The position numbers were made by a program, and so were the translations under genes. Shown one piece after another: positions 1-64,000 of a stretch of DNA of 64,000 bases. Where the stretch lies: contig NZ_JABFAO010000009.1 of assembly GCF_017168235.1 (NCBI RefSeq), positions 124,001 to 188,000 on the forward strand. The letters run 5' to 3'. The DNA comes from Rhodococcus sp. KRD197. Lineage in GTDB: Bacteria > Actinomycetota > Actinomycetes > Mycobacteriales > Mycobacteriaceae. A model generated the notes under the pieces. It made no database searches. It saw only the letters and a program-made list of their open reading frames with translations, and was not told where the DNA came from. How positions within the stretch are numbered: position 1 is the stretch's first letter; each line of letters opens with the position of its first letter.

Positions 1-372
1 CTCGACACTGTCGACCGTGAACAACGAGACTATTGGACCGGGATTCTCGAAGCTGCGGAAACGGGCAGCCCCTCGGACTTTGCGAAGAACGGGTGGGTAG
101 TCCACGCCCTGCAAACGGCGTGGTGGGCAATCTCGGGGACTGACGACTCCAAGCCTGATCATCTGCGTGAGGCTCTCGTGCAGTGCGTACGTGCTGGCAA
201 CGACACCGATACGACCGCTGCTATAGCTGGCGGACTACTGGGGGCGAGGTGGGGCGTTGCCGCGGTCCCCGCGGAGTGGCTTGAAGTACTTCACGGGGGG
301 CCAGGGCTCGGACCCGACGACCTGGAATCGCTGGCAAGGCAAGCGGTCCAAGTTCAGGTCCAGGCGAGGTGA
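1..372 (+). CDS. ADP-ribosylglycohydrolase family protein, C-terminal part
   Basis: The frame is open from the first base, so the N-terminus lies outside the window. The visible 123 residues carry the family's C-terminal signature GNDTDTTAAIAGGLLGARWG (about residues 62-81). In this family the Asp residues help bind the Mg ions that hydrolyse ADP-ribose from protein or dinitrogenase-reductase-like targets. A tryptophan-rich helix (VVHALQTAWWAI) precedes it, as usual in these all-helical enzymes. The stop overlaps the GTG start of the following ankyrin-type gene by 4 bases (GTGA), so the two were probably translated together. Family assignment is strong; the substrate cannot be told from this fragment. 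Confidence 0.85.
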   Translation, partial: LDTVDREQRDYWTGILEAAETGSPSDFAKNGWVVHALQTAWWAISGTDDSKPDHLREALVQCVRAGNDTDTTAAIAGGLLGARWGVAAVPAEWLEVLHGGPGLGPDDLESLARQAVQVQVQAR

Positions 373-1170
373 GGTCATCCACGGAAACAAGCTGGTGGGA
401 CGGCATTCTGGATCCCGGTGAGATCGGTGCCTCTGAGGATCGGCTGGCGATCTCGGACCTTTCCTACCGAGGGAGCTGGCCGCAACTCTTCACACTCCTC
501 GACGGAATGGACTCGTACGAGCCGTTTGCGAATGTCAATTCGACGAGGCTGGGTCGGAAGTCTCATTTCACGCCGCTACACCAGGCCGCGTGGAGCGGGG
601 ACGAGCAACGCCATTCGCGGACTGATCGATCGAGGGGCGTGGCGCTCGGTCCGAGACGCCGACGGTAATCGCCCCGTGGACGTCTACAGCGCACGCGGCC
701 ATACAACCCACTCGGCTGTGCTCGAACCAAAACCGGTCCGCCGGCTCGGTGAGACGACCGTTTCGACTCTCGAACGCAGACTCCACCTTCTCCTGGATGC
801 CGAACTTCTTCGATGGCATGAGTATCCGCTGCGCTACCCACAGCTCGAGGTGCTTACCGAAGTGGATTCTGGCGAACTCTGGTTCTTGGTGCCGGGCAGG
901 TCCGGAGGCTACAAGATCACCCTGGACGGTGAGTCGCTACTTGTGGATTCATCGTCCCGACAGAGTGGTTCCGAGCTGTATCGGGTGACGTGCGACTCGA
1001 TCGAATTCCTGGGCCACGAGGGTTACAGAGTAGCGCGCTTCCGGAACATGAAGCCGGTCGACCGTTCGGGCCGCCCATGTTTGTGCCGAGTTCCTGCGAC
1101 TGTCGGTGCGATATGGGACTGTTGGGCCGGGTTGGGGAATCGAACGGATCGACAAGGGGAGTGCCGGTGA
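369..1170 (+). pseudogene. Ankyrin-repeat protein, frameshifted
   Basis: The GTG start overlaps the stop of the ADP-ribosylglycohydrolase gene. The first frame gives an ankyrin-like segment, FTPLHQAAWSG, near residue 75. The matching second half (IRGLIDRGAWRSVRDADG, then RPVDVYSARGH) is in the +1 frame. Removing one G from the GGGG run at 597-600 joins the halves as AAWSGTSNAIRGLIDRGAW, which reads like an uninterrupted ankyrin helix pair. The C-terminal part (ELWFLVPGRSGGYKITL) resembles the beta-rich domain found in actinobacterial ankyrin proteins. The second frame ends at 1170 and overlaps the next gene. It is either a one-base insertion pseudogene or a homopolymer error. Confidence 0.65.
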
Positions 1171-3614
1171 CCGGAACCGACGAGGCTGTGGACATACCGA
1201 TCATGGGGGTCGTGGTCGATGCCATCGACGCGGACAACGGTCTGGCAGAGGACGCGAAGTATTTGGTGCTGGCCGCGCTTGAAGGCGCTGATGAGCTCGC
1301 CGAACAGCTCGATGGCGTCACGCTTCGGCGGACACGTCGAGGGGCACTCTGTGCGGGTCAGGAGGAGCCCGTCGGCGCATTCCTGACGTCGATCGAGGTG
1401 GCCGGCTTTCGCGGCATCGGCCCCAAGTCAGAGCTGAAACTGCATCCGGCTCCCGGCATCACCATCGTCAGCGGACGCAATGGCTCTGGCAAGTCGAGCT
1501 TCGCCGAAGCGCTCGAGTTTGCCGTCACAGGCAAGAGCTACCGGTGGGAGAACAAGGCTGCGCTGTGGAAACACACCTGGCAGAACCTGCACGACGCCTC
1601 GCAGTGCCATGTCCGGGTCGGTCTGACGGTCGAGGGTTCGGAACCCACTGTCGTAGGAGTCGATTGGACCCAGGGGGCGTCCCTCCATGATCACTCGACC
1701 TGGACGCAGGTCGGTAAGTCCAAACGATCAGCCGGCACCGACAGCCTCGGTTGGAAGTCAGCGGTCGAACTGCATCGTCCGATTCTGTCGTACGACGAGA
1801 TCGGCGGACTCGTCGAAGACAGCCCGTCAGTGCTGTACGACGCGTTGGCGAAATTGCTCGGACTCGAGGAGATCACCGACGCCGAGAAACGGCTGAGTAC
1901 TGCGCTGAAGGAGGCCAAGGTGCCTCGGCAGCTAGCGAAAGATGAGCTGACTCAGCTAAAGCGCATCGTCGGCGAATCGACGGACGAACGAGCGGTAAGT
2001 GCCGCGGCGCTACTGAAAAAGCGCCCCGTCGACGTGCCAGCTGTTCTAGCTTTGGCGACGGGTTCGGTCGAGACGCCGTCGGGTACGACGGTGGGTCTTC
2101 GCGCCATCGCCGGAAATTTCATCCCGCTGCAAGCACAGGTCGACGCGGTCGTCGAGGCGCTTCGGACTGCACTGGCGAGCACAGTGGATCTTGCCAGCGA
2201 CGCACTTGCCATCGCCGAGCGTCGCAACGCATTGCTCAGTTCGGCGCTCGAATTGCACGAGCAGACCGGCACCGTCGATTGTCCCGTCTGCGAAACAGGA
2301 ACGCTCGACGACTCCTGGGCCGAGCATGCTCGAATCCGCATCACCGACGAGGACGACAAGCTCGCGCAGTACAAGCGGAGCCGACGCGATTTAGAGGACG
2401 CGCGTCGCGCAGCGGCGACACTGATCAACGATGTGAGCGACGCCAATGCCGTCGAGGGCGTCGAGCTCGCGTCGCTGCAGCCGTACCGCGAGGCCGTCGT
2501 AAAGGCTCGGGCAGTTCCAGAAGAGGTCACCGACCTCGCGGACCACGTGAGTAAATGGCTGCCTGGCGTTGTCGAAGCGGGTGGTCTTCTGCGGCAGGAG
2601 GCATTGGACGCCATCGCGGTCAGGCAGGGCAGTTGGGCGCCTATCGCCACCCGCCTGGCGTCGTGGGTGCGGATGGAGCAGGCGGCTGCAAAGACGGACG
2701 CGACTGTATCCAGTCTTGACGCTGCCAAGAAGTGGGTGACGGCACACGCCATCGACTTACGCAATCAACGGCTCGAACCGATTGCTGATCAGGCCCGTCA
2801 GATATGGGCTGAGCTACGGCAGGAGAGCAACGTCGATATCGGCGCGATCAGCCTGGAGGGAAGCAGTACTCGGCGCAAGGCTGTGCTGAAGGGCACTGTC
2901 GACGGCGAGCCGTCCGAGGCCCTGTCTGTGATGAGTCAGGGCGAGCTGCACGCCCTCGCGTTGGCATTGTTCATTCCGCGGGCGACGACGCCGAGCAGTC
3001 CGTTTCGCTTCATCGTTCTCGACGATCCGATCCAGGCCATGGATCCGGCGAAGATCGACGGGTTCGTTCGGGTGTTGTCGACGCTGGCGAAGACCAGGCA
3101 GGTCATTGTTTTCTCTCACGACGACCGACTTGCCACCGCGATCCGGCAGTTGGCTGTCGATGCGCGGTTGGTCGAGGTTACGCGGGAGACAGGGTCGAAA
3201 ATCTACGTCAAGGAGACGCTCAACCAAGCGAAGCGCTACGTGGCCGACCTGCGGGCGCTGGTCAAGGACGAGGCCGTGCCCGTCGAAGTGAAGAGGCGGG
3301 TGGCACCTGGTTTGTTCAGGCTCGCGCTCGAATCCGCAGCGCAACAGGTGTTCTACGCAAAGCAACATCGCGCTGGCACGGGTCGCGAGGCAACCGAGAA
3401 GCGGTGGAGTGAGGTGCACAAGACGCGGCAACGGTTGGCGTTGGCAGTGCACGACGACGCAGATAAGGACTTGACCGGGTGGTTGAGCCACCGCACAGAG
3501 CGCGGTCCGGCACTCAAGCTCGCGAACGCGGGCACGCATGGCGAGGCAGTGACGGTCGACATCGTCGCGGTCAACGACCTCGGGAGAATGGTCGACGGGA
3601 TTCTCGCATCGTGA
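1167..3614 (+). CDS. SMC/RecF-like AAA ATPase with zinc hook
   Basis: An 815-residue ABC-type ATPase of the SMC/Rad50/RecF class. The N-terminal lobe carries Walker A GRNGSGKSS near residue 103. A helical middle with a CPVC zinc-hook motif at 372-375 follows. The C-terminal lobe has a signature-like MSQGELHALALALF near 589, Walker B FIVLDDPIQAMDP near 617 and an H-loop VIVFSHDD. About 150 helical residues follow the ATPase core. I chose GTG 1167 because AAGGGGA lies 6 bases upstream and the start overlaps the preceding stop; GTG 1161 is possible. It overlaps the next gene (GTGA at 3611). ATPases of this type often act as DNA-end sensors in phage defence (Lamassu LmuB, for example), but the exact system is not recognised. 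Confidence 0.8.
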   Translation: MTGTDEAVDIPIMGVVVDAIDADNGLAEDAKYLVLAALEGADELAEQLDGVTLRRTRRGALCAGQEEPVGAFLTSIEVAGFRGIGPKSELKLHPAPGITIVSGRNGSGKSSFAEALEFAVTGKSYRWENKAALWKHTWQNLHDASQCHVRVGLTVEGSEPTVVGVDWTQGASLHDHSTWTQVGKSKRSAGTDSLGWKSAVELHRPILSYDEIGGLVEDSPSVLYDALAKLLGLEEITDAEKRLSTALKEAKVPRQLAKDELTQLKRIVGESTDERAVSAAALLKKRPVDVPAVLALATGSVETPSGTTVGLRAIAGNFIPLQAQVDAVVEALRTALASTVDLASDALAIAERRNALLSSALELHEQTGTVDCPVCETGTLDDSWAEHARIRITDEDDKLAQYKRSRRDLEDARRAAATLINDVSDANAVEGVELASLQPYREAVVKARAVPEEVTDLADHVSKWLPGVVEAGGLLRQEALDAIAVRQGSWAPIATRLASWVRMEQAAAKTDATVSSLDAAKKWVTAHAIDLRNQRLEPIADQARQIWAELRQESNVDIGAISLEGSSTRRKAVLKGTVDGEPSEALSVMSQGELHALALALFIPRATTPSSPFRFIVLDDPIQAMDPAKIDGFVRVLSTLAKTRQVIVFSHDDRLATAIRQLAVDARLVEVTRETGSKIYVKETLNQAKRYVADLRALVKDEAVPVEVKRRVAPGLFRLALESAAQQVFYAKQHRAGTGREATEKRWSEVHKTRQRLALAVHDDADKDLTGWLSHRTERGPALKLANAGTHGEAVTVDIVAVNDLGRMVDGILAS

Positions 3615-4060
3615 ATGCCATCGGCTTGAGGAATGCCGAGCGGCTGCTCGACGGAAATGTCGGTGCCGCAGGCAGTTCGGCGCGCCTCGCGGCATTCCTG
3701 GCCCGGCAGGCATTGGAAGAGCTGGTCGACGAACGTTGTCGCGCACTGGGCGCCGATGTCCCCGGCGCGAGCATGCGCTCTAAGTTGGTGATCATGCGAT
3801 CGTTGGACACAACCGAATGCGCCGACGCTGCCGCGATCGCCTGGAACCGGTTGAGCAACGTGTGCCACCACCATGCGTACGAGTTGGCGCCGACAGTGTC
3901 GGAAGTGCGGCATCTGTGCGGTGTCGTGGCAGTGTTGCTCAACTCCGGTGCGGGGATTGACAAACCGACTACCACGAATGTCAGTACTGAAAAGTCGCAC
4001 TCGGCCCTTCGTAGGATGGGTTGCCAAGATTCAAAGAGACGGAGTGATCGTGACCGATGA
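3611..4060 (+). CDS. Small helical HEPN-like protein
   Basis: A 149-residue all-helical protein starting at GTG inside the stop of the ATPase gene (GTGA), so it is translationally coupled. The helices LAAFLARQALEELVDERC and WNRLSNVCHHHAYELAP resemble the DUF4145/HEPN fold. Arg80 and His86 form an R-x5-H motif compatible with the HEPN RNase signature (R-x4-6-H). That would make it a candidate RNA-cleaving effector or a DUF4145-like partner of the ATPase, but this is inference from a short motif. The C-terminal 30 residues are basic and probably disordered. It overlaps the downstream nuclease gene by 11 bases, supporting a three-gene unit. Confidence 0.6.
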   Translation: MNAIGLRNAERLLDGNVGAAGSSARLAAFLARQALEELVDERCRALGADVPGASMRSKLVIMRSLDTTECADAAAIAWNRLSNVCHHHAYELAPTVSEVRHLCGVVAVLLNSGAGIDKPTTTNVSTEKSHSALRRMGCQDSKRRSDRDR

Positions 4061-5081
4061 CGGAGTTGGAGGCCTCCTCGTCCGAGAATGGGGTTCGAAG
4101 GATGGGTGGACGTCGCCGGAGATGTCCGCGTACGACAACGAGGGTCACCTGCAGAGCATCATCGCAGCTGCACCTGAACATGTTCCCGGAGTGTCCGACG
4201 ACGCGTTGACTGTGCGTGAATTCTTGACGTCGGCTGGCCCAGCAGACGTATGCATCGTCGATCTGGACGGTTCGGTCACGGTTGTCGAATGCAAGCTTGC
4301 ATCCAACTCTGAGCGACGACGAATGGTGATCGGTCAGGTTATGGACTACGCCTCCGCAATTTCTCTCGACGGCGAGGCATGGTTCCGGGATCAGTGGTCT
4401 CGTCAGGGCGGACAGAACCTCTCGGCGCTGGACGGAGGTGGCTCAAATCATCTGGCAGACAACATCGAGGCTGCCCGGATACACCTGTGCCTGGCTGTCG
4501 ACCGCATCGACTCAGACCTGCGCCGCCTAGTCGAGTACTTCAACCGAATCACCCGAGACGAGATTCGAGTGACCGCCCTTCAGTTGGCGTATGCGAGGCA
4601 GGGCAACCTCGAAATTCTCGTTGCGTCAACCTATGGCGGTGAGCTCGCGGCGGCAAAAGCGCGATCGGGAAATTCTGGTGGCCGCGCTTGGACCAAAGAG
4701 TCGTTTCTGGCGGCAATTTCGTCGGAGGTTGACGTAGAACGCGCAATCCGGTTGTTCACCTTGCAGGAATCCTTGGACGAATCGAGGGGCAGTTTCGACG
4801 ATTTCTGGTTCGGGACGTCACCGTCCGGCGGGGTATTTTTCCATCCGTATGGGTACCGATTTGCGCCAATGTATTTGTGGGTGAACAAATCGGGGGTTCT
4901 TATGGCTACCGGCGCTTGGAACAACTACAGCCAGATTCAGAAGCATGACGGGTTTGCTGGACTAGCGACGGTGTTGGGCCAAGATCACAGGTCGTCAGCG
5001 CCTGGACGCAAAGTCGCGGAACTTGATCTGGATAAGTTCTGGACGGCTTCGTTGCTCTGCGCCGAGGCCATCAACTCGTAG
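4050..5081 (+). CDS. Predicted PD-(D/E)XK endonuclease
   Basis: A 343-residue protein with a restriction-endonuclease-like core. Asp66 begins a strand (DVCIVDLDG) and Glu80-Cys-Lys82 (VVECKL) completes a D-x13-E-x-K metal site, followed by a helix with MVIGQVMDYASAI. The order matches nucleases of the DUF91/Mrr class. The C-terminal 200 residues have no motif I recognise. I chose GTG 4050 because GGAG lies 5 bases upstream; GTG 4044 also fits. It overlaps the HEPN-like gene, so the ATPase, small protein and nuclease form one operon, probably a defence cassette in which the ATPase senses and the nuclease cuts. The role is inferred from context. Confidence 0.65.
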   Translation: MTDDGVGGLLVREWGSKDGWTSPEMSAYDNEGHLQSIIAAAPEHVPGVSDDALTVREFLTSAGPADVCIVDLDGSVTVVECKLASNSERRRMVIGQVMDYASAISLDGEAWFRDQWSRQGGQNLSALDGGGSNHLADNIEAARIHLCLAVDRIDSDLRRLVEYFNRITRDEIRVTALQLAYARQGNLEILVASTYGGELAAAKARSGNSGGRAWTKESFLAAISSEVDVERAIRLFTLQESLDESRGSFDDFWFGTSPSGGVFFHPYGYRFAPMYLWVNKSGVLMATGAWNNYSQIQKHDGFAGLATVLGQDHRSSAPGRKVAELDLDKFWTASLLCAEAINS

Positions 5082-5339
5082 GTTGGGCTTAGCGCACCGA
5101 GTCGCAACAGGGTGGGACCGTTATCCAAACTGGCGGACAACCTGTCCCCTGCCGCGGCACGAAACGGGCTGGTTTGAATTCCAAGCTGGGAATCGGCAGG
5201 GACGCGGAAGACAACCGTGCGAGGTCATCATGTTCGCGTCCTGCGATGCGAAACACCGTCCGCAAGGGGTGCCCGGTGCAGTGTTGGCGATCTAACGAAT
5301 CGCGCGGAGCCCGACGGTGGCGCGTGACACGATTTCTCA
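5082..5339. other. Intergenic, no gene seen
   Basis: No reading frame here has convincing protein features on either strand. It separates the three-gene ATPase/nuclease unit from the broken GIY-YIG gene. No clear terminator hairpin or repeat was found. Confidence 0.4.
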
Positions 5340-5961
5340 ATGAGTGATCTCCACGTAGACTACTTAGGCGCACCTATTCACACTCGACTCGAGGTGTTGG
5401 CGAAGCCGTGTCCCGTCCCCGCCGCTACTGGGGTGTACGGGTGGTGGTTCGAGCATCTCCCTGCCAGCGACATCGACACGTCCGACTGCTACCAGCGTGA
5501 CGGCCGCACGTTGCTATATGCGCGGGTATCAGTCCCAGCAAGCCGCCGACGAATGGAAAGGCGCCCAGTCGCCAGACTGTCCGGACGCGCATTCGCTACC
5601 ACTACCGCGGGAATGCGGCCGGATCAACGTTGCGACTCACCCTCGGATCCTTGCTTTCCGACCACCTTGGCATCCAGCTCCGACGTATCGGTTCGGGCAA
5701 CAGGCTGCACTTTCATACGGGGAGTGGTTGCTCGACGAATGGATGGCCGAGCATGCGTTCGTTTCGTGGGTTGCTCATCCCGCACCGTGGGTGCTCGAAG
5801 ATGACCTGATCGCAACGTTCGACCTACCGCTCAATCTGATGGGAAACGGTCATAATGCCTACCACGCTAGACTGAGCCGAGCGCGATCTTATTCGAGAGC
5901 ACGAGCTTTCGAGTTACCCGTTCTGCCGAATACAGGCAGACGGCCGCCCTTGCGGTTTTGA
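5340..5961 (+). pseudogene. GIY-YIG-type nuclease-like gene with two frameshifts
   Basis: The pieces of one protein lie in three frames. Residues 1-60 give GVYGWWFEHL (the GIY strand) and RTLLY. After a 2-base GC duplication near 5520 the next frame reads AGISPSKPPTNGK (the YIG strand), then RTRIRYHYRGNAAGSTLRL. Near 5720 a missing G in a G run moves to the frame reading EWLLDEWMAEHAFVSWVAHP and DLPLNLMGN. Together they make a GIY-YIG-like protein of about 205 residues. It is either a pseudogene or carries consensus errors at a GC repeat and a G run. It stands alone between two defence-like operons. Confidence 0.65.
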
Positions 5962-6015
5962 CCGCTGGCGGTCTTGGCTGTTCGCCTAAGTGAACTGTGC
6001 CGAGTCGCATCGACC

Positions 6016-6035
6016 GTTCATTCAATTGAATGAAC
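6016..6035. promoter_or_regulatory. 20-bp perfect palindrome, candidate operator
   Basis: GTTCATTCAATTGAATGAAC is identical to its own reverse complement. It sits about 190 bases upstream of the giant helicase gene at 6227, in an otherwise empty stretch (5962-6226). A shorter relative, TTCATTCGAATGAA, lies at 35310-35323 between the Hhe-type helicase and the HIRAN gene. A palindrome this long in GC-rich DNA is a plausible site for a dimeric regulator. No regulator is identified. Confidence 0.45.
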
Positions 6036-6226
6036 TTCACCGCCCTAGAGACTCGTGAACCCACGCGCAGTTCTTGCCGAGCCTGTGAATCGGAGCAGAT
6101 AGAGAGCGTCCCGGCGTGTTGGTCGGTTGCGACGGCACGACAGACCAAGCCTGAACATCGCCCAAAGTTTTCACCCGTCACCTATAGGTTGATTGCTGTT
6201 CAGGGTGGTCGAAATGTGAGGGTCTG

Positions 6227-9200
6227 ATGTCGGTGGTAGATGACGGCGAACTCCGGGGACGCGTGCGGCGCCTGCTCGAGTTCTTGCGCGAAACGGTCGG
6301 CGCCCAGTCGAAGCCGATACGCCAGTACGGCACCGATGCCCGCGTCGAGTGGCTCTTCGACGACGCCCGACCCCTCGACGTCAACACCGACGTCGCACCC
6401 GGTGACGTGGCCGTTCGCATCCAACGGACCAGCATCGAGCAACCTCCCGGCCTCTCGGAAGACCTCGAGCAGTGGGTCGACGAGACCACCACACCACCGA
6501 CCGTCAAAACCGGAGCGCCATCAGAAGCCGAAGAATGGCTCCAGACCTGGATCAACTGGTCCCTCGACGACCGTGAACGCCGGCCCTTCGCCGAACTCTT
6601 CCGATCCGTCGACCTCATGCTGCACGACCTCGGCACCCAGCCCGAGTCACTCGAACTCGTCATCGCCTCCGGCTACCTCGACGCCAAGGTCGGCGGCCAG
6701 CAGATCGCCACCCACCTCATCACTCAGCAGGCCAGTATCAGCCGCGAGGACTCCACCGGCGATCTCCTCGTCACCGTCGCGCCGGCCAGCACTCCGCGTC
6801 TGGAAGACGTGCAGGTCCTGCTCGATCTCGACGGCTTCGACCGCACCGGCTCCAAATCACTGCACCGAAGCCTGTCCGAGCTGGTCTCGTCCTCACTGTC
6901 CGCGGATATCCCGCGCCTGCTCGGCCAGTGGGCCACCTCGGCGCTGAAGCAGCCGCTCACCGTCATCGCCGACCACGACCGGCCCGTCAGCTCCGCCGCC
7001 GACACCCTGCGGATGTCGCCCGCCCTCGTGCTGCGAAAGCGCGGGGCCTACGCGCTCGTGTCCTACTACGACGCCATGCTCGCCGCGCTCGACGCCGGGG
7101 AGCCGGTCCCGGTCGGGCTCTCGCATCTCGTCGAAGGCCACGATGACAACACCCGTCGCGACTGGCTCGAATCCCACATTAGCGACGCCCCCAGCGCCGA
7201 ACCGCTCTTCCCGCTCGCCGCCAACCGCGCACAGGCCGGCATCTACAACCGCGTCATGAACGACACCGGCGTCGTCGTCGAAGGCCCGCCCGGCACCGGC
7301 AAGACCCACACCATCGCGAACCTGATGTCCGCGTTGATGGCTCAGGGCCAGCGGATCCTCGTCACCAGCGAAAAGGCCCAGGCCCTCCGCGTCCTCAAGG
7401 ACAAACTGCCCACCGAACTGCAGGATCTCTGCGTGTCCGTCACCGACATGGCGCGCGGGGGATCGGCCGAGCTCGACGAGAGCGTCTCGACGATCGCCTC
7501 CCGCAAAGCCGCGTTCGACGCCACCGAGTCGGCCCGCAAGATCAAGAGCCTCGCCGCCAAGCGAACCAGCACCAAGGAACAGCGTCACCAGCTCAAAGAG
7601 CAGATGCTCACCGCCCGCGCGTCCGAGGCCGACATCCACTCACCGTCGCCCACCTACTCGGGGACACTCGCCACGATCATCGACAAGCTCGACTCCCAGC
7701 AGCCCGAGCTGGGTTGGATCCCCGGGCCGCTGCACACCGAGCAGCCGCCGTTCGACGACGCGGCTTTCGCATCGCTGATCAGCGGCGACGCGCAGACTCC
7801 GGGTCTCCCGCCGGTCGAGGAGATCCGATCGTTGTGCGCCCGCGCCCGCGCCCACGGCTCGTCGTCGATGCTGCCGAACGTCGACGACATCGACCCGGCC
7901 CAGCTGCATTACATCCTCCCGTCGGCGCATGCCCTGATCGATCGGGCGCGAGCCATCGAGTCGTTCGGTGCGAACTACCGAGCGCTGGCTGACGGACTTC
8001 TCTCCGGCGCCCTCGGGCCACTGTGGTCTCGCGCGCAGACCGTGTCGGCGATGCTGTCCGTCGCGGTGAGCGCCGACGAAGCCGTCGGGTCGCACCAGGT
8101 CACCACGCAGGTGTCGAGCAGGCAAGCACTCAATGCGTTCGACGCACTCGCGCGGCTCTACGAGAGCGGCCCGTTCGACACGATGCGCTGGGTCCGCACG
8201 CCACACGAGCACGGCGCGGTGGACCAACTCGATGCCCGAGCGAGCGTCGATGGTTCCGACGCGACACAGGCAACCGAACTACGGCTCGTTGCCGAACACA
8301 TCCGCTCCCTCGTCGCCGTCGACGACGCCGCAAACCTACTGCAGGGTATCGGCATCGAACTGCCGACCGGCGCCGACGCCAGCCGTGAGCAGCGCGTCAA
8401 CACGCTTCATATCGTCTGGAACCAGGTCCTCGCCGCCGGCAGCATCGCCACCGCACGCGACGAGCTGGTCGCCGCACTCGGCGCAGTGGTCCCGTCGGTC
8501 CCGGCAACGACGACCCTGGACGAAGCACTCGCCCTCGCCGAAGACATCACAGGCCTGACCGACCGCACCGACGCCGATACGGCCCGCGCCGAGCTGAGCG
8601 ATCTCGCAGACCGACTGTCGGCTGCACGACCGAACTCCGACTACCTCGCGGCAACCCTACGAGCAGCTGACGCCGACGCCTACGAGCGGCTCGCCAGCGA
8701 GGATCAGCCCGGCGCCCAGCTCTGCACAGAACTGCTCGACGCCCTGGCCGAGCACGCACCGAGCCTGGCGCGTGCCCTGACCGAGGACACGACGACCGAC
8801 TGGTCAGCCCTCGCACCCTCCTTCAGCAAGGCCTGGACGTGGCGCTGGACGAAACAGTGGGCCGAGAGCCACCAACAACCCGACCAGCACGGCAACCTCG
8901 ATGCCGACATCGACGCCCTCGATGAAGAAATTTCGTCCCTGACGGCGCAACTCGCCGCCGAGCAGGCGTGGCAGGAATGCCTGCAGCGCATGACGAGTCG
9001 CGAGGTCACCGCGCTGCGGGCATATCAGGAGAACATGTCCAACGCCGGCCTCGGCACCAGCAGCCTCGCGCAAAGGTACCGAGTCGCAGCTAGAGCGGCG
9101 ATGCAGGATGCGCAGACGGTGGTGCCCGCGTGGGTCATGCCGATAGCGCAGGTGCTGTCGTCGATTCCGCCGCAGCAGAACGCGTTCGACGTCGTGATCG

Positions 9201-11161
9201 TCGACGAGGCCAGCCAGGCCGAGATCACCAGTATGTTCCTGATGTGGCTGGCTCCGCGCGTCATCGTCGTCGGCGACGACAAGCAGTGCGCCCCGGCGTC
9301 GATCCAGAACTACACCCTCGAATCCGTCATCGAGCGGCTCGACTACTTCCTCCCGGACGTGCCTGTCACGACCCGGATGACGCTGACCCCGAGGTCGAGC
9401 CTGTTCTCGATGCTGCGCACGCGATTCGGCGACGCAGTGCGACTACGCGAGCACTACCGGTCCATGCCGGAGATCATCCAGTGGTCGTCTACGCAGTTCT
9501 ACGGTGAGCAGCCGCTGGTGCCTGTCCGGCAGTTCGGCGCGGATCGGCTTGCACCGCTGCGCAGTACGTTCGTCGAGGATGCGAGCACAACTGGTTCGAG
9601 CACACGACTGAGCAACGCAGCCGAGGCGAACGCCCTCGTCGACCAGCTCGCGCTCTGCCTCGCCGAACCCGACTACGAGGACAAGACCTTCGGCGTCGTC
9701 GTCCTCCAGGGCGCAGCGCAAGCGGATCTGATCCGGTCGTTGATCTTCGAGCGCGTCCCGTCCGAGCAGGTCGACGAGCGACGCATCCGCGTCGGAACTC
9801 CGCCGGATTTCCAAGGCGACGAACGTGACGTGATGTTCCTGTCGATGGTCATCGCACCCGGCTCGTCGTCGAAGGCGCTGACGACGGACATGTTCAAACG
9901 ACGCTTCAACGTCGCCGCCACTCGTACGCGGGATCAGCTGTGGCTGTTTCACTCCGTCACGGCCGACAGCCTGGCGACCACCGATCTACGACGGTCACTG
10001 TTGTCCTACGTCGAAGCTGCGCCGACGGTTCCGGTCCCCGCGATGCCCGACGCCGTCTCGCCGGATGCACCGCATCCGGACTTCGGTTCGCTGTTCGAGC
10101 AGCAGGTCTTCCTGGCGCTGCGTGAGCGCGGCTACCACGTCAACCCACGCGTCGATGTCAACGAGATGACCATCGACCTGGTGGTCACTGGCGCCGCTGT
10201 CCGGGTTGCGATCGAATGCGACGACGACGGTGCAATCGACGCCGACGAGCTGCTGAGTCGGATGGAGCGCGAGTTCGAACTGCGACGCTGTGGCTGGCTG
10301 TTCCATCGGTTGCGGGCGTCCGACTTCGCCCTCGACCGTGAACGAGCACTCGACACCATCACCGAACTCCTCGACTCGGTCGGCATCCTGCCCGACGAGG
10401 TCGCCGTGGTGGTCGAGGGATCGGAAACGTCGACGTGGACTCCGATTGCGTTGGTGCGTGATCGCGACGACGCCGAACCCGATGAAGAAGCAGTCGAGCT
10501 CGTCACCGTCGAAGCGCCCGCGCCGTCCCGGACGGTCGAGGTGGATCTCGCGCCGTTGCCAGAGGTCATCGAGACCGTCGACGAGCCCGATGAGACCAGC
10601 GACGTCGACGACGCGGCAGTGGACGAGTTCGACGACACCGACATGTCCGAACCGACGCTGGTTCGGACGATGCCGCGTGAGGATCTCATTGCGGCCATTC
10701 GGTATTCGCAGAAGCGCAACAAGTTCTCCGTCGCTCAGACGGTGGAGGACTGTGAGGTCACGCCTGAAGCCGTGCAGGAGGCGTTGGCGGAGATCAAGTC
10801 TCGCGACGACGCACTGAGAGCGTCGAAGAGAAGACCACCTGCTCCGACGCCGGATGCTGTGCCGCGTCGCCATCGGCCGCCTGGTGTCGTGACCGAGTCG
10901 GTCGTGGTGTCCGGAAGTCGTTCACTGCAAGCCGAATTGGATGCCTTGCCGGTCGCATCGTGGGCGGGAGCGCGCGAGATTGCGATCGCTGCGGCACGTC
11001 CGAATGCGCCGTTGACGGTGGAGCGGTGTCAGCGGGTGACGGGGTTGTCGCGGACGAAGGCGGATGAACTGCTGTGGGATCTGGTCGCGCTCAAGAAGTT
11101 GACCAGACGTCAACGTGAGGGTGTCGAGGAATGGGTTCGGCCGCACGGGTTGACGCTATGA
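6227..11161 (+). CDS. Giant SF1 (UPF1-like) helicase with Vsr-like nuclease domain
   Basis: A 1644-residue protein. Residues 1-340 have no motif I know. The SF1 helicase core starts with Walker A GPPGTGKTHTIANL near 352, followed by a long helical insert (about 450-960). Motif II is VIVDEASQAE near 988, with VVGDDKQCAP after it. Later motifs are PDFQGDERDVMFLS near 1195 and RRFNVAATRTRDQLWLF near 1225. A Vsr/DUF559-like PD-(D/E)XK segment follows (FEQQVFLALRERGYHV, then IDLVV and VAIECDD; about 1285-1330). An acidic linker and helical tail end the protein. A GAGGG ribosome site precedes ATG 6227. The stop overlaps the next start (ATGA), so two helicases are made together, probably as a DNA-processing defence pair. 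Confidence 0.8.
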   Translation: MSVVDDGELRGRVRRLLEFLRETVGAQSKPIRQYGTDARVEWLFDDARPLDVNTDVAPGDVAVRIQRTSIEQPPGLSEDLEQWVDETTTPPTVKTGAPSEAEEWLQTWINWSLDDRERRPFAELFRSVDLMLHDLGTQPESLELVIASGYLDAKVGGQQIATHLITQQASISREDSTGDLLVTVAPASTPRLEDVQVLLDLDGFDRTGSKSLHRSLSELVSSSLSADIPRLLGQWATSALKQPLTVIADHDRPVSSAADTLRMSPALVLRKRGAYALVSYYDAMLAALDAGEPVPVGLSHLVEGHDDNTRRDWLESHISDAPSAEPLFPLAANRAQAGIYNRVMNDTGVVVEGPPGTGKTHTIANLMSALMAQGQRILVTSEKAQALRVLKDKLPTELQDLCVSVTDMARGGSAELDESVSTIASRKAAFDATESARKIKSLAAKRTSTKEQRHQLKEQMLTARASEADIHSPSPTYSGTLATIIDKLDSQQPELGWIPGPLHTEQPPFDDAAFASLISGDAQTPGLPPVEEIRSLCARARAHGSSSMLPNVDDIDPAQLHYILPSAHALIDRARAIESFGANYRALADGLLSGALGPLWSRAQTVSAMLSVAVSADEAVGSHQVTTQVSSRQALNAFDALARLYESGPFDTMRWVRTPHEHGAVDQLDARASVDGSDATQATELRLVAEHIRSLVAVDDAANLLQGIGIELPTGADASREQRVNTLHIVWNQVLAAGSIATARDELVAALGAVVPSVPATTTLDEALALAEDITGLTDRTDADTARAELSDLADRLSAARPNSDYLAATLRAADADAYERLASEDQPGAQLCTELLDALAEHAPSLARALTEDTTTDWSALAPSFSKAWTWRWTKQWAESHQQPDQHGNLDADIDALDEEISSLTAQLAAEQAWQECLQRMTSREVTALRAYQENMSNAGLGTSSLAQRYRVAARAAMQDAQTVVPAWVMPIAQVLSSIPPQQNAFDVVIVDEASQAEITSMFLMWLAPRVIVVGDDKQCAPASIQNYTLESVIERLDYFLPDVPVTTRMTLTPRSSLFSMLRTRFGDAVRLREHYRSMPEIIQWSSTQFYGEQPLVPVRQFGADRLAPLRSTFVEDASTTGSSTRLSNAAEANALVDQLALCLAEPDYEDKTFGVVVLQGAAQADLIRSLIFERVPSEQVDERRIRVGTPPDFQGDERDVMFLSMVIAPGSSSKALTTDMFKRRFNVAATRTRDQLWLFHSVTADSLATTDLRRSLLSYVEAAPTVPVPAMPDAVSPDAPHPDFGSLFEQQVFLALRERGYHVNPRVDVNEMTIDLVVTGAAVRVAIECDDDGAIDADELLSRMEREFELRRCGWLFHRLRASDFALDRERALDTITELLDSVGILPDEVAVVVEGSETSTWTPIALVRDRDDAEPDEEAVELVTVEAPAPSRTVEVDLAPLPEVIETVDEPDETSDVDDAAVDEFDDTDMSEPTLVRTMPREDLIAAIRYSQKRNKFSVAQTVEDCEVTPEAVQEALAEIKSRDDALRASKRRPPAPTPDAVPRRHRPPGVVTESVVVSGSRSLQAELDALPVASWAGAREIAIAAARPNAPLTVERCQRVTGLSRTKADELLWDLVALKKLTRRQREGVEEWVRPHGLTL

Positions 11162-12954
11162 CGCAGGTTGCAAGCCGGTCCGAGGGGTTGCGGGACTGGC
11201 AGAAGGAAGCGTTCGATGCGTGGGTGTCGTCCGGCTATCGCGCGATCGTCGAGGCCGTCACTGGTACCGGGAAGACGCATGTGGGGTTGGCGGCGACGCT
11301 GGACTCGGTCAGTCGTGGTCGTCAGGTGTTGGTGGTGGTGCCGAGTATCGATCTGCTCGAGCAGTGGTACACGGCGATGGTGAAGGCGCTGCCGAGCGTG
11401 CGGATCGGGCGCCGAGGGAACGGGCACAACGACACGTTCCGGCTGTACGACGTGTTGATCACGACGATTCAGTCGGCGATCCGGCCAGGTGCGCCGATGC
11501 CGCGCACAGGTGCGCTGCTGGTTGCGGACGAGGTGCATCGCTATGGTGCGGGTTCGTTTGCGAAGGTGCTGATCAACCGGTTCGAGGAGCGTCTCGGGCT
11601 GACGGCGACGTTGGAGCGTCAGGACGACGGTGTCGACACGCATCTGATGCCGTACTTCGAGAACCTGGTCAAGGGCTGCGACGCGGCGCGGGGGAGACGG
11701 GACGGGATCCTCGCGCAGGTGCGGGTGATGACGGTGGCGGTGCCGTTCTCCGCGGACGAGGCAGCGAAGTTCCAGGATCTGGACGAGAAGGCGAAGTCGC
11801 TCCGCAACACGTTGATCTACGGCTATGGCTGTGCTGCCGAGCCGTTCGGTGAGTTCATGAAGAACGCCGTGGATCTGAGCAAGGAGCGGCACCTGCCGGC
11901 GAGTCGGGTGGCGAGTAGGTATCTGTCTGCGTTCAGTAAGCGGCGGGCATTGTTGGCGGACTGTGAGGGCAAGTTGCAGGCGCTCGCGGCGATCACTCCG
12001 GGCTTGGCGAAGTCGAAGCGGTCGATCGTGTTCTCGGAGACGAAGGAGTCCGCGGCGAAGGGCGCGGAGGTGCTCAAGGCCGGTGGAGTGGCGGCGCATC
12101 AATATTCGAGTCATTTGGATCGGGTGGGGCGGACGCGAATTCTGAAACAGTTCCGTAGTGGTGAGCTGTCGAGTTTGGTGGCGCCGCGGGTGCTGGACGA
12201 GGGTATCGATGTGCCGGCGGTGGATGTCGGTGTGATCATCGCGAGCAGTTCCTCGAAGCGGCAGATGATTCAGCGGATGGGCCGGATTCTGAGGCTCAAG
12301 CCCGATGGTCGGCCTGCGGCGTTCGTGATCATGTATGTGGCGGGGACGAACGAGGATCCGTCTCTGGGTGCGCATGAGGCGTTTCTGGATGAGTTGACGG
12401 CTGTGGCCGAGGAGGTCGTGGACGTCGAGCTCGCTGATGCGGGTGCGGTGTTGGCGAGTTGGTTGGATCAGTCGGCGCCGATTCTGCCGAAGCCGCCGGT
12501 GGACCCGATGCCGATCGAGCCGATCGTGATTCCGCAGTCGTCGATGGTGCCGACGACGGTGTCTGCAGCGCGGACTCGGACCGTGAAGGAGATTCTGTCG
12601 GAGGCGCAGTACGGGACGCCTGATCAGCTCGACGGGATCCTGCGGTGTATGGCTGCGATCGATGTTCGGGAGGCGTCGGTGTTGATCCGGCGGTACGGCA
12701 TCGACGGTGCGAAGCCTCGGACGGTGTCCCAGGTGGCGGCGGAGATGAACCTCAAGCGGATGCTCATTGAGAGCCTGGAGAAGCGGGGGTTGAAGTCGTT
12801 GGAGAGGGAAGCTGGTCGGGCGCTGACCATGCTGAGGTGGCGTCTCAAGGCGCAAGTGCGGCCAGGTTCAGTTCGGTTCGAGTCATCGTGTCAGAGTGTT
12901 GCGGAAGTTTCCACTAGCCAGCGAACGCTGCCGTCCAGCCCCAGGGGACGGTAA
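11158..12954 (+). CDS. SF2 DEAD/DEAH-type helicase (XPB/Ssl2-like)
   Basis: A 598-residue SF2 helicase. Walker A TGTGKTH lies near residue 36, motif II VADEVHRYGA near 123, motif III LTATLER, and motif VI QRMGRILRLKP near 372. The strand order (DWQKEAFDAW, then VVVPSIDLLEQW) matches the XPB/UvrB-like branch that tracks on double-stranded DNA. The C-terminal 180 residues are helical and unassigned. The ATG at 11158 overlaps the stop of the giant helicase. It ends 17 bases from the convergent hsdR gene, with a small hairpin between them. It probably works with the upstream helicase-nuclease. Confidence 0.8.
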   Translation: MTQVASRSEGLRDWQKEAFDAWVSSGYRAIVEAVTGTGKTHVGLAATLDSVSRGRQVLVVVPSIDLLEQWYTAMVKALPSVRIGRRGNGHNDTFRLYDVLITTIQSAIRPGAPMPRTGALLVADEVHRYGAGSFAKVLINRFEERLGLTATLERQDDGVDTHLMPYFENLVKGCDAARGRRDGILAQVRVMTVAVPFSADEAAKFQDLDEKAKSLRNTLIYGYGCAAEPFGEFMKNAVDLSKERHLPASRVASRYLSAFSKRRALLADCEGKLQALAAITPGLAKSKRSIVFSETKESAAKGAEVLKAGGVAAHQYSSHLDRVGRTRILKQFRSGELSSLVAPRVLDEGIDVPAVDVGVIIASSSSKRQMIQRMGRILRLKPDGRPAAFVIMYVAGTNEDPSLGAHEAFLDELTAVAEEVVDVELADAGAVLASWLDQSAPILPKPPVDPMPIEPIVIPQSSMVPTTVSAARTRTVKEILSEAQYGTPDQLDGILRCMAAIDVREASVLIRRYGIDGAKPRTVSQVAAEMNLKRMLIESLEKRGLKSLEREAGRALTMLRWRLKAQVRPGSVRFESSCQSVAEVSTSQRTLPSSPRGR

Positions 12955-12972
12955 TGCCTACACCGTCATTTT
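12947..12972. terminator. Short hairpin between convergent genes
   Basis: GACGGT (12947-12952) pairs with ACCGTC (12962-12967) around a 9-base loop and is followed by ATTTT. It overlaps the helicase stop and touches the hsdR stop, where a bidirectional terminator is expected. The stem is only 6 bp, so the call is weak. Confidence 0.4.
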
Positions 12973-15900
12973 AAGCGCTGTGAAGAGCCCGGTAGACCGA
13001 CGGCAGAAGCTCGCCCAAAATCTTTTGCGCAACGTCCTTGTTGTTGAGAATTTGGGTTGAGAGGTCGGTCGACGAAGCCATCGCACCCAACACTGCGTCG
13101 ACAAACACGATGTCGATGTCCGGACTTGCAGAGAATTGAGCCAGACTGTTGTTCTTGGCCTGTTGCTGCAAGATCTCGGATTCTTCGAGGCGGTCTCGAA
13201 GATGGGTTACAACACTGCGGACACTCGAATCCGGGTGGTCGCCGGAGAAGAGGTCGTTGATTTTCGCGATGACCTCCTCAAGTGCCACCATCTCCGGGTT
13301 TTTGACGCTGCCGGTGCCGGCATCCTTGGCTGGCTCCAGCTGCACTCCGGAAGTGAGCTTTCCGCGCTGCTGCGCCTGCTGATGATGGCCGAGGTGGTCG
13401 ATGGTCACCGATGACAGGTCAATCGGGTTCTGTCTCTCGCCGCCAGTCAATTGCGGCACCAGGAGTTTTAAGTAAATGGCCAACTTTTCGAGCCATGGAC
13501 TCTCGTAATCGAACAGCTGCGACATGAACTCGTACTGGCGAACATACGTGCCGGCGTCTTTGCGGAACATCGCCAACTCGTCGGCTGCCACCGCATCCGA
13601 GTTGTTGACCGCCGCAGCCATCCGAACGGCGTAACGTTCCGCGGCCGCTGCGATCCACTTCTCGAGCGCGCTGTTGCCCTTCTTCGCGAGATAGTCGACA
13701 ACAAGTCCGTCGACCTCCGAGGCCTCGTAAATGCCTGCCGCGGCGAGTTTGCGTTCGGTGTCGTGGACGATGTTCGGATCGGTGACATCGGCGAGGGTCG
13801 TGACCTCGTAATATGGCGAGAACGCGTCGACGATCTCGGTGACCTCGTTCGCGAAATCCAACACGAACGTCTGGTCCTTCAGTGGCGCGAACGTGCGGTT
13901 CAGGCGCGAAAGGGTCTGTACAGCCTGCACTCCGCCAAGCTTTTTGTCGACGTACATCGCAACCAACTTGGGCTGGTCGAATCCGGTCTGAAACTTGTTG
14001 GCCACCAGCATGACCTGAAACTCGTCGGTGGCGAACGCATCGCGCAGTTCCCGGCCCTTCAGACCTGGGTTCATGTTTGTCTCGGTGAACAGCTCGTCGG
14101 TACCGGCTTCGGTGTCTTTGACCTCACCGGAGAACGCGACGAGCGCAGCGACATCGGTGTAGCCGTGATCGGCAACGTACTTGTCGAACGCGAGCTTGTA
14201 GCGGACCGCGGCCTTGCGAGAGCTTGTGACGACCATCGCCTTGCCTTGACCGTCGAGTCGCCAGGCGACGTTCTCCCGGAAGTGCTCGACAATGATCTGT
14301 ACTTTTTGCGAGATGTTAGTCGGGTGCAGCTTGACCCAGTTCATCACCGACTTCACCGCCGCTGATCGATCCACCAGATCCGCATCCGAACCCGATGTGG
14401 TGACAGCGACAGTGCCGTCTTTGGTGTCGTCGGTAGCGAACGTTTTCCCGTTGTGGGACAATCGGAACGCGGTCTTGTAGGGGGTGTAGTTACGCAGCAC
14501 ATCGAGGATGAAACCCTCGTCGATTGCCTGCTGCATCGAATAAAGATGGAACGCCCGGTGTATGCCGTCCGCGCCCTTCCAGCCGAAGGATTCCAGGGTC
14601 GTTCGCTTTGGTGTGGCAGTGAACGCGAAAAATGAGACGTTCTTTGTGTCGGCTCGAGCTCTGGTCTCTGCTCGAAGGATGTCCTCCGAGGCAACTGGAG
14701 CTCCGTCTTCGACTTCTGCCAGTTCCTTCTTCGAGAGCACCGCTTTGAGCTTGTTCGATGCGCCGCCGGTCTGTGAGGAATGCGCTTCGTCAGCGATGAT
14801 CGCGAAGCTCTTTTTCTGCAGCTCCTCCTTGTTCGCGATCACATCCATTGCGAAAGGGAAAGTCTGGATGGTCACGATGATGATGTGTGTCTCGGACAGC
14901 AGCGCGTCCGCGAGTTCGCTGGACTTGGATCCGGACAGGCCATCAATGTGCGCGACCACGCCGGTGGTGCGGTTGATCTGGTGGATGGCCTCCTGCAACT
15001 GGGTATCGAGGACGGTCCGGTCCGTGACGACGATGACCGATGAGAACACCTTGCCGTCAGCGTCGTTGTAGAGGCTGGCGAGGCGCTGCGCGAGCCACGA
15101 AATGGAGTTGGTCTTTCCAGATCCGGCGGAATGCTGGACCAGGTATTTATGGCCCGGTCCTTCGGTGCGGGCGGCATTGACGAGTTTCGTGACTACTTCC
15201 CACTGGTGGAATCGCGGGAAGAGCAACGTCTCTTTACGGGTCTTCTTCCCGGTGTCGGGGTCACGACGGTCGGTCACTTCAAGGTGCAGGAAGCGGTCGA
15301 TGATCTCAAGCCAGGTGTCGCGCTGCAGGATTGTCTCCCACAGGTACGAGGCCGCCGACCCGTCCGGGTTGGGCGGGTTGCCGGCGTGGTGGTTGTTGCC
15401 ACGGTTGAACGGCAGGAACATTGTGGCGTCCCCGGCGAGCCGGGTGGTCATATGCACTTCTTTGTTCGAGACCGCGAAATGCACAAGCGCACCCTTGGCG
15501 AACGCAAGCAGAGGCTCACCCTTGGGTAATCTATCCTTCTTGTACTGCTCGACCGCATGTGCGACGGACTGCACGAAGTCGGTCTTAAGTTCCGCTGTGG
15601 CGACCGGGATTCCGTTGACGAAGAACACCAGGTCGATGGCCTTCTTGGTGTTAGCCGTCGAGTAGTGCACCTGCCGCATCACTCGCAACCGTACGGCCTG
15701 GTACTTCTCGGCCGTGGTCGCGTTCAAGCCGGAGTTCGGCTTGAACTGGCACATCGCGAACGATGCGTTGAAGTCCTTGAACCCGCGTCTCAGCACAGCG
15801 AGGGTACCGCCGTCGGCCTTCAGGTCCGCGGTGAGTGCCTTTGCAAGACGCTGCGGCAGCGCTGCCTTTGCTTTTTCCTGCTCCGAGACTATGGCGTCGG

Positions 15901-16078
15901 GCTTGACGCGTTTCGCGTACTCGGTCGGCTGAGTCTCCTCTAGCCACATGAACACGTCCTCCGGGTACAACGCGAGCTCGCGGTCGTAGCCGGTGTCGTC
16001 CGGTGAGTACAGCCATCCCTGCGCGGCGAGATGCTGACAGATCTCGTCCTCAAGGACGGATTCGTGATGCTGCGGCAT
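12971..16078 (-). CDS. hsdR: Type I restriction endonuclease subunit R
   Basis: A 1035-residue HsdR. The N-terminal PD-(D/E)XK nuclease domain shows IDLVFFVNGIPVATAELKTD (about residues 150-170, with Asp, Glu and Lys in place). The SF2 motor follows, with Walker A SAGSGKTNSISWLA and motif II AIIADEAHSSQTGG. A C-terminal helical region carries the usual family tail. It is the ATP-driven translocase and cutter of a type I restriction-modification complex. I used ATG 16078; TTG 16084, overlapping the hsdS stop, shares the same AAGGAG site and is possible. It is the last gene of the minus-strand operon hsdM-hsdS-hsdR and looks intact. Confidence 0.92.
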   Translation of the reverse strand: MPQHHESVLEDEICQHLAAQGWLYSPDDTGYDRELALYPEDVFMWLEETQPTEYAKRVKPDAIVSEQEKAKAALPQRLAKALTADLKADGGTLAVLRRGFKDFNASFAMCQFKPNSGLNATTAEKYQAVRLRVMRQVHYSTANTKKAIDLVFFVNGIPVATAELKTDFVQSVAHAVEQYKKDRLPKGEPLLAFAKGALVHFAVSNKEVHMTTRLAGDATMFLPFNRGNNHHAGNPPNPDGSAASYLWETILQRDTWLEIIDRFLHLEVTDRRDPDTGKKTRKETLLFPRFHQWEVVTKLVNAARTEGPGHKYLVQHSAGSGKTNSISWLAQRLASLYNDADGKVFSSVIVVTDRTVLDTQLQEAIHQINRTTGVVAHIDGLSGSKSSELADALLSETHIIIVTIQTFPFAMDVIANKEELQKKSFAIIADEAHSSQTGGASNKLKAVLSKKELAEVEDGAPVASEDILRAETRARADTKNVSFFAFTATPKRTTLESFGWKGADGIHRAFHLYSMQQAIDEGFILDVLRNYTPYKTAFRLSHNGKTFATDDTKDGTVAVTTSGSDADLVDRSAAVKSVMNWVKLHPTNISQKVQIIVEHFRENVAWRLDGQGKAMVVTSSRKAAVRYKLAFDKYVADHGYTDVAALVAFSGEVKDTEAGTDELFTETNMNPGLKGRELRDAFATDEFQVMLVANKFQTGFDQPKLVAMYVDKKLGGVQAVQTLSRLNRTFAPLKDQTFVLDFANEVTEIVDAFSPYYEVTTLADVTDPNIVHDTERKLAAAGIYEASEVDGLVVDYLAKKGNSALEKWIAAAAERYAVRMAAAVNNSDAVAADELAMFRKDAGTYVRQYEFMSQLFDYESPWLEKLAIYLKLLVPQLTGGERQNPIDLSSVTIDHLGHHQQAQQRGKLTSGVQLEPAKDAGTGSVKNPEMVALEEVIAKINDLFSGDHPDSSVRSVVTHLRDRLEESEILQQQAKNNSLAQFSASPDIDIVFVDAVLGAMASSTDLSTQILNNKDVAQKILGELLPSVYRALHSA

Positions 16079-16080
16079 AA

Positions 16081-17394
16081 TCAACCAACTCCTTGTACGT
16101 TAATTCGCCCCGTCACCGCGTCGGTAATCAGCGCGGAGCGGTACTCGCGCAAGGTGTCAATCATCTCGGTCGACTTCCAGATTAGATCGTCAACCTGCGC
16201 GCACCGAGCATCGAGAAACGCAACTATTGCCGCCTGCTCATCGACCGAGGGGTGAGGCCACTCCAATGCCTCGACCTTTTCCGCGGTGAAGTGCGAGATC
16301 GTGGCCTTCCCACACAGAATTGATACGTGACCTGACAGGGTGGCGGCTTCGATCAGATAGGCGAGGAACCTGGGGCTATCGCCGTACAGCGCTCGGACAC
16401 GGTTCAAGGACTTCTGGAAGCCCCAGTTGGGAAGGTCCCGATCGAGCACCACGCAACGTCCGATCGCGCCACCTTCAACAACCAAGATGTCGCCCTTTCG
16501 AAGAGTCAGAGAGCTTACTTCTGCTGGTGCGAACCAGCAGAGCATGGGGTCGTCGAGGTTCAATCCAGCCGCCGTCAAACTTCCGGCCTTGAGGTGCGGC
16601 AATTGGAGGTCATCGGCACCTTGCACCTCGCCCTGATACATCTTCCCTAAGGTCACGGAGAATCCGTGCTTGATCTTAGCCACCGACCAATGAGCCGGAA
16701 CGTCACCGACCCAAGGAGCCCTTGAGTCCTTCATCTCGATGTTCGGGTCGAGACCCTTCGTAACCGCCTGGGTGATCGTTGCGGCACGGTCCTCGCGCAA
16801 GGTGGTGATGAGTTGCATCTGCTTGGCGATCAACGCATCGATCTTATCCGTTTCGCGGTCGATGAAGTCCACGATCTTCCGCTGTTCTTCCAGAGGCGGG
16901 AACCAAATCGGTGCAGCACCTAGTGATTCGTGATTCACCTTCGGCATCGCGACGCGCATTGACGAGTCAATGGCATAATCCGTGAACGGCCTCGACAAGA
17001 GAACACGGAGCGCGAAATCACTTTCTAGGACAGTCGGATTCGGCGAAAGTCCGTACATGTCAGCGCTGCACAGACAGTCGGTCGGCGCTGTGATGGCTTT
17101 CGCGAGGTTTGGGCGAATCTTGGAATAGATCAGTTGGCCTTGCGTGACGAGATACTTTCCACTGTCCGCGCCCTGGTCTTCTGCGCTTTCAAGCGCAGTA
17201 AGCTTCCCGGTTTCCGGCTCGATGTGGTTCGGTGCGATCAGCGGCATGGATCGGAAGGGCTCTATCCGCGGATCTACTTGACCACCGTTGATCCGGATGT
17301 GTCGGGAAAACCTACTGACGGTCCAATGCACGGGTACTGAGCCGAGATACCCCACACCCGATCGGCGGTAGTCCGCATACGTCGGCCAGTTCAC
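16081..17394 (-). CDS. hsdS: Type I restriction-modification specificity subunit S
   Basis: A 437-residue HsdS with the classic internal duplication. Two target-recognition domains are each followed by a conserved helix: FPPLEEQRKIVDFIDRET near 175, and HPSVDEQAAIVAFLDARC near 390. Each starts with a segment of the type VGDVPAHWSVAKIKHGF. It sets the bipartite DNA sequence recognised by the complex. The start overlaps the hsdM stop (ATGA), and the stop lies 2 bases before the chosen hsdR start. Both halves are present, so specificity should be intact. The target sequence cannot be read from the protein. Confidence 0.9.
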   Translation of the reverse strand: MNWPTYADYRRSGVGYLGSVPVHWTVSRFSRHIRINGGQVDPRIEPFRSMPLIAPNHIEPETGKLTALESAEDQGADSGKYLVTQGQLIYSKIRPNLAKAITAPTDCLCSADMYGLSPNPTVLESDFALRVLLSRPFTDYAIDSSMRVAMPKVNHESLGAAPIWFPPLEEQRKIVDFIDRETDKIDALIAKQMQLITTLREDRAATITQAVTKGLDPNIEMKDSRAPWVGDVPAHWSVAKIKHGFSVTLGKMYQGEVQGADDLQLPHLKAGSLTAAGLNLDDPMLCWFAPAEVSSLTLRKGDILVVEGGAIGRCVVLDRDLPNWGFQKSLNRVRALYGDSPRFLAYLIEAATLSGHVSILCGKATISHFTAEKVEALEWPHPSVDEQAAIVAFLDARCAQVDDLIWKSTEMIDTLREYRSALITDAVTGRINVQGVG

Positions 17395-19370
17395 GCGCCG
17401 ACCTCCGCCAGTAGGATCTGGATCTCGCTGACGAGGCCGCGGAGGTCCTTCTGGATCTCATCAAGGGGTCGGGGTGGGGTGTATCGGTAGAAGTGCCGAG
17501 TAAAGGGGATTTCGTAACCGGTTTTAGTCTTGCCAAGGTCGATCCATGCGTCCGGGACGTGCGGAAGGACCTCACGCGCGAAATACTCCTCGATGTCCTC
17601 GGACATAGGAACGTTCTCGGTGTCACGCAAAGATGAGTCGACCTCGGGCTTGCCCTTGGTGGTGACCACATCAGCGCCGGGGTCGTACTGTCCGACGGTA
17701 GTCCAGATCGACTTCACCACGGACACAGCAGGCTTCGGCATACCCGCAGATTTCAGTGCGATCTTGACTCCTGCGATGAACGTGTCGCGATTCGACCATG
17801 ACCCGCCCGTCAGCTCGGTGAACGCGTCCCGGACGGCTTGTTGCTCAGCCGCGGACAGCTTTGCGATCGCCTTCGATGCGAGCACCTGGTCCGCCGTGCC
17901 CTCGTGGACGTGGAATGACAACTGCAAGGGCCGCTCGACGGTGATCGTGCGGTACCCGAAGTCGTTGTTGTCGAACACCTTCGACAGTGCGGGCTCGTCG
18001 GGTTTGTCGTCGTGGCGGAAGTCGTCGTACAGCTGGCAGATCAGCTTGATGTCCTCGTCACGCAGCTGTTTGCGCTTCGAGCCCAACGACTTTCTCATCT
18101 TTCCGAACATACCGACAGCGTTGATGAGCTGAACTTTGCCCTTGCGCTGCGCGGTCTTCTTGTTGTCGAGGATCCAGATGTAGGTCGAGATGCCAGTGTT
18201 GTAGAACATGTCGGTCGGCAGAGCAATGATCGCGTCGAGCAGGTCGTTTTCGATGATCCACTGCCGGATGTTCGACTCGCCGGATCCGGCACCACCGGTG
18301 AACAGCGGCGAGCCGTTCAGGACGATCGCCAGGCGGGATCCTTTGTCGTCGGGGCTCCGGACGGGTCGCATTTTCTTGACCAGGTGTAGCAGGAATAGCA
18401 GGGACCCGTCGGAGACGCGGGGAAGGCCAGGGCCGAAACGGCCGGCGTGGCCCTGTTGCTCGTGTTCGGCAGTGACCTTCTTCTGCTGCGACTTCCATTC
18501 GACTCCGAACGGTGGGTTGGAGAGCAGGAAGTCGAAGTGGTGACCGCTGAAACCGTCGTCGTCGAGGGTGTCACCGAGGTAGATGTTGTCGACGCTCTGG
18601 CCTTTGATGACCATGTCGGACTTGCACATTGCATAGGAGCGGGCGTTGACCTCTTGCCCGTACAGGACGGGTTTGGCGTGGTGGTTCATCTCGACGAGGT
18701 GGTCGTACGCGGTGGAGAGCATGCCGCCGGTGCCGGCTGCGGGGTCGTAGATGGTGCGCACGATGCCGGGGGTGGTGAGTTCGAGGTCTTTGTCGGCGTA
18801 GAGCAGGTCGACCATGAGGGCGATGACTTCGCGTGGGGTGAAGTGGTCACCGGCGGCGGCGTTGTTGGATTCGGCGAATTTGCGGATGAGTTCTTCGAAG
18901 ATGTAACCCATGTCGTGCCCGGTGACCCGGTCGGGGTGGAGGTCGACGTTCGCGAATTCCTTGACGATCAGGAACAGGCGGTCCTTCTTGTCGAGTTCGG
19001 CGATCAGGGTGGGGAGGCCGTATCCGTCGAAGACGTCGCGGATGTTCGCGGAGAAGCCTTCGATGTAGTCGATCAGGTTGTCGGCGAGGCCTGCCGGGTC
19101 GGCGGCGAGCTTGCCGAAGTCCCAGACGGAGGTGTTGAAGAACGGCAGAGCGAACTTCGAGGTGAGCACGACGAACGGGTCGATGCCCAGTCCCTGAGTT
19201 TTCTTGTACTCGGCGATCACGTCGTCCTTGGTGGGGGCGAGGATCGCGTCGAATCGACGCAGGATGGTGAACGGCAGGATGACGTCGCCGTACTGGTTGG
19301 GCTGGTAGGGACCGCGAAGTAGGTTCGCGATGCTCCAGATCAGGGTGGCGTTGGTGGTGCTGGCGGACAT
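17391..19370 (-). CDS. hsdM: Type I restriction-modification methyltransferase subunit M
   Basis: A 659-residue N6-adenine methyltransferase. The HsdM N-terminal helical domain (LLRGPYQPNQYGDVILPFTI) is followed by the SAM-binding motif YDPAAGTGGMLSTAYDH near 207 and the catalytic NPPF motif (LLSNPPFGVEWKS) near 283. The C-terminal extension is longer than in the shortest HsdM proteins, as in the large HsdM branch. It methylates the host copies of the site chosen by HsdS and is part of the M2S core. It lies 117 bases after a second methyltransferase gene in the same direction, so the five genes from 22149 down to 12971 may share one transcript. Confidence 0.92.
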   Translation of the reverse strand: MSASTTNATLIWSIANLLRGPYQPNQYGDVILPFTILRRFDAILAPTKDDVIAEYKKTQGLGIDPFVVLTSKFALPFFNTSVWDFGKLAADPAGLADNLIDYIEGFSANIRDVFDGYGLPTLIAELDKKDRLFLIVKEFANVDLHPDRVTGHDMGYIFEELIRKFAESNNAAAGDHFTPREVIALMVDLLYADKDLELTTPGIVRTIYDPAAGTGGMLSTAYDHLVEMNHHAKPVLYGQEVNARSYAMCKSDMVIKGQSVDNIYLGDTLDDDGFSGHHFDFLLSNPPFGVEWKSQQKKVTAEHEQQGHAGRFGPGLPRVSDGSLLFLLHLVKKMRPVRSPDDKGSRLAIVLNGSPLFTGGAGSGESNIRQWIIENDLLDAIIALPTDMFYNTGISTYIWILDNKKTAQRKGKVQLINAVGMFGKMRKSLGSKRKQLRDEDIKLICQLYDDFRHDDKPDEPALSKVFDNNDFGYRTITVERPLQLSFHVHEGTADQVLASKAIAKLSAAEQQAVRDAFTELTGGSWSNRDTFIAGVKIALKSAGMPKPAVSVVKSIWTTVGQYDPGADVVTTKGKPEVDSSLRDTENVPMSEDIEEYFAREVLPHVPDAWIDLGKTKTGYEIPFTRHFYRYTPPRPLDEIQKDLRGLVSEIQILLAEVGA

Positions 19371-19487
19371 AAGTTCAGTGTCTTTCTGTTGAAGCGTTGA
19401 TGATGAAGGTACTGGTTCGATCGGACATTTCAGGGGATTGCGGGGCGGATCGCGGCGGCCATGTGCGGCTGCTGCGCCCGGTTTCGA

Positions 19488-21602
19488 TCAGGATGTGATG
19501 CTGATCGTCCCGGTCCCGGTTGCGGTTTCGACGAGTGTCGTGAGTGCTTGTAGTTGCGCCAGGTGTTCTGCGGCTGCAGTGGTGGCGTCGGCGAGATCGT
19601 GGTTCAGGCGGACGATCCGCTGCTGTTCTGCTCGGGGGACAACGGGGATCTCGATGTTCCTGGGTACTACTCGTACCGTGTCCATGGTGCGGGGGAGGGT
19701 GCGTGCAGCGGCGTTGATGCAGGTGACCAAGTAGTCGGGGTCGTGGGTGGCGGCGGCGGCGCTGTCGATGCGGACGAGGTAGTTCTGCGGCGCTACGACC
19801 CATCCTGGTAAGTCGAACCGCGCGGCGATCGGTTGATTCGTCCGGGCTATTCCGAGGATGACGATGTCGCCAGGTTGGGTGGTGACGCCGGCGGGTTGAT
19901 CGTCGGTGACGTACTGATCGGGTGTTGCGACGCCGGTGGTGCGGTACTCATGAAGGACTCTCCCGGTCAGTAGGGGTGCGCCGGTTCTTCCGGCGTTTTC
20001 GCGTGAGGGTGTGGGCCGGCTGCGTACGAGGTGCACTCCGGGAAGCGAGGTGAGCCGTTCGCGGCGGACCATTCCGGCAGGGGTGAAACCGGGTATTGCT
20101 ATCTCGACGGGTCGAGAAGAACTGCGAGTCACCGCGGCGTGGGCGGTGGTGATGGACTCGATCGTTTCCTCCGGGCTGGGGGCGTCCCGACGCCGGATCC
20201 ACGTGGTGGGGTTGAGTCCGGTGTTGGGTTCGAGCAGATCCCGAACGGGGGCCGCAATCGAGTAGGGCGTGTCGCCTGCGTCGGCAGAGGTGCGCCAGCG
20301 TTCGTATTCGGCGAGTACACCGGAGAACCCGTCGACAGAAGTCTCCGACTCACCGCCGGTGGGGACGTCGATCAGGAGCACCCGGTCCTTGTCGATTGTC
20401 TGACCGGGTCGGGCGAGCACCCACAGTGCGGTCTCGATGGCGGTGTACGGCGAGAACAACCGTCCGGGCAAGGTGATGACGGCTTCGATTGCACCTTGAC
20501 GCAGCAACTCTTGCCGCAGGGCGTGAGGCGGGCCCGATCGGTCCAGTTCTCCGCGTGGGGTCACGACGAAGGCGCGGCCCCCGTCGGCGAGATGGGCGAT
20601 AGCGTGCTGGAGCCAGATACCGTCCGAGCGAGGAGACGGCCGACCGAACGCCCACCGCGGATCGTGTACGTCGACGTCCGGTCCGAAGTCCCGCAGCCCC
20701 CATGGTGGTGTAGCGACGACGACATCAGCGAGCACCTGGGACGCGGGGTCATTGCCCAACGAATTGCCGACACGGATGTCGATGGGGCGGTTGGCCAGGA
20801 TTGCACGTTGCAGCCCGATCTCGGCGAGGCCGTCGCTGATGTCGACACCGATCAGATGGGCAGATGGGTGACGAATGCCGAGGGCCAGCAGGGTGGCTCC
20901 GGGCCCCACAGCCGGATCGAGAACGGTGCTGTCGTCTCCGAAAACGCCGCTGCACTCGACCATGGCGGCCACGAATGTCGACACCGGCTGCGGGTCGATC
21001 AAGGTGTTGCGACGGTCGTTCAGAAGTAGGACGTCATAGACCTCGAGGAACTTGTCGATACTCAACGGGGCTACCGCCGAAGAAACAGCGCGCAGGAGCG
21101 TGTCGGTCTCCGGCTGGGCCGCATTCAAGCAGTCGAGCGCCGGCGCAATGTCCGGGGCCTGTGAGGTCAGGGTGTGCAGCCAGTCTTCGGCCGTACCGGC
21201 TGCTCGAACGTCGGCGGGTTGGCGAGTCAGCCCGGGTGCACCTGTCAATGCATGTGCGGCTCCGACGAATTCACGATTCTCGGCGATACCTCGAACGAGG
21301 TATTCCACGACCAGTGCTGCCCCGGCGAGGGCTCCGTCATCCTCCATGCCTGATGCGCGGAGGTGGCCGAGGATTGTTTCTGTGACCACGGTCGGCGTTA
21401 TCTTGTCTTGCTGCTCAGCTAAACGCCCGCTTCGGATCAGCCATTGTTCGACTTCGTTTCGGTCGAAGAGCGGGGTGCCGGCATCCGGTCCTGTGGCTGG
21501 CGCTGGAAAGTCGTTATGCCGCTTACGCCACTGCGTGACCGCGGCGCGGCTGACGTTGGCCAACACGGCAATGTCGGCCGATCGAATCAGGGGTGTGCTC
21601 AT
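19488..21602 (-). CDS. HTH-N6 DNA methyltransferase with HsdS-like tail
   Basis: A 704-residue protein. Residues 1-60 form an excisionase/MerR-like helix-turn-helix (ADIAVLANVSRAAVTQWRKR, then FDRNEVEQWL). A helical spacer leads to a class I methyltransferase with SAM motif VLDPAVGPGATLLALG and a motif IV variant TPPWG in place of NPPF/Y. The C-terminal 200 residues resemble one HsdS half, with a target-recognition-like stretch ending in VPRAEQQRIVRLNHDL and a coiled-coil helix. I chose ATG 21602, 10 bases after the NYN gene stop; the frame extends upstream only through shadow sequence. It may be a single-chain methyltransferase-specificity protein or a modified methyl-sensing partner. No nuclease domain is seen. 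Confidence 0.75.
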   Translation of the reverse strand: MSTPLIRSADIAVLANVSRAAVTQWRKRHNDFPAPATGPDAGTPLFDRNEVEQWLIRSGRLAEQQDKITPTVVTETILGHLRASGMEDDGALAGAALVVEYLVRGIAENREFVGAAHALTGAPGLTRQPADVRAAGTAEDWLHTLTSQAPDIAPALDCLNAAQPETDTLLRAVSSAVAPLSIDKFLEVYDVLLLNDRRNTLIDPQPVSTFVAAMVECSGVFGDDSTVLDPAVGPGATLLALGIRHPSAHLIGVDISDGLAEIGLQRAILANRPIDIRVGNSLGNDPASQVLADVVVATPPWGLRDFGPDVDVHDPRWAFGRPSPRSDGIWLQHAIAHLADGGRAFVVTPRGELDRSGPPHALRQELLRQGAIEAVITLPGRLFSPYTAIETALWVLARPGQTIDKDRVLLIDVPTGGESETSVDGFSGVLAEYERWRTSADAGDTPYSIAAPVRDLLEPNTGLNPTTWIRRRDAPSPEETIESITTAHAAVTRSSSRPVEIAIPGFTPAGMVRRERLTSLPGVHLVRSRPTPSRENAGRTGAPLLTGRVLHEYRTTGVATPDQYVTDDQPAGVTTQPGDIVILGIARTNQPIAARFDLPGWVVAPQNYLVRIDSAAAATHDPDYLVTCINAAARTLPRTMDTVRVVPRNIEIPVVPRAEQQRIVRLNHDLADATTAAAEHLAQLQALTTLVETATGTGTISITS

Positions 21603-21612
21603 CAAAGGTGTC

Positions 21613-22149
21613 CTATACGTAGGTAGTGGTAGTGATCGTGATGACGTGGTGCGCGGCCAGGCGTAGGCGGCCGGACATATGTCCGGTGCGGGCAACCGCG
21701 TTCGTGGTCGATCCGGCGTCGGCGAGGTACGCGAGATCCTCCGCGAAGCCGCCGTCGCCGGATCCGAGGTAGATGTCGGTGAAGCGTTCTGCAATTCGCT
21801 CGGTGTGCATCGCTTCACGTAGAGAGCGGTCGGCGCCATCGGGGCCCGAACGAGGCGTGAGCAATCTGGCGCTAGGCCAAGCGTTCCACGCGGCGACCGC
21901 ATTGTGATGCGATGCGCCGATGATGACGTGGTCGCCGGCCGCGATGTCCACTGCTTCGTGATATTTGAGCATCGCGTTCCGTGCCGCATTGATCCTTACA
22001 TCGCCAGTCCCGCAAAGGTTTTCGATGTCGATGAAATGCACTACCCTCCCGACGTCGCGTGCCGGTGCCAACTGTGGCGCAATGGTGAGAACGCGTCCTG
22101 GGGCGGTGTGAGACAGATTCTGGACCAGTGTGGCGGAGTTGGTGACCAT
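21613..22149 (-). CDS. NYN/PIN-like ribonuclease domain protein
   Basis: A 178-residue protein with a NYN (PIN-like) fold. The strand VVHFIDIEN carries Asp41 and Asn44, Asp106 lies in GPDGADRSL, and the last acidic site is LGSGDGGF (Asp131). These match the metal-binding residues of NYN RNases. ATG 22149 has AAAGGAAA upstream and a good sigma-A-like promoter at 22185-22214. It is the first gene of the operon that continues with the HTH-methyltransferase and the type I restriction-modification genes. That makes it a candidate accessory RNase effector. The assignment rests on motifs. Confidence 0.65.
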   Translation of the reverse strand: MVTNSATLVQNLSHTAPGRVLTIAPQLAPARDVGRVVHFIDIENLCGTGDVRINAARNAMLKYHEAVDIAAGDHVIIGASHHNAVAAWNAWPSARLLTPRSGPDGADRSLREAMHTERIAERFTDIYLGSGDGGFAEDLAYLADAGSTTNAVARTGHMSGRLRLAAHHVITITTTTYV

Positions 22150-22184
22150 GCCGTTTCCTTTCGATGCCTGGACTGTTGACAGGA

Positions 22185-22214
22185 ACCTTAAACCAACTTC
22201 ACCGTCAATGTCAA
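22185..22214 (-). promoter_or_regulatory. Sigma-A-like promoter of the NYN/methyltransferase operon
   Basis: Read on the minus strand, TTGACA (22214-22209) and TAAGGT (22190-22185) are separated by 18 bases and lie about 36 bases before the NYN ATG. The -35 box is consensus and the -10 box keeps TA at the start and T at the end. The surrounding 22150-22530 stretch is AT-richer and holds no gene. Confidence 0.5.
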
Positions 22215-22530
22215 GGGTGAGTGAGTTACACCTAACAGTGAGCCGTAAATCAAATTTTCGTAAACACTAGGTTGACAGATGCTCAGGGGCTTTCGCACCG
22301 CTCAGAGCCCCAGGCGGGCCGTGAGACGACCTCATCCTCTGGTCTATCCGGCAGCCCACAATGACCATAATTGTTAACAGCGTGGTTCGGTTTTGGTCTC
22401 GAGTGCGGCAACCAAAACATCCGGTTGCACGAGGAGTTGCTCGGGCGGACAGACTTCGGTACCTAACCCACGTACAGCACAGGGAACAGTGACAGCGATC
22501 CGTTCGAAGCCTGGCGTGAGTTAGTGATGC

Positions 22531-23244
22531 ATGCGGCCGACCTGTTCTGTCTATGTCGATACCGGCCATTTACTCGCCTCCGCTGCGACCCGCATGACCG
22601 GCACATCGCTTCGCAGCGGGATCCACGTCGACTACTCGAAACTCGTTGCATCACTTGTCGACGCCGCCGAATCACGTTCGGGTGTGCCGGTCCTTCGGGT
22701 CTACTGGTACAGGTCTGCGAAGAACGGGATCCCGGATGTCCAGCAGGAGCGCATCGGCGAGTTGGCGAAAGTCAAACTACGCCTCGGCCGCTTCGGAGTG
22801 AACAGCGAGCAGAAGGGCGTCGACCTCCGGATCGGACTCGACCTGGTCGCTCACGCGCGAAGCAATACCTCCGATGTGTTCTTTCTCGTCTCCGGTGACG
22901 ATGACCTGACCGAGGCGGTGGAGGAGGCGCGAGCCCATGGAGTGCAGGTGGTCGATTTGGGCGTTCCGAGGGTCGACGGGGAACCCCACGGGAGCGCCCG
23001 ACAGACGGTTTCAAGGCTCGCAACGACCAACGCCACCGTAACCAACTCAGGAGTCCGGTTGTCGATCTGCCAGGGTACCGATACTGGCCATCCCACCAAG
23101 AACGCGAGCCACAGAGCTAGCAAAGCGCTCGTGCCGGCCAGCGATCACGATCTTTTCGCGGCGGCTGAACTTGATGGTGTGGACCGCGGCGAGTTGGTTG
23201 GCGAAAGACTCGGCGTATGCCGCTCGCGCTCCGCTCCCTCGTGA
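22531..23244 (+). CDS. NYN domain (LabA-like) ribonuclease, tail probably replaced
   Basis: Residues 1-160 form a clear NYN domain. The strand SVYVDTGHLL carries Asp10, Asp98 lies in EQKGVDLRIGLDL, and FFLVSGDDDLTEAVEEA gives Asp123/Asp125. This LabA-like branch is common in actinobacteria and is thought to cut RNA with metal ions. After about residue 165 the sequence loses family character. It runs through DNA where the opposite strand holds a plausible reading frame (23292-23047), next to resolvase remnants. I infer that a rearrangement removed the original C-terminus, since members I know of are longer. It is divergent from the NYN/methyltransferase operon. Confidence 0.7.
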   Translation: MRPTCSVYVDTGHLLASAATRMTGTSLRSGIHVDYSKLVASLVDAAESRSGVPVLRVYWYRSAKNGIPDVQQERIGELAKVKLRLGRFGVNSEQKGVDLRIGLDLVAHARSNTSDVFFLVSGDDDLTEAVEEARAHGVQVVDLGVPRVDGEPHGSARQTVSRLATTNATVTNSGVRLSICQGTDTGHPTKNASHRASKALVPASDHDLFAAAELDGVDRGELVGERLGVCRSRSAPS

Positions 23245-23297
23245 CGTGTACTCGGATTTGACCTTTTCGGCCACTTCGGAGGCTCGGAGCACTAAGT

Positions 23298-23400
23298 GAG
23301 GATTTGAAGCCCACGCCTCGCCGTTCGAGCGTATCCACCGTTCGAAGCACGTAGGTGGGGTAGCGAGCGTCCCAGGCGGTCAAGCCGCCAGGGTGTCGCC
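23298..23400 (-). pseudogene. Serine recombinase (resolvase) remnant
   Basis: On the minus strand one frame reads LDRLGRSLPHL and the next frame continues VDTLERRGVGFKS. These are adjacent blocks of Tn3/Hin-type serine resolvases, joined in the right order by a frameshift. Nothing else of the protein was found nearby. It is a short fossil of a mobile element close to where the NYN gene loses its normal end. Confidence 0.5.
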
Positions 23401-23505
23401 GGGACGCATAGGTCGAGGGGTCGAGGAGGGCGCCGAGCTGTGGGTACGCCGTCGTTGCGCCGCTTCCAACGGCGGACTAAATGCGATGGCAGCCCGCGGC
23501 GATGC

Positions 23506-23532
23506 GCATCCGACTGGCCGGCAGTCGGATGC
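23506..23532. repeat. Perfect 10-bp inverted repeat
   Basis: GCATCCGACT (23506-23515) pairs perfectly with AGTCGGATGC (23523-23532) around GGCCGGC. It has no T run, so it is not a standard terminator. It lies in a gene-free stretch (23401-23794) beside the resolvase remnant and could be part of a lost element or a transcript-end structure. Confidence 0.45.
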
Positions 23533-23794
23533 CCCTGATCCGGAAACTCGCGCGTCCCCCAGCTTCAGCCACGGGTTCTCTCGTTACGAAACTTGTCGCA
23601 CCGGTACTTATGAACACAAGAGTTGGACATGAGGTGCGAGACAGGGAACGTGCTGGTCCGCGACGGAGTCACCGGCGGGGGAGCAAGCGTGCCGAAACGG
23701 CCGTTGTAGGAACCACAAACTGCGCGACGTCGGCGCAGCTGTCGTTCGAACTGTGGGTCTGGTGGCCCGCAGCCGCGAGAGTCTCTGCGGGTAG

Positions 23795-24427
23795 CTACTT
23801 ACCGCGGCCCTCATGCTTGTTCCAGAGCTTGCGGGATGATTCGAGCACGGCCTGTCTCATCGACTCCCCACCTGTCGGAATCACAATGAAGTCGCCATTC
23901 GAAAAGGTGCCTGCGATACCTAGTTCCAATTCCGCTGGGAGCTGCAGCAAGAGACTGACCTTGTCATAACCAGGCCCGTCGAAGCGGACAAAGGCTCCCA
24001 AGGGCTTCGACTTCTCAACCACTGCCGCGAGGTAGTCTCCGACCTGCGGCGGACGCCCGCGAACATGGTCACGGGCAGTGTGCACTACCTTAGTCTGTGC
24101 GGTTGGCTGAGTTTTATTTTCAACGAAGGCTTCCGAGTCGAAATCAGTGATTCGACGCATTGCTTCTCCGGAAAGCTCCTGGCGTTCCGGCGGAGTCGAG
24201 TGCGCGGCCGGTTCAGCCGCCGGGCCGCTCGATGACTCACGTTCGGCCGACTCACCGGAGGACATCTCTACGGCAAGGTCTTGCACACTCAAAGCGAGTA
24301 GTTCCTGCGCAATTTGTCGATCCTCGTCAGAAGCGTCTGCGGCTTCCAGAGTTGCCCTGGCCATGATGTGCGCGGCCTCGGCTGCATCCAGGGGGTCCGC
24401 GTCGTCAAGCAAGTGATCGATCGACAT
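23795..24427 (-). CDS. Hypothetical protein
   Basis: A 210-residue protein I do not recognise. Residues 1-60 are acidic and helical (MSIDHLLDDADPLDAAEAAH). Residues 60-100 are low-complexity Ser/Ala/Glu. The rest looks like a compact mixed alpha/beta domain (VGDYLAAVVEKSKPLGAFVRF and DKVSLLLQLPAELELGI). There is no signal peptide or membrane segment. It follows the small membrane protein gene by 41 bases and is probably co-transcribed with it. The ATG has an AGGAGG-like site upstream. Function is unknown. Confidence 0.55.
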   Translation of the reverse strand: MSIDHLLDDADPLDAAEAAHIMARATLEAADASDEDRQIAQELLALSVQDLAVEMSSGESAERESSSGPAAEPAAHSTPPERQELSGEAMRRITDFDSEAFVENKTQPTAQTKVVHTARDHVRGRPPQVGDYLAAVVEKSKPLGAFVRFDGPGYDKVSLLLQLPAELELGIAGTFSNGDFIVIPTGGESMRQAVLESSRKLWNKHEGRGK

Positions 24428-24468
24428 CGAATCCTCCTTGTGTTAGACGTTCATTGTGAGGCCGCACA

Positions 24469-24846
24469 TCACCGCGCGCCACCGCCGCTGCGTTTCTGCG
24501 ACGCCTGGCGCAGGGTCCGTACGCGTCGCTCTCCGATCAGTTGTGCAAGATTCTGGTCGTGCTTCTTCGCCTCTGTCTCAAGAAGTACGAACATTTCGGC
24601 CGTTGCCGCCGCTCCTAGCACACTGTGATTCTCGGCGATCCACTCGAAGCGTTCCCAAAGTTCAGCTCTGCGAGTTGCCGCTCTGTCATCCGCGCGGGTG
24701 CCTCTGACCTGGTCTGCGGCTATCAGAGCAGCCAAAAGTACCGCGATTCCAGCGATTGCGGGAGACGTGAGGAGAGCGCCTAGCCCATGGCCAAGGTCGT
24801 CAAGGAACCAAGAATGGCTTTCCCATGCGAGGACAGCGTCAGTCAC
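24469..24846 (-). CDS. Small single-pass membrane protein
   Basis: A 125-residue protein starting at GTG. One hydrophobic helix (ALLTSPAIAGIAVLLAALIA, about residues 24-43) is followed by a charged helical cytoplasmic tail. The tail has RRAELWERFEWIAENH and ends in a basic stretch. Single-helix proteins of this form are common next to the gene type downstream, but no family name can be given. It is the first gene of a two-gene minus-strand unit with the 210-residue hypothetical protein. Confidence 0.5.
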   Translation of the reverse strand: MTDAVLAWESHSWFLDDLGHGLGALLTSPAIAGIAVLLAALIAADQVRGTRADDRAATRRAELWERFEWIAENHSVLGAAATAEMFVLLETEAKKHDQNLAQLIGERRVRTLRQASQKRSGGGAR

Positions 24847-25293
24847 CAGGTCACGGTACTTGTTCAGACGTCGCGGGCCAACCGATCACCGCCGCGGCGT
24901 TCGCAGCTGCATCGCGCACTCTGGGCGCAGTAGCCAGTCCCGACGCCCCCCGATGCCACGTCCCTGGTTCGCGACATGCTCCGTGTCCACGAAGCCGCCG
25001 CGCTCGCACACTCCAGTACGTACTACTTTGCCCCACGGGGCCTATACGGCCGCAGCATAACGCTCCAGCGAGCTGGGCGTGGTCATCGTCTTCCTACCCA
25101 CCGCACCCGAGGTCGGAGCTGCGGAGTTCCTACACAAGCTGGCCGAACACGGCGAAGTCATCGAACCGGCCGACAAACCACTAGGCACTATGGTCCTTCA
25201 TGCCTCCGACGTCGACGACGAGATCGGCTCTGCACGGGTGGCTGAGGTATCTGCTTTGCCGTCGACGGTGTCGGCGACGCAGATCGCGCATCC
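24847..25293. other. Long intergenic stretch, no certain gene
   Basis: Short frames here (for example one reading VIVFLPTAPEVGAAEFLHKL near 25080) have some protein-like character but no start, ribosome site or recognisable domain. They may be debris of the gene whose C-terminus follows at 25294. Confidence 0.35.
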
Positions 25294-25872
25294 GTGTTGC
25301 CTGTGCACGAGGGAGTGTTGTCCGAGTATCGGTCGGCGGGTCTTGTCTTTCCAATGAACTCGATCGAGGTGGTCGCGCCGTCGGTCGGGTCGGTCGAGAG
25401 CGGAACCGACCTGGGTATAGCCCTGCACGCGCTATTTGAGGCGGTCCCGCTCGATTCAGCGTTGGACTCTGCGTTCGATGAGAAGGCACGTACTGCTGGC
25501 GCGTTGGCTGGTTTGGTCGATCTGGACCGGTTCGTGTTGCTGGCAAAGTCGGTGTTCGAGTCCGAACCTGTGCAGCGTGCTGCCGCGCGCGAGCATTGGC
25601 AGGAAATGCAGCTCGCTGGCCTGCCGCCGGATGAAACCATCGTGGTCGAGGCAATCGCGGACCTGGTGTACCGCGAGGACGACGGGTCGTTGGTGATTGT
25701 CGATTACAAAACCGATGTCGGGGTCACGGCCGAGACGTTGGAGGCGTACTGGACTCAGCTGTCGGTGTAAGGGGACTTGCTCACCCGGGCAACGGGGGAG
25801 CAAGTGAGTCGGGTGGTGTTGGTGTTTGCGAGGGCTCGTTCGGCTACTATTCTAGAGCGGGCGAGGGCCTGA
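25294..25872 (+). pseudogene. AddA/RecB-type nuclease C-terminal remnant
   Basis: Only the C-terminal nuclease region of a UvrD/AddA-like helicase-nuclease remains. DLGIALHALFEAVPL gives the RecB-family His motif. EAIADLVYREDDGSLVIVDY carries the family's catalytic Asp residues, and Lys follows in KTD. The helicase part is absent. A TAA at 25768-25770 interrupts QLSV. The same frame continues beyond it as GDLLTRATGEQVSRVVLVFA to a TGA at 25870, so the stop looks like an in-frame 3-base deletion or substitution within a conserved block. It is a truncated, dead remnant. Confidence 0.65.
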
Positions 25873-25921
25873 ACCTGAAACTCAAAAGGTTGCGGTTAAG
25901 CCGAATTGGTCTCATGCGCAA

Positions 25922-26830
25922 CTATGCTGAACGCGGTACACGTACTACAATGGCGTCGAGCTGAACGGTGCCCCTTTTGGCGGGACCAGCCGTAATCCCG
26001 AGGTCGACATGCACAGGCTTTGTACCCGCCTTCTCTTCCATGTAGCTGCTGTAACGCTCCAACGCCTGACGCCGAACATCGTCAGGTGTCAGATTGCTTG
26101 ATTTTTTCGTGGAGAACCTAATCTTTTGGTGTGGAACATCTACTAGGTGGGCGACAGTGACGACGCAGACCCCGTCGTGTTCGGCGGAACGAATCTTGTC
26201 AACATCGCGTCCAAACCATTGAGCAGTGTGTGCTGGAGTGTGGTTGAGGGCAAACGACGCGAAAGTCGACTTGAACTCGATGGGGGTGTTACCGACGAGA
26301 AGGTCCACCATCCTTTGGGCGCCGACGGTTGATTCTCGCCTGATTTCCGATGCGGGTACTCCCATTTTGAGAATCTGATAAGCGGTATCCTGAACCCATG
26401 CAGATTCGCCGTGCCCGAAGGTGCTTGCGTACGCGAGGCGCGCTAGTCCACTAGGATCGTGTCCGATCGCCGCAAGCCCGGCAACAACCGCATCTACCAC
26501 ATCATCGAATACAGCGAAAGCGGTCTCAGAGACCTCAACGGCAAGCGCATCGACAACCTCGGTTTGGACGAACGAAGGGACTCCCAGGCCGGCGCCGCCT
26601 CCCCAGTGCTTATCGAATAAGGCCGACCTCGCCTGCTCTGCACTGTGGAATGTGACGCCGATGTTCTCAAGGAGCGCCATGACTACCTGCGAGTACTCCG
26701 CAACTCTGCCTCGAATTGCAATAGAAGGATCTGGTGCCTCGGTCGCGTCATGTAAAAGTTGACGCATTGCCTCCACGTTGCATCCGGCGTTCGCAGTCTC
26801 GGGGTTTACAATCCACACGTTCTTCGGCAT
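25922..26830 (-). CDS. Predicted PD-(D/E)XK-like nuclease next to OLD gene
   Basis: A 302-residue protein of unknown family. Residues about 172-190 read RMVDLLVGNTPIEFKST, an Asp-x9-Glu-x-Lys arrangement that fits a PD-(D/E)XK nuclease core. It is preceded by a helical N-terminus (VEAMRQLLHDATEAPD) and followed by a beta-rich domain that ends in VQLDAIVVRVP. I chose ATG 26830, which starts MPKNVWIVNP; upstream codons in frame look non-coding. It follows the OLD-family gene in the same direction after 182 bases and may act with it. Base composition is lower in GC than the island average. Confidence 0.5.
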   Translation of the reverse strand: MPKNVWIVNPETANAGCNVEAMRQLLHDATEAPDPSIAIRGRVAEYSQVVMALLENIGVTFHSAEQARSALFDKHWGGGAGLGVPSFVQTEVVDALAVEVSETAFAVFDDVVDAVVAGLAAIGHDPSGLARLAYASTFGHGESAWVQDTAYQILKMGVPASEIRRESTVGAQRMVDLLVGNTPIEFKSTFASFALNHTPAHTAQWFGRDVDKIRSAEHDGVCVVTVAHLVDVPHQKIRFSTKKSSNLTPDDVRRQALERYSSYMEEKAGTKPVHVDLGITAGPAKRGTVQLDAIVVRVPRSA

Positions 26831-27012
26831 GGGTGGATCATTGCATAGCCTACCGACACGATGGGGATAATTTAGGCTTCGATTCATCCATTGGCCTTCG
26901 AAGAGCAAGCAATGTACTTGAGAGCTTCGCTCGCAGCATGTGCGGTTGCCGCAGATCGAAGTCCTCACTAACTGCCGGCACTGGCGTCGTCCTACCGAAT
27001 TCTTTCATCCTG

Positions 27013-28869
27013 TTACGCTTTTAAAGCTACGGCTATTTTTCGAAGCAGGCTGTCGATATACGGCCTCAGGGGCTCTGCTGCAAGCTCGAAATCTGAGCTG
27101 GAATCTAGTATTCGGTAAGCCACGCCAACCTTATCTGGGGCCTTCAAGTCATTCGCCACACACCACTTCTCGATTGCCTTGGTTCTAAGCGCTGATACCT
27201 CGTTAATTTCAATATTGGGGACTGCATCATTCCAGGCGTCAAGTTCAGATTTTACTGCTGAGATATATATCGACCAGTCGACGAGATCTTCGATCTCCAT
27301 TGCTTCATCGTTATCACTTTTGAGCTCTACGATTTTGCAACTTGCGATCCCGCTTTCAACCAGGCGGTCTCTAATTGCAGCACCCCCGCCATCACCGTCC
27401 ACTATGTACGCCACCTGTGGAGCTTCTGTTGCTAACTGCGGCATCAGGTTACTCCCGATGTTAGCTAATCCTGGTGCTACCTGGAAATCCAACTCACCGC
27501 CACCTACTGAACGTAGAACCGATGGGAGGAGCACCGCCTCCGTTGGCCCCTCTCCCATAAGAACTCGACGAGAAGGTGTAAATGAAGCAGCGGCTGCGCC
27601 CATGGCAGCCATGAGGGGTGTAAACCCTGCGCCACCTTGCCAGATGCCAGTTTCGAGCCTGGAATTAAGATCGCTGGTCATTCTGACGACATTTACTGAG
27701 CGACCAAGGTCGTTGGGTAGGCACGCGAAGGAATGAGTCGTGTAAATAATTTTCCCAAAAGATGTTTGACTGTCCAGCGCGTTAATAATGTCTGCCTGGG
27801 CATCGTAATGAAGATGAGTCTCGATCTCATCAGCCAGTAGCACGGGCGTCTCGGGCCAGCCGTATACAAACGCTAGAAGCATTGCAAACCAACGCATTCC
27901 ATCGCTTCGTTCAACAATGTCAGTCAGTCCGCCATCTGAAGGCGCAGTGGCAAAAACGCGAATGTTCTTGTCGTCTAGATCAATCTGAAGGCAGACTCCC
28001 TGCTGTTTCCACTTTTCGGTAAACCTTCCCTCTAGTACCTTGTTTGCCTGCCGGATTCGCGTCCGCGCGTCAGCATGATGGCCATCGGTTACCTCCTCTA
28101 GCAACGCTGATAGATCTAGGTTCGCCAGTGCGCGTAAGTGATCCAGTGCCTGCGGCGTGTTCTGGACGCATTCTGCAAGGTCGTACTCGCTCTTAAGATC
28201 TCTGTCAGACGATCCGAAAAGTATAAAGTCCGGTATTTTCCCTTTGATAAAGTCAGTGAACTGAATTCGATGTGCAGCTTCGGCGATTTTTCTGTCGAGC
28301 GCAGTAGATAGCTCTCGGATGGTACTATTCTGAGACAGGCTCTCGTCGGTTAACATCTCGTCTATTTGTGTCCTGATCGAATCGGTACGGCGATCAAGCT
28401 CAGGTTCCATCGCCTTCAAGAACGAGAAGAAGTCGTCAACTGAAGCTAGATATTTCTGCGCTGATTCAGTATTCGAAATTTGCTCACTGACTCTACGCAG
28501 CAAGTCGTCAAGGTTGATATTGGGTTCTGCAGCGAATGGCCGCAGTGAGAAACTCCTCCCTGTAGCATCTTTTTTGACGACGAGCCGTTTATATACCGGA
28601 GATTTGATCTCCGGGTTTTTGGGTCCACCGTTAATCTCTGAGGTTGTCAAGTCAAAGGTCCACTGCAGGAAAGGTGACTTACTTGATCGTCGTGGATGTT
28701 CTCTCCGATCGAAAGTGTTGTCGTTGTTCACGTGCTGGAGTGCTTGAAGTATCGAACTTTTCCCTGCTTCGTTGGGTCCGACGAATGCAACAAGTTTTCC
28801 AGGGGTCTTTACAAAAGATTGATCCGCGAACCTCTTATAGTTCTGAACTGAAAATAGTGCAAGATCCAT
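27013..28869 (-). CDS. OLD-family ATP-dependent endonuclease (ATPase-TOPRIM)
   Basis: A 618-residue OLD protein. The ABC-type ATPase starts with Walker A GPNEAGKSS at residue 31. After a helical insert come the signature-like region (IVERSDGMRWFAMLLAF), Walker B PVLLADEIETHLH near 341 and a His switch (IIYTTHSFACLP). The TOPRIM nuclease follows, with Glu in RVLMGEGPTEAVLLP near 438 and the Asp pair in YIVDGDGGG near 488. ATG 28869 has GGAG upstream. OLD proteins cut DNA and are the GajA part of Gabija, but no UvrD partner is nearby. The gene is visibly AT-richer than its surroundings, pointing to recent transfer. Confidence 0.85.
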   Translation of the reverse strand: MDLALFSVQNYKRFADQSFVKTPGKLVAFVGPNEAGKSSILQALQHVNNDNTFDRREHPRRSSKSPFLQWTFDLTTSEINGGPKNPEIKSPVYKRLVVKKDATGRSFSLRPFAAEPNINLDDLLRRVSEQISNTESAQKYLASVDDFFSFLKAMEPELDRRTDSIRTQIDEMLTDESLSQNSTIRELSTALDRKIAEAAHRIQFTDFIKGKIPDFILFGSSDRDLKSEYDLAECVQNTPQALDHLRALANLDLSALLEEVTDGHHADARTRIRQANKVLEGRFTEKWKQQGVCLQIDLDDKNIRVFATAPSDGGLTDIVERSDGMRWFAMLLAFVYGWPETPVLLADEIETHLHYDAQADIINALDSQTSFGKIIYTTHSFACLPNDLGRSVNVVRMTSDLNSRLETGIWQGGAGFTPLMAAMGAAAASFTPSRRVLMGEGPTEAVLLPSVLRSVGGGELDFQVAPGLANIGSNLMPQLATEAPQVAYIVDGDGGGAAIRDRLVESGIASCKIVELKSDNDEAMEIEDLVDWSIYISAVKSELDAWNDAVPNIEINEVSALRTKAIEKWCVANDLKAPDKVGVAYRILDSSSDFELAAEPLRPYIDSLLRKIAVALKA

Positions 28870-29139
28870 AGTTGCTCCATCTGACGGGAACTCGGCGCTG
28901 CGTGAGACGTTCTTTGATCGAGAACATATCATGTGCGGCTGAGGTGTGGGGTTCTAATCTCTCGGGTTGATTGCTGGATTTGCAATCGATGCTGGATGTG
29001 TGAGCGCCCTGGGCAGCGTAGGATTTAGAGGAGTGGCGTGCGCCTTCGGATCGACGAAATTAGGGGTGTGACTCTCCTGTTGTAAACCCAAAGTTCTTGC
29101 CGTGAGGCTTGCGCAATCTCATTCAATATTGCGTTCTGC
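28870..29139. other. AT-rich intergenic stretch
   Basis: This stretch is between the OLD gene (upstream side) and the end of the giant helicase gene. It is AT-richer than the flanking helicase and holds no convincing reading frame. It should contain the promoter of the OLD gene, but no clear box could be chosen. Confidence 0.4.
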
Positions 29140-32100
29140 TTACGAACCGGTTCGATACGTCTCGCCGATCTTTATTAACCTCCCTCGGTGGACTCCTAGG
29201 TCAATGATTGCCTCCAGCCGCTCACGTGTTTGACCGGTTAGACGCTTCTGGTTGAAAGTCGACAAAGTCTGGCGCAGCAGGCTGTCGTAGTCCGGCTGCC
29301 CCGCCCGCGCGCAGACCGACATCATCGCGTTGATGATCTCCTCCGGCGCTACGTCGGACAGCGGACGCGCCAGGTCGCTGGGAGTTCTGCGGAACCCGCG
29401 CCAAGTCCCACGGTCCAGTTCCTTCGGCCACACGAAGTCGCCCAGTGCCTCGGACCGTTCGATCAGTTCCTCGGGTACGGACTGCAGGACGAAATCGCGC
29501 CGAGCAGCCGCCACCCTGTCGAACCCGAACCGTCGAGCAACATTTCGAGCCAACCGGTCAATTGAAATGGGGCCTTCGATCTCGACAGTCTCCTGAACGG
29601 CCCTCAGAATCGTGTTCTTCACCGCTGGTGAGTGCACTCGATCGAGATCGTCGCGGATACCCAGGTTCGAACTTGAAGCCTCGACGTACTCGATATTGCG
29701 ACCGTGCCAATCCCGCGGCTCGGCGAAAGACAACGCAGCTTCGTCGACCGTCGCCCGCGCTATCAGAACCGGCTCCATGACTTCAGGTTCGCGGCTCTCC
29801 TCAGCGGAAGGTTTGAGCCACCGCTCGGCGTCAGGTGCGAACTCCTCAGGGGATTCCACAGCAAGTTGAACCTTGGCCGCTACCGATTCCGCAATGGCCG
29901 CGGCTTGCGCCTCCGCTGCCGCGTCGATCTCCGCTTGTCTCGCGGCCATTCGTTCCTTGGAAATGGCAACTGCATCGCCAACCTGGGAAATGACCGAGGT
30001 GGGGTTGTCGATCCAATCGGGCAACCACACCCGCACCGACGAACCCCAATGCATCATCGACTCCAAGAGCTGTGGCGTCAGATCGCGGTCGGCCACGGTA
30101 GGACGCTGCGCCCACTGAGGGCCGTCCAACATGACCGCTACCTGCCATCGCTCTGAACCGGGTTCACGGACAACCAAATCCAACACGAAATCGGACAACC
30201 CGTAATTCGCCTCGACTTCGTACCCATGATCACGCAGCGACTGAACCAACCCAGCCTGTACCTCATCGGTCGCGCCCTTCGAATGAACAGCCGGCTCGTC
30301 CTCCCCGCGGGAATCCTGAGCCGCATGTTCGAGATAGCCCCGCAGATGCGCCATCCCTACCGATCGTGTTCGCGACAGGTCGATGTCGGTCGGGTCGAAC
30401 GAGGTGAAGATGACCACCTTACGTCGTGCACGGGTGATAGCGACATTCAGTCGTTTCTCACCGCCGGTGCGCGTCAGCGGGCCGAAGTTTAGCGGCAGCT
30501 TGGGATCGTCCGGCTTCTTCGAGAACGCCGCACTGAAGAGAATGACGTCGCGCTCGTCACCCTGCACGTTCTCGAGATTCTTGACGAAGATGCCGTCGTC
30601 ACGGTCCTCACGCAATTGGTCGAGGATCAACGGATCGCCCGATGCTTCCAGTAGATCGCGTACCAAGGTCTGCTGCTGCGCGTTGAACGTGACGACGCCG
30701 ATGCTTTGCGAGGCCAAATGGGCGTTCGCTAGCCGGCCGCGGATCTCCTCAACGATCGCCTCGGCTTCGACGATATTGGTGCGCAGACGGTCTTTGGTCT
30801 CACGGTTGAAGTGCCCGTCGACGCGCCGCCACTCCACACCCGCGGTGTCATCGCCACCCGGTGACGGTAGGCTCGCCAGCCGGCCTTCGTAGTACTTCTC
30901 GTTCGAGAACGCGATGAGCGATTCGTCCTGACTCCGGTAGTGCCACGATAGCCACAACCGCGGCACGCCGGATTCCACCGCTTCGGTGAGAATGCTGTCG
31001 AGATCATCGGGGATGACCTCGTCGTCCTCGCTGTAGTCATCGCTGTCGTTGGTGCTCACCACACCGATAGCCGTCGGCGGCATCTGCTGCGAGTCGCCGA
31101 CGATGACGGCCGAGCGCCCGCGTCCCAGCGCACCGATGGCCTGGGGAACCGTCACCTGGGATGCCTCGTCGAACACGACGAGATCGAAGGTGACCGAACC
31201 AGGCGGCACGAACTGCGCAAGTGATGTGGGACTGACGAAGAAGCATGGTGTCGCTTCGAGGATGTAGTTCGCATAGCGATTCATCAACTGCCGGAACGTG
31301 GTTCCGCCGCGCTTGGCGTCGAGGGCGCGTCGGAGATGGCCGATGTCGCCCGTCAATGAGCCCGCTTGGAACGAGCGCCGCTCCAGAAGCGCGGCCGGGA
31401 GCGCACTGATCTGCTCGGATCGACTCGCCGCGGACGCATTCGCGAAGTCGTCGATCTGGCCGTCCTTGATCGCCCGGTCGAACTGTGAGAGTCCGTGCTT
31501 GCGGCGGCGCTCGCTGAGCGATGTGTGTGCCACGCCTCGCATGAACGCGATCTCGGCTTGGTTCGCGGGGATCGTGCCGGTCAGTAGCTCGTGGACGAGG
31601 TCGGTCAAACCCGCCGCGCGGAGAGGGTTGAGGAACGCGGTCATGGTGGACCACTGGCGTATCGGCGCACTGCCATCCGTTTGGACGGCTTCGAGCCATG
31701 AGTGCGAGTCGCGTTGCCACGCGGCGAACCAGTGCGAGTTGTTCCGCCAACGGTCGATGTCGGTGTCGGTCGTGCCCAGAATCTGTCGCCAGCTCCGCCA
31801 TGCCTGCGCGAGGCTGTCGAGCGTATCGGTGTCCCGCGGAGTCAACGGTCCGGTGGCAGTGAGGATCTGCCACAGCTGAGGTTGCGTCCGCATGAAGTGC
31901 GCAGTCTGCTCGACGTAATCGAAAGATGCCTGCAGTTGCTGAGTTGCATCCGCACCGATCGGATTCCACGTCGGTGGTGCGAACTGCGTCAACAGTTGGT
32001 GCATGTGCTGCACTGTCTGCGAGGTGAGTCCACGCGCTCCGGGAATCGACCTCAGGAGGGGGAGTGCGGATTCGGGATCGAGTTGCACCCCCGGCAGCAA

Positions 32101-35100
32101 AGCTGGTGCCAGGTCACGAACGAACTGTTCGCTGCGCTTCTTCTTCCCGAACAGGCCCTTGGTCGCTTCTTCCGCGGCGAGCGCGAGTGTTTCGGCGTCG
32201 CCGCTCGCGATGAAGCTGGGTGTGAAGACCGACGTGAGCGGACTGCACTGTTGTTGCAGAAGCGAGATCGCCCCGAGCAAAGCCTGCTTCGACGCAGCCC
32301 ATTGGGCAGATTGGGCGTTGGTCAGTACATCCGCCGCCGGAATTGGACGGCCGAATTGACGTCGCGCCTGGGGGAGCAGGTGTTCTATTGCTTCAGGATT
32401 GGGAACCTGCTCGACAACGAAACGCACGGTGGGGCTTCGATGAACAGCGTCGAGCACTGCAGACAGCCCAGCCGTGACCGACCGGAAGTGATCGTCGGTT
32501 GCCTGAGAATCGATGATTCCAGCGATGGTCCAGGGGTTGTCGCGAGAAATTGAGATCGATCGGGCGGCCCGCTCGAACTGCTGCAAGGCGCTGGTGATCT
32601 CGGGTACCGACACCGATGGGTTGCCGACAAACGATGCTGGAACGGTTGCGACGGTGCCGTCGCCGAGACCGAGGAGGGTGTCGTAGGCAGACCACAACGA
32701 ATGGTCGACGCCATTCTTCTGGTGGATCTTCGTCGGGTAGTCGTCGAGTGGGACGTGGTGCGACCGAACATCGGCGAGCTTGGCGGCCCACGACCGGTAG
32801 TTGTAGCTGGTGGAGTGTTCGATCGCACGCTTGACCTGGTCGCGAATAGCGTTCGCGCTCTGGTTCTTTCCGTGCAGGTCAAGCGTGAATTTGGTGAGGC
32901 CGACAGCGTCGAGACGCTTCTTGACGACGTCGAGCGCAGCCTGCTTCTCTGCTACGAAGAGCACGGACTTGCCCTGCGAGAGAGTATGCGCGATCAGGTT
33001 GGTGATCGTCTGGGATTTTCCGGTTCCGGGTGGGCCTTCGAGCACGAAGGTGTGCCCATCGGCTGCCAGCGCGACAGCGCGCAGTTGAGATCCGTCGGCG
33101 GGGATGGGTACCGGGACGTCGAGTTCGTGCACTGGTACCGATTCGATGTCGGAACCGTCCGGTCGACGCGAATCGCGGAACGACTCGCCTGCGCTGTGCG
33201 TCAGGTGGCGAACGATGGGGCTCTGTTCGAGGATGTCCCAGTGGTCGGTGAGGTCCTTCCACATACCGAAGGTGCCGAACTGGCAGATGGCGATCGACGC
33301 CGTCTCGTCGATGCGGAAGTCGAGGTTGTGCTCGACCAACGCAGAGCGAATGCCCTTGAGAGCTTCGTCGATATCGATCCCGTGCTCATCGAGCGGCGGA
33401 TTTTCGAGGGCAGGGATCGACGCATGGTGTTTGATCCGCAGCCATTCGACGAGGCAGTAGTTGGGCGTCGAGACACCTGCGGTGTCGACGGTGAGCTTGA
33501 ACTGGCTTCGACCCGAACCGCCCACGACCTTCACCGGCAGCAGGAACAGGGGAGCGCGGGCGTCCTTTCCGCTGCTCGTCGTGTGGATCAACCCGCCGAA
33601 CGTCAGGTAGAGGTTGGCGTTGCCGGTCTCCTCGAACATCGTGTGCGCGGTTCGCTGCAGATGCTTCAGCCGCGCTGCGTACGTGTCCTTGGTGACGACG
33701 GCGTGAATCCGCTTTCGATCGCGCAGGTAGTCGAGGATCGTGGCGTCGTCGATGTCTTGTGCCCGCCGAGCGCCCTGCAGTTCATGGATGGAACTGAGTT
33801 CGTCATGGGGGATCAGTTCGATGTCGGTGCCGGCATGGACGAGGTCGTCGAGCAAAGCCAACCCGGAACTGGGGACGTGGAGGTCGATGACCTCGCGCAT
33901 GGGCTTGAGGTTGAGAAGCCGGTTTCGGGTGCTCAGATCGAGGAGAGATCGCTTCCACTTCTGTACACGAGGCGGGGCCGTGTCGGTGCTGTCGAGCACA
34001 AGGTCCGAGGAGTCCTGCGCGTCGAGCAAGTCGGCCGGAAGCCCGAGATCGGCTGCCATTGGAACCGACGATGACGCTTCTGCCTTGACAGCAGCGACCT
34101 CGTCCAGACTCGGCAATGGCCGGACACCGTCTTTGCGTGCCGAGGAAATTGCGATGACGCCGCGCAGCGCGCCATGATCGGCGAAGTGCCGTCGCGCATC
34201 CGCGACAGCCTGCTTGAACGTGCCAGCAGATGTGGTGTCGTAGTACTTGGCTTCGACCGGTACCACGCGGCCGGACTCGACGAGGTTGAGCAGTGCATTC
34301 GGTTCGGTGATGGTCGAGTGCGCCAGTTGGCTTTCGTCGCGCAGGAAACCCGCAAACGAGTGGCCGTCGATCAGCCAGATGACCGGCCGAATCCCGACGG
34401 CTTCCAGACATGCGGCGAAGGTGACCGAGAGGTCGATGCAGGTGCCGAAACGCTCGTCGAGCACCTGGGAGGTGGTGCGAATCTTCTGTCCGGTGTCCTC
34501 GAAAGAGGCAGGCGGATTGATGTACCGGATCTGCTGATGGCGTAGGGCTTCGTAGATTCCGGCCGCGATCTGCGCGGCGCGTTCCGGCCCTTTCTGATAG
34601 CCACCGAGCGAGGGGTCGCCCGTGGCCGAACCGAGCAGATTCGATGCAGCATCGAGAACGGTATTGACTGCGCGGGTGTTGGGCTGAACGAAGGCAGCAA
34701 GCGAATCGTAAAAGGCGGGAGCGTTGAACCACTCGTTGTGGGCCAGCACACGAATCGGCGCGTTGAGGTGGATGTCCTCGCCCCACAACCTGGAAACGGT
34801 GACAGTGATGGTTGCAGGGTGGCTCTCGTTGAGTTCGCGTAGGTGTGGAATCGGCGGAACGATGGCTGAGTAGTTGGACCAGACCACGTCTTCGCCGGCG
34901 CGCAGGGCGCCGTCGTGGACGTCGACGCGCTGCGGCGACAGTTCCGTGCCAGCACCGAACAACTGAACCGACGCCTTCACATCCACGACATCTGTGTCCG
35001 AGAGGTTCACGATCTCGACGCTGGTGATCAGCGGAACGCCATTGTGGACGAGCGCGAGATTCACGGCAGGGTGGGCGTGGATCTCGATCGACAGCCCGTC

Positions 35101-35145
35101 GACTACCGTGCGAAACGGGTTCTGGTCCTGGTCGAGATCCTGCAT
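29140..35145 (-). CDS. DUF4011-helicase-Vsr-DUF3320 defence protein (Hhe-type)
   Basis: A 2001-residue protein. Residues 1-120 are beta-rich. A transglutaminase-like segment follows near 200-330 (TSQVLDERFGTCIDLSVTFA). DUF4011 starts near 397 with WKRSLLDLSTRNRLLNLKP. The SF1 helicase has Walker A LEGPPGTGKSQTITNLIAH near 705, motif II VVFDEASQVTVPQA near 1325, VQGDERDVILFS near 1528 and RLNVAITRARRKVVIF near 1568. A Vsr-like segment (LRDHGYEVEANYGLSDFVLD) lies near 1635, and a DUF3320-like domain ends the protein. ATG 35145 has a strong GGAGGAAAG site. The order matches the single-gene phage-defence protein described as Hhe. It looks intact. Confidence 0.85.
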   Translation of the reverse strand: MQDLDQDQNPFRTVVDGLSIEIHAHPAVNLALVHNGVPLITSVEIVNLSDTDVVDVKASVQLFGAGTELSPQRVDVHDGALRAGEDVVWSNYSAIVPPIPHLRELNESHPATITVTVSRLWGEDIHLNAPIRVLAHNEWFNAPAFYDSLAAFVQPNTRAVNTVLDAASNLLGSATGDPSLGGYQKGPERAAQIAAGIYEALRHQQIRYINPPASFEDTGQKIRTTSQVLDERFGTCIDLSVTFAACLEAVGIRPVIWLIDGHSFAGFLRDESQLAHSTITEPNALLNLVESGRVVPVEAKYYDTTSAGTFKQAVADARRHFADHGALRGVIAISSARKDGVRPLPSLDEVAAVKAEASSSVPMAADLGLPADLLDAQDSSDLVLDSTDTAPPRVQKWKRSLLDLSTRNRLLNLKPMREVIDLHVPSSGLALLDDLVHAGTDIELIPHDELSSIHELQGARRAQDIDDATILDYLRDRKRIHAVVTKDTYAARLKHLQRTAHTMFEETGNANLYLTFGGLIHTTSSGKDARAPLFLLPVKVVGGSGRSQFKLTVDTAGVSTPNYCLVEWLRIKHHASIPALENPPLDEHGIDIDEALKGIRSALVEHNLDFRIDETASIAICQFGTFGMWKDLTDHWDILEQSPIVRHLTHSAGESFRDSRRPDGSDIESVPVHELDVPVPIPADGSQLRAVALAADGHTFVLEGPPGTGKSQTITNLIAHTLSQGKSVLFVAEKQAALDVVKKRLDAVGLTKFTLDLHGKNQSANAIRDQVKRAIEHSTSYNYRSWAAKLADVRSHHVPLDDYPTKIHQKNGVDHSLWSAYDTLLGLGDGTVATVPASFVGNPSVSVPEITSALQQFERAARSISISRDNPWTIAGIIDSQATDDHFRSVTAGLSAVLDAVHRSPTVRFVVEQVPNPEAIEHLLPQARRQFGRPIPAADVLTNAQSAQWAASKQALLGAISLLQQQCSPLTSVFTPSFIASGDAETLALAAEEATKGLFGKKKRSEQFVRDLAPALLPGVQLDPESALPLLRSIPGARGLTSQTVQHMHQLLTQFAPPTWNPIGADATQQLQASFDYVEQTAHFMRTQPQLWQILTATGPLTPRDTDTLDSLAQAWRSWRQILGTTDTDIDRWRNNSHWFAAWQRDSHSWLEAVQTDGSAPIRQWSTMTAFLNPLRAAGLTDLVHELLTGTIPANQAEIAFMRGVAHTSLSERRRKHGLSQFDRAIKDGQIDDFANASAASRSEQISALPAALLERRSFQAGSLTGDIGHLRRALDAKRGGTTFRQLMNRYANYILEATPCFFVSPTSLAQFVPPGSVTFDLVVFDEASQVTVPQAIGALGRGRSAVIVGDSQQMPPTAIGVVSTNDSDDYSEDDEVIPDDLDSILTEAVESGVPRLWLSWHYRSQDESLIAFSNEKYYEGRLASLPSPGGDDTAGVEWRRVDGHFNRETKDRLRTNIVEAEAIVEEIRGRLANAHLASQSIGVVTFNAQQQTLVRDLLEASGDPLILDQLREDRDDGIFVKNLENVQGDERDVILFSAAFSKKPDDPKLPLNFGPLTRTGGEKRLNVAITRARRKVVIFTSFDPTDIDLSRTRSVGMAHLRGYLEHAAQDSRGEDEPAVHSKGATDEVQAGLVQSLRDHGYEVEANYGLSDFVLDLVVREPGSERWQVAVMLDGPQWAQRPTVADRDLTPQLLESMMHWGSSVRVWLPDWIDNPTSVISQVGDAVAISKERMAARQAEIDAAAEAQAAAIAESVAAKVQLAVESPEEFAPDAERWLKPSAEESREPEVMEPVLIARATVDEAALSFAEPRDWHGRNIEYVEASSSNLGIRDDLDRVHSPAVKNTILRAVQETVEIEGPISIDRLARNVARRFGFDRVAAARRDFVLQSVPEELIERSEALGDFVWPKELDRGTWRGFRRTPSDLARPLSDVAPEEIINAMMSVCARAGQPDYDSLLRQTLSTFNQKRLTGQTRERLEAIIDLGVHRGRLIKIGETYRTGS

Positions 35146-35309
35146 CTTTCCTCCGAACTCCGTCGTCCGGCGCCCCGATGACCGGGGCGACGAGTGACGG
35201 CAACGCCGTCAACCTTCACACGCTAGGGCACGCCACCGACAAAGTGCTGAGGAAACGGTATCGGACATTTCGGCGCGATGTTTGCCGATGCTAAAGATGT
35301 CGGGTGTGG

Positions 35310-35323
35310 TTCATTCGAATGAA
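35310..35323. promoter_or_regulatory. 14-bp palindrome in divergent promoter region
   Basis: TTCATTCGAATGAA is a perfect palindrome in the 270-base gap between the divergent Hhe-type and HIRAN genes. Its half-site matches the arms of the 20-bp palindrome at 6016-6035. It is well placed to control one or both genes. The spacing between half-sites differs by 4 bases from the other copy, so a shared regulator is uncertain. Confidence 0.4.
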
Positions 35324-35415
35324 TGATGCCGCGGTGATTCCCGGTCGAGGTTCGCACATGGTTGTCGGCAACGTGGGCTAGCCTGCTGCCTGACGGACGA
35401 TCCGAGGGGACCCGA

Positions 35416-36564
35416 ATGAGTGACGTCGGTGTGCAGTGGCGGCCATACCCACTGTGGGGTGGGCGAGGAGACTGGTGCAACGAAGCGGTCGTTGGGACGC
35501 ACGCCTATGTCGACGCCATCCGCGGGACTCTGGGGTCGGATTTCGACCCCGCTGGCTCGACTATTCGACGCACCGTCGAGTTGATTCCCGAGCCAGACAA
35601 TCCGCACGACCGATACGCAGTGTCCGTCCGGGCGTCGAACTACTTGATCGGCTACCTGGCGCGCGAACGCGCAATCTTGTTTCACAACCGGTTGATGGAG
35701 CTGATCAATCGGGGATTGGTCCCCACTGTGCCCGCATCGATTCGCGCATACGAACAGAACCGGTGGGACGACAGGCCCGGAACACCGATTGACCTAGCCA
35801 CCAATATCGAAGTGCAACTCAGCGAGCCCCATCTCATCCTCCCGGGCAACGAACCACCCGAAATGCCGTACACGCTTCTTCCGAGCGGCGGGGCTGTTCA
35901 GGTAACCAAGGCCGATGAGCACTTCGACGTCTTGCGGCACTTCGTCGAGCCGGAGGGCGAGCTGGAACTGTTGGTCACACTGCACGAAATCGACGTCAGC
36001 ACAGCCAAGACCGAGAAGAAAGCCGTCGAGGTGCGCGTCGACGACCACAGGATCGGGCAGCTGACGCCTCAGACCAGCGCAAAGTTTCTGCCTGCCATAC
36101 GGCATTTGAAGGATCGCGGATTGCTGACGGTCGGCCGCGGATTGTTCAAGGGGTCCGCGGTCTCGGCCCAGGTATCGCTGATGGCCGCGAAAGCGCATGA
36201 GCTGCCTCAGGACTTCCTGACCGGGGATCCGAAGACCGTCATCGCGTTGAACCGGCCGCGTCGGACGCCAGTTGCTACAGCGAGTGTGTCGGTGGCGTCG
36301 GCAGCCGAGACTGCCACATTCGTTATCGATCTCGTGACTTCGCAGCCGCTGACGCCATGGCAGCAGAAGGAAGCATTCAAGCTGTTGCGTGCTGCAGCGT
36401 CGGTTGTGGGTGATGCCGTCGAAGATCCTGTGGTGACAGCTAGTTCGGTCCGAGCAGTGGTCTTGCGGGAGCACTCGGAAGTCATTGCCAACGCCATTGC
36501 GGGCATCGAGGATTCGGACTTTGCGTTGGCGAACGACTTTCGGAGTTCTATCGCACTGTCCTGA
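35416..36564 (+). CDS. HIRAN domain protein
   Basis: A 382-residue protein with a HIRAN domain near residues 25-100. VVGTHAYVDAIRG begins it, and VELIPEPDNPHDRYAVSVRA with LIGYLARE closes it. A second, weaker HIRAN-like repeat lies near 190-260 (KAVEVRVDDHRIGQLTPQTS). HIRAN domains bind DNA ends or single-stranded DNA and usually accompany helicases or nucleases. ATG 35416 has GAGGGGA upstream. It is divergent from the Hhe-type helicase and may serve as its DNA-recognition partner, which is inference. The C-terminal 80 residues are helical. Confidence 0.75.
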   Translation: MSDVGVQWRPYPLWGGRGDWCNEAVVGTHAYVDAIRGTLGSDFDPAGSTIRRTVELIPEPDNPHDRYAVSVRASNYLIGYLARERAILFHNRLMELINRGLVPTVPASIRAYEQNRWDDRPGTPIDLATNIEVQLSEPHLILPGNEPPEMPYTLLPSGGAVQVTKADEHFDVLRHFVEPEGELELLVTLHEIDVSTAKTEKKAVEVRVDDHRIGQLTPQTSAKFLPAIRHLKDRGLLTVGRGLFKGSAVSAQVSLMAAKAHELPQDFLTGDPKTVIALNRPRRTPVATASVSVASAAETATFVIDLVTSQPLTPWQQKEAFKLLRAAASVVGDAVEDPVVTASSVRAVVLREHSEVIANAIAGIEDSDFALANDFRSSIALS

Positions 36565-36718
36565 CCGACCTGTGTCGGTAGCGAACTTTAGGCTTCGGTT
36601 GTTTCGAGATGTCCGGAAACGTCGGTTCTGCGATTGTATGAAACTTGGAGTTGAGCATTGGTGACCGTTCCATTTGGCCGTGAAGGTCGTATTGAATTCG
36701 CTATGGGCAGGAGGGTGT

Positions 36719-38589
36719 ATGAAGCCGCTCCTGCATGAGACCGTCGCACGGTGGGCCGAGGATCATCAGTTCGGTCCGGAACTGAAGTTCACGGAAGCCG
36801 CAAGTATCGGTCTGCCCGCGAACGGCCCAAAGGCTAGTGGCTACTACCTCTTGCGATTCGAGAACGACTCCTACTACCTGGGAGAGTCGGTGGATTTACG
36901 ATCCCGGATGGGTGATCCGTCCCGGCATTTCCGGAGGGCTCATTGCGTGAGTGCCTCCTCCGGATTGAGGGTGCGCGTCCGATCGTAGTGGAGTTGCTCG
37001 GCGTGGTCGGGCGTGAGGTCATGGCAGTAGCTGTGGGGGCGCCACCAACCGGGCCACCATATCGATGGCATCCTTCTTCAACTCCGCCGAGTACCGCTTC
37101 GATCCTGCTGCCATGAGGTTTCATCTTTCCCTGAGACGAACCCTCCGGAAACACCGGGACGGATCAGGGTGGGCACAAGGCGAAGTGGGGTGATGAGATC
37201 GCGACAGTGCGTCTCTTGGCTGTTACCGCCTCCAAGCAAGAACTCAAACGGGTGGAACGGACTCTCACTCACGATCTGGAGTCAACTGGTGCGCCACTTC
37301 GAAATGTTCTGAACGCGAGCGTCACTGTGGGTGTCGATGCGCTCAGTGAGCTACTGGATGAAGCGGCACAGGAAAAGTGGCTGGTGAACCCTGGTGCCTA
37401 CAATGCTCACGATTCGACTCCGCTGAAATCAATTACGGTACAGTCGATTCGATACTCAACAGCTGCTCGCCGCTACGTCGAGCACTCCGACGAAGCGGCT
37501 GTCACCGCACTCCTGCGTACCTTCATCGAAGCGTGCATCCCGGCCCCTCGCGCAACCGAGTTTCAATACTGGTCTGTGAGCACGGGTACGTATGGCAGCA
37601 CCAGGTTTCCACGTCGCTTCTGCGTGAGTGTTGGCAAGATGGAGGTGTTTGTCGTCAACGCAGATAAGCAGCGCGGAGGTCAACTCGGCGGCTTCGTCAA
37701 CATTCGGGAGAGCGTGCTTGACTCCCTGTTGGATGACGTCGATGGCTTCCTGTCAGAGCACTCGGGTGTGGAGGTCTCGGAGACTTGCTACGACGACGCA
37801 GGAGCTGACACTCTCAAATTGCGGGCTGAAGGGCTCGACGCACTCACCAAGCTATTGTCCGACCCCCGGGTGTCGAAGGCCGCTGGAGCGCTCGTTCTCG
37901 ACCTGATGAGGAAGCACTTCTGCATCTATACCAGGTATCACTGCCCGCAGCTGGTCGAGCGCGTCTACCCGGGCCTGAGCCGCGACTCAGGCGGTGAAGT
38001 GGAGGCTGTCATCTACACCGATATTGGACCGACCTCCGTGGTGGAAGCCATTCAAAACGTCCCTGGCCGGGTTAGTACTGACGATGAGTCCGCAGAGCAG
38101 GTCGAAGATCTTGGAGATGTGGAGATTTATTGGGTGGTCGGGCCGGGAACCCGCGCCTCGAAAAGAAATCAGTTGTCGGACTTTGTTGCTCGTGGTGAGT
38201 GGCGAACGGATTCGAATTCTCGCTATGAGGCCATGGTGGCCAACATGCGGGTAGGCGAGCGAATCGCCGTTCGAACGCGGAGAAACATAACCGAAGACGT
38301 GCCTTTCGACAATCGTGACCACCCGGTATCCGCAATGGACTTCCACCTGCGCGGTGTCATCACGCACAGTCCGGGGGATGGTTGCTCGGTGGGGGTTCGG
38401 TGGGACGACGCCTTTGCTGTGCCGCGCCGTTTCTACCTCTATACAAGCCAGGACGTGGTGTGGCCAATGGTGCTCGGGCAGTCCACCAGTTGGGACCAAG
38501 TGATCAAATTTGCCTTTTATGATGAACCACAGGACATCGATATGTTCAGAAATTCACCGTTCTGGTCTCGACGATTCGGTGATCGTTGA
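36719..38589 (+). pseudogene. GIY-YIG nuclease gene interrupted by a small IS element
   Basis: ATG 36719 (AGGAGGG upstream) starts a protein whose residues 40-60 read GYYLLRFENDSYYLGESVDL, a GIY-YIG core. The frame breaks at 36912 where a 254-base element begins and resumes after 37169. Joining the flanks with one GGG copy gives RMGGHKAKWGDEIATVRLLA, followed by RTLTHDLESTGAPLRNVLNA, exactly as in a GIY-YIG fold. The rest is about 450 residues with a possible PUA/EVE-like C-terminus (NMRVGERIAVRTRRN). The intact gene coded for about 538 residues and may have been a modification-dependent nuclease. The C-terminal frame has no disruption of its own, which suggests a recent insertion. Confidence 0.75.
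36913..37166 (-). mobile_element. 254-bp internally deleted IS3-family element
   Basis: The ends are 26-bp inverted repeats (TGATCCGTCCCGG at both ends, then 2 mismatches, then TTTCCGGAGGG). They are flanked by a 3-base GGG repeat at 36910-36912 and 37167-37169. On the minus strand the start of an IS3-type OrfA remains (from 37114: GSKRYSAELKKDAIDMVARL). The other end keeps an OrfB-like tail (YDRTRTLNPEEALTQ, stop at 36940-36942). Nearly all of both genes is deleted, leaving a MITE-like derivative that would need a full-length copy elsewhere to move. It sits inside a GIY-YIG gene. Confidence 0.8.
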
Positions 38590-38704
38590 CCGCCGGCGAG
38601 GTCGTACCGCTCAGGCGCATACCCCGCGTTCGTCACTTGCCAAGCTGAGGTCCGCTGTTCGGACGACATCGCTTGATTCCCGGGACGGCTAGCGTCTCGA
38701 TGGT

Positions 38705-39308
38705 ATGAGAATCGGTTTCGGTCGTGTAGGAGAGTGCGTCACTTTGACTTTGTCTGAGTCTTGCATCCCTCGAAGGGTTCTCGGTATTGCCTGCGTCGCA
38801 GTTCTGGCGACTGCGGCGTGCTCCGACTCCAGCGGTGTGGCCCCTCCAATACCTCAGGCTGATCAACTCGCTGTGCACCAGGTGGAGTCGTCGGCCACGT
38901 CCACCGCCGAAGCCGCTGCGTCAGGTCCACTCACAGGCTTCGTCATTGCGTGGGCTGATAACGGAACGGTGCACGTCGGCACCATCGACCCTGAGACTGG
39001 TGAATATGCCGTCGGACCAACTTTCGAGGTGGGAGACTTCGCGGTCGCTCCGAATGCACCGACGACCAATGACCAATCCTACTTTCGCCGGTTGGTCTCG
39101 CCTGACTTCGAATTCGCCTACGCGCAGCGAATCGTCGACGGTGACCCGCATGTCGGATGGGGTCGACACAGCCGGAAATTTTGCGGATGTCACTGCGAGC
39201 GTTGCCGGTCCGCGCACCGACCTGAGCGGTCCGCCAGATGTGAACGGGCACGGCTTTGATCAGCTCGGCAAAGGCCGACACACCAACCGAATGCAAGGTC
39301 GATGCTAG
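38705..39308 (+). pseudogene. Lipoprotein gene, frameshifted and truncated
   Basis: The start codes for a basic N-region, a hydrophobic helix and a lipobox (VAVLATAACSDSS; Cys at about residue 39), so the product would be a lipid-anchored exported protein. The beta-rich body follows (GFVIAWADNGTVHVGTIDPE). At the GGGG run 39159-39162 the frame moves by one base. Without one G it reads DPHVGWVDTAGNFADVTASV and then PDVNGHGFD before ending at 39308. The end looks cut short next to the exporter genes. Whether the extra G is real is open. Confidence 0.55.
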
Positions 39309-39355
39309 TTGATGTCGCAGCACTATTTGTGTGTTCGCCATACCTCGGAGCGCAA

Positions 39356-40549
39356 TCAACGTGACAAAGCGAGGCTGGCCTCGCCGAAAAGCATCCGAAC
39401 GGAAAGGGTTGCCAGCACGAGCGATACAGCAGCGTTGACTGCAAGGCAAGCAGCAAGCGACCAGCCGTCATACTCTCCGGAGATCGTCTCGGATAGGCCA
39501 ATTGCTACGTTTGAAAATGGGATGGTTTCGAATACTCGTCTGAGGTGGTCGTTGGACGCGACTGCCGATGCGCCTCCCACCGAGACCGGAATGAAGGCCA
39601 CCAACGAGACCCAGTACTGCGCCTCCTTGATCGTCCTGGCCAAGCCGCTCACGAATAGTAACATCGCGCTACATAGCGTGAGTGCTGAGAGCGTGAGAAT
39701 TGCAAGCGTAAAGGCGCTGCCGGCGCCGATACCGGCTTCGACTACGTAATCTAGACCGAGGTTCCACGCCCCCCGTGGCCTAACGTGACCGACGCAGATC
39801 AAGAAGGATAAGGCCAGTATTCCAGACGTCGCCGAGGTGACGACAACCGCGCAGAGCTTACCCATTATTATGCTCAGGCCGGGGGCGCCCGAAACACGCA
39901 GACTTTCGAAGGTGCCGTGTTCTTTTTCGGCCGCTATGCATTCGATGGCGACCGAAGTGCCCGCCAGGGTGAATAGGGATAACAGAAGCACTGGCAATAG
40001 ATAGCTTGTGATGGCAATGTTTGCGGGAGCCTGGCTGAAGAAATTTTCCACCAGAGTCGTTGACCTTGCTTTGTCCATAAGCGTCGGCTGAAGCGGGTCC
40101 CAGACTCCATTTTCCGGCAGTCCTGAATCTGTGAATACTACTATTGCCTCGGCCGTCAGTGCAGTCGAATCCAGCGACATCGGGCTGGGTATGAGCTTCC
40201 AGGATTCGTCACTTTCCTGTATCAACGCTAAATCCGATTTTCCGCGCACGAGGTCATCCCACGGGGAATCGCTCCACTTGACATTCCACACGGGCTGTCC
40301 AGTGTCTCCGACATCCGTCCGGTTGAGCCTGTCGTCGATGTGTTTCAGCAGTCGCGAGTCATTAGGGTTGAAACTGTTCGAAGAGACGCTCAGCTCCTTG
40401 TGATCCAACTCAGAACTGGTGCCCTGCGCGAACAGTAGAAGGCAGAAGAGCGGTCCGATAAGGGTCGGGATGAACAACAGTACGAGCGCACGGCGGTCGC
40501 GCAGTTGCTGGCTCAGCTCTTTTTTGAGGACGACCCAGAGATTAGACAT
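39356..40549 (-). CDS. ABC-2 type transporter permease (NatB-like)
   Basis: A 397-residue membrane protein. One N-terminal helix (LVLLFIPTLIGPLFCLLLFA) is followed by an extracytoplasmic domain of about 140 residues and then five or six helices (SYLLPVLLLSLFTLAGTSVA through AACLAVNAAVSLVLATLSV). The motif IECIAAEKEHGTFESLRVS is typical of ABC-2 permeases of the NatB/CcmB-like group. Its start overlaps the ATPase gene stop by 8 bases, so the two form one exporter. Cargo is unknown; the upstream membrane micropeptide gene is one candidate. GC content is somewhat lower than in the flanking island. Confidence 0.85.
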   Translation of the reverse strand: MSNLWVVLKKELSQQLRDRRALVLLFIPTLIGPLFCLLLFAQGTSSELDHKELSVSSNSFNPNDSRLLKHIDDRLNRTDVGDTGQPVWNVKWSDSPWDDLVRGKSDLALIQESDESWKLIPSPMSLDSTALTAEAIVVFTDSGLPENGVWDPLQPTLMDKARSTTLVENFFSQAPANIAITSYLLPVLLLSLFTLAGTSVAIECIAAEKEHGTFESLRVSGAPGLSIIMGKLCAVVVTSATSGILALSFLICVGHVRPRGAWNLGLDYVVEAGIGAGSAFTLAILTLSALTLCSAMLLFVSGLARTIKEAQYWVSLVAFIPVSVGGASAVASNDHLRRVFETIPFSNVAIGLSETISGEYDGWSLAACLAVNAAVSLVLATLSVRMLFGEASLALSR

Positions 40550-41282
40550 GACGGAACCCAGTCATTGCCTGTCGCAGCGCGTCGGCCGCGGGTGCTGGAG
40601 GTAGTTCGTCGAGAGAGTGGCGATTTGAGCTAGTCACTCCTCGTTCCCACAGCACCCAATAGTCGGCGCAATGTGACACGATTTCGTAGGCGTTGTGTCC
40701 GGAGATGAGAATCGACGTGTCGTCGAATGCCGCGCTGGCGATGAGCTCTCCGAAGAGCTGAAGTCCATCAATGTCCATGCCTGTGGTGGGTTCGTCGAGG
40801 AGCAATAGGTCGGGTTTGTGAACCATCGACCGTGCGAGTGCGACCCTTTGTCTCATTCCGCGAGACATATCGCGGACCTTCTTTGTGGAAAACCAGTCAA
40901 CGTTCAAGCTTTTCATTATTTCTTTTGTCGCGGCTTTTGCTTCTCGATGCTTCATTCCAGCGAGCTCCGCGAAATATCTGATGTTCTCCTCAGCGGTCAG
41001 GCTTCCATATAGGGAGGCATCGCCGCCTAGAAAGAGGCTGGTACGCCGGCGATTTGCCGGGCTTGCCCGGTGCGACGGTTCGCCGAACAGGAGTACCGTG
41101 CCATTATCTGGAGCGACAAGACCGCTAATAAGCCTCATCAATGTGGTCTTTCCCGACCCGTTGGATCCGACCAGTCCTACCCGCTGCCCACGTGCGATAT
41201 CAAAATCCGCTCTATCGAAGATCAGTTTTGAATCAAGGGTGAAACTGAGGGAGCAGCCTTGAACGATGATGTCCGCGGACAC
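40542..41282 (-). CDS. ABC transporter ATP-binding protein
   Basis: A 246-residue ABC ATPase with Walker A GSNGSGKTTLM, a Q-loop, signature MSRGMRQRVALARS, Walker B LLLLDEPTTGMD and an H-loop (ISGHN). It powers the ABC-2 permease encoded right after it. I chose GTG 41282 because AAGGAA lies 6 bases upstream; in-frame upstream codons run through the hairpin region and look non-coding. The signature MSRG differs from the common LSGG but is seen in exporters of this class. It may be controlled by the hairpin between it and the micropeptide gene. Confidence 0.88.
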   Translation of the reverse strand: MSADIIVQGCSLSFTLDSKLIFDRADFDIARGQRVGLVGSNGSGKTTLMRLISGLVAPDNGTVLLFGEPSHRASPANRRRTSLFLGGDASLYGSLTAEENIRYFAELAGMKHREAKAATKEIMKSLNVDWFSTKKVRDMSRGMRQRVALARSMVHKPDLLLLDEPTTGMDIDGLQLFGELIASAAFDDTSILISGHNAYEIVSHCADYWVLWERGVTSSNRHSLDELPPAPAADALRQAMTGFRHV

Positions 41283-41328
41283 GCTGGTTCCTTCGGATTG
41301 GATTGAATGAAAAGTCCGGTGGAGAATT

Positions 41329-41358
41329 CCGGTGGAGAATGTTGACACTCTCCACCGG
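41329..41358 (-). promoter_or_regulatory. 10-bp stem hairpin between micropeptide and ABC genes
   Basis: CCGGTGGAGA (41329-41338) pairs perfectly with TCTCCACCGG (41349-41358) around a 10-base loop. One arm overlaps a tandem repeat of TCCGGTGGAGAAT (41315-41327 and 41328-41340), so an alternative pairing is possible. It lies in the leader of the exporter operon. It could attenuate transcription, stabilise one mRNA end, or be a partial terminator. No T run follows. Confidence 0.45.
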
Positions 41359-41367
41359 GCATCGCCG

Positions 41368-41442
41368 TTAACGACGACGATTATTTCTCTGCCACAACGC
41401 GATTGTTGCGCCGAGAAGCGCGGCACCGCCAAAGAACAGCAT
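41368..41442 (-). CDS. 24-residue membrane micropeptide
   Basis: MLFFGGAALLGATIALWQRN is followed by NRRR and a stop. It has one hydrophobic helix (residues 2-17) and a basic tail, the form of a small membrane peptide. A near-perfect ribosome site, AAGGAGGTGA, ends 5 bases before the ATG, stronger than most in the window. It lies immediately upstream of the ABC exporter genes in the same direction, separated by a hairpin. It may be an exporter subunit, a leader peptide or an exported peptide. No family is recognised. Confidence 0.5.
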   Translation of the reverse strand: MLFFGGAALLGATIALWQRNNRRR

Positions 41443-41714
41443 GCGATTCACCTCCTTCTGGTTATTTACTGCGATTACTTCACATCGATGGCAGGTGAGT
41501 GTTTCGGAAAGAAGCACCGCCACTCACCCGTCATCAAAAATCAGAGTATTTGAGGTTTTCTGGACTGTCTGTCTGCTGTTCAGATGAGATTGGCGTCGGT
41601 TTCGATTATCCAGGAGGACGCCAGATTGCGAAATGCCCCTTGGGTATTGCGCTGTGATCGAAACATACTGCAGATCCGCGGGTCTGACCGCGTCTTCGAT
41701 GCACGAAAAGGAAG

Positions 41715-42600
41715 CTAGTGGTCCGTCTTTGAAGTCGTTTTACGGGTGGTTTTCTTGAGGATTTGCTCCGGTGTTTTGGTCCAGACGAACGGCTGGGCGC
41801 GTGGGTTCCAGGCGTTGATGAACGCGCGGATCTTAGCGGTGAGGTCGCGTACGTTGCGGAAGGTTCCGCGGTGGATCGCCTGTTGTTCGATGATCCCCAA
41901 CCACACCTCCACGAGGTTCGTCCAGGACGCCGAGGTGGGTGTGAAGTGGACTGTGATGCGGGGATTGTTGGCGAGCCGGTCACGGACTTCCCGCTTTTTG
42001 TGCGTGGCGTAGTTGTCCATCACCAGGTGCAATTGCTGGTCCGGGCTCGCTACGTGTTTGAGGAACACAAGAAATTCCTGGTGACGGTGCCGTGGCCGGC
42101 AGATCCCGGTGACCTGTCCGGTGGCGACTTCGAGGGCCGCGAACAGTGTCGTCGTACCGTTGCGGGCATAGTCGTGGGTTTGCCGTTCGGGTATCCCGAT
42201 CTGCATCGGCAGTGTCGGTGCGGTGCGGTCCAACGCCTGAATTTGCGACTGTTCGTCGACGCACAACACGATCGCGTTCTCCGGTGGCTCGAGATAGAGG
42301 CCGACTATATCGGTGGCCTTCGCAACCAAATCCAGGTCGGTGGAGAATTTGAATGTCTCACTGCGTCAGAGCTGGACGCCATGTTCCCGCCATACTCGGG
42401 CGACGGTAGCGTGCTCGATCTTCAGGTGCTCGGCGAGTAGTCGTGAGCTCCAATTGGGTGACGCCGTATTTCGCCGGTGGAGGTGTGAGTGTGACCGCAA
42501 TCAGATTCTTGCGGTCGAGGGTGCGTGGACGTCCCGATCGTTCCTCGTCGAACAGTCATGCGGTGGGGCGGTTGAGGTAGAGCACGCATACTGAGTCGGG
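41715..42600 (-). mobile_element. IS630-type transposase, decayed
   Basis: The C-terminal 204 residues are intact and carry the DDE core of IS630 transposases: CVDEQSQIQALDRT, then LVMDNYATHKKREVRDRL, then FTPTSASWTNLVEVWLGIIE. Upstream the same frame reads HLKIEHATVARVWREHGVQL and then hits a TGA at about 42370. Before that a frameshift near 42461 separates the helix-turn-helix part (LFDEERSGRPRTLDRKNL). No clear terminal repeats were found. It is an old, inactive insertion between the exporter genes and the zinc-ribbon gene. Confidence 0.75.
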
Positions 42601-42743
42601 TGTGCTTCGGGGCTGCCGGTGAAGTCGCCGGTGGGTAGAGTCGAGTCTTTTCGTACTTGCCATTGGATGCGAGGTGGATTGCGAAGCCCCACCGGTTGGC
42701 GGAGCCGTTGTATCCGCGTGGTGAGCTGCGACCCATGGCTTGT

Positions 42744-42866
42744 TCACTTATTCCCGGTGCCGTTGCATGCAGAACAATTGACCCAGTTCCCAAAGTCGCT
42801 GTGTCCGCCCGATCCACCGCAGCGTGGGCACGTCGCGCGCAGCAAAGTTTCCTTGAGTCTTGTCAT
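42744..42866 (-). CDS. 40-residue CxxC zinc-ribbon protein
   Basis: The product has two DnaJ-like knuckles, CPRCGGSGG and CSACNGTG, so it should bind one zinc ion. The ATG has GGGAG 6 bases upstream. It is too small for most gene finders. A similar four-knuckle small protein is coded at 45685-45834, and both sit among the membrane-anchored paralogues. Such ribbons often bind nucleic acid or serve as adaptor pieces, but no role can be assigned. Confidence 0.55.
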   Translation of the reverse strand: MTRLKETLLRATCPRCGGSGGHSDFGNWVNCSACNGTGNK

Positions 42867-43052
42867 TGTTGCTCCCTACTCTGAGGCTGATTCTGACATG
42901 CGTATGCAACCATGAATAAGTGCCTACGTGGTATCGATCGATCACCCGACAGCGCAGAGCTATTCGGTGGGTGGAGGCGCGTTTTCAAGGATACAAAATC
43001 GACCATGATCGAAAAGCGTTGCGTATCGACAGTATCGACGTGCCACAGTGGC

Positions 43053-44108
43053 CTACTTCTGCAAGACGGTGCTGCCGTCCACTGGACGAACTGCGCTGAC
43101 GAGTTTCGCGTAGCAATGATCGCGATCCAAATTGTTGGCAACGCACCAAGTATTCGCCGACTCGCCTGTCGGATAGGTTTCGCCCACGGCGGTTACCCAC
43201 CAATCAGGGGATGAAAAGGTGCTCCACGATCCGCTCCAGATGAGGCGCGCAGACGGGTATCGGATCCTCATCTGGAGGTGCTCGAGCAGGATGTCGGCAT
43301 TGGTCCATGTCTTGCCCTCGGCGACCAAGCCGGGCTTCTTCGAACTGATCTGAGGGATCCAGCGATCGGCGAGCGAGGAGGTTACGACGGCACGGTCGGA
43401 GTCCGAAATGGCGCGAAGTGCCTCCGCTGCAGCCATTTCCGCGTCACCCGATGTCGGTGGGGCGACGGTCGATGCGGACAGTGAGACCACCTCGGACGCA
43501 GATATATTCGATGAGTCGCTGCTTCCCGCGTCGAACTCGACGGAGGTGGACGACGACAGAGTCGTCGGGACCATCCAAAAAGTTCCGAGCGGAAAGGTCA
43601 ATGTCAAGCGACTGTTGCCGTCGCCGGTGAGCAATGCGGGGTCGGAGGAGAAGTCGAACACGCCTGCGGCAACGCTGGTCGATCCGTCGACAACATTGAT
43701 GCGCACCGACGAACTCGACACGACAGAATCGACCGAGCATCCGCTTGCAGCGGTCACGTCGAGCACCAGTCCTGACGCCGACAGACGCGCGTCATTGAAG
43801 GACACGACCGGCGCCGACGTGCACGAGCCGACGGCATTGTTCGGTGTTTCCCCGATGGCTGCATCCGCCGCTGGGCGAGCAGCGGTGTCCATCTGTACGT
43901 CGTCCGAACTTCGGGTTGTTCCGTAGACTCCTGCTGCGACTAGAACCGCCACCACGACGAGGCCGGCTGCCGCATGGAGGTACTTTCGGGGCGTGTCGGG
44001 GCTGCCTGTGGAGTGTGCTGATGCGGATAGCGATGGGTACGAGGTGTCGGTGGGAGTTGCAGCCGGTCGGTCCGGCAGCGGGAACAGTGGCTCGGGGTTA
44101 TCGGGCAT
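43053..44108 (-). CDS. Membrane-anchored exported protein, kinase-sensor-like
   Basis: A 351-residue protein starting MPDNPEPLFPLPDRP, almost the same as the next upstream gene (MPDSPEPLFPLPNQP). A Pro/Ser-rich cytoplasmic stretch is followed by one membrane helix (AAAGLVVVAVLVAAGVYG, about residues 49-66). The outer part has a beta-sandwich-like region and a C-terminal domain with WCVANNLDRDHCYAKLVSA. The layout resembles the sensor half of actinobacterial Ser/Thr kinases but has no kinase domain. It forms a tandem pair with 44235-44957 and may have arisen by duplication. Confidence 0.6.
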   Translation of the reverse strand: MPDNPEPLFPLPDRPAATPTDTSYPSLSASAHSTGSPDTPRKYLHAAAGLVVVAVLVAAGVYGTTRSSDDVQMDTAARPAADAAIGETPNNAVGSCTSAPVVSFNDARLSASGLVLDVTAASGCSVDSVVSSSSVRINVVDGSTSVAAGVFDFSSDPALLTGDGNSRLTLTFPLGTFWMVPTTLSSSTSVEFDAGSSDSSNISASEVVSLSASTVAPPTSGDAEMAAAEALRAISDSDRAVVTSSLADRWIPQISSKKPGLVAEGKTWTNADILLEHLQMRIRYPSARLIWSGSWSTFSSPDWWVTAVGETYPTGESANTWCVANNLDRDHCYAKLVSAVRPVDGSTVLQK

Positions 44109-44234
44109 GCGACCCGACCTTTCTGGACGCATTTCTTTGCGGATCAGGGGCCACGCATGAGGGTAGTGCAACGTTGCATCGATGGAGGCGAGAGTGATGT
44201 CGTTCGATCGAATGAAGCGGCGCGGAAGGGTAAT

Positions 44235-44957
44235 TCAGCACGGCACGATCAACGCCGGGTCGCTCGCAGTATTCAGCCACTTGCCGTAAGCGTCGCCACC
44301 CTGCAGGCGTACGTCGTTGCATAGTTCGGTTGTGGTGTAGCCCGAAGGCCGGTACACAGCGTAGATGGGATTGCCCTCTGTGCTCTGTTGCCGCAAGGAT
44401 GGGCACGATCTGTCGGTGCGTAAGTACCTAGCGCCCGGATTCGACGCAAGCGCAGCAGCGACTTCCTGGGCATAGGCGCCGGGGCTGATAGCGCTGTGAA
44501 TCACCACTATTCCCGATCCGTCGCACGCTGGAACGGCCAACGGCACGGAAAGGCCGAGGTCGACATCCGAGACGGGCGGAGCCGCTGCGGCAGCGGTAGG
44601 CGCCGGACTGGCAAGTGCGGGTGCGATGGGTGCAGGATCGGCGACCTCGCGATCGGGCGCCGCCGGACTACTAGTCTCGGCTTCAGAGGACTCGGAGACG
44701 GGCCCCGTGACCACGGGCCCCGCGACCACAGGCCCCGCGGCCACGGGCTCGGCGCGACCGCGGTCGATCCCGTAGAGGGCTGCCCCGACCAGAACGGCTG
44801 CCACGGTGACGGCGATACCCACATACGTGAGGGTGCGGTTATTGCTGCTACGCGGCTCAGAACTGACTGGTCCATTGAGCGTCGGGTATGCGTCAGTGCT
44901 GGGAGGAGCCGACGGCTGGTTCGGTAGCGGAAACAACGGCTCGGGACTGTCAGGCAC
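44235..44957 (-). CDS. Membrane-anchored exported protein, paralogue
   Basis: A 240-residue protein starting at GTG with AAGGAGGG upstream. The N-terminal MPDSPEPLFPLPNQP motif is shared with the following gene. One membrane helix (YVGIAVTVAAVLVGAALYG) leads to an Ala/Pro-rich linker with a repeated AAGPVV/TGPV pattern. The C-terminal domain has paired Cys residues and reads ACDGSGIVVIHSAISPGAYA. That domain resembles the outer sensor domain found after Ser/Thr kinases in Rhodococcus and Nocardia, here without kinase. Its ligand is unknown. Confidence 0.6.
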   Translation of the reverse strand: MPDSPEPLFPLPNQPSAPPSTDAYPTLNGPVSSEPRSSNNRTLTYVGIAVTVAAVLVGAALYGIDRGRAEPVAAGPVVAGPVVTGPVSESSEAETSSPAAPDREVADPAPIAPALASPAPTAAAAAPPVSDVDLGLSVPLAVPACDGSGIVVIHSAISPGAYAQEVAAALASNPGARYLRTDRSCPSLRQQSTEGNPIYAVYRPSGYTTTELCNDVRLQGGDAYGKWLNTASDPALIVPC

Positions 44958-45154
44958 TCGACACCCTCCTTCTAGCGCGCACGTTCAGTGCGAGAGAAGG
45001 CGCACCTGCTCATCGCAATTTACTGCTTTGGGGTATTGAGCGCCGTCGTTCGAACAGTTGACTTCCGTCGACCGCTATTGGCTCGGAACCGACGGTGCCG
45101 GCCAGATCGATTCCCGGCGCACCAATCGATCTGGCAGGCCACGAAGCCAGCGGC

Positions 45155-45646
45155 TCACGAACTCCCGAGCTGCACGCCGCCCACGCTCGACATTGCGTCC
45201 AACTTGCGCAACAGCGACCAGCGCTTGGTGACGACCCGGTCGCAGGAGGTGGCCATCCCGGCCCGAGATACCCACTCCGACATCCACACGTCGACCTCGG
45301 TTCCTCCATCGACGGAGTCGGTCAAGCCGATCGACATGACTGGATTCTTCGAGCCATACGAACCGATGCCGATTCCCCGGGACTGAAAATTCAGTCGCCC
45401 GCTCCCGTTCACCTGCTTCCAGCCAATGCCCCTGAAGTGAGCGAGGACTGCTTGCTCGACGTCGACAGGTGGAGCTGTCACCACGACGCTCGTTTGCTGC
45501 TTCGCCATCGCGCTCAGCACGTAACCCATGACGAGCAATCCGACGATGTAGACGACGACGAACACCATCGCAGTTTCCGGGCTGATCGCGACGCTCGCGA
45601 AAAATCCGACAAGGGCCACGAGTATGGCTATACCGAAGACCTGCAT
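45155..45646 (-). CDS. Two-helix membrane protein
   Basis: A 163-residue protein. Two membrane helices (VFGIAILVALVGFFASVAI and MVFVVVYIVGLLVMGYVLSA) form a hairpin at residues 2-50. A cytoplasmic domain of about 110 residues follows, with a START/SRPBCC-like pattern (LNFQSRGIGIGSYGSKNPVM, then GGTEVDVWMSEW). I chose ATG 45646 because AAGGAAA lies 5 bases upstream. It follows the 49-residue zinc-ribbon gene by 38 bases and is probably co-transcribed. Function is unknown. Confidence 0.6.
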   Translation of the reverse strand: MQVFGIAILVALVGFFASVAISPETAMVFVVVYIVGLLVMGYVLSAMAKQQTSVVVTAPPVDVEQAVLAHFRGIGWKQVNGSGRLNFQSRGIGIGSYGSKNPVMSIGLTDSVDGGTEVDVWMSEWVSRAGMATSCDRVVTKRWSLLRKLDAMSSVGGVQLGSS

Positions 45647-45684
45647 GATTTCCTTTCGAAGATCAGTGGAAATGGACCGGTTGT

Positions 45685-45834
45685 CTACTTCCAGTGGCCG
45701 CCGTGCTCGTTGCACGTCGAGCCTGTGTTGTTGCATTTGCTGCAGGTCAGCTTGCCGAACATCCCGCTAGCTCGTCCTCCGTTGCAGGAAGGGCAGTCGT
45801 GGACGGGGCGGTAGCACTTTCTGCATTGAGACAT
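45685..45834 (-). CDS. 49-residue four-knuckle zinc-ribbon protein
   Basis: The product has three CxxC pairs in order (CRKC, CPSC, CSKC), with further Cys and His in STCNEHGGH. It should bind two zinc ions. The ATG has AAAGGA upstream. It is first in a two-gene unit with the membrane protein at 45155-45646. It resembles the 40-residue ribbon coded at 42744-42866 and the DnaJ-type CxxCxGxG pattern. It may be an adaptor for the membrane protein, which is inference. Confidence 0.55.
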   Translation of the reverse strand: MSQCRKCYRPVHDCPSCNGGRASGMFGKLTCSKCNNTGSTCNEHGGHWK

Positions 45835-46019
45835 GGAAGGTCGTCCTTTCGAAAGGTGTGATGGGTTCTATTCGAAACTGTGCATGAGACGGCGAAGCCT
45901 TTCAATCATCTGGTCGCAGTACACGACTCGGTGATGGCCGAAAGTGGAGGGGGCTCCGGGGGTTCGGTATTTCGTGCAGCAAGGCGATTCGCGTCTTGTT
46001 CCACGAAAGGAACTTGGCC

Positions 46020-47465
46020 ATGTCTCCGATACGGACGACTCGAACTGCTGCAGGAGTGAACGGCGCCCTGGCGACGTTCCGGAAGGCTGTCGAGACCACC
46101 GACGCCTATCCACGGTTTCTGTCCGAGTTGGGATTCGACCCGAACACCGTCGCGTCAGCACCGGACTTCTCGTTTGTCCCGCCTACGACGAAGAAGAACT
46201 ACGTGCATGCCTACGAATTGCCACAACTCATCCCGGGAGGCGACGCCACGTCGACGCGCATCTATTCATCCAGCTCAGGATCATCTGGTCCACCTACTCA
46301 TTGGCCGCGCGCGAAGCTGTCCCTGGACCACAGTGTCGTTCTGCATGAGCGGATCCTGCGCCAGCTGGGTGCCGACCGACTGTCGACTCTCGTGGTGGTG
46401 TGCTTTGCAATGGGCGACTGGATCGGCGGAACGTACACACTTCGTGCGATCGAAGAGCTGCACGACCGCGGGTTTCCGGTGTCTGCAGTGGCCCCGGGGG
46501 TCCACGTCGACACCGTTCGTGTGGACGTGGCCTCACTCGGGATGCACTACGACCAGGTGATACTTGCCGGCTATCCACCGTTCGTTCGTGACGTCCTGGA
46601 CGGCGCCGGGCACGACGTCCTGAGCCAGAACATAAAGTTCTTGCTGGCAGGTGAGAGCATCGGAGAGAGCTGGCGAGACGGAATTCTGAGGCTCGTGGGA
46701 AAAGTCGATCGCCCGGAGGACGTGTGTTTGGTCTATGGCACCGCCGACGCGGGGATGATCGGGCACGAGACATCGACGACGATCGCGGCGCGGCGTTTGG
46801 CGTTGCAGCACAACGAACTCGACGCGACGCTGTTCGGTGGGTCCGCCGCGTCGTCGACGCTGGTCGAGTACGATACCTCTCTGCGGTACATCGAAACCGA
46901 CGAGCAGGGTTACCTACTGTTCACCGTCGACAACACGATTCCCTTGGTGCGCTACCGGATCAACGACATCGGTGAAGTCATCACCCCCTGTGAGCTACGT
47001 CGTCAGTTGGCCGACCTGGGGCACGATCTCGACGTGGCGACCTCGACCGAGCATTCGCAGTTCGTCGTGGTGAAACAACGCGCTGATATTGCGGTCTCGT
47101 TCTATGCCGTGAACATCTACCCTGAACCGGTCCGCGCCGCACTCGCCGATCCACAGTTGACCGACGCGATCACCGGCAAGTTCGTTCTTGGACGTCGTAC
47201 AGGCAATGACCTCCGCGACACCTTGCACTTGCACGTCGAGCTCCGGAAGGGCGTTGAGTTGCCAGTAGGTCCGAATGCGGAGTGCGCCAGAATGGTTCGC
47301 CGCAGTGTAGTGGACGCCTTGATGTTATCGAGTAGTGAGTTCAACGAGCTTCACGGAATGTACGGGGCCGCGGTGGAGCCCGAGGTGGAATTCCATCCAT
47401 ACGGGAGCGAGGGCTTTCAATTGCAGATCAAGCAGAGCGCTGTCGAGCGGGTAGGTTCGCTGTGA
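46020..47465 (+). CDS. Adenylate-forming ligase (PaaK/phenylacetate-CoA ligase-like)
   Basis: A 481-residue adenylate-forming enzyme. The phosphate-binding loop reads YSSSSGSSGPPTHWPR near residue 82. The middle part has LVYGTADAGMIGHE, and the hinge region YRINDIGEV lies near 308. These match PaaK-type ligases, which make acyl-AMP and pass the acyl group to CoA or another carrier. I chose ATG 46020 because AAAGGAA lies 8 bases upstream. Its stop overlaps the start of the ThiF-like gene, so the two act together. The substrate is unknown; the pair is not part of a normal phenylacetate cluster. Confidence 0.8.
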   Translation: MSPIRTTRTAAGVNGALATFRKAVETTDAYPRFLSELGFDPNTVASAPDFSFVPPTTKKNYVHAYELPQLIPGGDATSTRIYSSSSGSSGPPTHWPRAKLSLDHSVVLHERILRQLGADRLSTLVVVCFAMGDWIGGTYTLRAIEELHDRGFPVSAVAPGVHVDTVRVDVASLGMHYDQVILAGYPPFVRDVLDGAGHDVLSQNIKFLLAGESIGESWRDGILRLVGKVDRPEDVCLVYGTADAGMIGHETSTTIAARRLALQHNELDATLFGGSAASSTLVEYDTSLRYIETDEQGYLLFTVDNTIPLVRYRINDIGEVITPCELRRQLADLGHDLDVATSTEHSQFVVVKQRADIAVSFYAVNIYPEPVRAALADPQLTDAITGKFVLGRRTGNDLRDTLHLHVELRKGVELPVGPNAECARMVRRSVVDALMLSSSEFNELHGMYGAAVEPEVEFHPYGSEGFQLQIKQSAVERVGSL

Positions 47466-48562
47466 TCGAGATACTGGACCCCAAGACCGACTCTCGCCGG
47501 ATAGACGAATTGTTGCAGCCGAACTGCGGTATGCACTACGTCGACGGATGGAAGTCGGCCCGATCGGAGCTCGCCGCAATCGACGCGTTCGGACCCGCAT
47601 CCGTGAACTGGGACGACGATCGCGTCATCGAGGACTCGAGCCGCTACATCGTTTATCCCTGGCGATCGACAATGGTTCGGCTCCCGGCTGACGAGCACTT
47701 CTATCGTTTGCGGACCGCGCGCAACAGGTACTTGCTGGACGATGATGAGCAGCGACAATGGGGATCAGCTTTGATCGGAGTCGCAGGGCTCAGCGTGGGT
47801 GCATCGGTGGTGTCGGTGTGCGCGCTGACAGGGGCGCGGCGATTCCGCATCGCCGATCCCGATACCTTGGGGCCCAGCAATCTGAACCGACTGCAGGGTT
47901 CGGTGTGCGACCTCGGGATGTCCAAAGTGACTCTTGCGCAACGCCGACTTCTGGAGACCGATCCGTACTGTGACGTCTCGGCACATCCGAACGGATACGA
48001 CAGCCTCGATGGCAGTTTCCTCGGCAGTGTGGGCGGAGAACAGCTATCCGTGCTCGCGGAGGAAATGGACGATCTCGCACTGAAAGTAGTAGTTCGGCAA
48101 CAGGCTCGGGTACTTGGTATTCCAGTGGTGATGGCAACCGACAACGGTGACAACGTCATCCTCGATGTCGAGCGGTACGATCTCGATGCCGACTATCCGC
48201 TGTTCCACGGCAGGGCAGGCGAACTCACCGGAATGGACGTCTCGGAGCTCGACGACCCTCGCAACAGAATCCGCATCGCGAGCGCAATCGTCGGCAGTGA
48301 CGTGACGCCTCGTACCAGGTATTCGTTGACGCAGGTCGGCTGTTCGCTTCCGTCGTGGCCTCAGCTCGGCACCGCCGCCAACGCTGCCGGCTCAGTCGCG
48401 GCGTTGGCGGCGCGGTTGATCGTGTCGGGTGCAGACATGCAATCCGGTCGGTATCGCGTCGATCTCGACCGAATCCTGCTGGGTGACGCGGCTGCGTCGG
48501 CAACCCGGTGGAACGAACTCGACGAGTACGCCTTCGCAGCATTGATGGCGCAACGCTACTAG
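47462..48562 (+). CDS. ThiF/E1-like adenylyltransferase
   Basis: A 366-residue protein with an E1-type Rossmann core. IGVAGLSVGASVVSVCALTG gives the nucleotide loop. The Asp and Arg of the adenylation site lie in RIADPDTLGPSNLNRLQG near 131. VVMATDNGDNVILDVERYD is the later acidic block. The family adenylates C-terminal glycines of ubiquitin-like or peptide substrates. No zinc CxxC pair is seen. GTG 47462 overlaps the stop of the ligase gene. The two AMP-using enzymes probably make or attach a small modification; no ubiquitin-like partner was found nearby. Confidence 0.75.
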   Translation: MIEILDPKTDSRRIDELLQPNCGMHYVDGWKSARSELAAIDAFGPASVNWDDDRVIEDSSRYIVYPWRSTMVRLPADEHFYRLRTARNRYLLDDDEQRQWGSALIGVAGLSVGASVVSVCALTGARRFRIADPDTLGPSNLNRLQGSVCDLGMSKVTLAQRRLLETDPYCDVSAHPNGYDSLDGSFLGSVGGEQLSVLAEEMDDLALKVVVRQQARVLGIPVVMATDNGDNVILDVERYDLDADYPLFHGRAGELTGMDVSELDDPRNRIRIASAIVGSDVTPRTRYSLTQVGCSLPSWPQLGTAANAAGSVAALAARLIVSGADMQSGRYRVDLDRILLGDAAASATRWNELDEYAFAALMAQRY

Positions 48563-48577
48563 AACCTGGTGGCGCAC

Positions 48578-50002
48578 TCAGTCCTCGCGCGCGTGTAAAT
48601 GCGATGGGGAAGGCGTCGTCACTTTCGTTCTCGCGGCGGCAACGGTCGTGGTCAAGGACGCCCACACGAGAGGGGAGTGGGCGATGTTGCCGTCGCCCGC
48701 AGCCCACTTCGCCAGTTGCCCTTGCTGCCAACGATGAAGCGACTGCAATGGGTCGGCGCTGGCGTGTGAGCGATCCACCGCTAGCGCGAGCTCGACGGTA
48801 GGGACGACAGACTTTCGAAGACCGGCAGCCGTATGGAACGCATGATCGGTCGGAAGCGTCCAACGTGTGGTGGTGACCAGCGACGCGCCGGAATCCACCA
48901 TGGCCATGACCAAGCCGAAAGTCTCCGCAGAACGAAAGTCGACGCCGCCCTCGCACGCGATCAGGGCAACACGTGACGGAATCGGCCAAATCTCGTGCCC
49001 AGACTGGGGTTTATCCGAACCGTAGGCCCTCCAAACATGCGGATCGGTGCATTGCTGCGTGCCCAACAGAAAGTCCAACGCGCACAGTGGGAGATGGTCA
49101 CCTGGATGGGCGGGTGCTCGCTCACCGAGACGGGTCCGTGGTCGCAGCGCCTCGGCCATTCCCCAACGGCTCGCATCGGAACTCGATGCACCTGATGTGT
49201 CGTGCAGATGGATGGACGCCGAACCCGGTTCATCCGTGGTCGAAGATACGTGCCCGAAGTAGAACAATCTCGAGAGCGGGATGCGTAATTCGCGCGACAG
49301 GTCGACTCTGTCGATGGTCTGCGACGCGTTCAACCCACTCGAAGACACCGCACTGCTGGAGGCCTTGGCATTTGTTGCGAGCCCAGCGAGTAGGGCGTTC
49401 TTCGCGATGCCCGACAGTGTGCGGCCGAGCCCGTGGTCTATGGCGCGGGTTGGCAAAGATGGATCAAGGATGTGCAGCGCGGGAAGATGTTCGACCTCGC
49501 TCCATGCAGGCGGGAGGACGGTGCGTTCGGCATGCACCGTCGTCGGCGGGTCCAGCGTGACCATCGCGACGTCCAGCAACCGCCGATCAGGTGTGACGAA
49601 CAACAGCTCCCACGGCACGCGCGCCAACCGTGGACTGGGCGTCACACGTAGGTGGACACCTCCATGACGCAGCGACCGCTCGACGATCTCCTCACGCAGC
49701 GTCTTCGGAAACATCACCTCGGTGAGGGCCGCGGACAACGTTCTTTCGGTGTCAGGCTTCGCAAACGCGCCCGTGAGCAGCGCACGACGGGTGGCCGCGT
49801 CCTTCGATTCGAATTGGTCCGTGCCGACAGGCAAGGGTGCGAGCAATGCACAATCGAGTAGATCGACAACGTCCTTCACCACGGTCCCGTCGAGCCTGAC
49901 CGCCTGCGAACTCCCCGGGGTGTCCAACCAGGTCCACGACAGGTAGGTATCACCGGCGTCGGCGACCCGAACCAGGACCGTCGGTTGATGCGCGCTGCTC
50001 AT
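48578..50002 (-). CDS. CHAT-domain caspase-like protease
   Basis: A 474-residue protein. The N-terminal 120 residues are a beta-rich prodomain. The CHAT peptidase (clan CD) follows, with RLARVPWELLFVTPDRRLLD at its entry, catalytic His251 in LFYFGHVSST and Cys350 in RVALIACEGGVDF. Both catalytic residues are in place, so it should be an active cysteine protease. CHAT proteases are usually fused to TPRs or controlled by a sensor. Here the TPR protein is a separate gene in the divergent operon. The start overlaps the preceding gene's stop (ATGA), making it last in a three-gene unit. Confidence 0.85.
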   Translation of the reverse strand: MSSAHQPTVLVRVADAGDTYLSWTWLDTPGSSQAVRLDGTVVKDVVDLLDCALLAPLPVGTDQFESKDAATRRALLTGAFAKPDTERTLSAALTEVMFPKTLREEIVERSLRHGGVHLRVTPSPRLARVPWELLFVTPDRRLLDVAMVTLDPPTTVHAERTVLPPAWSEVEHLPALHILDPSLPTRAIDHGLGRTLSGIAKNALLAGLATNAKASSSAVSSSGLNASQTIDRVDLSRELRIPLSRLFYFGHVSSTTDEPGSASIHLHDTSGASSSDASRWGMAEALRPRTRLGERAPAHPGDHLPLCALDFLLGTQQCTDPHVWRAYGSDKPQSGHEIWPIPSRVALIACEGGVDFRSAETFGLVMAMVDSGASLVTTTRWTLPTDHAFHTAAGLRKSVVPTVELALAVDRSHASADPLQSLHRWQQGQLAKWAAGDGNIAHSPLVWASLTTTVAAARTKVTTPSPSHLHARED

Positions 50003-51402
50003 TCGCTTCCCGACAACGGCGATGGCAGTAGCTCGGCCAATAGCGGCTGCGCTCCTGCGGGTTGGTCGAGTCGTGACTCCAACCGGTCGACGAATGCTTC
50101 GATGGCTGCAACTCGGTTCGCGACGAGGACGGCAAGCGGTGTGTCCGAGGCGTCGGCAGCCGCCTTCAGGACATTCAACGCTGTCAGCGCCCGGCCGGCT
50201 GCTTCGACCGCGTCGCGCACGAAGCCATCCGCGGCCGACTGGGCAAGAGCTAGCACGTCCTCGTCAGCACCGAGATTCACGGCCGCGAGAACGGCGTGCG
50301 CGGTACGACTGAGCATCCACGCGTCGAGCATGTGGCGGTCGACGCTGATCAGTTGTTCGGCCATCGGTCCCGAGCGCAGACGCCGAGGTGGGGTGTCGGC
50401 GTCGAACAGTCCGAATACGGTTGTATCAAAGGATGTTTCGTCTATCGGAAGAGATCCGACGAGTGCGTGGCCCTGCACCATCATCGGTATCGTTGCGATC
50501 AGCTTTCCAGTTCGGTCGGCAGCGAAGCCGAGGATCCGGTTCGCCTCACCACACTGCGGGTCCACGGCTGCGTCGAGCTCAACTGAGAGCAGTACGCGGA
50601 GCGTCGGCGTGGTTGTATCCACCTCGGCTGTCCACTCGGGAGTACCTGCACCGCTCCACCGCAGAATTCGCGGGGGCAGCACGTGCGGATCGATGTACCC
50701 CCGTTGCACCTCGGCGCGGGCGATCGACGGGCCGCCCGCCATACCCACATCGACGAGGCCGAAAGACTTGTCGTCGACGAGCTCCTCCAGCCAAATTTCA
50801 AGCTTCGTCTCGTCGATTTGCCGGACCGTGTCGACGCGGTCGGCCATTGTGATCAACTGATAGCCCCAGGACAACCCTCTTGCCGCAGCGCTGGCAGCCC
50901 TGGTCAAGTTGGCCAGCTCGGATAGTGCGCCGCCGGAGAGTTCGCCGTTCACTGCGTCGTCGGCGAGTGAATCCAAGGTCGGAAGAGCATGGGCGACGAG
51001 CCTGCTCGCGCCGTCGGTGTCGCCTGTTCGGCGTCGTGCACCGGCCTCGTCCAGCATCAATGCGCCCTCGTCGATCGGAGACATCCACCAGCGTGCGACC
51101 GCCGCGGTCGTAGCGCGTCGTGTCCAGTCGGCATCGAGATGAAAAGCCTCGCAACTGATCACGGCTCCAGGACCGTCGGACTCGAGCAGGTGCGTGAAGT
51201 CGGATTCGATACACGCTCGGGTGAGCGAGCCCACGTCGGCCTCGCGCGCGATGGTCCATCCCATCAGCGTCGACGGATCCGCTGCATCGACGACGACGTT
51301 CACTCCAGGCCCCAGCTCGAGAGAGACTTCTGCTACTGCGGGCGCGGTGTCGCCGTCCCAGTGCATTCCTGCGTCGTCGACGCGGATCGGGTGGCGGCTC
51401 AT
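49999..51402 (-). CDS. Unknown protein, CHAT operon middle gene
   Basis: A 467-residue soluble protein I do not recognise. Residues 1-110 are beta-rich, the next 100 are helical (LSELANLTRAASAAARGLSW), and residues about 220-340 are a beta-rich domain (TEWTAEVD-type strands around 285). The last 130 residues are Ala-rich helices (AHAVLAAVNLGADEDVLALA). It overlaps both neighbours (ATGA at each end), so it is made together with the CHAT protease and may be its substrate, activator or inhibitor. A CATRA-type conflict-system component is a possibility I cannot confirm. Confidence 0.6.
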   Translation of the reverse strand: MSRHPIRVDDAGMHWDGDTAPAVAEVSLELGPGVNVVVDAADPSTLMGWTIAREADVGSLTRACIESDFTHLLESDGPGAVISCEAFHLDADWTRRATTAAVARWWMSPIDEGALMLDEAGARRRTGDTDGASRLVAHALPTLDSLADDAVNGELSGGALSELANLTRAASAAARGLSWGYQLITMADRVDTVRQIDETKLEIWLEELVDDKSFGLVDVGMAGGPSIARAEVQRGYIDPHVLPPRILRWSGAGTPEWTAEVDTTTPTLRVLLSVELDAAVDPQCGEANRILGFAADRTGKLIATIPMMVQGHALVGSLPIDETSFDTTVFGLFDADTPPRRLRSGPMAEQLISVDRHMLDAWMLSRTAHAVLAAVNLGADEDVLALAQSAADGFVRDAVEAAGRALTALNVLKAAADASDTPLAVLVANRVAAIEAFVDRLESRLDQPAGAQPLLAELLPSPLSGSE

Positions 51403-52886
51403 CCCGCATTACCCGTCAGGCGATCCCACGCGACTCGATGTCCGCGCAGTGCGCTCAGCACATCGGCGGTCTTCCCGGCCCACGTCTGCCCCGGCTTCCT
51501 ACTGCCGACCAATTCGACACCATCGTTGCCGAATACGTCGTCGTCGTGGATAGCCATAGAGAGCGCGCCCCTCGTCAATTGCAGGGCCAAAGAAATCGAT
51601 GCGGTGCGGGTCGGCGCCAATGTGTCGGATGGGCGCACTTGGTCGTACCTCTCACGTAAGGTCTGCTCGAGCGCGCTCGCACCGTGTCCGGCGACCGAGC
51701 CGGCGTCTGCCAAGATCTCGAGCGCTATCGCCCGCTCCCAGCACATCGCCTGCCCATTCCACTTCCAACTCCACGCATTGTTCGATTCGATTGGAGTTTG
51801 TGCCAAGTACGAGCGGGCCTGTGTGAACAGGGTCTTGATTTCGGTGCTGCGGTAGCCGAGTTCCAGATGCGATGTGTCCAAATCGCTTGCCGACTTCCTC
51901 GCGCTCTCCCTGATCAGCGCACGCTGCAGATCCTGCCTCGCACGCGCGAAGTTCGAACCGTAGACCTCAGCTATCGTGTTCTCGTCCAGCTCGGCGGCAT
52001 CCATATGGAGTCTGAGCAGGTTCCGTCGCGCGCGACGCCACGCCTCGCCGCGCACGTCCGCGGTGGTGTAGAGGGTGCTGCCTTCGAGTAGCGGGAGATC
52101 CGAACGGAATCGAGTGGAATTCGATTTTGTCAGGAAGCGGTCGAGCTTGTGCTCGACGTACGAGATCTCGTGCTCGGTCGGGAGCCGATCCGACACGTCA
52201 GCTTCTCCGTATAGCTCGGTCAGTCGCTCGATTGCGGCAGCGACCGAGGCGGAGACCCTTTCGTCGGACGCATCGTCGATACGTTCGCGATACTCCGTCA
52301 GCTTGCCGTTGTACGAGCGCATCGATGCCGCGACTATTGCCGAACGATAGCGGTTCGGGTTGTCGATGTAGTGGTCCGCGTGGTCTCGAGATTCCACGAC
52401 TGTGCCGCATGCCTCCGAGGTGACCATCGCTTGGCGAGCGGCGGTCCGCGGTGGACCGTCCTCGTACTTGCGCAGCACCTGCGCAATACGTGCAGGCAGT
52501 CCGACAGGGCGTTCCAGGCGGACGTCGGCAACGACACCAGCCGAGCACCGCGCAAAGGTGTCCCCGTACTCGACAGCGACGGCACTCACCAGATCCCACT
52601 GATCGACGCCTCCGAGAACTTCATTGGTGCCCAGCCGCAGGCGTCGAGAAGCTTCCGGCGAAAACCGTCGCGCCACCCACTCCGCAGAACCCAGCGTCCC
52701 CATCCAGGCCGCCAAGTCTTCGGCCAGGTGTTTCACATTGGGTTTCGGCTCCGCAGTCGCTCTGACCCACAGAGCGATCAGCTGGTTGCGCGAAACGGAC
52801 TCTTCGGCGTATCGCCCCCTGCCGAGCTCCCTGCCCACCCACCATCCACTGATTGCCCAGTCAGTGCGAGCCGACTGAAGCGGCAT
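51399..52886 (-). CDS. Unknown helical protein, first gene of CHAT operon
   Basis: A 495-residue mostly helical soluble protein. No known domain stands out. Charged helices such as RRARRNLLRLHMDAAELDEN and YTEYRERIDDASDE-like stretches suggest protein-protein contacts. ATG 52886 has AAGGAG 8 bases upstream; in-frame codons further up lie in the divergent promoter gap. Its stop overlaps the next start (ATGA). It opens the three-gene minus-strand operon that ends in the CHAT protease and diverges from the membrane/TPR/AAA operon. Confidence 0.6.
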   Translation of the reverse strand: MPLQSARTDWAISGWWVGRELGRGRYAEESVSRNQLIALWVRATAEPKPNVKHLAEDLAAWMGTLGSAEWVARRFSPEASRRLRLGTNEVLGGVDQWDLVSAVAVEYGDTFARCSAGVVADVRLERPVGLPARIAQVLRKYEDGPPRTAARQAMVTSEACGTVVESRDHADHYIDNPNRYRSAIVAASMRSYNGKLTEYRERIDDASDERVSASVAAAIERLTELYGEADVSDRLPTEHEISYVEHKLDRFLTKSNSTRFRSDLPLLEGSTLYTTADVRGEAWRRARRNLLRLHMDAAELDENTIAEVYGSNFARARQDLQRALIRESARKSASDLDTSHLELGYRSTEIKTLFTQARSYLAQTPIESNNAWSWKWNGQAMCWERAIALEILADAGSVAGHGASALEQTLRERYDQVRPSDTLAPTRTASISLALQLTRGALSMAIHDDDVFGNDGVELVGSRKPGQTWAGKTADVLSALRGHRVAWDRLTGNAG

Positions 52887-53099
52887 GCAATCGACTCCTT
52901 CGGTTCTTTGGTCCCGGGTCATGGTGCCAAGAAAATGCGGCCCTGCACAGCGGCGTCATTCATTCAATCTACGGGCGGTGTCCTTCTGCCGAACGACTAC
53001 CGCGCACCGTGGATCTGGTCGATCATGTATCCCGCACTCGAGGTCTCGAAGTGTCTCGCATCGCCGCGCCCGCGGCATGGTCCAGCGGAAGTGAGCGGC
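52887..53099. promoter_or_regulatory. Divergent promoter region of the CHAT/TPR operons
   Basis: This 213-base gap separates the divergent starts at 52886 and 53100. It should hold both promoters. TTCATTCAATC near 52958 repeats one arm of the palindrome at 6016-6035, but the second arm is missing. No clear -10/-35 pair could be chosen. Confidence 0.4.
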
Positions 53100-53909
53100 A
53101 TGACCGCGGTTGTAGTCATCTTGGGAACCGCAATGCTGGTGACCTACTTCGTGCTCGGTCGCAGATTGATCGATACCCGCGACACAAGACCGAAAACGCT
53201 GTCGGACCTGTACCCCTACGGAAGCGCCTTTCTGGCGGGGTTCGTAGCGACCGCCGCATTGATTCAGATAGGTGGATCGGGATCGATTGCGGTCGGTTCG
53301 GCTGGAACGCTTGGATTGATTGTCGCAGTGTTCGCCCTCACAACTGGTTGGCTACAGAATATTCCGCCAGTCGAATTGGGTAAAGATCTGCTGTATTCCG
53401 TTCTCGGTCTTGTTGCCCTGATACCGGCTCTGTCAAGTGTCACCGCGCCGACAATCTGCGGGGTCGAGAGCAATGTTCCGTTGCGGATCAGTGTGATAGC
53501 GCTCTTCCTTGCTCTCGCAGTCCTCTGCGGTGGCTTCGGCTTCTATCTTCGACCCAAGCGATACTCAGCGGTTAGCAGCGTCGGACTGAGCTGGTTCGGT
53601 GCCAGTGAGATCGTCTTGTTCTTGGCCTCTCCGGTCGGGTTGGCAGGTGGGCCCGGACCTGAAATCGCCGGTATCGTCGGGGCCGTCGCTCTGGGAGCAA
53701 TCATCGGATTCGCCCCGGAGTACGGCTTGTTGACGGTAGGCGTGGGGCTTGCCTGCGTCTTCCTGTTGACCTCGGCGACGGGGACGACGTTGGATTGCCA
53801 GCATGTCGATTCGCTCGGCTCGGTCACTGTTTTCACTACCTACGCGGTCGTGTTCGGCCTCGGACGTTTTGTGATCGGCAAGGTTCGCACGGGGAGGGTG
53901 TCCAGATGA
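53100..53909 (+). CDS. Polytopic membrane protein
   Basis: A 269-residue protein with about eight membrane helices (AVVVILGTAMLVTYFVLG, ALFLALAVLCGGFGFYL and GLLTVGVGLACVFLLTSA among them) and short loops. No transporter motif is recognised. It is the first gene of the plus-strand operon, starting at ATG 53100, and its stop overlaps the start of the TPR gene (ATGA). It may anchor the system or be the membrane target of the CHAT pathway, as pores are in gasdermin systems, but no gasdermin features were seen. Confidence 0.6.
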   Translation: MTAVVVILGTAMLVTYFVLGRRLIDTRDTRPKTLSDLYPYGSAFLAGFVATAALIQIGGSGSIAVGSAGTLGLIVAVFALTTGWLQNIPPVELGKDLLYSVLGLVALIPALSSVTAPTICGVESNVPLRISVIALFLALAVLCGGFGFYLRPKRYSAVSSVGLSWFGASEIVLFLASPVGLAGGPGPEIAGIVGAVALGAIIGFAPEYGLLTVGVGLACVFLLTSATGTTLDCQHVDSLGSVTVFTTYAVVFGLGRFVIGKVRTGRVSR

Positions 53910-56476
53910 CTTCCGAGACATCATCTTTGGATGCAGAGATGTACGCGGGTGTCCGCTTGGTAGAGGAGGGTCGCGCGCGCGACGGACTGCACGTATTGGA
54001 ACAAGCGTTAGTCGGGTGCGAGCAGGCGGGTGATGTGCGTCGTATCGGGTTGTGCTTGCGCTGGGTCGGCGCTGCCCATGCTGAACTTGGGTCGAGTGAG
54101 ATGTCCATAAGATCTCTACACCGAGCGATCGTGAATTCGTCGAGTGCGGACGACGTTCCTCTCGAGGCGGACTGTAGGGGATTGCTGGGTCTGGTGTTGT
54201 TCGACAGCGGCCATACCGAGGACGCCGTCGAACAACTTCGTCAAGCATGCGCGCTGAGCGAATCGTGCGGCGACATCGAGTCCGAAGCGAACTGTTCGAG
54301 CGCTCTTGCCGAAGTGTACGAAGAGATGAGCTGCTATGAGCCGGCGAGAACGTTGTATCAACGTGCGGCCGAGCTCTTCTGGTCGGTCCACTATGCAGCC
54401 GATTCGGCCGAGAACCGAGAGAGTGCCGGCCTGTGTTCGATCGATCTTGACGAGTCAGAGGCTGCGCGGGATGACTTCGGGTTGGCTTGTGAGCTGTTCG
54501 CGCGCGAAGGTGACGACTTCGCTGTGGCACGTTGCCTGTTCTTGCTCGGTGTGTGTTCCGTCGAGGACGACCCTGCCGGGGCTGAACGGAACTTCAAAGC
54601 CGCGATCGAGCATCTCGACGGGCCCGAACACGCGGATCTGGAAGGGGATTGTTGGGAGCAACTGGGGGATCTTTACCTCGACGCTCAGCGCGTCGAAGAG
54701 TCGTTTACAGCCTTCGGGAACGCCCTTGCCCTCCACGAGCGAACCGGGCGCGCTGTACGAAGCGCCCACTGCTACAGGCAGGTCGGCCGACTACACGCAC
54801 ACCTGCGAGCGGTCGGACCCGCGGTCGAGTCGTTCGAGGCCGCACGCAGCCTGTACGTGGATGTCGATCCTGGTGAAGCAGTAGACCTCGACATCATGCT
54901 CGGTCGGATCTTCGAGGACCTCGGAAAGTACCCCGCCGCGATAGCCAGCTACACCCGAGCCCGGCAGACAAGTATCCCACTCGATGACGCCGTTGTGACG
55001 GCGTTGTGCGACATGAACACCGGCACCGTGCGAATGCATCTCGGTGACCACACCACGGCGCGAGCTCTTCTGGTCGGCGCTGCCGACACCTTCGCGCGAT
55101 GCGGGGCGCGGGTCGAGGAGGCGCAGTGTCTGCGATACCTTTCGTCCGTTCAGCCCAGCACTACGGAGCAGAGCGCCGAGTTGCTCGCCAAGTCCCTACG
55201 GCTGATCGACGGCCTGGGTGAGGTCGAATTGGAGCTCGACTGTCGCCAGGACCTCGCGCTCGTCCAGTTCGTGCGGGGAAACTACGAGCGCGCGGTGGGG
55301 GAGTACGAATCGGTACGAGAGGCATTTCTTGGCCTTGAGATGCATGAGAAGGCGGGGTTGTGCTTGCAGAGCGTCGGAATGTGCTTGATGAGCATGGGGC
55401 GCTACGAGAAATCCGAACGCGCACTGATCGAATCGAGGGCCGTTTTCGTCAGGCACAAAATCCCGGCTGCAGTCGCCGTATCGGACGGTCACCTCGGGCA
55501 GCTCTACCTCGATACCGGTCGATTCGACGACTCCGAACACGCGTTCCGTCGCGCACGACAGGGGTTCGAGTCAGTCGGCGCGACGGATCGAGTCGCAATG
55601 ATCAATCAGAACCTCGGCGGGCTATACCTGGCGCGAGACGATCTCGGTGCGGCCGAGCTCTCGTTCTCGCGGGCGCACGAGCAGTTCGCGCGTCTCGGTG
55701 ACTCTGCGAGAAGTGCCGTCTGTCAGTGCAACATCGGGGCTGCGGTGTTCAAGAAGGGACAGTTCGAACGGGCATCTTCCCTGATCGGTCGGGCTCTCAT
55801 CCACCTCGAGCGCGACCCAGATCACCGAAGATTGGTCGCTTGGGCTCACCGCAACCGCGCGTGCGCCGAATTGATGCTGGGCAACTGTGAGCAGAGTCTG
55901 GTTTTCCTCGGGTCGGCACGAAGTATGTCGAAGGAACTCGATGCGCTGATCGATGTGGCGAAGTGTGACTTCCTGGCCGCGCTGTGCCAGGCGTCGGTTC
56001 CTGGGCACGACAGTCTGCGCGCCGCGCTTGATCTTGCGTTGCCCGCGCTGCTGTACCTCGATGCCCAACGGTTCCAGTTCGCCAGTGCGGCAGCCCGTAG
56101 GTCGTGGTCAACGACGATATCGTTGTGGAACACGCATGTGTTCAAGTGGGCACATGAACTGGGTGACGCGACGCTCTTGACTGATCTGATCGAGTCGGCG
56201 ATCAACTCGGGTACCCACGTCTCAGAGGTGTCAGTCGACACGCATGCAGCGCTCTCCGAAGTGAGTTTCAGCTCCGACAGTGACGCACCCACTATGGACG
56301 TCGCCGACGCGGTCGCCGGCGTCGCTAGGACTCTGATCGCCGGCTCCGTTCTACCGATGCGGCCGCCGCCGAGGTTGTCGATGCCGGGCGGCCGGATCGT
56401 GCTTGGACAGTTCCTTCAGTCCGTTGACACTCGCTATGGTCTGGTCGTTCGTCCCGCAACGGTGAACGTCGCATGA
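53906..56476 (+). CDS. Large TPR protein without CHAT domain
   Basis: An 856-residue protein built of about 16-18 tetratricopeptide-type helix pairs (for example AEVYEEMSCYEPARTLYQRA and LGQLYLDTGRFDDSEHAFRR). Near residue 730 it changes to a helical linker (FKWAHELGDATLLTDLIESA) of the type that joins TPRs to a CHAT domain in fused proteins. Here it ends in 100 further residues with no protease motif. The CHAT protease is instead coded on the divergent operon, so this is probably the sensor/scaffold half of a split TPR-CHAT pair. The start overlaps the membrane gene stop. Confidence 0.8.
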   Translation: MTSETSSLDAEMYAGVRLVEEGRARDGLHVLEQALVGCEQAGDVRRIGLCLRWVGAAHAELGSSEMSIRSLHRAIVNSSSADDVPLEADCRGLLGLVLFDSGHTEDAVEQLRQACALSESCGDIESEANCSSALAEVYEEMSCYEPARTLYQRAAELFWSVHYAADSAENRESAGLCSIDLDESEAARDDFGLACELFAREGDDFAVARCLFLLGVCSVEDDPAGAERNFKAAIEHLDGPEHADLEGDCWEQLGDLYLDAQRVEESFTAFGNALALHERTGRAVRSAHCYRQVGRLHAHLRAVGPAVESFEAARSLYVDVDPGEAVDLDIMLGRIFEDLGKYPAAIASYTRARQTSIPLDDAVVTALCDMNTGTVRMHLGDHTTARALLVGAADTFARCGARVEEAQCLRYLSSVQPSTTEQSAELLAKSLRLIDGLGEVELELDCRQDLALVQFVRGNYERAVGEYESVREAFLGLEMHEKAGLCLQSVGMCLMSMGRYEKSERALIESRAVFVRHKIPAAVAVSDGHLGQLYLDTGRFDDSEHAFRRARQGFESVGATDRVAMINQNLGGLYLARDDLGAAELSFSRAHEQFARLGDSARSAVCQCNIGAAVFKKGQFERASSLIGRALIHLERDPDHRRLVAWAHRNRACAELMLGNCEQSLVFLGSARSMSKELDALIDVAKCDFLAALCQASVPGHDSLRAALDLALPALLYLDAQRFQFASAAARRSWSTTISLWNTHVFKWAHELGDATLLTDLIESAINSGTHVSEVSVDTHAALSEVSFSSDSDAPTMDVADAVAGVARTLIAGSVLPMRPPPRLSMPGGRIVLGQFLQSVDTRYGLVVRPATVNVA

Positions 56477-56606
56477 AGTGTCTGTCGAAGTCCACTGTTC
56501 CGTCGATTGGCCGACAGACACGGCTGCGCTCGGGATCTAGTGTTGCAAACTGTCGCTACCCGTCACAGAGTGACGTGTTCGTCCGGACGAGTAGGAATCG
56601 AGAGCT

Positions 56607-57092
56607 TTGGCCGAGATAAGCAGAAGACGATCTGCGCATCGTGCAGACGCAGTATTACTGCAGCCGATAGGCAAGCCCAATGCCCTTGCCAAGGGTGCGC
56701 CGCCCAACAATTACCAGCTTTCCCAGCGGATGAAGCGTCGCTCCCGAGAACTTCTCGTAGCAGTCGGCACGCTCGACACGTCGCTGGATCCGCGGGCCAA
56801 TGCAGAGATCATGAAATTGATCCGAGATTATTACGATGCACGTCAGGGCGGGGCGCTGATCGGGCTGTTCGGCCGCTGCTATCTCGGGCCACCTTACGTT
56901 GACCACAAACTCGATATTTACGGCAACATTTGTCAGCACTACACGGCTTCGGACACTGTCGAAATGCCCTACAACAACGCACGTGCACTGGTTCGAAACG
57001 ACGCATATGCGTTCGTGGAACTGTACTCGGACGGATCGATCGTCCCCGTGCGCGACGACGGCGAGCCAGTACGAACCGGATCAACCTTCTAG
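56607..57092 (+). CDS. Unknown small protein in TPR/AAA operon
   Basis: A 161-residue protein if the TTG at 56607 is used; ATG 56730 would give 120 residues. It has no family I recognise. The core reads GALIGLFGRCYLGPPYVDHK and then YTASDTVEMPYNNARALVRN, with a basic N-terminus. The sequence looks like a compact alpha/beta domain with many aromatic residues. It lies between the TPR gene and the membrane coiled-coil gene, all in the same direction. The start is uncertain. Confidence 0.5.
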   Translation: MAEISRRRSAHRADAVLLQPIGKPNALAKGAPPNNYQLSQRMKRRSRELLVAVGTLDTSLDPRANAEIMKLIRDYYDARQGGALIGLFGRCYLGPPYVDHKLDIYGNICQHYTASDTVEMPYNNARALVRNDAYAFVELYSDGSIVPVRDDGEPVRTGSTF

Positions 57093-57123
57093 TGAACTAC
57101 TGGCCGACGAAAGGGCCCGTGCA

Positions 57124-58872
57124 ATGACCGAAGACTACACACGCAATTTTCAGCAGGTCCTCAATGCAGTCAGTTCCGTCAACCACAATCTGTCGACGGT
57201 GAGTGACCAGGTGACCGAGGTGACCACTCAGGTGGGGGTGGTATCGCGTGACCTTACCGTCACCACTGATGAGCTCCGAGAGCTGCGCAAGGACTTCCAG
57301 GAATACGTTCTGCAGGCCGAGCGCACAGCCAACGTTCAGCGGTCCGAAACGGTCCTCGGCAACGTCGAGGCTGCCCTCGAGCGCGAGTACGGCCACTACA
57401 AGGTGGTGCGCCGTACCTCGATCGGAACGCTTCAGGCGTTCGACCTCGGGAACGTCAGCAATCATACTGTGCAGCAGGTCAGCGAGGAGCTGATGATTCA
57501 GACTCCGCGCTACTGGCTTGCGCCGGCACTCGTAGCGCTCGCGAGCTGGTCACGCGACGACGAGGATCTGTGCTCGCGCTCGATCGACGCCGCATTCTCT
57601 CGTGATCCCCGCAAGACGAGCCTCTTCTTCGCGCTCACTCTGCGGCGCCAAGGTCGCCTGGAAGCGTCGACGCGCTGGCTCAAGCACTACCTGTCGTCAC
57701 TCGATCCGCACGCCCTCAGCCGCGAATTCGCGGTGATCCTGGAGGCGGCAGCACAGGATGCCTTCGGTGCGCACGGCCAACAGCTCATCGCGGCGCAACT
57801 CACCGAATGGAACAATAGATTGCGCGCCGACCAGTCAGTCGTCGCCGCTCAGGTCACAGCCTGGCAGAACGAAATTTCGCTGCATCGACCAACTGTGGTG
57901 GACGCCGAGTTCCCTCACCTATCCAAGATCAGCCCACAATGGGACGAGGTGAAGCACGCGCTGGAGTGCGCGGGAGCCCTTGGTTTCACGCAGGCCAAGT
58001 ACGCACAGATCAAGTCTTCGCCGAATGATCTGGGGCTATCGACCATCGACCGTTTGGACGACATTCTCGAACTGTTGGTGACCGAGTTCGACACCGAGGA
58101 ACTCCCTTTTCAACGCGACGCGGTCTACCATCGTGCCGTCATCGAGCATGCTGGCGACCTCGATCGCGCCCGGCAGGAAGCCGACGCACTCAACGTCGCC
58201 CTCGAAGAGACGCTTGACGTCATATCTCTTCAGACCCAATCAGCACTTCGGCCCGAACTGTTGGGTGTTTCGATCGGTACCCAAAAGGTGGCAATCGGAG
58301 TGTCGCGAGACGACTTTCAGCATGCTGTCGGCGCCTTCACCGCCGACTACCGGATGAAGTACCTTGACAAGGTGGAGTTGACGCTCGACCAGAACCACTC
58401 GAACTATGCGCAGACCCTCGGGTTCAAGGGTTGGAGAACCGATACCGAATTGCCCCAGGCAGAGGCGGAAAAGTCTCTGGCCGGAGTGTGGGAGTCGTCG
58501 GTCGCCGAGTATCTCGAACGGGTCCGCTTCAAGGAAAGCTACTACCTCAAGGCAGGCGGAATCGCCCTCGCTCTTTCGATTATCGGTTTCCTGATCTTCG
58601 GCGTCGGCGGGCTTCTGGTGCTTCTCGTGTCTGGTGGAGTTGCTGGCTACATGATCTGGAAGAACAAGACCGACGCCGAGAAGAAGTACCAGGAAGCACT
58701 GGCTGTGCGAGAGCAGGCATTTCAGTTCTCTGTCGATATCTATCGAGCGGCAGTGGCCGAGTACGTCGACACCAAAGTCCTGTACTCGGATGAGGACGCG
58801 AAAGAACAACCCCTGTTGAATCTGATCGGCACGTGGCCCACGGTGGCAGGTAGGCAGGACGTCTCCGCATGA
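57124..58872 (+). CDS. Coiled-coil protein with C-terminal membrane hairpin
   Basis: A 582-residue protein. Residues 10-65 are a heptad-type coiled coil (NAVSSVNHNLSTVSDQVTEV). A helical, TPR-like body follows (APALVALASWSRDDEDLCSR near 130). Near 478-520 two adjacent hydrophobic stretches (IALALSIIGFLIFGVGGLLV and VSGGVAGYMIW) form a membrane hairpin. A last charged helix faces the cytoplasm. ATG 57124 is 32 bases after the previous gene, and the stop overlaps the next start (ATGA). It probably holds the complex at the membrane. Confidence 0.65.
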   Translation: MTEDYTRNFQQVLNAVSSVNHNLSTVSDQVTEVTTQVGVVSRDLTVTTDELRELRKDFQEYVLQAERTANVQRSETVLGNVEAALEREYGHYKVVRRTSIGTLQAFDLGNVSNHTVQQVSEELMIQTPRYWLAPALVALASWSRDDEDLCSRSIDAAFSRDPRKTSLFFALTLRRQGRLEASTRWLKHYLSSLDPHALSREFAVILEAAAQDAFGAHGQQLIAAQLTEWNNRLRADQSVVAAQVTAWQNEISLHRPTVVDAEFPHLSKISPQWDEVKHALECAGALGFTQAKYAQIKSSPNDLGLSTIDRLDDILELLVTEFDTEELPFQRDAVYHRAVIEHAGDLDRARQEADALNVALEETLDVISLQTQSALRPELLGVSIGTQKVAIGVSRDDFQHAVGAFTADYRMKYLDKVELTLDQNHSNYAQTLGFKGWRTDTELPQAEAEKSLAGVWESSVAEYLERVRFKESYYLKAGGIALALSIIGFLIFGVGGLLVLLVSGGVAGYMIWKNKTDAEKKYQEALAVREQAFQFSVDIYRAAVAEYVDTKVLYSDEDAKEQPLLNLIGTWPTVAGRQDVSA

Positions 58873-59102
58873 TTGAAAACAACACAAGTTCTCCGATCGT
58901 TCGTCGAACGCAGCGAACGCCTTTCGTTCCGCCGAACCCGGAGCAAGCAGAAGGCCCAGCGGTGTCGCGGCTATGGTCGCTTGGTGCGCGATCGTCGGGT
59001 AGAACGGAGCTCCCACGTAATCGGAAGATCGCCGGAGATCTACCGTCATGGGATCCGATGCCGCCCGGAGAGGTGCTCGTCCGCCGTGGTTCTGCTACGT
59101 GA
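58869..59102 (+). CDS. N-terminal fragment of a probably frameshifted gene
   Basis: The ATG overlaps the stop of the membrane coiled-coil gene (ATGA), as expected for a coupled gene in this operon. The product is 77 residues, basic and Pro-rich (PFVPPNPEQAEGPAVSRLWS), and ends abruptly in a short tail. The next reading frame picks up with PPWFCYVTTSSSGYELWVRA. I infer one gene broken near 59085-59095. An alternative is a genuine small protein followed by a separate gene starting at 59048. Confidence 0.4.
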   Translation: MIENNTSSPIVRRTQRTPFVPPNPEQAEGPAVSRLWSLGARSSGRTELPRNRKIAGDLPSWDPMPPGEVLVRRGSAT

Positions 59103-59746
59103 CAACAAGTAGTAGTGGCTATGAATTGTGGGTCCGGGCACTGCGGGCATGGGCGATGGATCCAGCGCATCCAATGTTGGATTTGCCGGTCCTGACAGAA
59201 TCGTCGTTGCCCCCCAGCGCATACCAGCGACTTCTCGGGCATCTGAATGCAGCCTTGTCCACCGCAATGACGCGTTGGTCGTCCGAATTCACTGTTCAGT
59301 GGGGTCGAGCCACAACCGAACACGACCGTGAACGCGCAATGGTTCAGATGCGCACGAAACTTGCACGTCGGTTGCAGCTCGCGGCACACCCATCGCTCCC
59401 CGTGGTGATTCGAGATCTCCTGAGGGAGGGTGCAGCGACGGACATCCGCAACCTGCAGCAGGAAATCGAAGACAATCTGCTCAAGAGCACCCAGAACGCG
59501 TCGAGCGACAGAAACGTTCGAGAACGGTTGTTGAAGACAGCGAGAGTGAACTCATTGACCGCCATCCTCGAACCCAACTTTCCGCTCGACGCACTCTTGC
59601 GTCCAGAGCCTGCTGCTCCGCCCACTGAAAGGCGAGTGGCGCTGGACGAGGGCTTGAGACACGTCGGTTCGCCTGGGGTGCAACGCAGTTCGAAGCGCAG
59701 GCTGGTGGTTGTCGAATGCAATCCGACCGAGGAAGGCCACAAGTAA
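59048..59746 (+). CDS. Unknown helical protein before the AAA gene
   Basis: A 232-residue frame. After an unconvincing start it reads RPPWFCYVTTSSSGYELWVR, then a helical body (HLNAALSTAMTRWSSEFTVQ and IRNLQQEIEDNLLKS). No known domain. ATG 59048 has GGAG about 9 bases upstream. It may instead continue the fragment at 58869-59102 after a frameshift, giving about 290 residues. The stop overlaps the AAA gene start (TAATG), so it is translationally coupled to the ATPase and may be its adaptor. Confidence 0.5.
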   Translation: MGSDAARRGARPPWFCYVTTSSSGYELWVRALRAWAMDPAHPMLDLPVLTESSLPPSAYQRLLGHLNAALSTAMTRWSSEFTVQWGRATTEHDRERAMVQMRTKLARRLQLAAHPSLPVVIRDLLREGAATDIRNLQQEIEDNLLKSTQNASSDRNVRERLLKTARVNSLTAILEPNFPLDALLRPEPAAPPTERRVALDEGLRHVGSPGVQRSSKRRLVVVECNPTEEGHK

Positions 59747-61308
59747 TGCCCAGCAAGGTCGACACAGCAGACATACTCGAGCGGTTTCTGAAAGCGCGGG
59801 TTCCTCTCATCGTTCTGCGTACGATCGAGGGAACACGCGGCCTCGATCTGCTGAAAGGCGTTGCGTCCAAGTTCCGGGCGATGCCGTTTTACTATCACTC
59901 GCGGGCTACCGGATTGTTCGACATCACCAGTCCGACCCCTGTAATCGATGATCGCAGCTTTGTCGGGGCGCTCGACTTCGCCACAGCAACATTCTCCGCA
60001 CGGAACAATGCCAACTTCATCCTGACGGACGTCGACGATATCGAGAATGACAGCTCGTCGGCGAGGCACTTGGCTGAGATCTCGAGACTCGCAGAGACTC
60101 ATCAGGGATCGATCATCGTCATTGCCTCGGGGCCTGTCTGGTCTGGTCTGGCCAGGTTGGGAATGTCGGTGTCTCTCGACTTGCCTGATGCGAGTGAGCT
60201 GTACACCGACGTGGTCAAAGCTTACGTCGACGACCATCGTGCCGTGATGCGCATCGAGTGGGAACACGAGGAGATGCGGCTCGCATCCGAGGCGCTCGTG
60301 GGCGTCACCGAAACCGAAGCGATCAACGCCATCACCACGATGCTTGCACGGGGATCTCTGCTCAAAGACGATCTCTCAGAGCTTTCCGTCTTCAAGGACC
60401 AGATTTTCGGTGAGCTCAGTGGAATCGAACGTGTCAAACTGAAGGACAACGACTATCAGGTCGGGGGCCTCACAACACTCAGAGAATGGTTGACAACGCG
60501 GCGCGAACTCATTCGTGCCGACCTCAGCGGAACCCATCTGCATCCCCCGAAAGGGGTATTACTCGTCGGCGTACCGGGGTGTGGGAAGTCGCTGAGCGCA
60601 AAAGCCATTGCCGCCGAGTGGAAGCTACCGCTCTACAGGTTGGACATGGCGTCAATCCTGGGGATGTATGTCGGGGTGTCCGAAAGTCGATTGAAAGAAG
60701 CACTCGATACTGCTGACCGGATCGCACCATGCATCCTGTGGGTCGATGAAATCGAAAAGGCGCTCGCTGGAGGCAATTCGGACTCTGGCACCACGACTCG
60801 CCTGATCGGACAATTTCTATTCTGGCTACAAGAATCCACGTCGAAGGTTTTCATGGTGGCGACTGCCAACGATGTGTCGGCGCTTCCTCCGGAGTTGCTT
60901 CGCAAGGGTAGGTTCGACGAACTCTTCTTCGTCGATCTTCCGGACGAGCGTGATCGATCGGAGATTATCTGCCTCTACTTTCGCAAGTACTTGCAGGTCG
61001 AGCCCAGCGCGGAACTCTTGGCCGCTTTGGCGGAGATATCGGACGGCTTCGCTGGCTCGGACATCGAATCCGTTGTTCACGACATCGCGGCAGCGATGTT
61101 CATGCAGCATCGGGACACACCGCCCGGCGACGAATACATCAAAGACGTATTCGCGAACGTCATGCCATTCAGTCGAACCAACCCGGAAGAGGTGGCCGCT
61201 ATCAGGGCGTGGGGTCGCGATCGAGCAATACCAGCAGGCCGATCGACTCCACTCGACGCGCGTCAGGCGTCCGCGACAACGTCTCGCCGCCTAGTGATTT
61301 TGAGCTGA
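59746..61308 (+). CDS. AAA+ ATPase, Ycf46/CDC48-like
   Basis: A 520-residue protein. The N-terminal 230 residues form a Ycf46-type domain (VPLIVLRTIEGTRGLDLLKG), with a degraded nucleotide fold (ANFILTDVDDIENDSSS). The AAA+ module has Walker A VGVPGCGKSLSAKAIAAEW near 275, a pore-loop-like YVGVSESRLKEAL, Walker B CILWVDEIEKAL near 331 and an arginine-finger region PPELLRKGRFDE. AAA+ proteins of this kind unfold or remodel proteins as hexamers. In this operon it may remodel the TPR/CHAT partners. ATG 59746 overlaps the previous stop. Confidence 0.85.
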   Translation: MPSKVDTADILERFLKARVPLIVLRTIEGTRGLDLLKGVASKFRAMPFYYHSRATGLFDITSPTPVIDDRSFVGALDFATATFSARNNANFILTDVDDIENDSSSARHLAEISRLAETHQGSIIVIASGPVWSGLARLGMSVSLDLPDASELYTDVVKAYVDDHRAVMRIEWEHEEMRLASEALVGVTETEAINAITTMLARGSLLKDDLSELSVFKDQIFGELSGIERVKLKDNDYQVGGLTTLREWLTTRRELIRADLSGTHLHPPKGVLLVGVPGCGKSLSAKAIAAEWKLPLYRLDMASILGMYVGVSESRLKEALDTADRIAPCILWVDEIEKALAGGNSDSGTTTRLIGQFLFWLQESTSKVFMVATANDVSALPPELLRKGRFDELFFVDLPDERDRSEIICLYFRKYLQVEPSAELLAALAEISDGFAGSDIESVVHDIAAAMFMQHRDTPPGDEYIKDVFANVMPFSRTNPEEVAAIRAWGRDRAIPAGRSTPLDARQASATTSRRLVILS

Positions 61309-61380
61309 AGGGTCCCAGGCGTGGGCGTTTCCTCGACGGGTTGGCGTTCGTCAGGCCACATGATATGAAGTTCCCTGGGG

Positions 61381-61746
61381 GTGGGATCCGTGGTGGAATT
61401 TCTGGGCATCGAACCGATGAAAGTGGTGCCGCACGAGTTGCAGGGTTTGTGTCAGTCAGCACGAGCTGCGGCAGACGAGCTTGCCAGTGTCCTCGGATCG
61501 CTCGAACCGGATGTCACTCGGGTCGCAGATGGATGGTCCGGAGCCGCTGGAAGCGAGTTCAACGCCGCGGAGTGGCTCGACTCGAATGTCGCTGGGGCGC
61601 AGGCTCATCTGATCGAGGGAGAAGAGCATGTTTCCCGCATGCAGAAGGCTCCTGCGATCCTCGAGGCGCTCCGACGGCAGCGACATGGAGTGAAACTCAG
61701 GCGATGTGTGGTCGGTTCCGAGAGAGGAGCGGTCGGAAGACAGTAG
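61381..61746 (+). CDS. WXG100-like (ESAT-6 family) small protein
   Basis: A 121-residue frame starting at GTG (61381, with 61390 and 61393 as alternatives). Residues about 20-95 fit a WXG100 helical hairpin: a first helix (LQGLCQSARAAADELASVLG), the turn DGWSGAAGSEF with WSG in place of WxG, and a second helix (HLIEGEEHVSRMQKAPAILE). The basic tail is unusual. WXG100 proteins are exported by ESX/type VII systems, none of which is visible here. It lies 72 bases after the AAA gene and its end overlaps the convergent membrane gene by 50 bases. Confidence 0.5.
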   Translation: MGSVVEFLGIEPMKVVPHELQGLCQSARAAADELASVLGSLEPDVTRVADGWSGAAGSEFNAAEWLDSNVAGAQAHLIEGEEHVSRMQKAPAILEALRRQRHGVKLRRCVVGSERGAVGRQ

Positions 61747-62593
61747 CCGCGAATACCATGAACACTATTGCGACGATGGCAAGCACGACGACTTGGCCGA
61801 CTGCGGCGTTTGGGTCCGAGCGGGCGACCATGACTGCACCCATAGCCGCCACGGACGGTGGAACCAATGCGAACCAGCCGAGCACTGCGTACAGCGCCTT
61901 CTGGGCAGACCGTGTTCCGCGGAAGAGTGCGACTGCAGTGATGGTGGTTGCTGGAACCACGAGACCGAGGTCGAGCAGAACGATGGACCAGAAGAATGTG
62001 CGCGCATCTGCGAATTCGGCGGGCATCGCACCGCCGAAGATGGGGCCGAGGTATCGCGACAGTATGAACGCTGCCAGCGCAAGCAGGACTACGCCGTAGA
62101 CGCGTTGTCTGGTCGGTGTCATGTCAGGCATCGAAGCAGTGTCGGTGATCGTCCAGGCCCAGACGGTGAGAACGGCACTCAACGCGAAGATACCGAGGTC
62201 GAACAGCACAACCGAGTTGAACGTCGCATATTCCGGGCCGAGCACGTATTGCACGAACATGTATGCGGTGTAGGCAGCTGGGCCGAAAGCGAGAGGGCCA
62301 GCGGCGCGGTGACCGCGCAACGCCAGCACTCCGGCGGCAATGCTCAACGGGGTGACCAGGACGAGCGTGACGAGCTCGAGGCCGATCAGCTGGTTCTGCA
62401 AGGTGGTCGAGATCGGATAGTCGATGATTCCGATACCGAGTGGCCCGAGGATCGAATTCGATACCAGCAGAACAGCGAGGACGAACATGCCGGTTGCGAA
62501 TGCGGCGTGCGCACTCGACAGCGGCGGCGGTAAACCAGTGTTGACGCTCGCCGGCGACTGATCTCCGGGTCTACCAGGTGTTTTGGGCTTCAC
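61697..62593 (-). CDS. Polytopic membrane protein, DUF998-like
   Basis: A 298-residue protein with about eight membrane helices (AAFATGMFVLAVLLVSNSIL, VVLFDLGIFALSAVLTVWAW and VVVLAIVAIVFMVFAATVF among them). The regular helix pairs recall DUF998-type proteins, though the name is tentative. I chose GTG 62593, whose sequence overlaps the stop of the upstream membrane gene (GTGA). It is convergent with and overlaps the WXG100-like gene by 50 bases. Function is unknown. Confidence 0.6.
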   Translation of the reverse strand: MKPKTPGRPGDQSPASVNTGLPPPLSSAHAAFATGMFVLAVLLVSNSILGPLGIGIIDYPISTTLQNQLIGLELVTLVLVTPLSIAAGVLALRGHRAAGPLAFGPAAYTAYMFVQYVLGPEYATFNSVVLFDLGIFALSAVLTVWAWTITDTASMPDMTPTRQRVYGVVLLALAAFILSRYLGPIFGGAMPAEFADARTFFWSIVLLDLGLVVPATTITAVALFRGTRSAQKALYAVLGWFALVPPSVAAMGAVMVARSDPNAAVGQVVVLAIVAIVFMVFAATVFRPLLSRNRPHIA

Positions 62594-62991
62594 GGCACGC
62601 GTCCCTGTTCCGCTGCGGCAGTGTCGTCGGCCGTTCGAGTACCCCAGATGACTGCAACCCCGGTCACGAGGTAGATCACCTGCAGGAAGTGAAACGCGCG
62701 AATGGATGCGATCTCCGCGACTATCCACACAATCATGATCACCCCGGACAGAATGCTGGCCAGCTGCCAGCCTTCAATCCGTTTGACCATCGCCGATGCG
62801 GCGAACAACGAGCTACCTCCCACGATCGCGAGCAGGATTACGCCGGGGAAGTAGAGACTGCTGAAGTCTGTGTGCTCGACCCACGTGGGTTGTTCAGGGA
62901 TCATTCCAGTCATCAGTGCAATCCCGCCGACGACCGACGACACCCCGTTGAAAAGTAGCAATCCGAGAACGAATTTGCTGACTTTGTTCAT
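62590..62991 (-). CDS. Four-helix membrane protein
   Basis: A 133-residue protein with four hydrophobic helices (FVLGLLLFNGVSSVVGGIAL, LYFPGVILLAIVGGSSLFA, ASILSGVIMIVWIVAEIAS and VIYLVTGVAVIWG). The start MNKVSKFVLG has only a weak ribosome site. It is coupled to the following polytopic membrane gene by a GTGA overlap, so the two probably form a membrane pair. No family is recognised. Confidence 0.6.
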   Translation of the reverse strand: MNKVSKFVLGLLLFNGVSSVVGGIALMTGMIPEQPTWVEHTDFSSLYFPGVILLAIVGGSSLFAASAMVKRIEGWQLASILSGVIMIVWIVAEIASIRAFHFLQVIYLVTGVAVIWGTRTADDTAAAEQGRVP

Positions 62992-63339
62992 ACCTGGCAG
63001 CCTATGCCCGCGCCCGTGATTCGTCGCGTCGTCTACTCCCAAAGCGCCGCCGACTCCCCGATGAACAGGTCTACTGCATCCTTCCCAACGACCAGCGGCG
63101 GATGGTTCTTGAGCGTGCTTCCGAAGCTAGAACCGGTCAGAGTATTCGTCGCCCGTCCAATCGTGAGGGCAGTGGCGTGGCCCGACGATGCGTTCACGTA
63201 TCGAGCTACCGCGGCATGTCATGACGGACGGCGACGGATGACGTTGCCAGCTCTGCGCCAGTTGCGTCCGAAAGTCAAACGGAACCAATTGCCGGCTGTC
63301 GGCGTCTAACCTATTGATCGACGTGATCGAGGGGGTTTG
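62992..63339. other. Intergenic, no gene seen
   Basis: This is the divergent gap between the membrane-protein pair and the lipoprotein gene. A plus-strand frame at 63004-63309 has no start signal or recognisable content. Promoters for both directions should lie here but none is clear. Confidence 0.4.
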
Positions 63340-63858
63340 GTGCGTAGACGGGTGGCGACACTGGTCGCTGTGGCTACTTTGCTCGTGGGGTGCGGCGGCG
63401 GAGTCGAGGGGAGTCCGGTCGCGGCCGAGCGGTGGGATCCGTGCAGCATCACTCCCGAGGCGCTCGCAGCGACGGGCCTGGACCCGTCCTTCCAGGAGGG
63501 TTGGGGCCCAGGGATAGAGGTTCGAGATTGGAGCCTATGCATATTCCGAGGTCCAGAAGCGCAACCTTCGTACTTCTTCAACGTCAAGTCGTCCGACGTC
63601 TTCACCGTCGAAGATGCACGCGACAACGAAACCAATTTGAATGGTGTGGACGTTGAGGTTGATGGCCGTGATGCCTACCGTTTCACGACTGCCAACTCAC
63701 GATCGATCACAGACTGCAACGTCGCTGTGGACGTAGTGAATGGGGTTGTGGTCTTCACCGTCAACTCTATGGGCACGGACCCGATAGGGGCCGATCCTTG
63801 CGGTCTCGCTCAGGCACACACAACAGACTTGGCGGCACTGTTGCCGCCTGCCAAGTAG
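63340..63858 (+). CDS. DUF3558-type lipoprotein
   Basis: A 172-residue exported protein. Basic N-terminus, hydrophobic helix and lipobox (TLLVGCGGG; Cys at about residue 18) mark it for lipid attachment outside the membrane. The body has the DUF3558 features: WDPCSITPEALAATGLDPS with Cys, a second Cys in RDWSLCIFRG, and a late pair in ITDCNVAVDV and GADPCGLAQA. GTG 63340 has GAGGGG upstream. DUF3558 lipoproteins are common in mycobacteria and rhodococci and often sit in ESX-like loci. Another gene begins 11 bases later. Confidence 0.75.
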   Translation: MRRRVATLVAVATLLVGCGGGVEGSPVAAERWDPCSITPEALAATGLDPSFQEGWGPGIEVRDWSLCIFRGPEAQPSYFFNVKSSDVFTVEDARDNETNLNGVDVEVDGRDAYRFTTANSRSITDCNVAVDVVNGVVVFTVNSMGTDPIGADPCGLAQAHTTDLAALLPPAK

Positions 63859-63869
63859 AAGGATTCGAT

Positions 63870-64000
63870 GTGGCGATTCCTGAACCTCCTGTCAGCTACT
63901 GGCGGTCGCTTGCTATCGCCGCGGACAGTGGCCATCTCTTCCTGAATTCGGAAGCCGCAGCTGCCTGCAGCCTCGCATGTGATGACTACATTGCCAGGCT
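63870..64000 (+). CDS. Start of a hypothetical gene (cut by window edge)
   Basis: GTG 63870 has AAGGA 6 bases upstream and opens a frame to the window edge (43 residues). It reads VSYWRSLAIAADSGHLFLNS and then EAAAACSLACDDYIAR, a helical N-terminus of the type seen in WXG100-like or alpha-helical proteins that follow DUF3558 genes. The rest lies outside the window, so no family is named. Confidence 0.55.
   Translation, partial: MAIPEPPVSYWRSLAIAADSGHLFLNSEAAAACSLACDDYIAR

What the first reader, a model, noticed from the sequence alone, without database searches (positions are those of the whole stretch)
48578..61308. Split CHAT/TPR/AAA+/membrane system on two divergent operons
A CHAT protease with both catalytic residues (His251, Cys350) is the last gene of a three-gene minus-strand operon. 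Across a shared 213-base gap, the plus-strand operon codes for a polytopic membrane protein, a TPR protein with a CHAT-type linker but no protease, an unknown protein, a membrane-anchored coiled-coil protein, a probably frameshifted protein and a Ycf46-like AAA+ ATPase. All but two neighbouring pairs overlap by stop-start. CHAT and TPR are normally fused, and CHAT proteases act in conflict or cell-death systems. I infer a membrane-linked, AAA-gated protease system, possibly a CATRA-like conflict system or a new one.
Basis: partly seen in the sequence, partly recalled or inferred. Interest (0 to 1): 0.8.

Follow-up and report, generated by a model that had tools for sequence, protein, structure and literature searches.

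The report
Two defence-like modules, CHAT protease and AAA
Ten genes in a bacterial defence island turn out to be two separate gene sets lying side by side, one built around a self-destruct type protease and one a widespread but apparently unnamed five-gene ATPase set that elsewhere often sits next to similar proteases, so this looks like undescribed anti-phage machinery.

Summary
The genes are real and mostly as described, but the "frameshifted" gene is two overlapping genes, and the locus is two modules. Module 1 is [p507-p467-CHAT] divergent from [6-TM protein-TPR]. It recurs in Mycobacteriales, including Rhodococcus plasmids; in 12 of 15 genomes with p467 the AAA genes are absent from the stretch read. 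Catalytic His251 and Cys350 are invariant in 15 of 15 CHATs.

Module 2 is a five-gene cassette: small Cys/His protein, coiled-coil/TPR-like membrane protein, two small proteins, AAA+ ATPase. A genome scan gave 134 relatives; of the 80 loci kept, 62 show all five genes. Five phyla, plasmids and a satellite phage carry it. Only the ATPase has a named domain.

The strict single-system reading fails, as each module occurs alone. Still, 36 of 80 cassette loci have a CHAT and/or caspase within about 9 kb (about one expected), though 31 of 35 such tree rows form one clade; the rest lie in three other places. Other neighbours include TIR, PNP and HerA/FtsK proteins. CATRA is not supported. Best reading: two juxtaposed abortive-infection modules, the cassette being a reusable ATPase core that repeatedly pairs with caspase-fold proteases. 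Function is untested.

The parts
48578..50002 (-). CHAT-family (caspase-fold) cysteine peptidase, 474 aa; His251/Cys350; module 1
   Evidence: H251 and C350 invariant in 15 of 15; Pfam CHAT reached by close relatives (6.5e-9, 1.3e-9), not by the window copy itself
49999..51402 (-). p467, unknown family, partner of CHAT; module 1
   Evidence: found in 15 of 351 family genomes, CHAT beside it in 14 of these 15
51399..52922 (-). p507, unknown family, first gene of the CHAT operon; module 1
   Evidence: relatives in the same order on two Rhodococcus plasmids and in 14 of 15 p467 genomes
53100..53909 (+). A, membrane protein, six hydrophobic segments, 269 aa; module 1 (start uncertain)
   Evidence: divergent A-TPR beside p507-p467-CHAT without the cassette in L170 and L171
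53906..56476 (+). B, TPR protein, 856 aa, ends in a linker shared with TPR ORFs that precede CHAT; module 1
   Evidence: C-terminal profile hits the ORF next to or holding CHAT in 20 of 20 fetched relatives
56607..57092 (+). C, 161 aa (TTG start), invariant Cys91, His100, His111; module 2
   Evidence: found in 74 of 80 cassette loci; model pLDDT 85
57124..58872 (+). D, 582 aa, N-terminal coiled coil, TPR-like helices, long C-terminal helix with one hydrophobic segment; module 2
   Evidence: the query by which the 80 loci were found
58869..59102 (+). E1, 77 aa, conserved C-terminal stretch around WD/WN and RR; module 2
   Evidence: 66 of 80 loci, 70 of 80 with rebuilt profile
59048..59746 (+). 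E2, 232 aa; overlaps E1 by 55 bases in another frame; module 2
   Evidence: 77 of 80 loci
59746..61308 (+). F, AAA+ ATPase, 520 aa, intact Walker A and B; module 2
   Evidence: near full-length match to phrog_8638 3.4e-89; 74 of 80 loci

Best explanation
Two defence modules lie side by side in a defence island. Module 1 (p507, p467, CHAT, membrane protein A, TPR) is a split TPR/CHAT peptidase system. Inferred action: the TPR protein and one of p507/p467 hold the peptidase off and sense an infection signal; the freed CHAT cuts a partner (A, p467 or p507 are candidates), which damages or stalls the cell. Module 2 (C, D, E1, E2, F) is an ATPase cassette. Inferred action: membrane-anchored coiled-coil D scaffolds a hexamer of F, the small proteins E1/E2 act as adaptors, and ATP-driven remodelling arms or disarms whatever effector lies next to the cassette: CHAT and caspase proteases in Streptomyces and Micromonospora, perhaps TIR or HerA/FtsK proteins elsewhere, and module 1 in this lineage. 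Shown: gene content, the separateness and recurrence of the modules, conserved catalytic residues, repeated CHAT/caspase neighbours, mobile and defence contexts. Inferred: defence function, the order of events, and coupling of the two modules here.
For: Module 1 recurs as a unit without the cassette. Module 2 recurs as a unit: all five genes in 62 of 80 loci. CHAT and/or C14 caspase near 36 of 80 cassettes: 29 both, 4 CHAT only, 3 C14 only, against 0.70 CHATs and 0.49 caspases expected from density in 13 carrier genomes. In those 13 genomes Pfam itself places a CHAT inside the held stretch in 13 of 13 and a C14 in 11 of 13 (positions). The protease label lies in four places on the D tree. Other neighbours: CAP12-type TIR, TIR_2, PNP-HEAT, FtsK, HerA-like. 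Cassette on Comamonas and Komagataeibacter plasmids, in two viral contigs (L185, L186) and on a streptococcal satellite phage record. The window is rich in restriction and helicase-nuclease genes.
Against: No experiment. 31 of the 35 tree rows labelled 'protease' form one Streptomyces-Micromonospora clade, so independent events are few; the tree's minimum of five forced label changes does not tell gains from losses and includes loci cut by contig ends (L054, L093). Of the window's close Mycobacterium relatives, L056 and L058 have an FtsK-like protein upstream and L057 neither. No CHAT/C14 was found with these profiles near any Bacillota or Chryseobacterium locus. Defence islands cluster unrelated systems, so neighbourhood alone does not prove coupling. 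The 130-base B-C gap leaves room for a promoter of the cassette's own. Folds of C and D gave no PDB match at E <= 0.001.
Confidence: 0.5

Rival explanations
1. One obligate ten-gene machine: the AAA ring and D deliver substrates to, or unlock, the CHAT peptidase held by TPR, p467 and p507.
For: The ten genes kept together at about 92-95% nucleotide identity in G554 and, across contig ends, in G588; recurrent CHAT/caspase next to cassettes elsewhere.
Against: Module 1 complete without cassette in G398 and G526, and its CHAT operon plus TPR on plasmids; no p507, p467, A or window-type TPR in the DNA held for 80 cassette loci, one of them cut by a contig end; the three joint genomes are of one genus.
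Confidence: 0.2
2. Two unrelated defence systems that only share an island; the protease association in Streptomyces is a lineage-specific arrangement of independent genes.
For: Island holds other defence genes; own spacing before the cassette; 44 of 80 cassette loci show no protease, some cut by contig ends; 31 of 35 protease rows in one clade.
Against: CHAT and C14 densities predict about 0.7 and 0.5 in the DNA of the 80 loci, against 33 and 32 loci seen; three further places on the tree outside that clade.
Confidence: 0.3
3. The cassette is a non-defence complex (envelope or secretion assembly AAA machine) that happens to be mobile, and module 1 a stress-response peptidase.
For: D has a hydrophobic segment and TPR-like helices; AAA proteins mostly more distantly like F occur in 134 phage records.
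Against: Sporadic distribution: 7 of 345 class genomes, the window's own included, with a strong D match; satellite-phage, plasmid, TIR, PNP and caspase contexts.
Confidence: 0.15

Closest known systems
TPR-CHAT peptidases (Csx29 of type III-E CRISPR, Craspase; actinobacterial TPR-CHAT proteins)
   Same: TPR protein plus CHAT peptidase with His/Cys dyad; TPR ORF abuts CHAT in relatives. Csx29 seen in abstract starts in a listing (PMC10028731, PMC9729208) and a table passage of PMC10952713.
   Different: Here TPR and CHAT lie in opposite operons, with two unnamed CHAT partners and a membrane protein; CRISPR parts were not searched for.
CATRA systems (Burroughs and Aravind 2020, not held; one mention seen in a passage of PMC8195603)
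   Same: Caspase-dependent conflict system; a TPR link is recalled from the family's name.
   Different: CATRA-N not found in the genome, and no profile similarity to p467 or p507.
IetAS (IetA AAA ATPase plus a protease; the partner is recalled)
   Same: F's AAA core matches PADLOC IetA models (8e-24).
   Different: Match covers only the AAA core (259-473); no protease of the subtilisin kind matched among the genes scanned.
MoxR-vWA ternary and EACC1-caspase systems (Kaur 2020, PMC7159879, abstract and passages)
   Same: ATPase-thresholded or caspase-dependent conflict systems, common in actinobacteria.
   Different: No vWA or MoxR-type match above a cut-off among the genes scanned; F's best Pfam family is the classical AAA.

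Membership tests
CHAT peptidase (PF12770) | Conserved catalytic His and Cys | tested here: met
   H251 and C350 invariant in 15 of 15
CHAT peptidase (PF12770) | Match to the Pfam model | tested here: inconclusive
   Window copy and whole genome below detection; relatives L049 6.5e-9, L050 1.3e-9 and L070 8.5e-10 above the cut-off
TPR-CHAT pair | TPR gene next to or fused with CHAT | tested here: met
   20 of 20 fetched order-level loci; in the window itself the TPR gene is in the divergent operon, not adjacent
CATRA system | CATRA-N domain | tested here: not met
   0 matches in G000, 2 of 81 genomes positive; hhalign probability 0.05 and 0.2 with p467 and p507 (CATRA profile of only two sequences)
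Type III-E Craspase | gRAMP effector and CRISPR array | not tested
   No CRISPR search was made
IetAS | IetA-like AAA over its full length with a subtilisin-like partner | tested here: not met
   Only the AAA core matches; no subtilisin match in the genes scanned
MoxR-vWA ternary system | MoxR-type AAA plus vWA | tested here: not met
   No such Pfam match above a cut-off in the window genes scanned, nor in the L046/L048 copies of C and the L046 copy of E1
Ycf46-type AAA | Ycf46 N-terminal domain | not tested
AAA+ ATPase | Walker A and Walker B (arginine finger recalled) | tested here: met
   GVPGCGKS, DEIEK and LRxGRFDE conserved in the five aligned sequences

The most novel reading that the evidence does not exclude
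C-D-E1-E2-F is the core of a new, phylum-spanning class of bacterial immunity: a membrane-anchored AAA+ machine with exchangeable effectors (CHAT and caspase proteases, TIR, PNP, HerA/FtsK), the ATPase setting the threshold at which a caspase-type protease is released. The window is a recent recombination with an intact split TPR/CHAT module.
Probability: 0.35. Interest if true: 0.85.

Novelty: new variant of a known kind. Interest (0 to 1): 0.64.

Why it matters
If the cassette is an immune core, it adds an ATPase-based, effector-swapping defence family found in at least five phyla. Four of its five protein families (C, D, E1, E2) had no match above a curated cut-off in Pfam (window or L046/L048 copies) and no significant one in PADLOC or PHROGs; D and E2 also had none in NCBIfam (C and E1 were not scanned there). 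It also gives a simple genetic setting (neighbouring CHAT and caspase in Streptomyces, split TPR/CHAT in Rhodococcus) for asking how caspase-fold proteases are held in check in bacteria.

Tried and rejected
CATRA membership: rejected. Frameshift in E: rejected. C as a fragment of the TPR gene: rejected, it is a conserved separate gene. p467 as a CHAT paralogue: hhalign probability 0.2. PADLOC and PHROGs: for the genes scanned nothing significant but AAA hits and a weak TPR hit (the TPR protein was not given to PHROGs). PDB sequence search for CHAT: no hit; for F the 60 of 269 hits shown are CDC48/p97-type and related AAA proteins and FtsH. Fold searches of D and C: no match at E <= 0.001; a weak similarity of D to an alpha-pore toxin subunit (6h2f, probability 0.60, E 0.1) is not used. 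Paper searches for a description listed none that I recognised; passages of PMC10853773 were also seen without a match; subscription papers and preprints are mostly not held.

The first neighbourhood scan used a narrow CHAT profile and saw CHAT in 1 of 80 loci. The Streptomyces fusions were found only by clustering neighbours and counted with profiles built from some of them, so those counts rest on models made from part of the same data. Of the proteins so counted, Pfam hmmscan was run on 3 CHATs and 1 caspase and matched all 4, and whole-genome Pfam searches in 13 carriers put a CHAT inside the held stretch in 13 and a C14 in 11 (not L091, L107). The density estimate uses these 13 chosen carriers, rounded genome sizes and Pfam models, not a random sample and not the same profiles. 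The 80 loci are the best 80 of 134, so they lean towards close relatives. In some searches the query for A was in the wrong frame (start 53101); later calls used 53100. A Spirochaetota bin (L062) is not counted as a phylum because its D row sits among Actinomycetota.
Full report
What was checked. The finding lies at G000:C91, 172578-185308 of the window's assembly (window 48578-61308; offset). ORFs and translations confirm a three-gene minus operon and a divergent plus operon. Overlaps are 4 bases for p507/p467, p467/CHAT, A/B and D/E1, 1 base for E2/F and 55 for E1/E2; gaps of 130 and 31 bases surround C. CHAT carries His251 in FYFGHVSS and Cys350 in IACEGG; both are invariant in 15 of 15 sequences.

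The 'frameshift' is not one. Downstream of D, two Gram-negative plasmids annotate a 64- and a 61-aa gene followed by a 184- and a 186-aa gene, then the AAA gene. Window E1 (77 aa) and E2 (232 aa) align with these, and in all 66 loci where both profiles hit they are separate ORFs. C is likewise a conserved family of about 160 aa with invariant Cys91, His100 and His111 in 56 sequences.

Module 1. p467 was found in 15 of 351 genomes of the family, the window's own included. I read 20 kb around 13 of them, plus the short contigs of G588 and the window itself. p507 lies beside it in 14 of 15 (not seen in L179) and CHAT in 14 of 15 (not in L175; in G588 CHAT is on the neighbouring contig end, L134/L145). 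A TPR gene matching B's end lies within the stretch in 11 of 15 (not seen in G588, L172, L175, L176). Membrane protein A has a strong match in 5 of 15 and a weaker one in 2 more (L176, L178). The AAA cassette is present in 3 of 15 (window, G554, G588). In L170 and L171 the divergent layout [p507-p467-CHAT] / [A-TPR] is complete without the cassette in the roughly 4 kb read beyond the TPR gene. On two Rhodococcus plasmids p507, p467 and CHAT form the same order with a TPR gene on the other strand and no cassette gene in the 17 kb read. In Mycobacterium sp. MBM, p507-p467-CHAT lie on the same contig as a cassette but roughly 30 kb away. In 20 of 20 fetched wider CHAT relatives (19 of the 48 positive genomes) a TPR ORF abuts CHAT, as 17 separate and 3 single ORFs, without a match to p507 or p467. 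So p507, p467 and A look like additions to an ordinary TPR-CHAT pair.

Module 2. A scan of one genome for each of 84,980 species with a D alignment gave 134 relatives, of which the best 80 were kept: Actinomycetota, Bacillota, Bacteroidota, and one bin named Spirochaetia that the tree places among Actinomycetota. The plasmid collection adds Pseudomonadota and Fusobacteriota, the latter on a 2.1-Mb record filed as a plasmid. In the 80 loci E2 was found in 77, C in 74, F in 74 and E1 in 66 (70 with rebuilt profiles); 62 have all five, and several of the rest are cut by contig ends. C precedes D in the Actinomycetota and Chryseobacterium loci where it was found, and follows F in the Bacillota loci where it was found, in Fusobacterium and in the satellite phage. 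A sample of 345 class genomes has a strong D match (E < 1e-50) in 7, the window's own included, and weak ones in 13 more; 2 of 249 order genomes match, again counting its own: an accessory, not a core, gene set. The cassette also ends the record of Streptococcus satellite phage Javan368 as D-E1-E2-F-C (the record's borders are its depositors') and occurs in two IMG/VR contigs, L185 and L186.

Neighbours. Clustering neighbours showed a roughly 1,400-aa protein with a C-terminal CHAT domain (L074 2.3e-55, L107 1.6e-35) and a C14 caspase (L074 4.7e-20) near the cassette in Streptomyces, Micromonospora and relatives. Profiles built from some of these, with the window's CHAT profile, place CHAT in 33 and C14 in 32 of 80 loci, one or both in 36; 32 of the 33 CHATs are of the other type, one (L070) is of the window's type. 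Thirteen carrier genomes hold 59 CHAT and 41 C14 matches in 113.7 Mb, which predicts 0.70 and 0.49 in the 1.35 Mb held; in these 13, Pfam finds a CHAT in the held stretch in 13 and a C14 in 11. The D tree (83 rows, of which 77 of the 80 loci; quick method, SH-aLRT only) puts 31 of 35 rows labelled 'protease' in one Streptomyces-Micromonospora clade; the others are the window with G554, L070 and L107. Starred branches force at least five changes of that label, gains and losses together, and two rows (L054, L093) may be labelled 'other' only because their contigs end. Twelve loci have an FtsK/SpoIIIE-like protein upstream (Pfam run on one, L055), among them L056 and L058, Mycobacterium relatives of the window's cassette, but not L057. 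A Monoglobus locus has a HerA-like protein there, one of a cluster of four loci. L070 has an ArgG-like protein, two TIR proteins and a CHAT; L133 a PNP-HEAT protein some 4 kb upstream of C; one Chryseobacterium locus a TPR/HATPase protein with a response regulator. With these profiles no CHAT or caspase was found near any Bacillota or Chryseobacterium cassette.

Structure. D (53 sequences) models at pLDDT 84.7, pTM 0.65, as a 103-residue helix, shorter paired helices and an 87-residue C-terminal helix holding the hydrophobic segment; its top fold matches are mostly TPR superhelices, none at E <= 0.001. C models at pLDDT 85.4 with no PDB match at E <= 0.001. F keeps Walker A and B and an LRxGRFDE motif, resembles CDC48/p97 in the PDB by sequence, and matches a phage family of unknown function over residues 11-509 (phrog_8638).

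Context. The window carries a type I restriction system, a second N6 methylase, two helicase-MTES_1575 nuclease proteins (one with DUF4011 and DUF3320) and an SMC-like ATPase: a defence island. The nearest relatives of the locus are G554 (92% over 44728-60451) and Rhodococcus sp. EPR-157 (92-95.5% over three stretches), so the host is probably a Rhodococcus (inference).

Interpretation. The strict single-system reading fails by its own refuting test. What remains is stronger in one way: the ATPase cassette is widespread, without a name in the libraries searched, mobile, and repeatedly found beside caspase-fold proteases. I judge it most likely an immune core with exchangeable effectors, here placed beside an intact split TPR/CHAT module. 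Whether the two are functionally coupled in this genome is open (I give roughly 35-40%). That I know of no paper describing either module rests on the ten searches listed under Tried and rejected; Kaur 2020 was seen as abstract and passages, the 2021 eLife paper as passages and abstract start, and Burroughs and Aravind 2020 was not held.

Noticed in passing
window 990-35145: Defence island: SMC/AAA_23 protein, helicase-MTES_1575 nuclease, ResIII helicase with a Sigma70_r4 match, type I R-M HsdR/HsdS/HsdM, a second N6 methylase, and a 2001-aa DUF4011-AAA-MTES_1575-DUF3320 protein.
   Followed up: partly
window 45996-48562: A PaaK-like ligase (4.3e-7, below cut-off) and a ThiF protein like Rv1355c (5.5e-76, below that model's cut-off) overlap by 4 bases and end beside the CHAT gene's 3' end; the same stretch is kept in G554 and EPR-157.
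   Followed up: no
window 52935-53139: The start of membrane protein A is uncertain: in-frame ATGs at 52935, 53025, 53100 and 53133.
   Followed up: partly
L070 3008-13850: Propionibacteriaceae cassette preceded by an argininosuccinate-synthase-like gene that overlaps a CAP12-type TIR gene, and followed by a second TIR gene and a CHAT of the window's type.
   Followed up: partly
L085 contig (G617:C8 16882-24867): Allorhizocola contig with three CHAT domains within 8 kb of each other, the first inside the stretch held beside the cassette.
   Followed up: no
L175 9328-12200: A p507-p467 pair with no CHAT detected in the 20 kb read; may use another effector.
   Followed up: no
L074 14281-15621: Zinc carboxypeptidase (PF00246, 6e-66) downstream of the cassette; the same sequence cluster occurs in 5 of 80 loci.
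   Followed up: no
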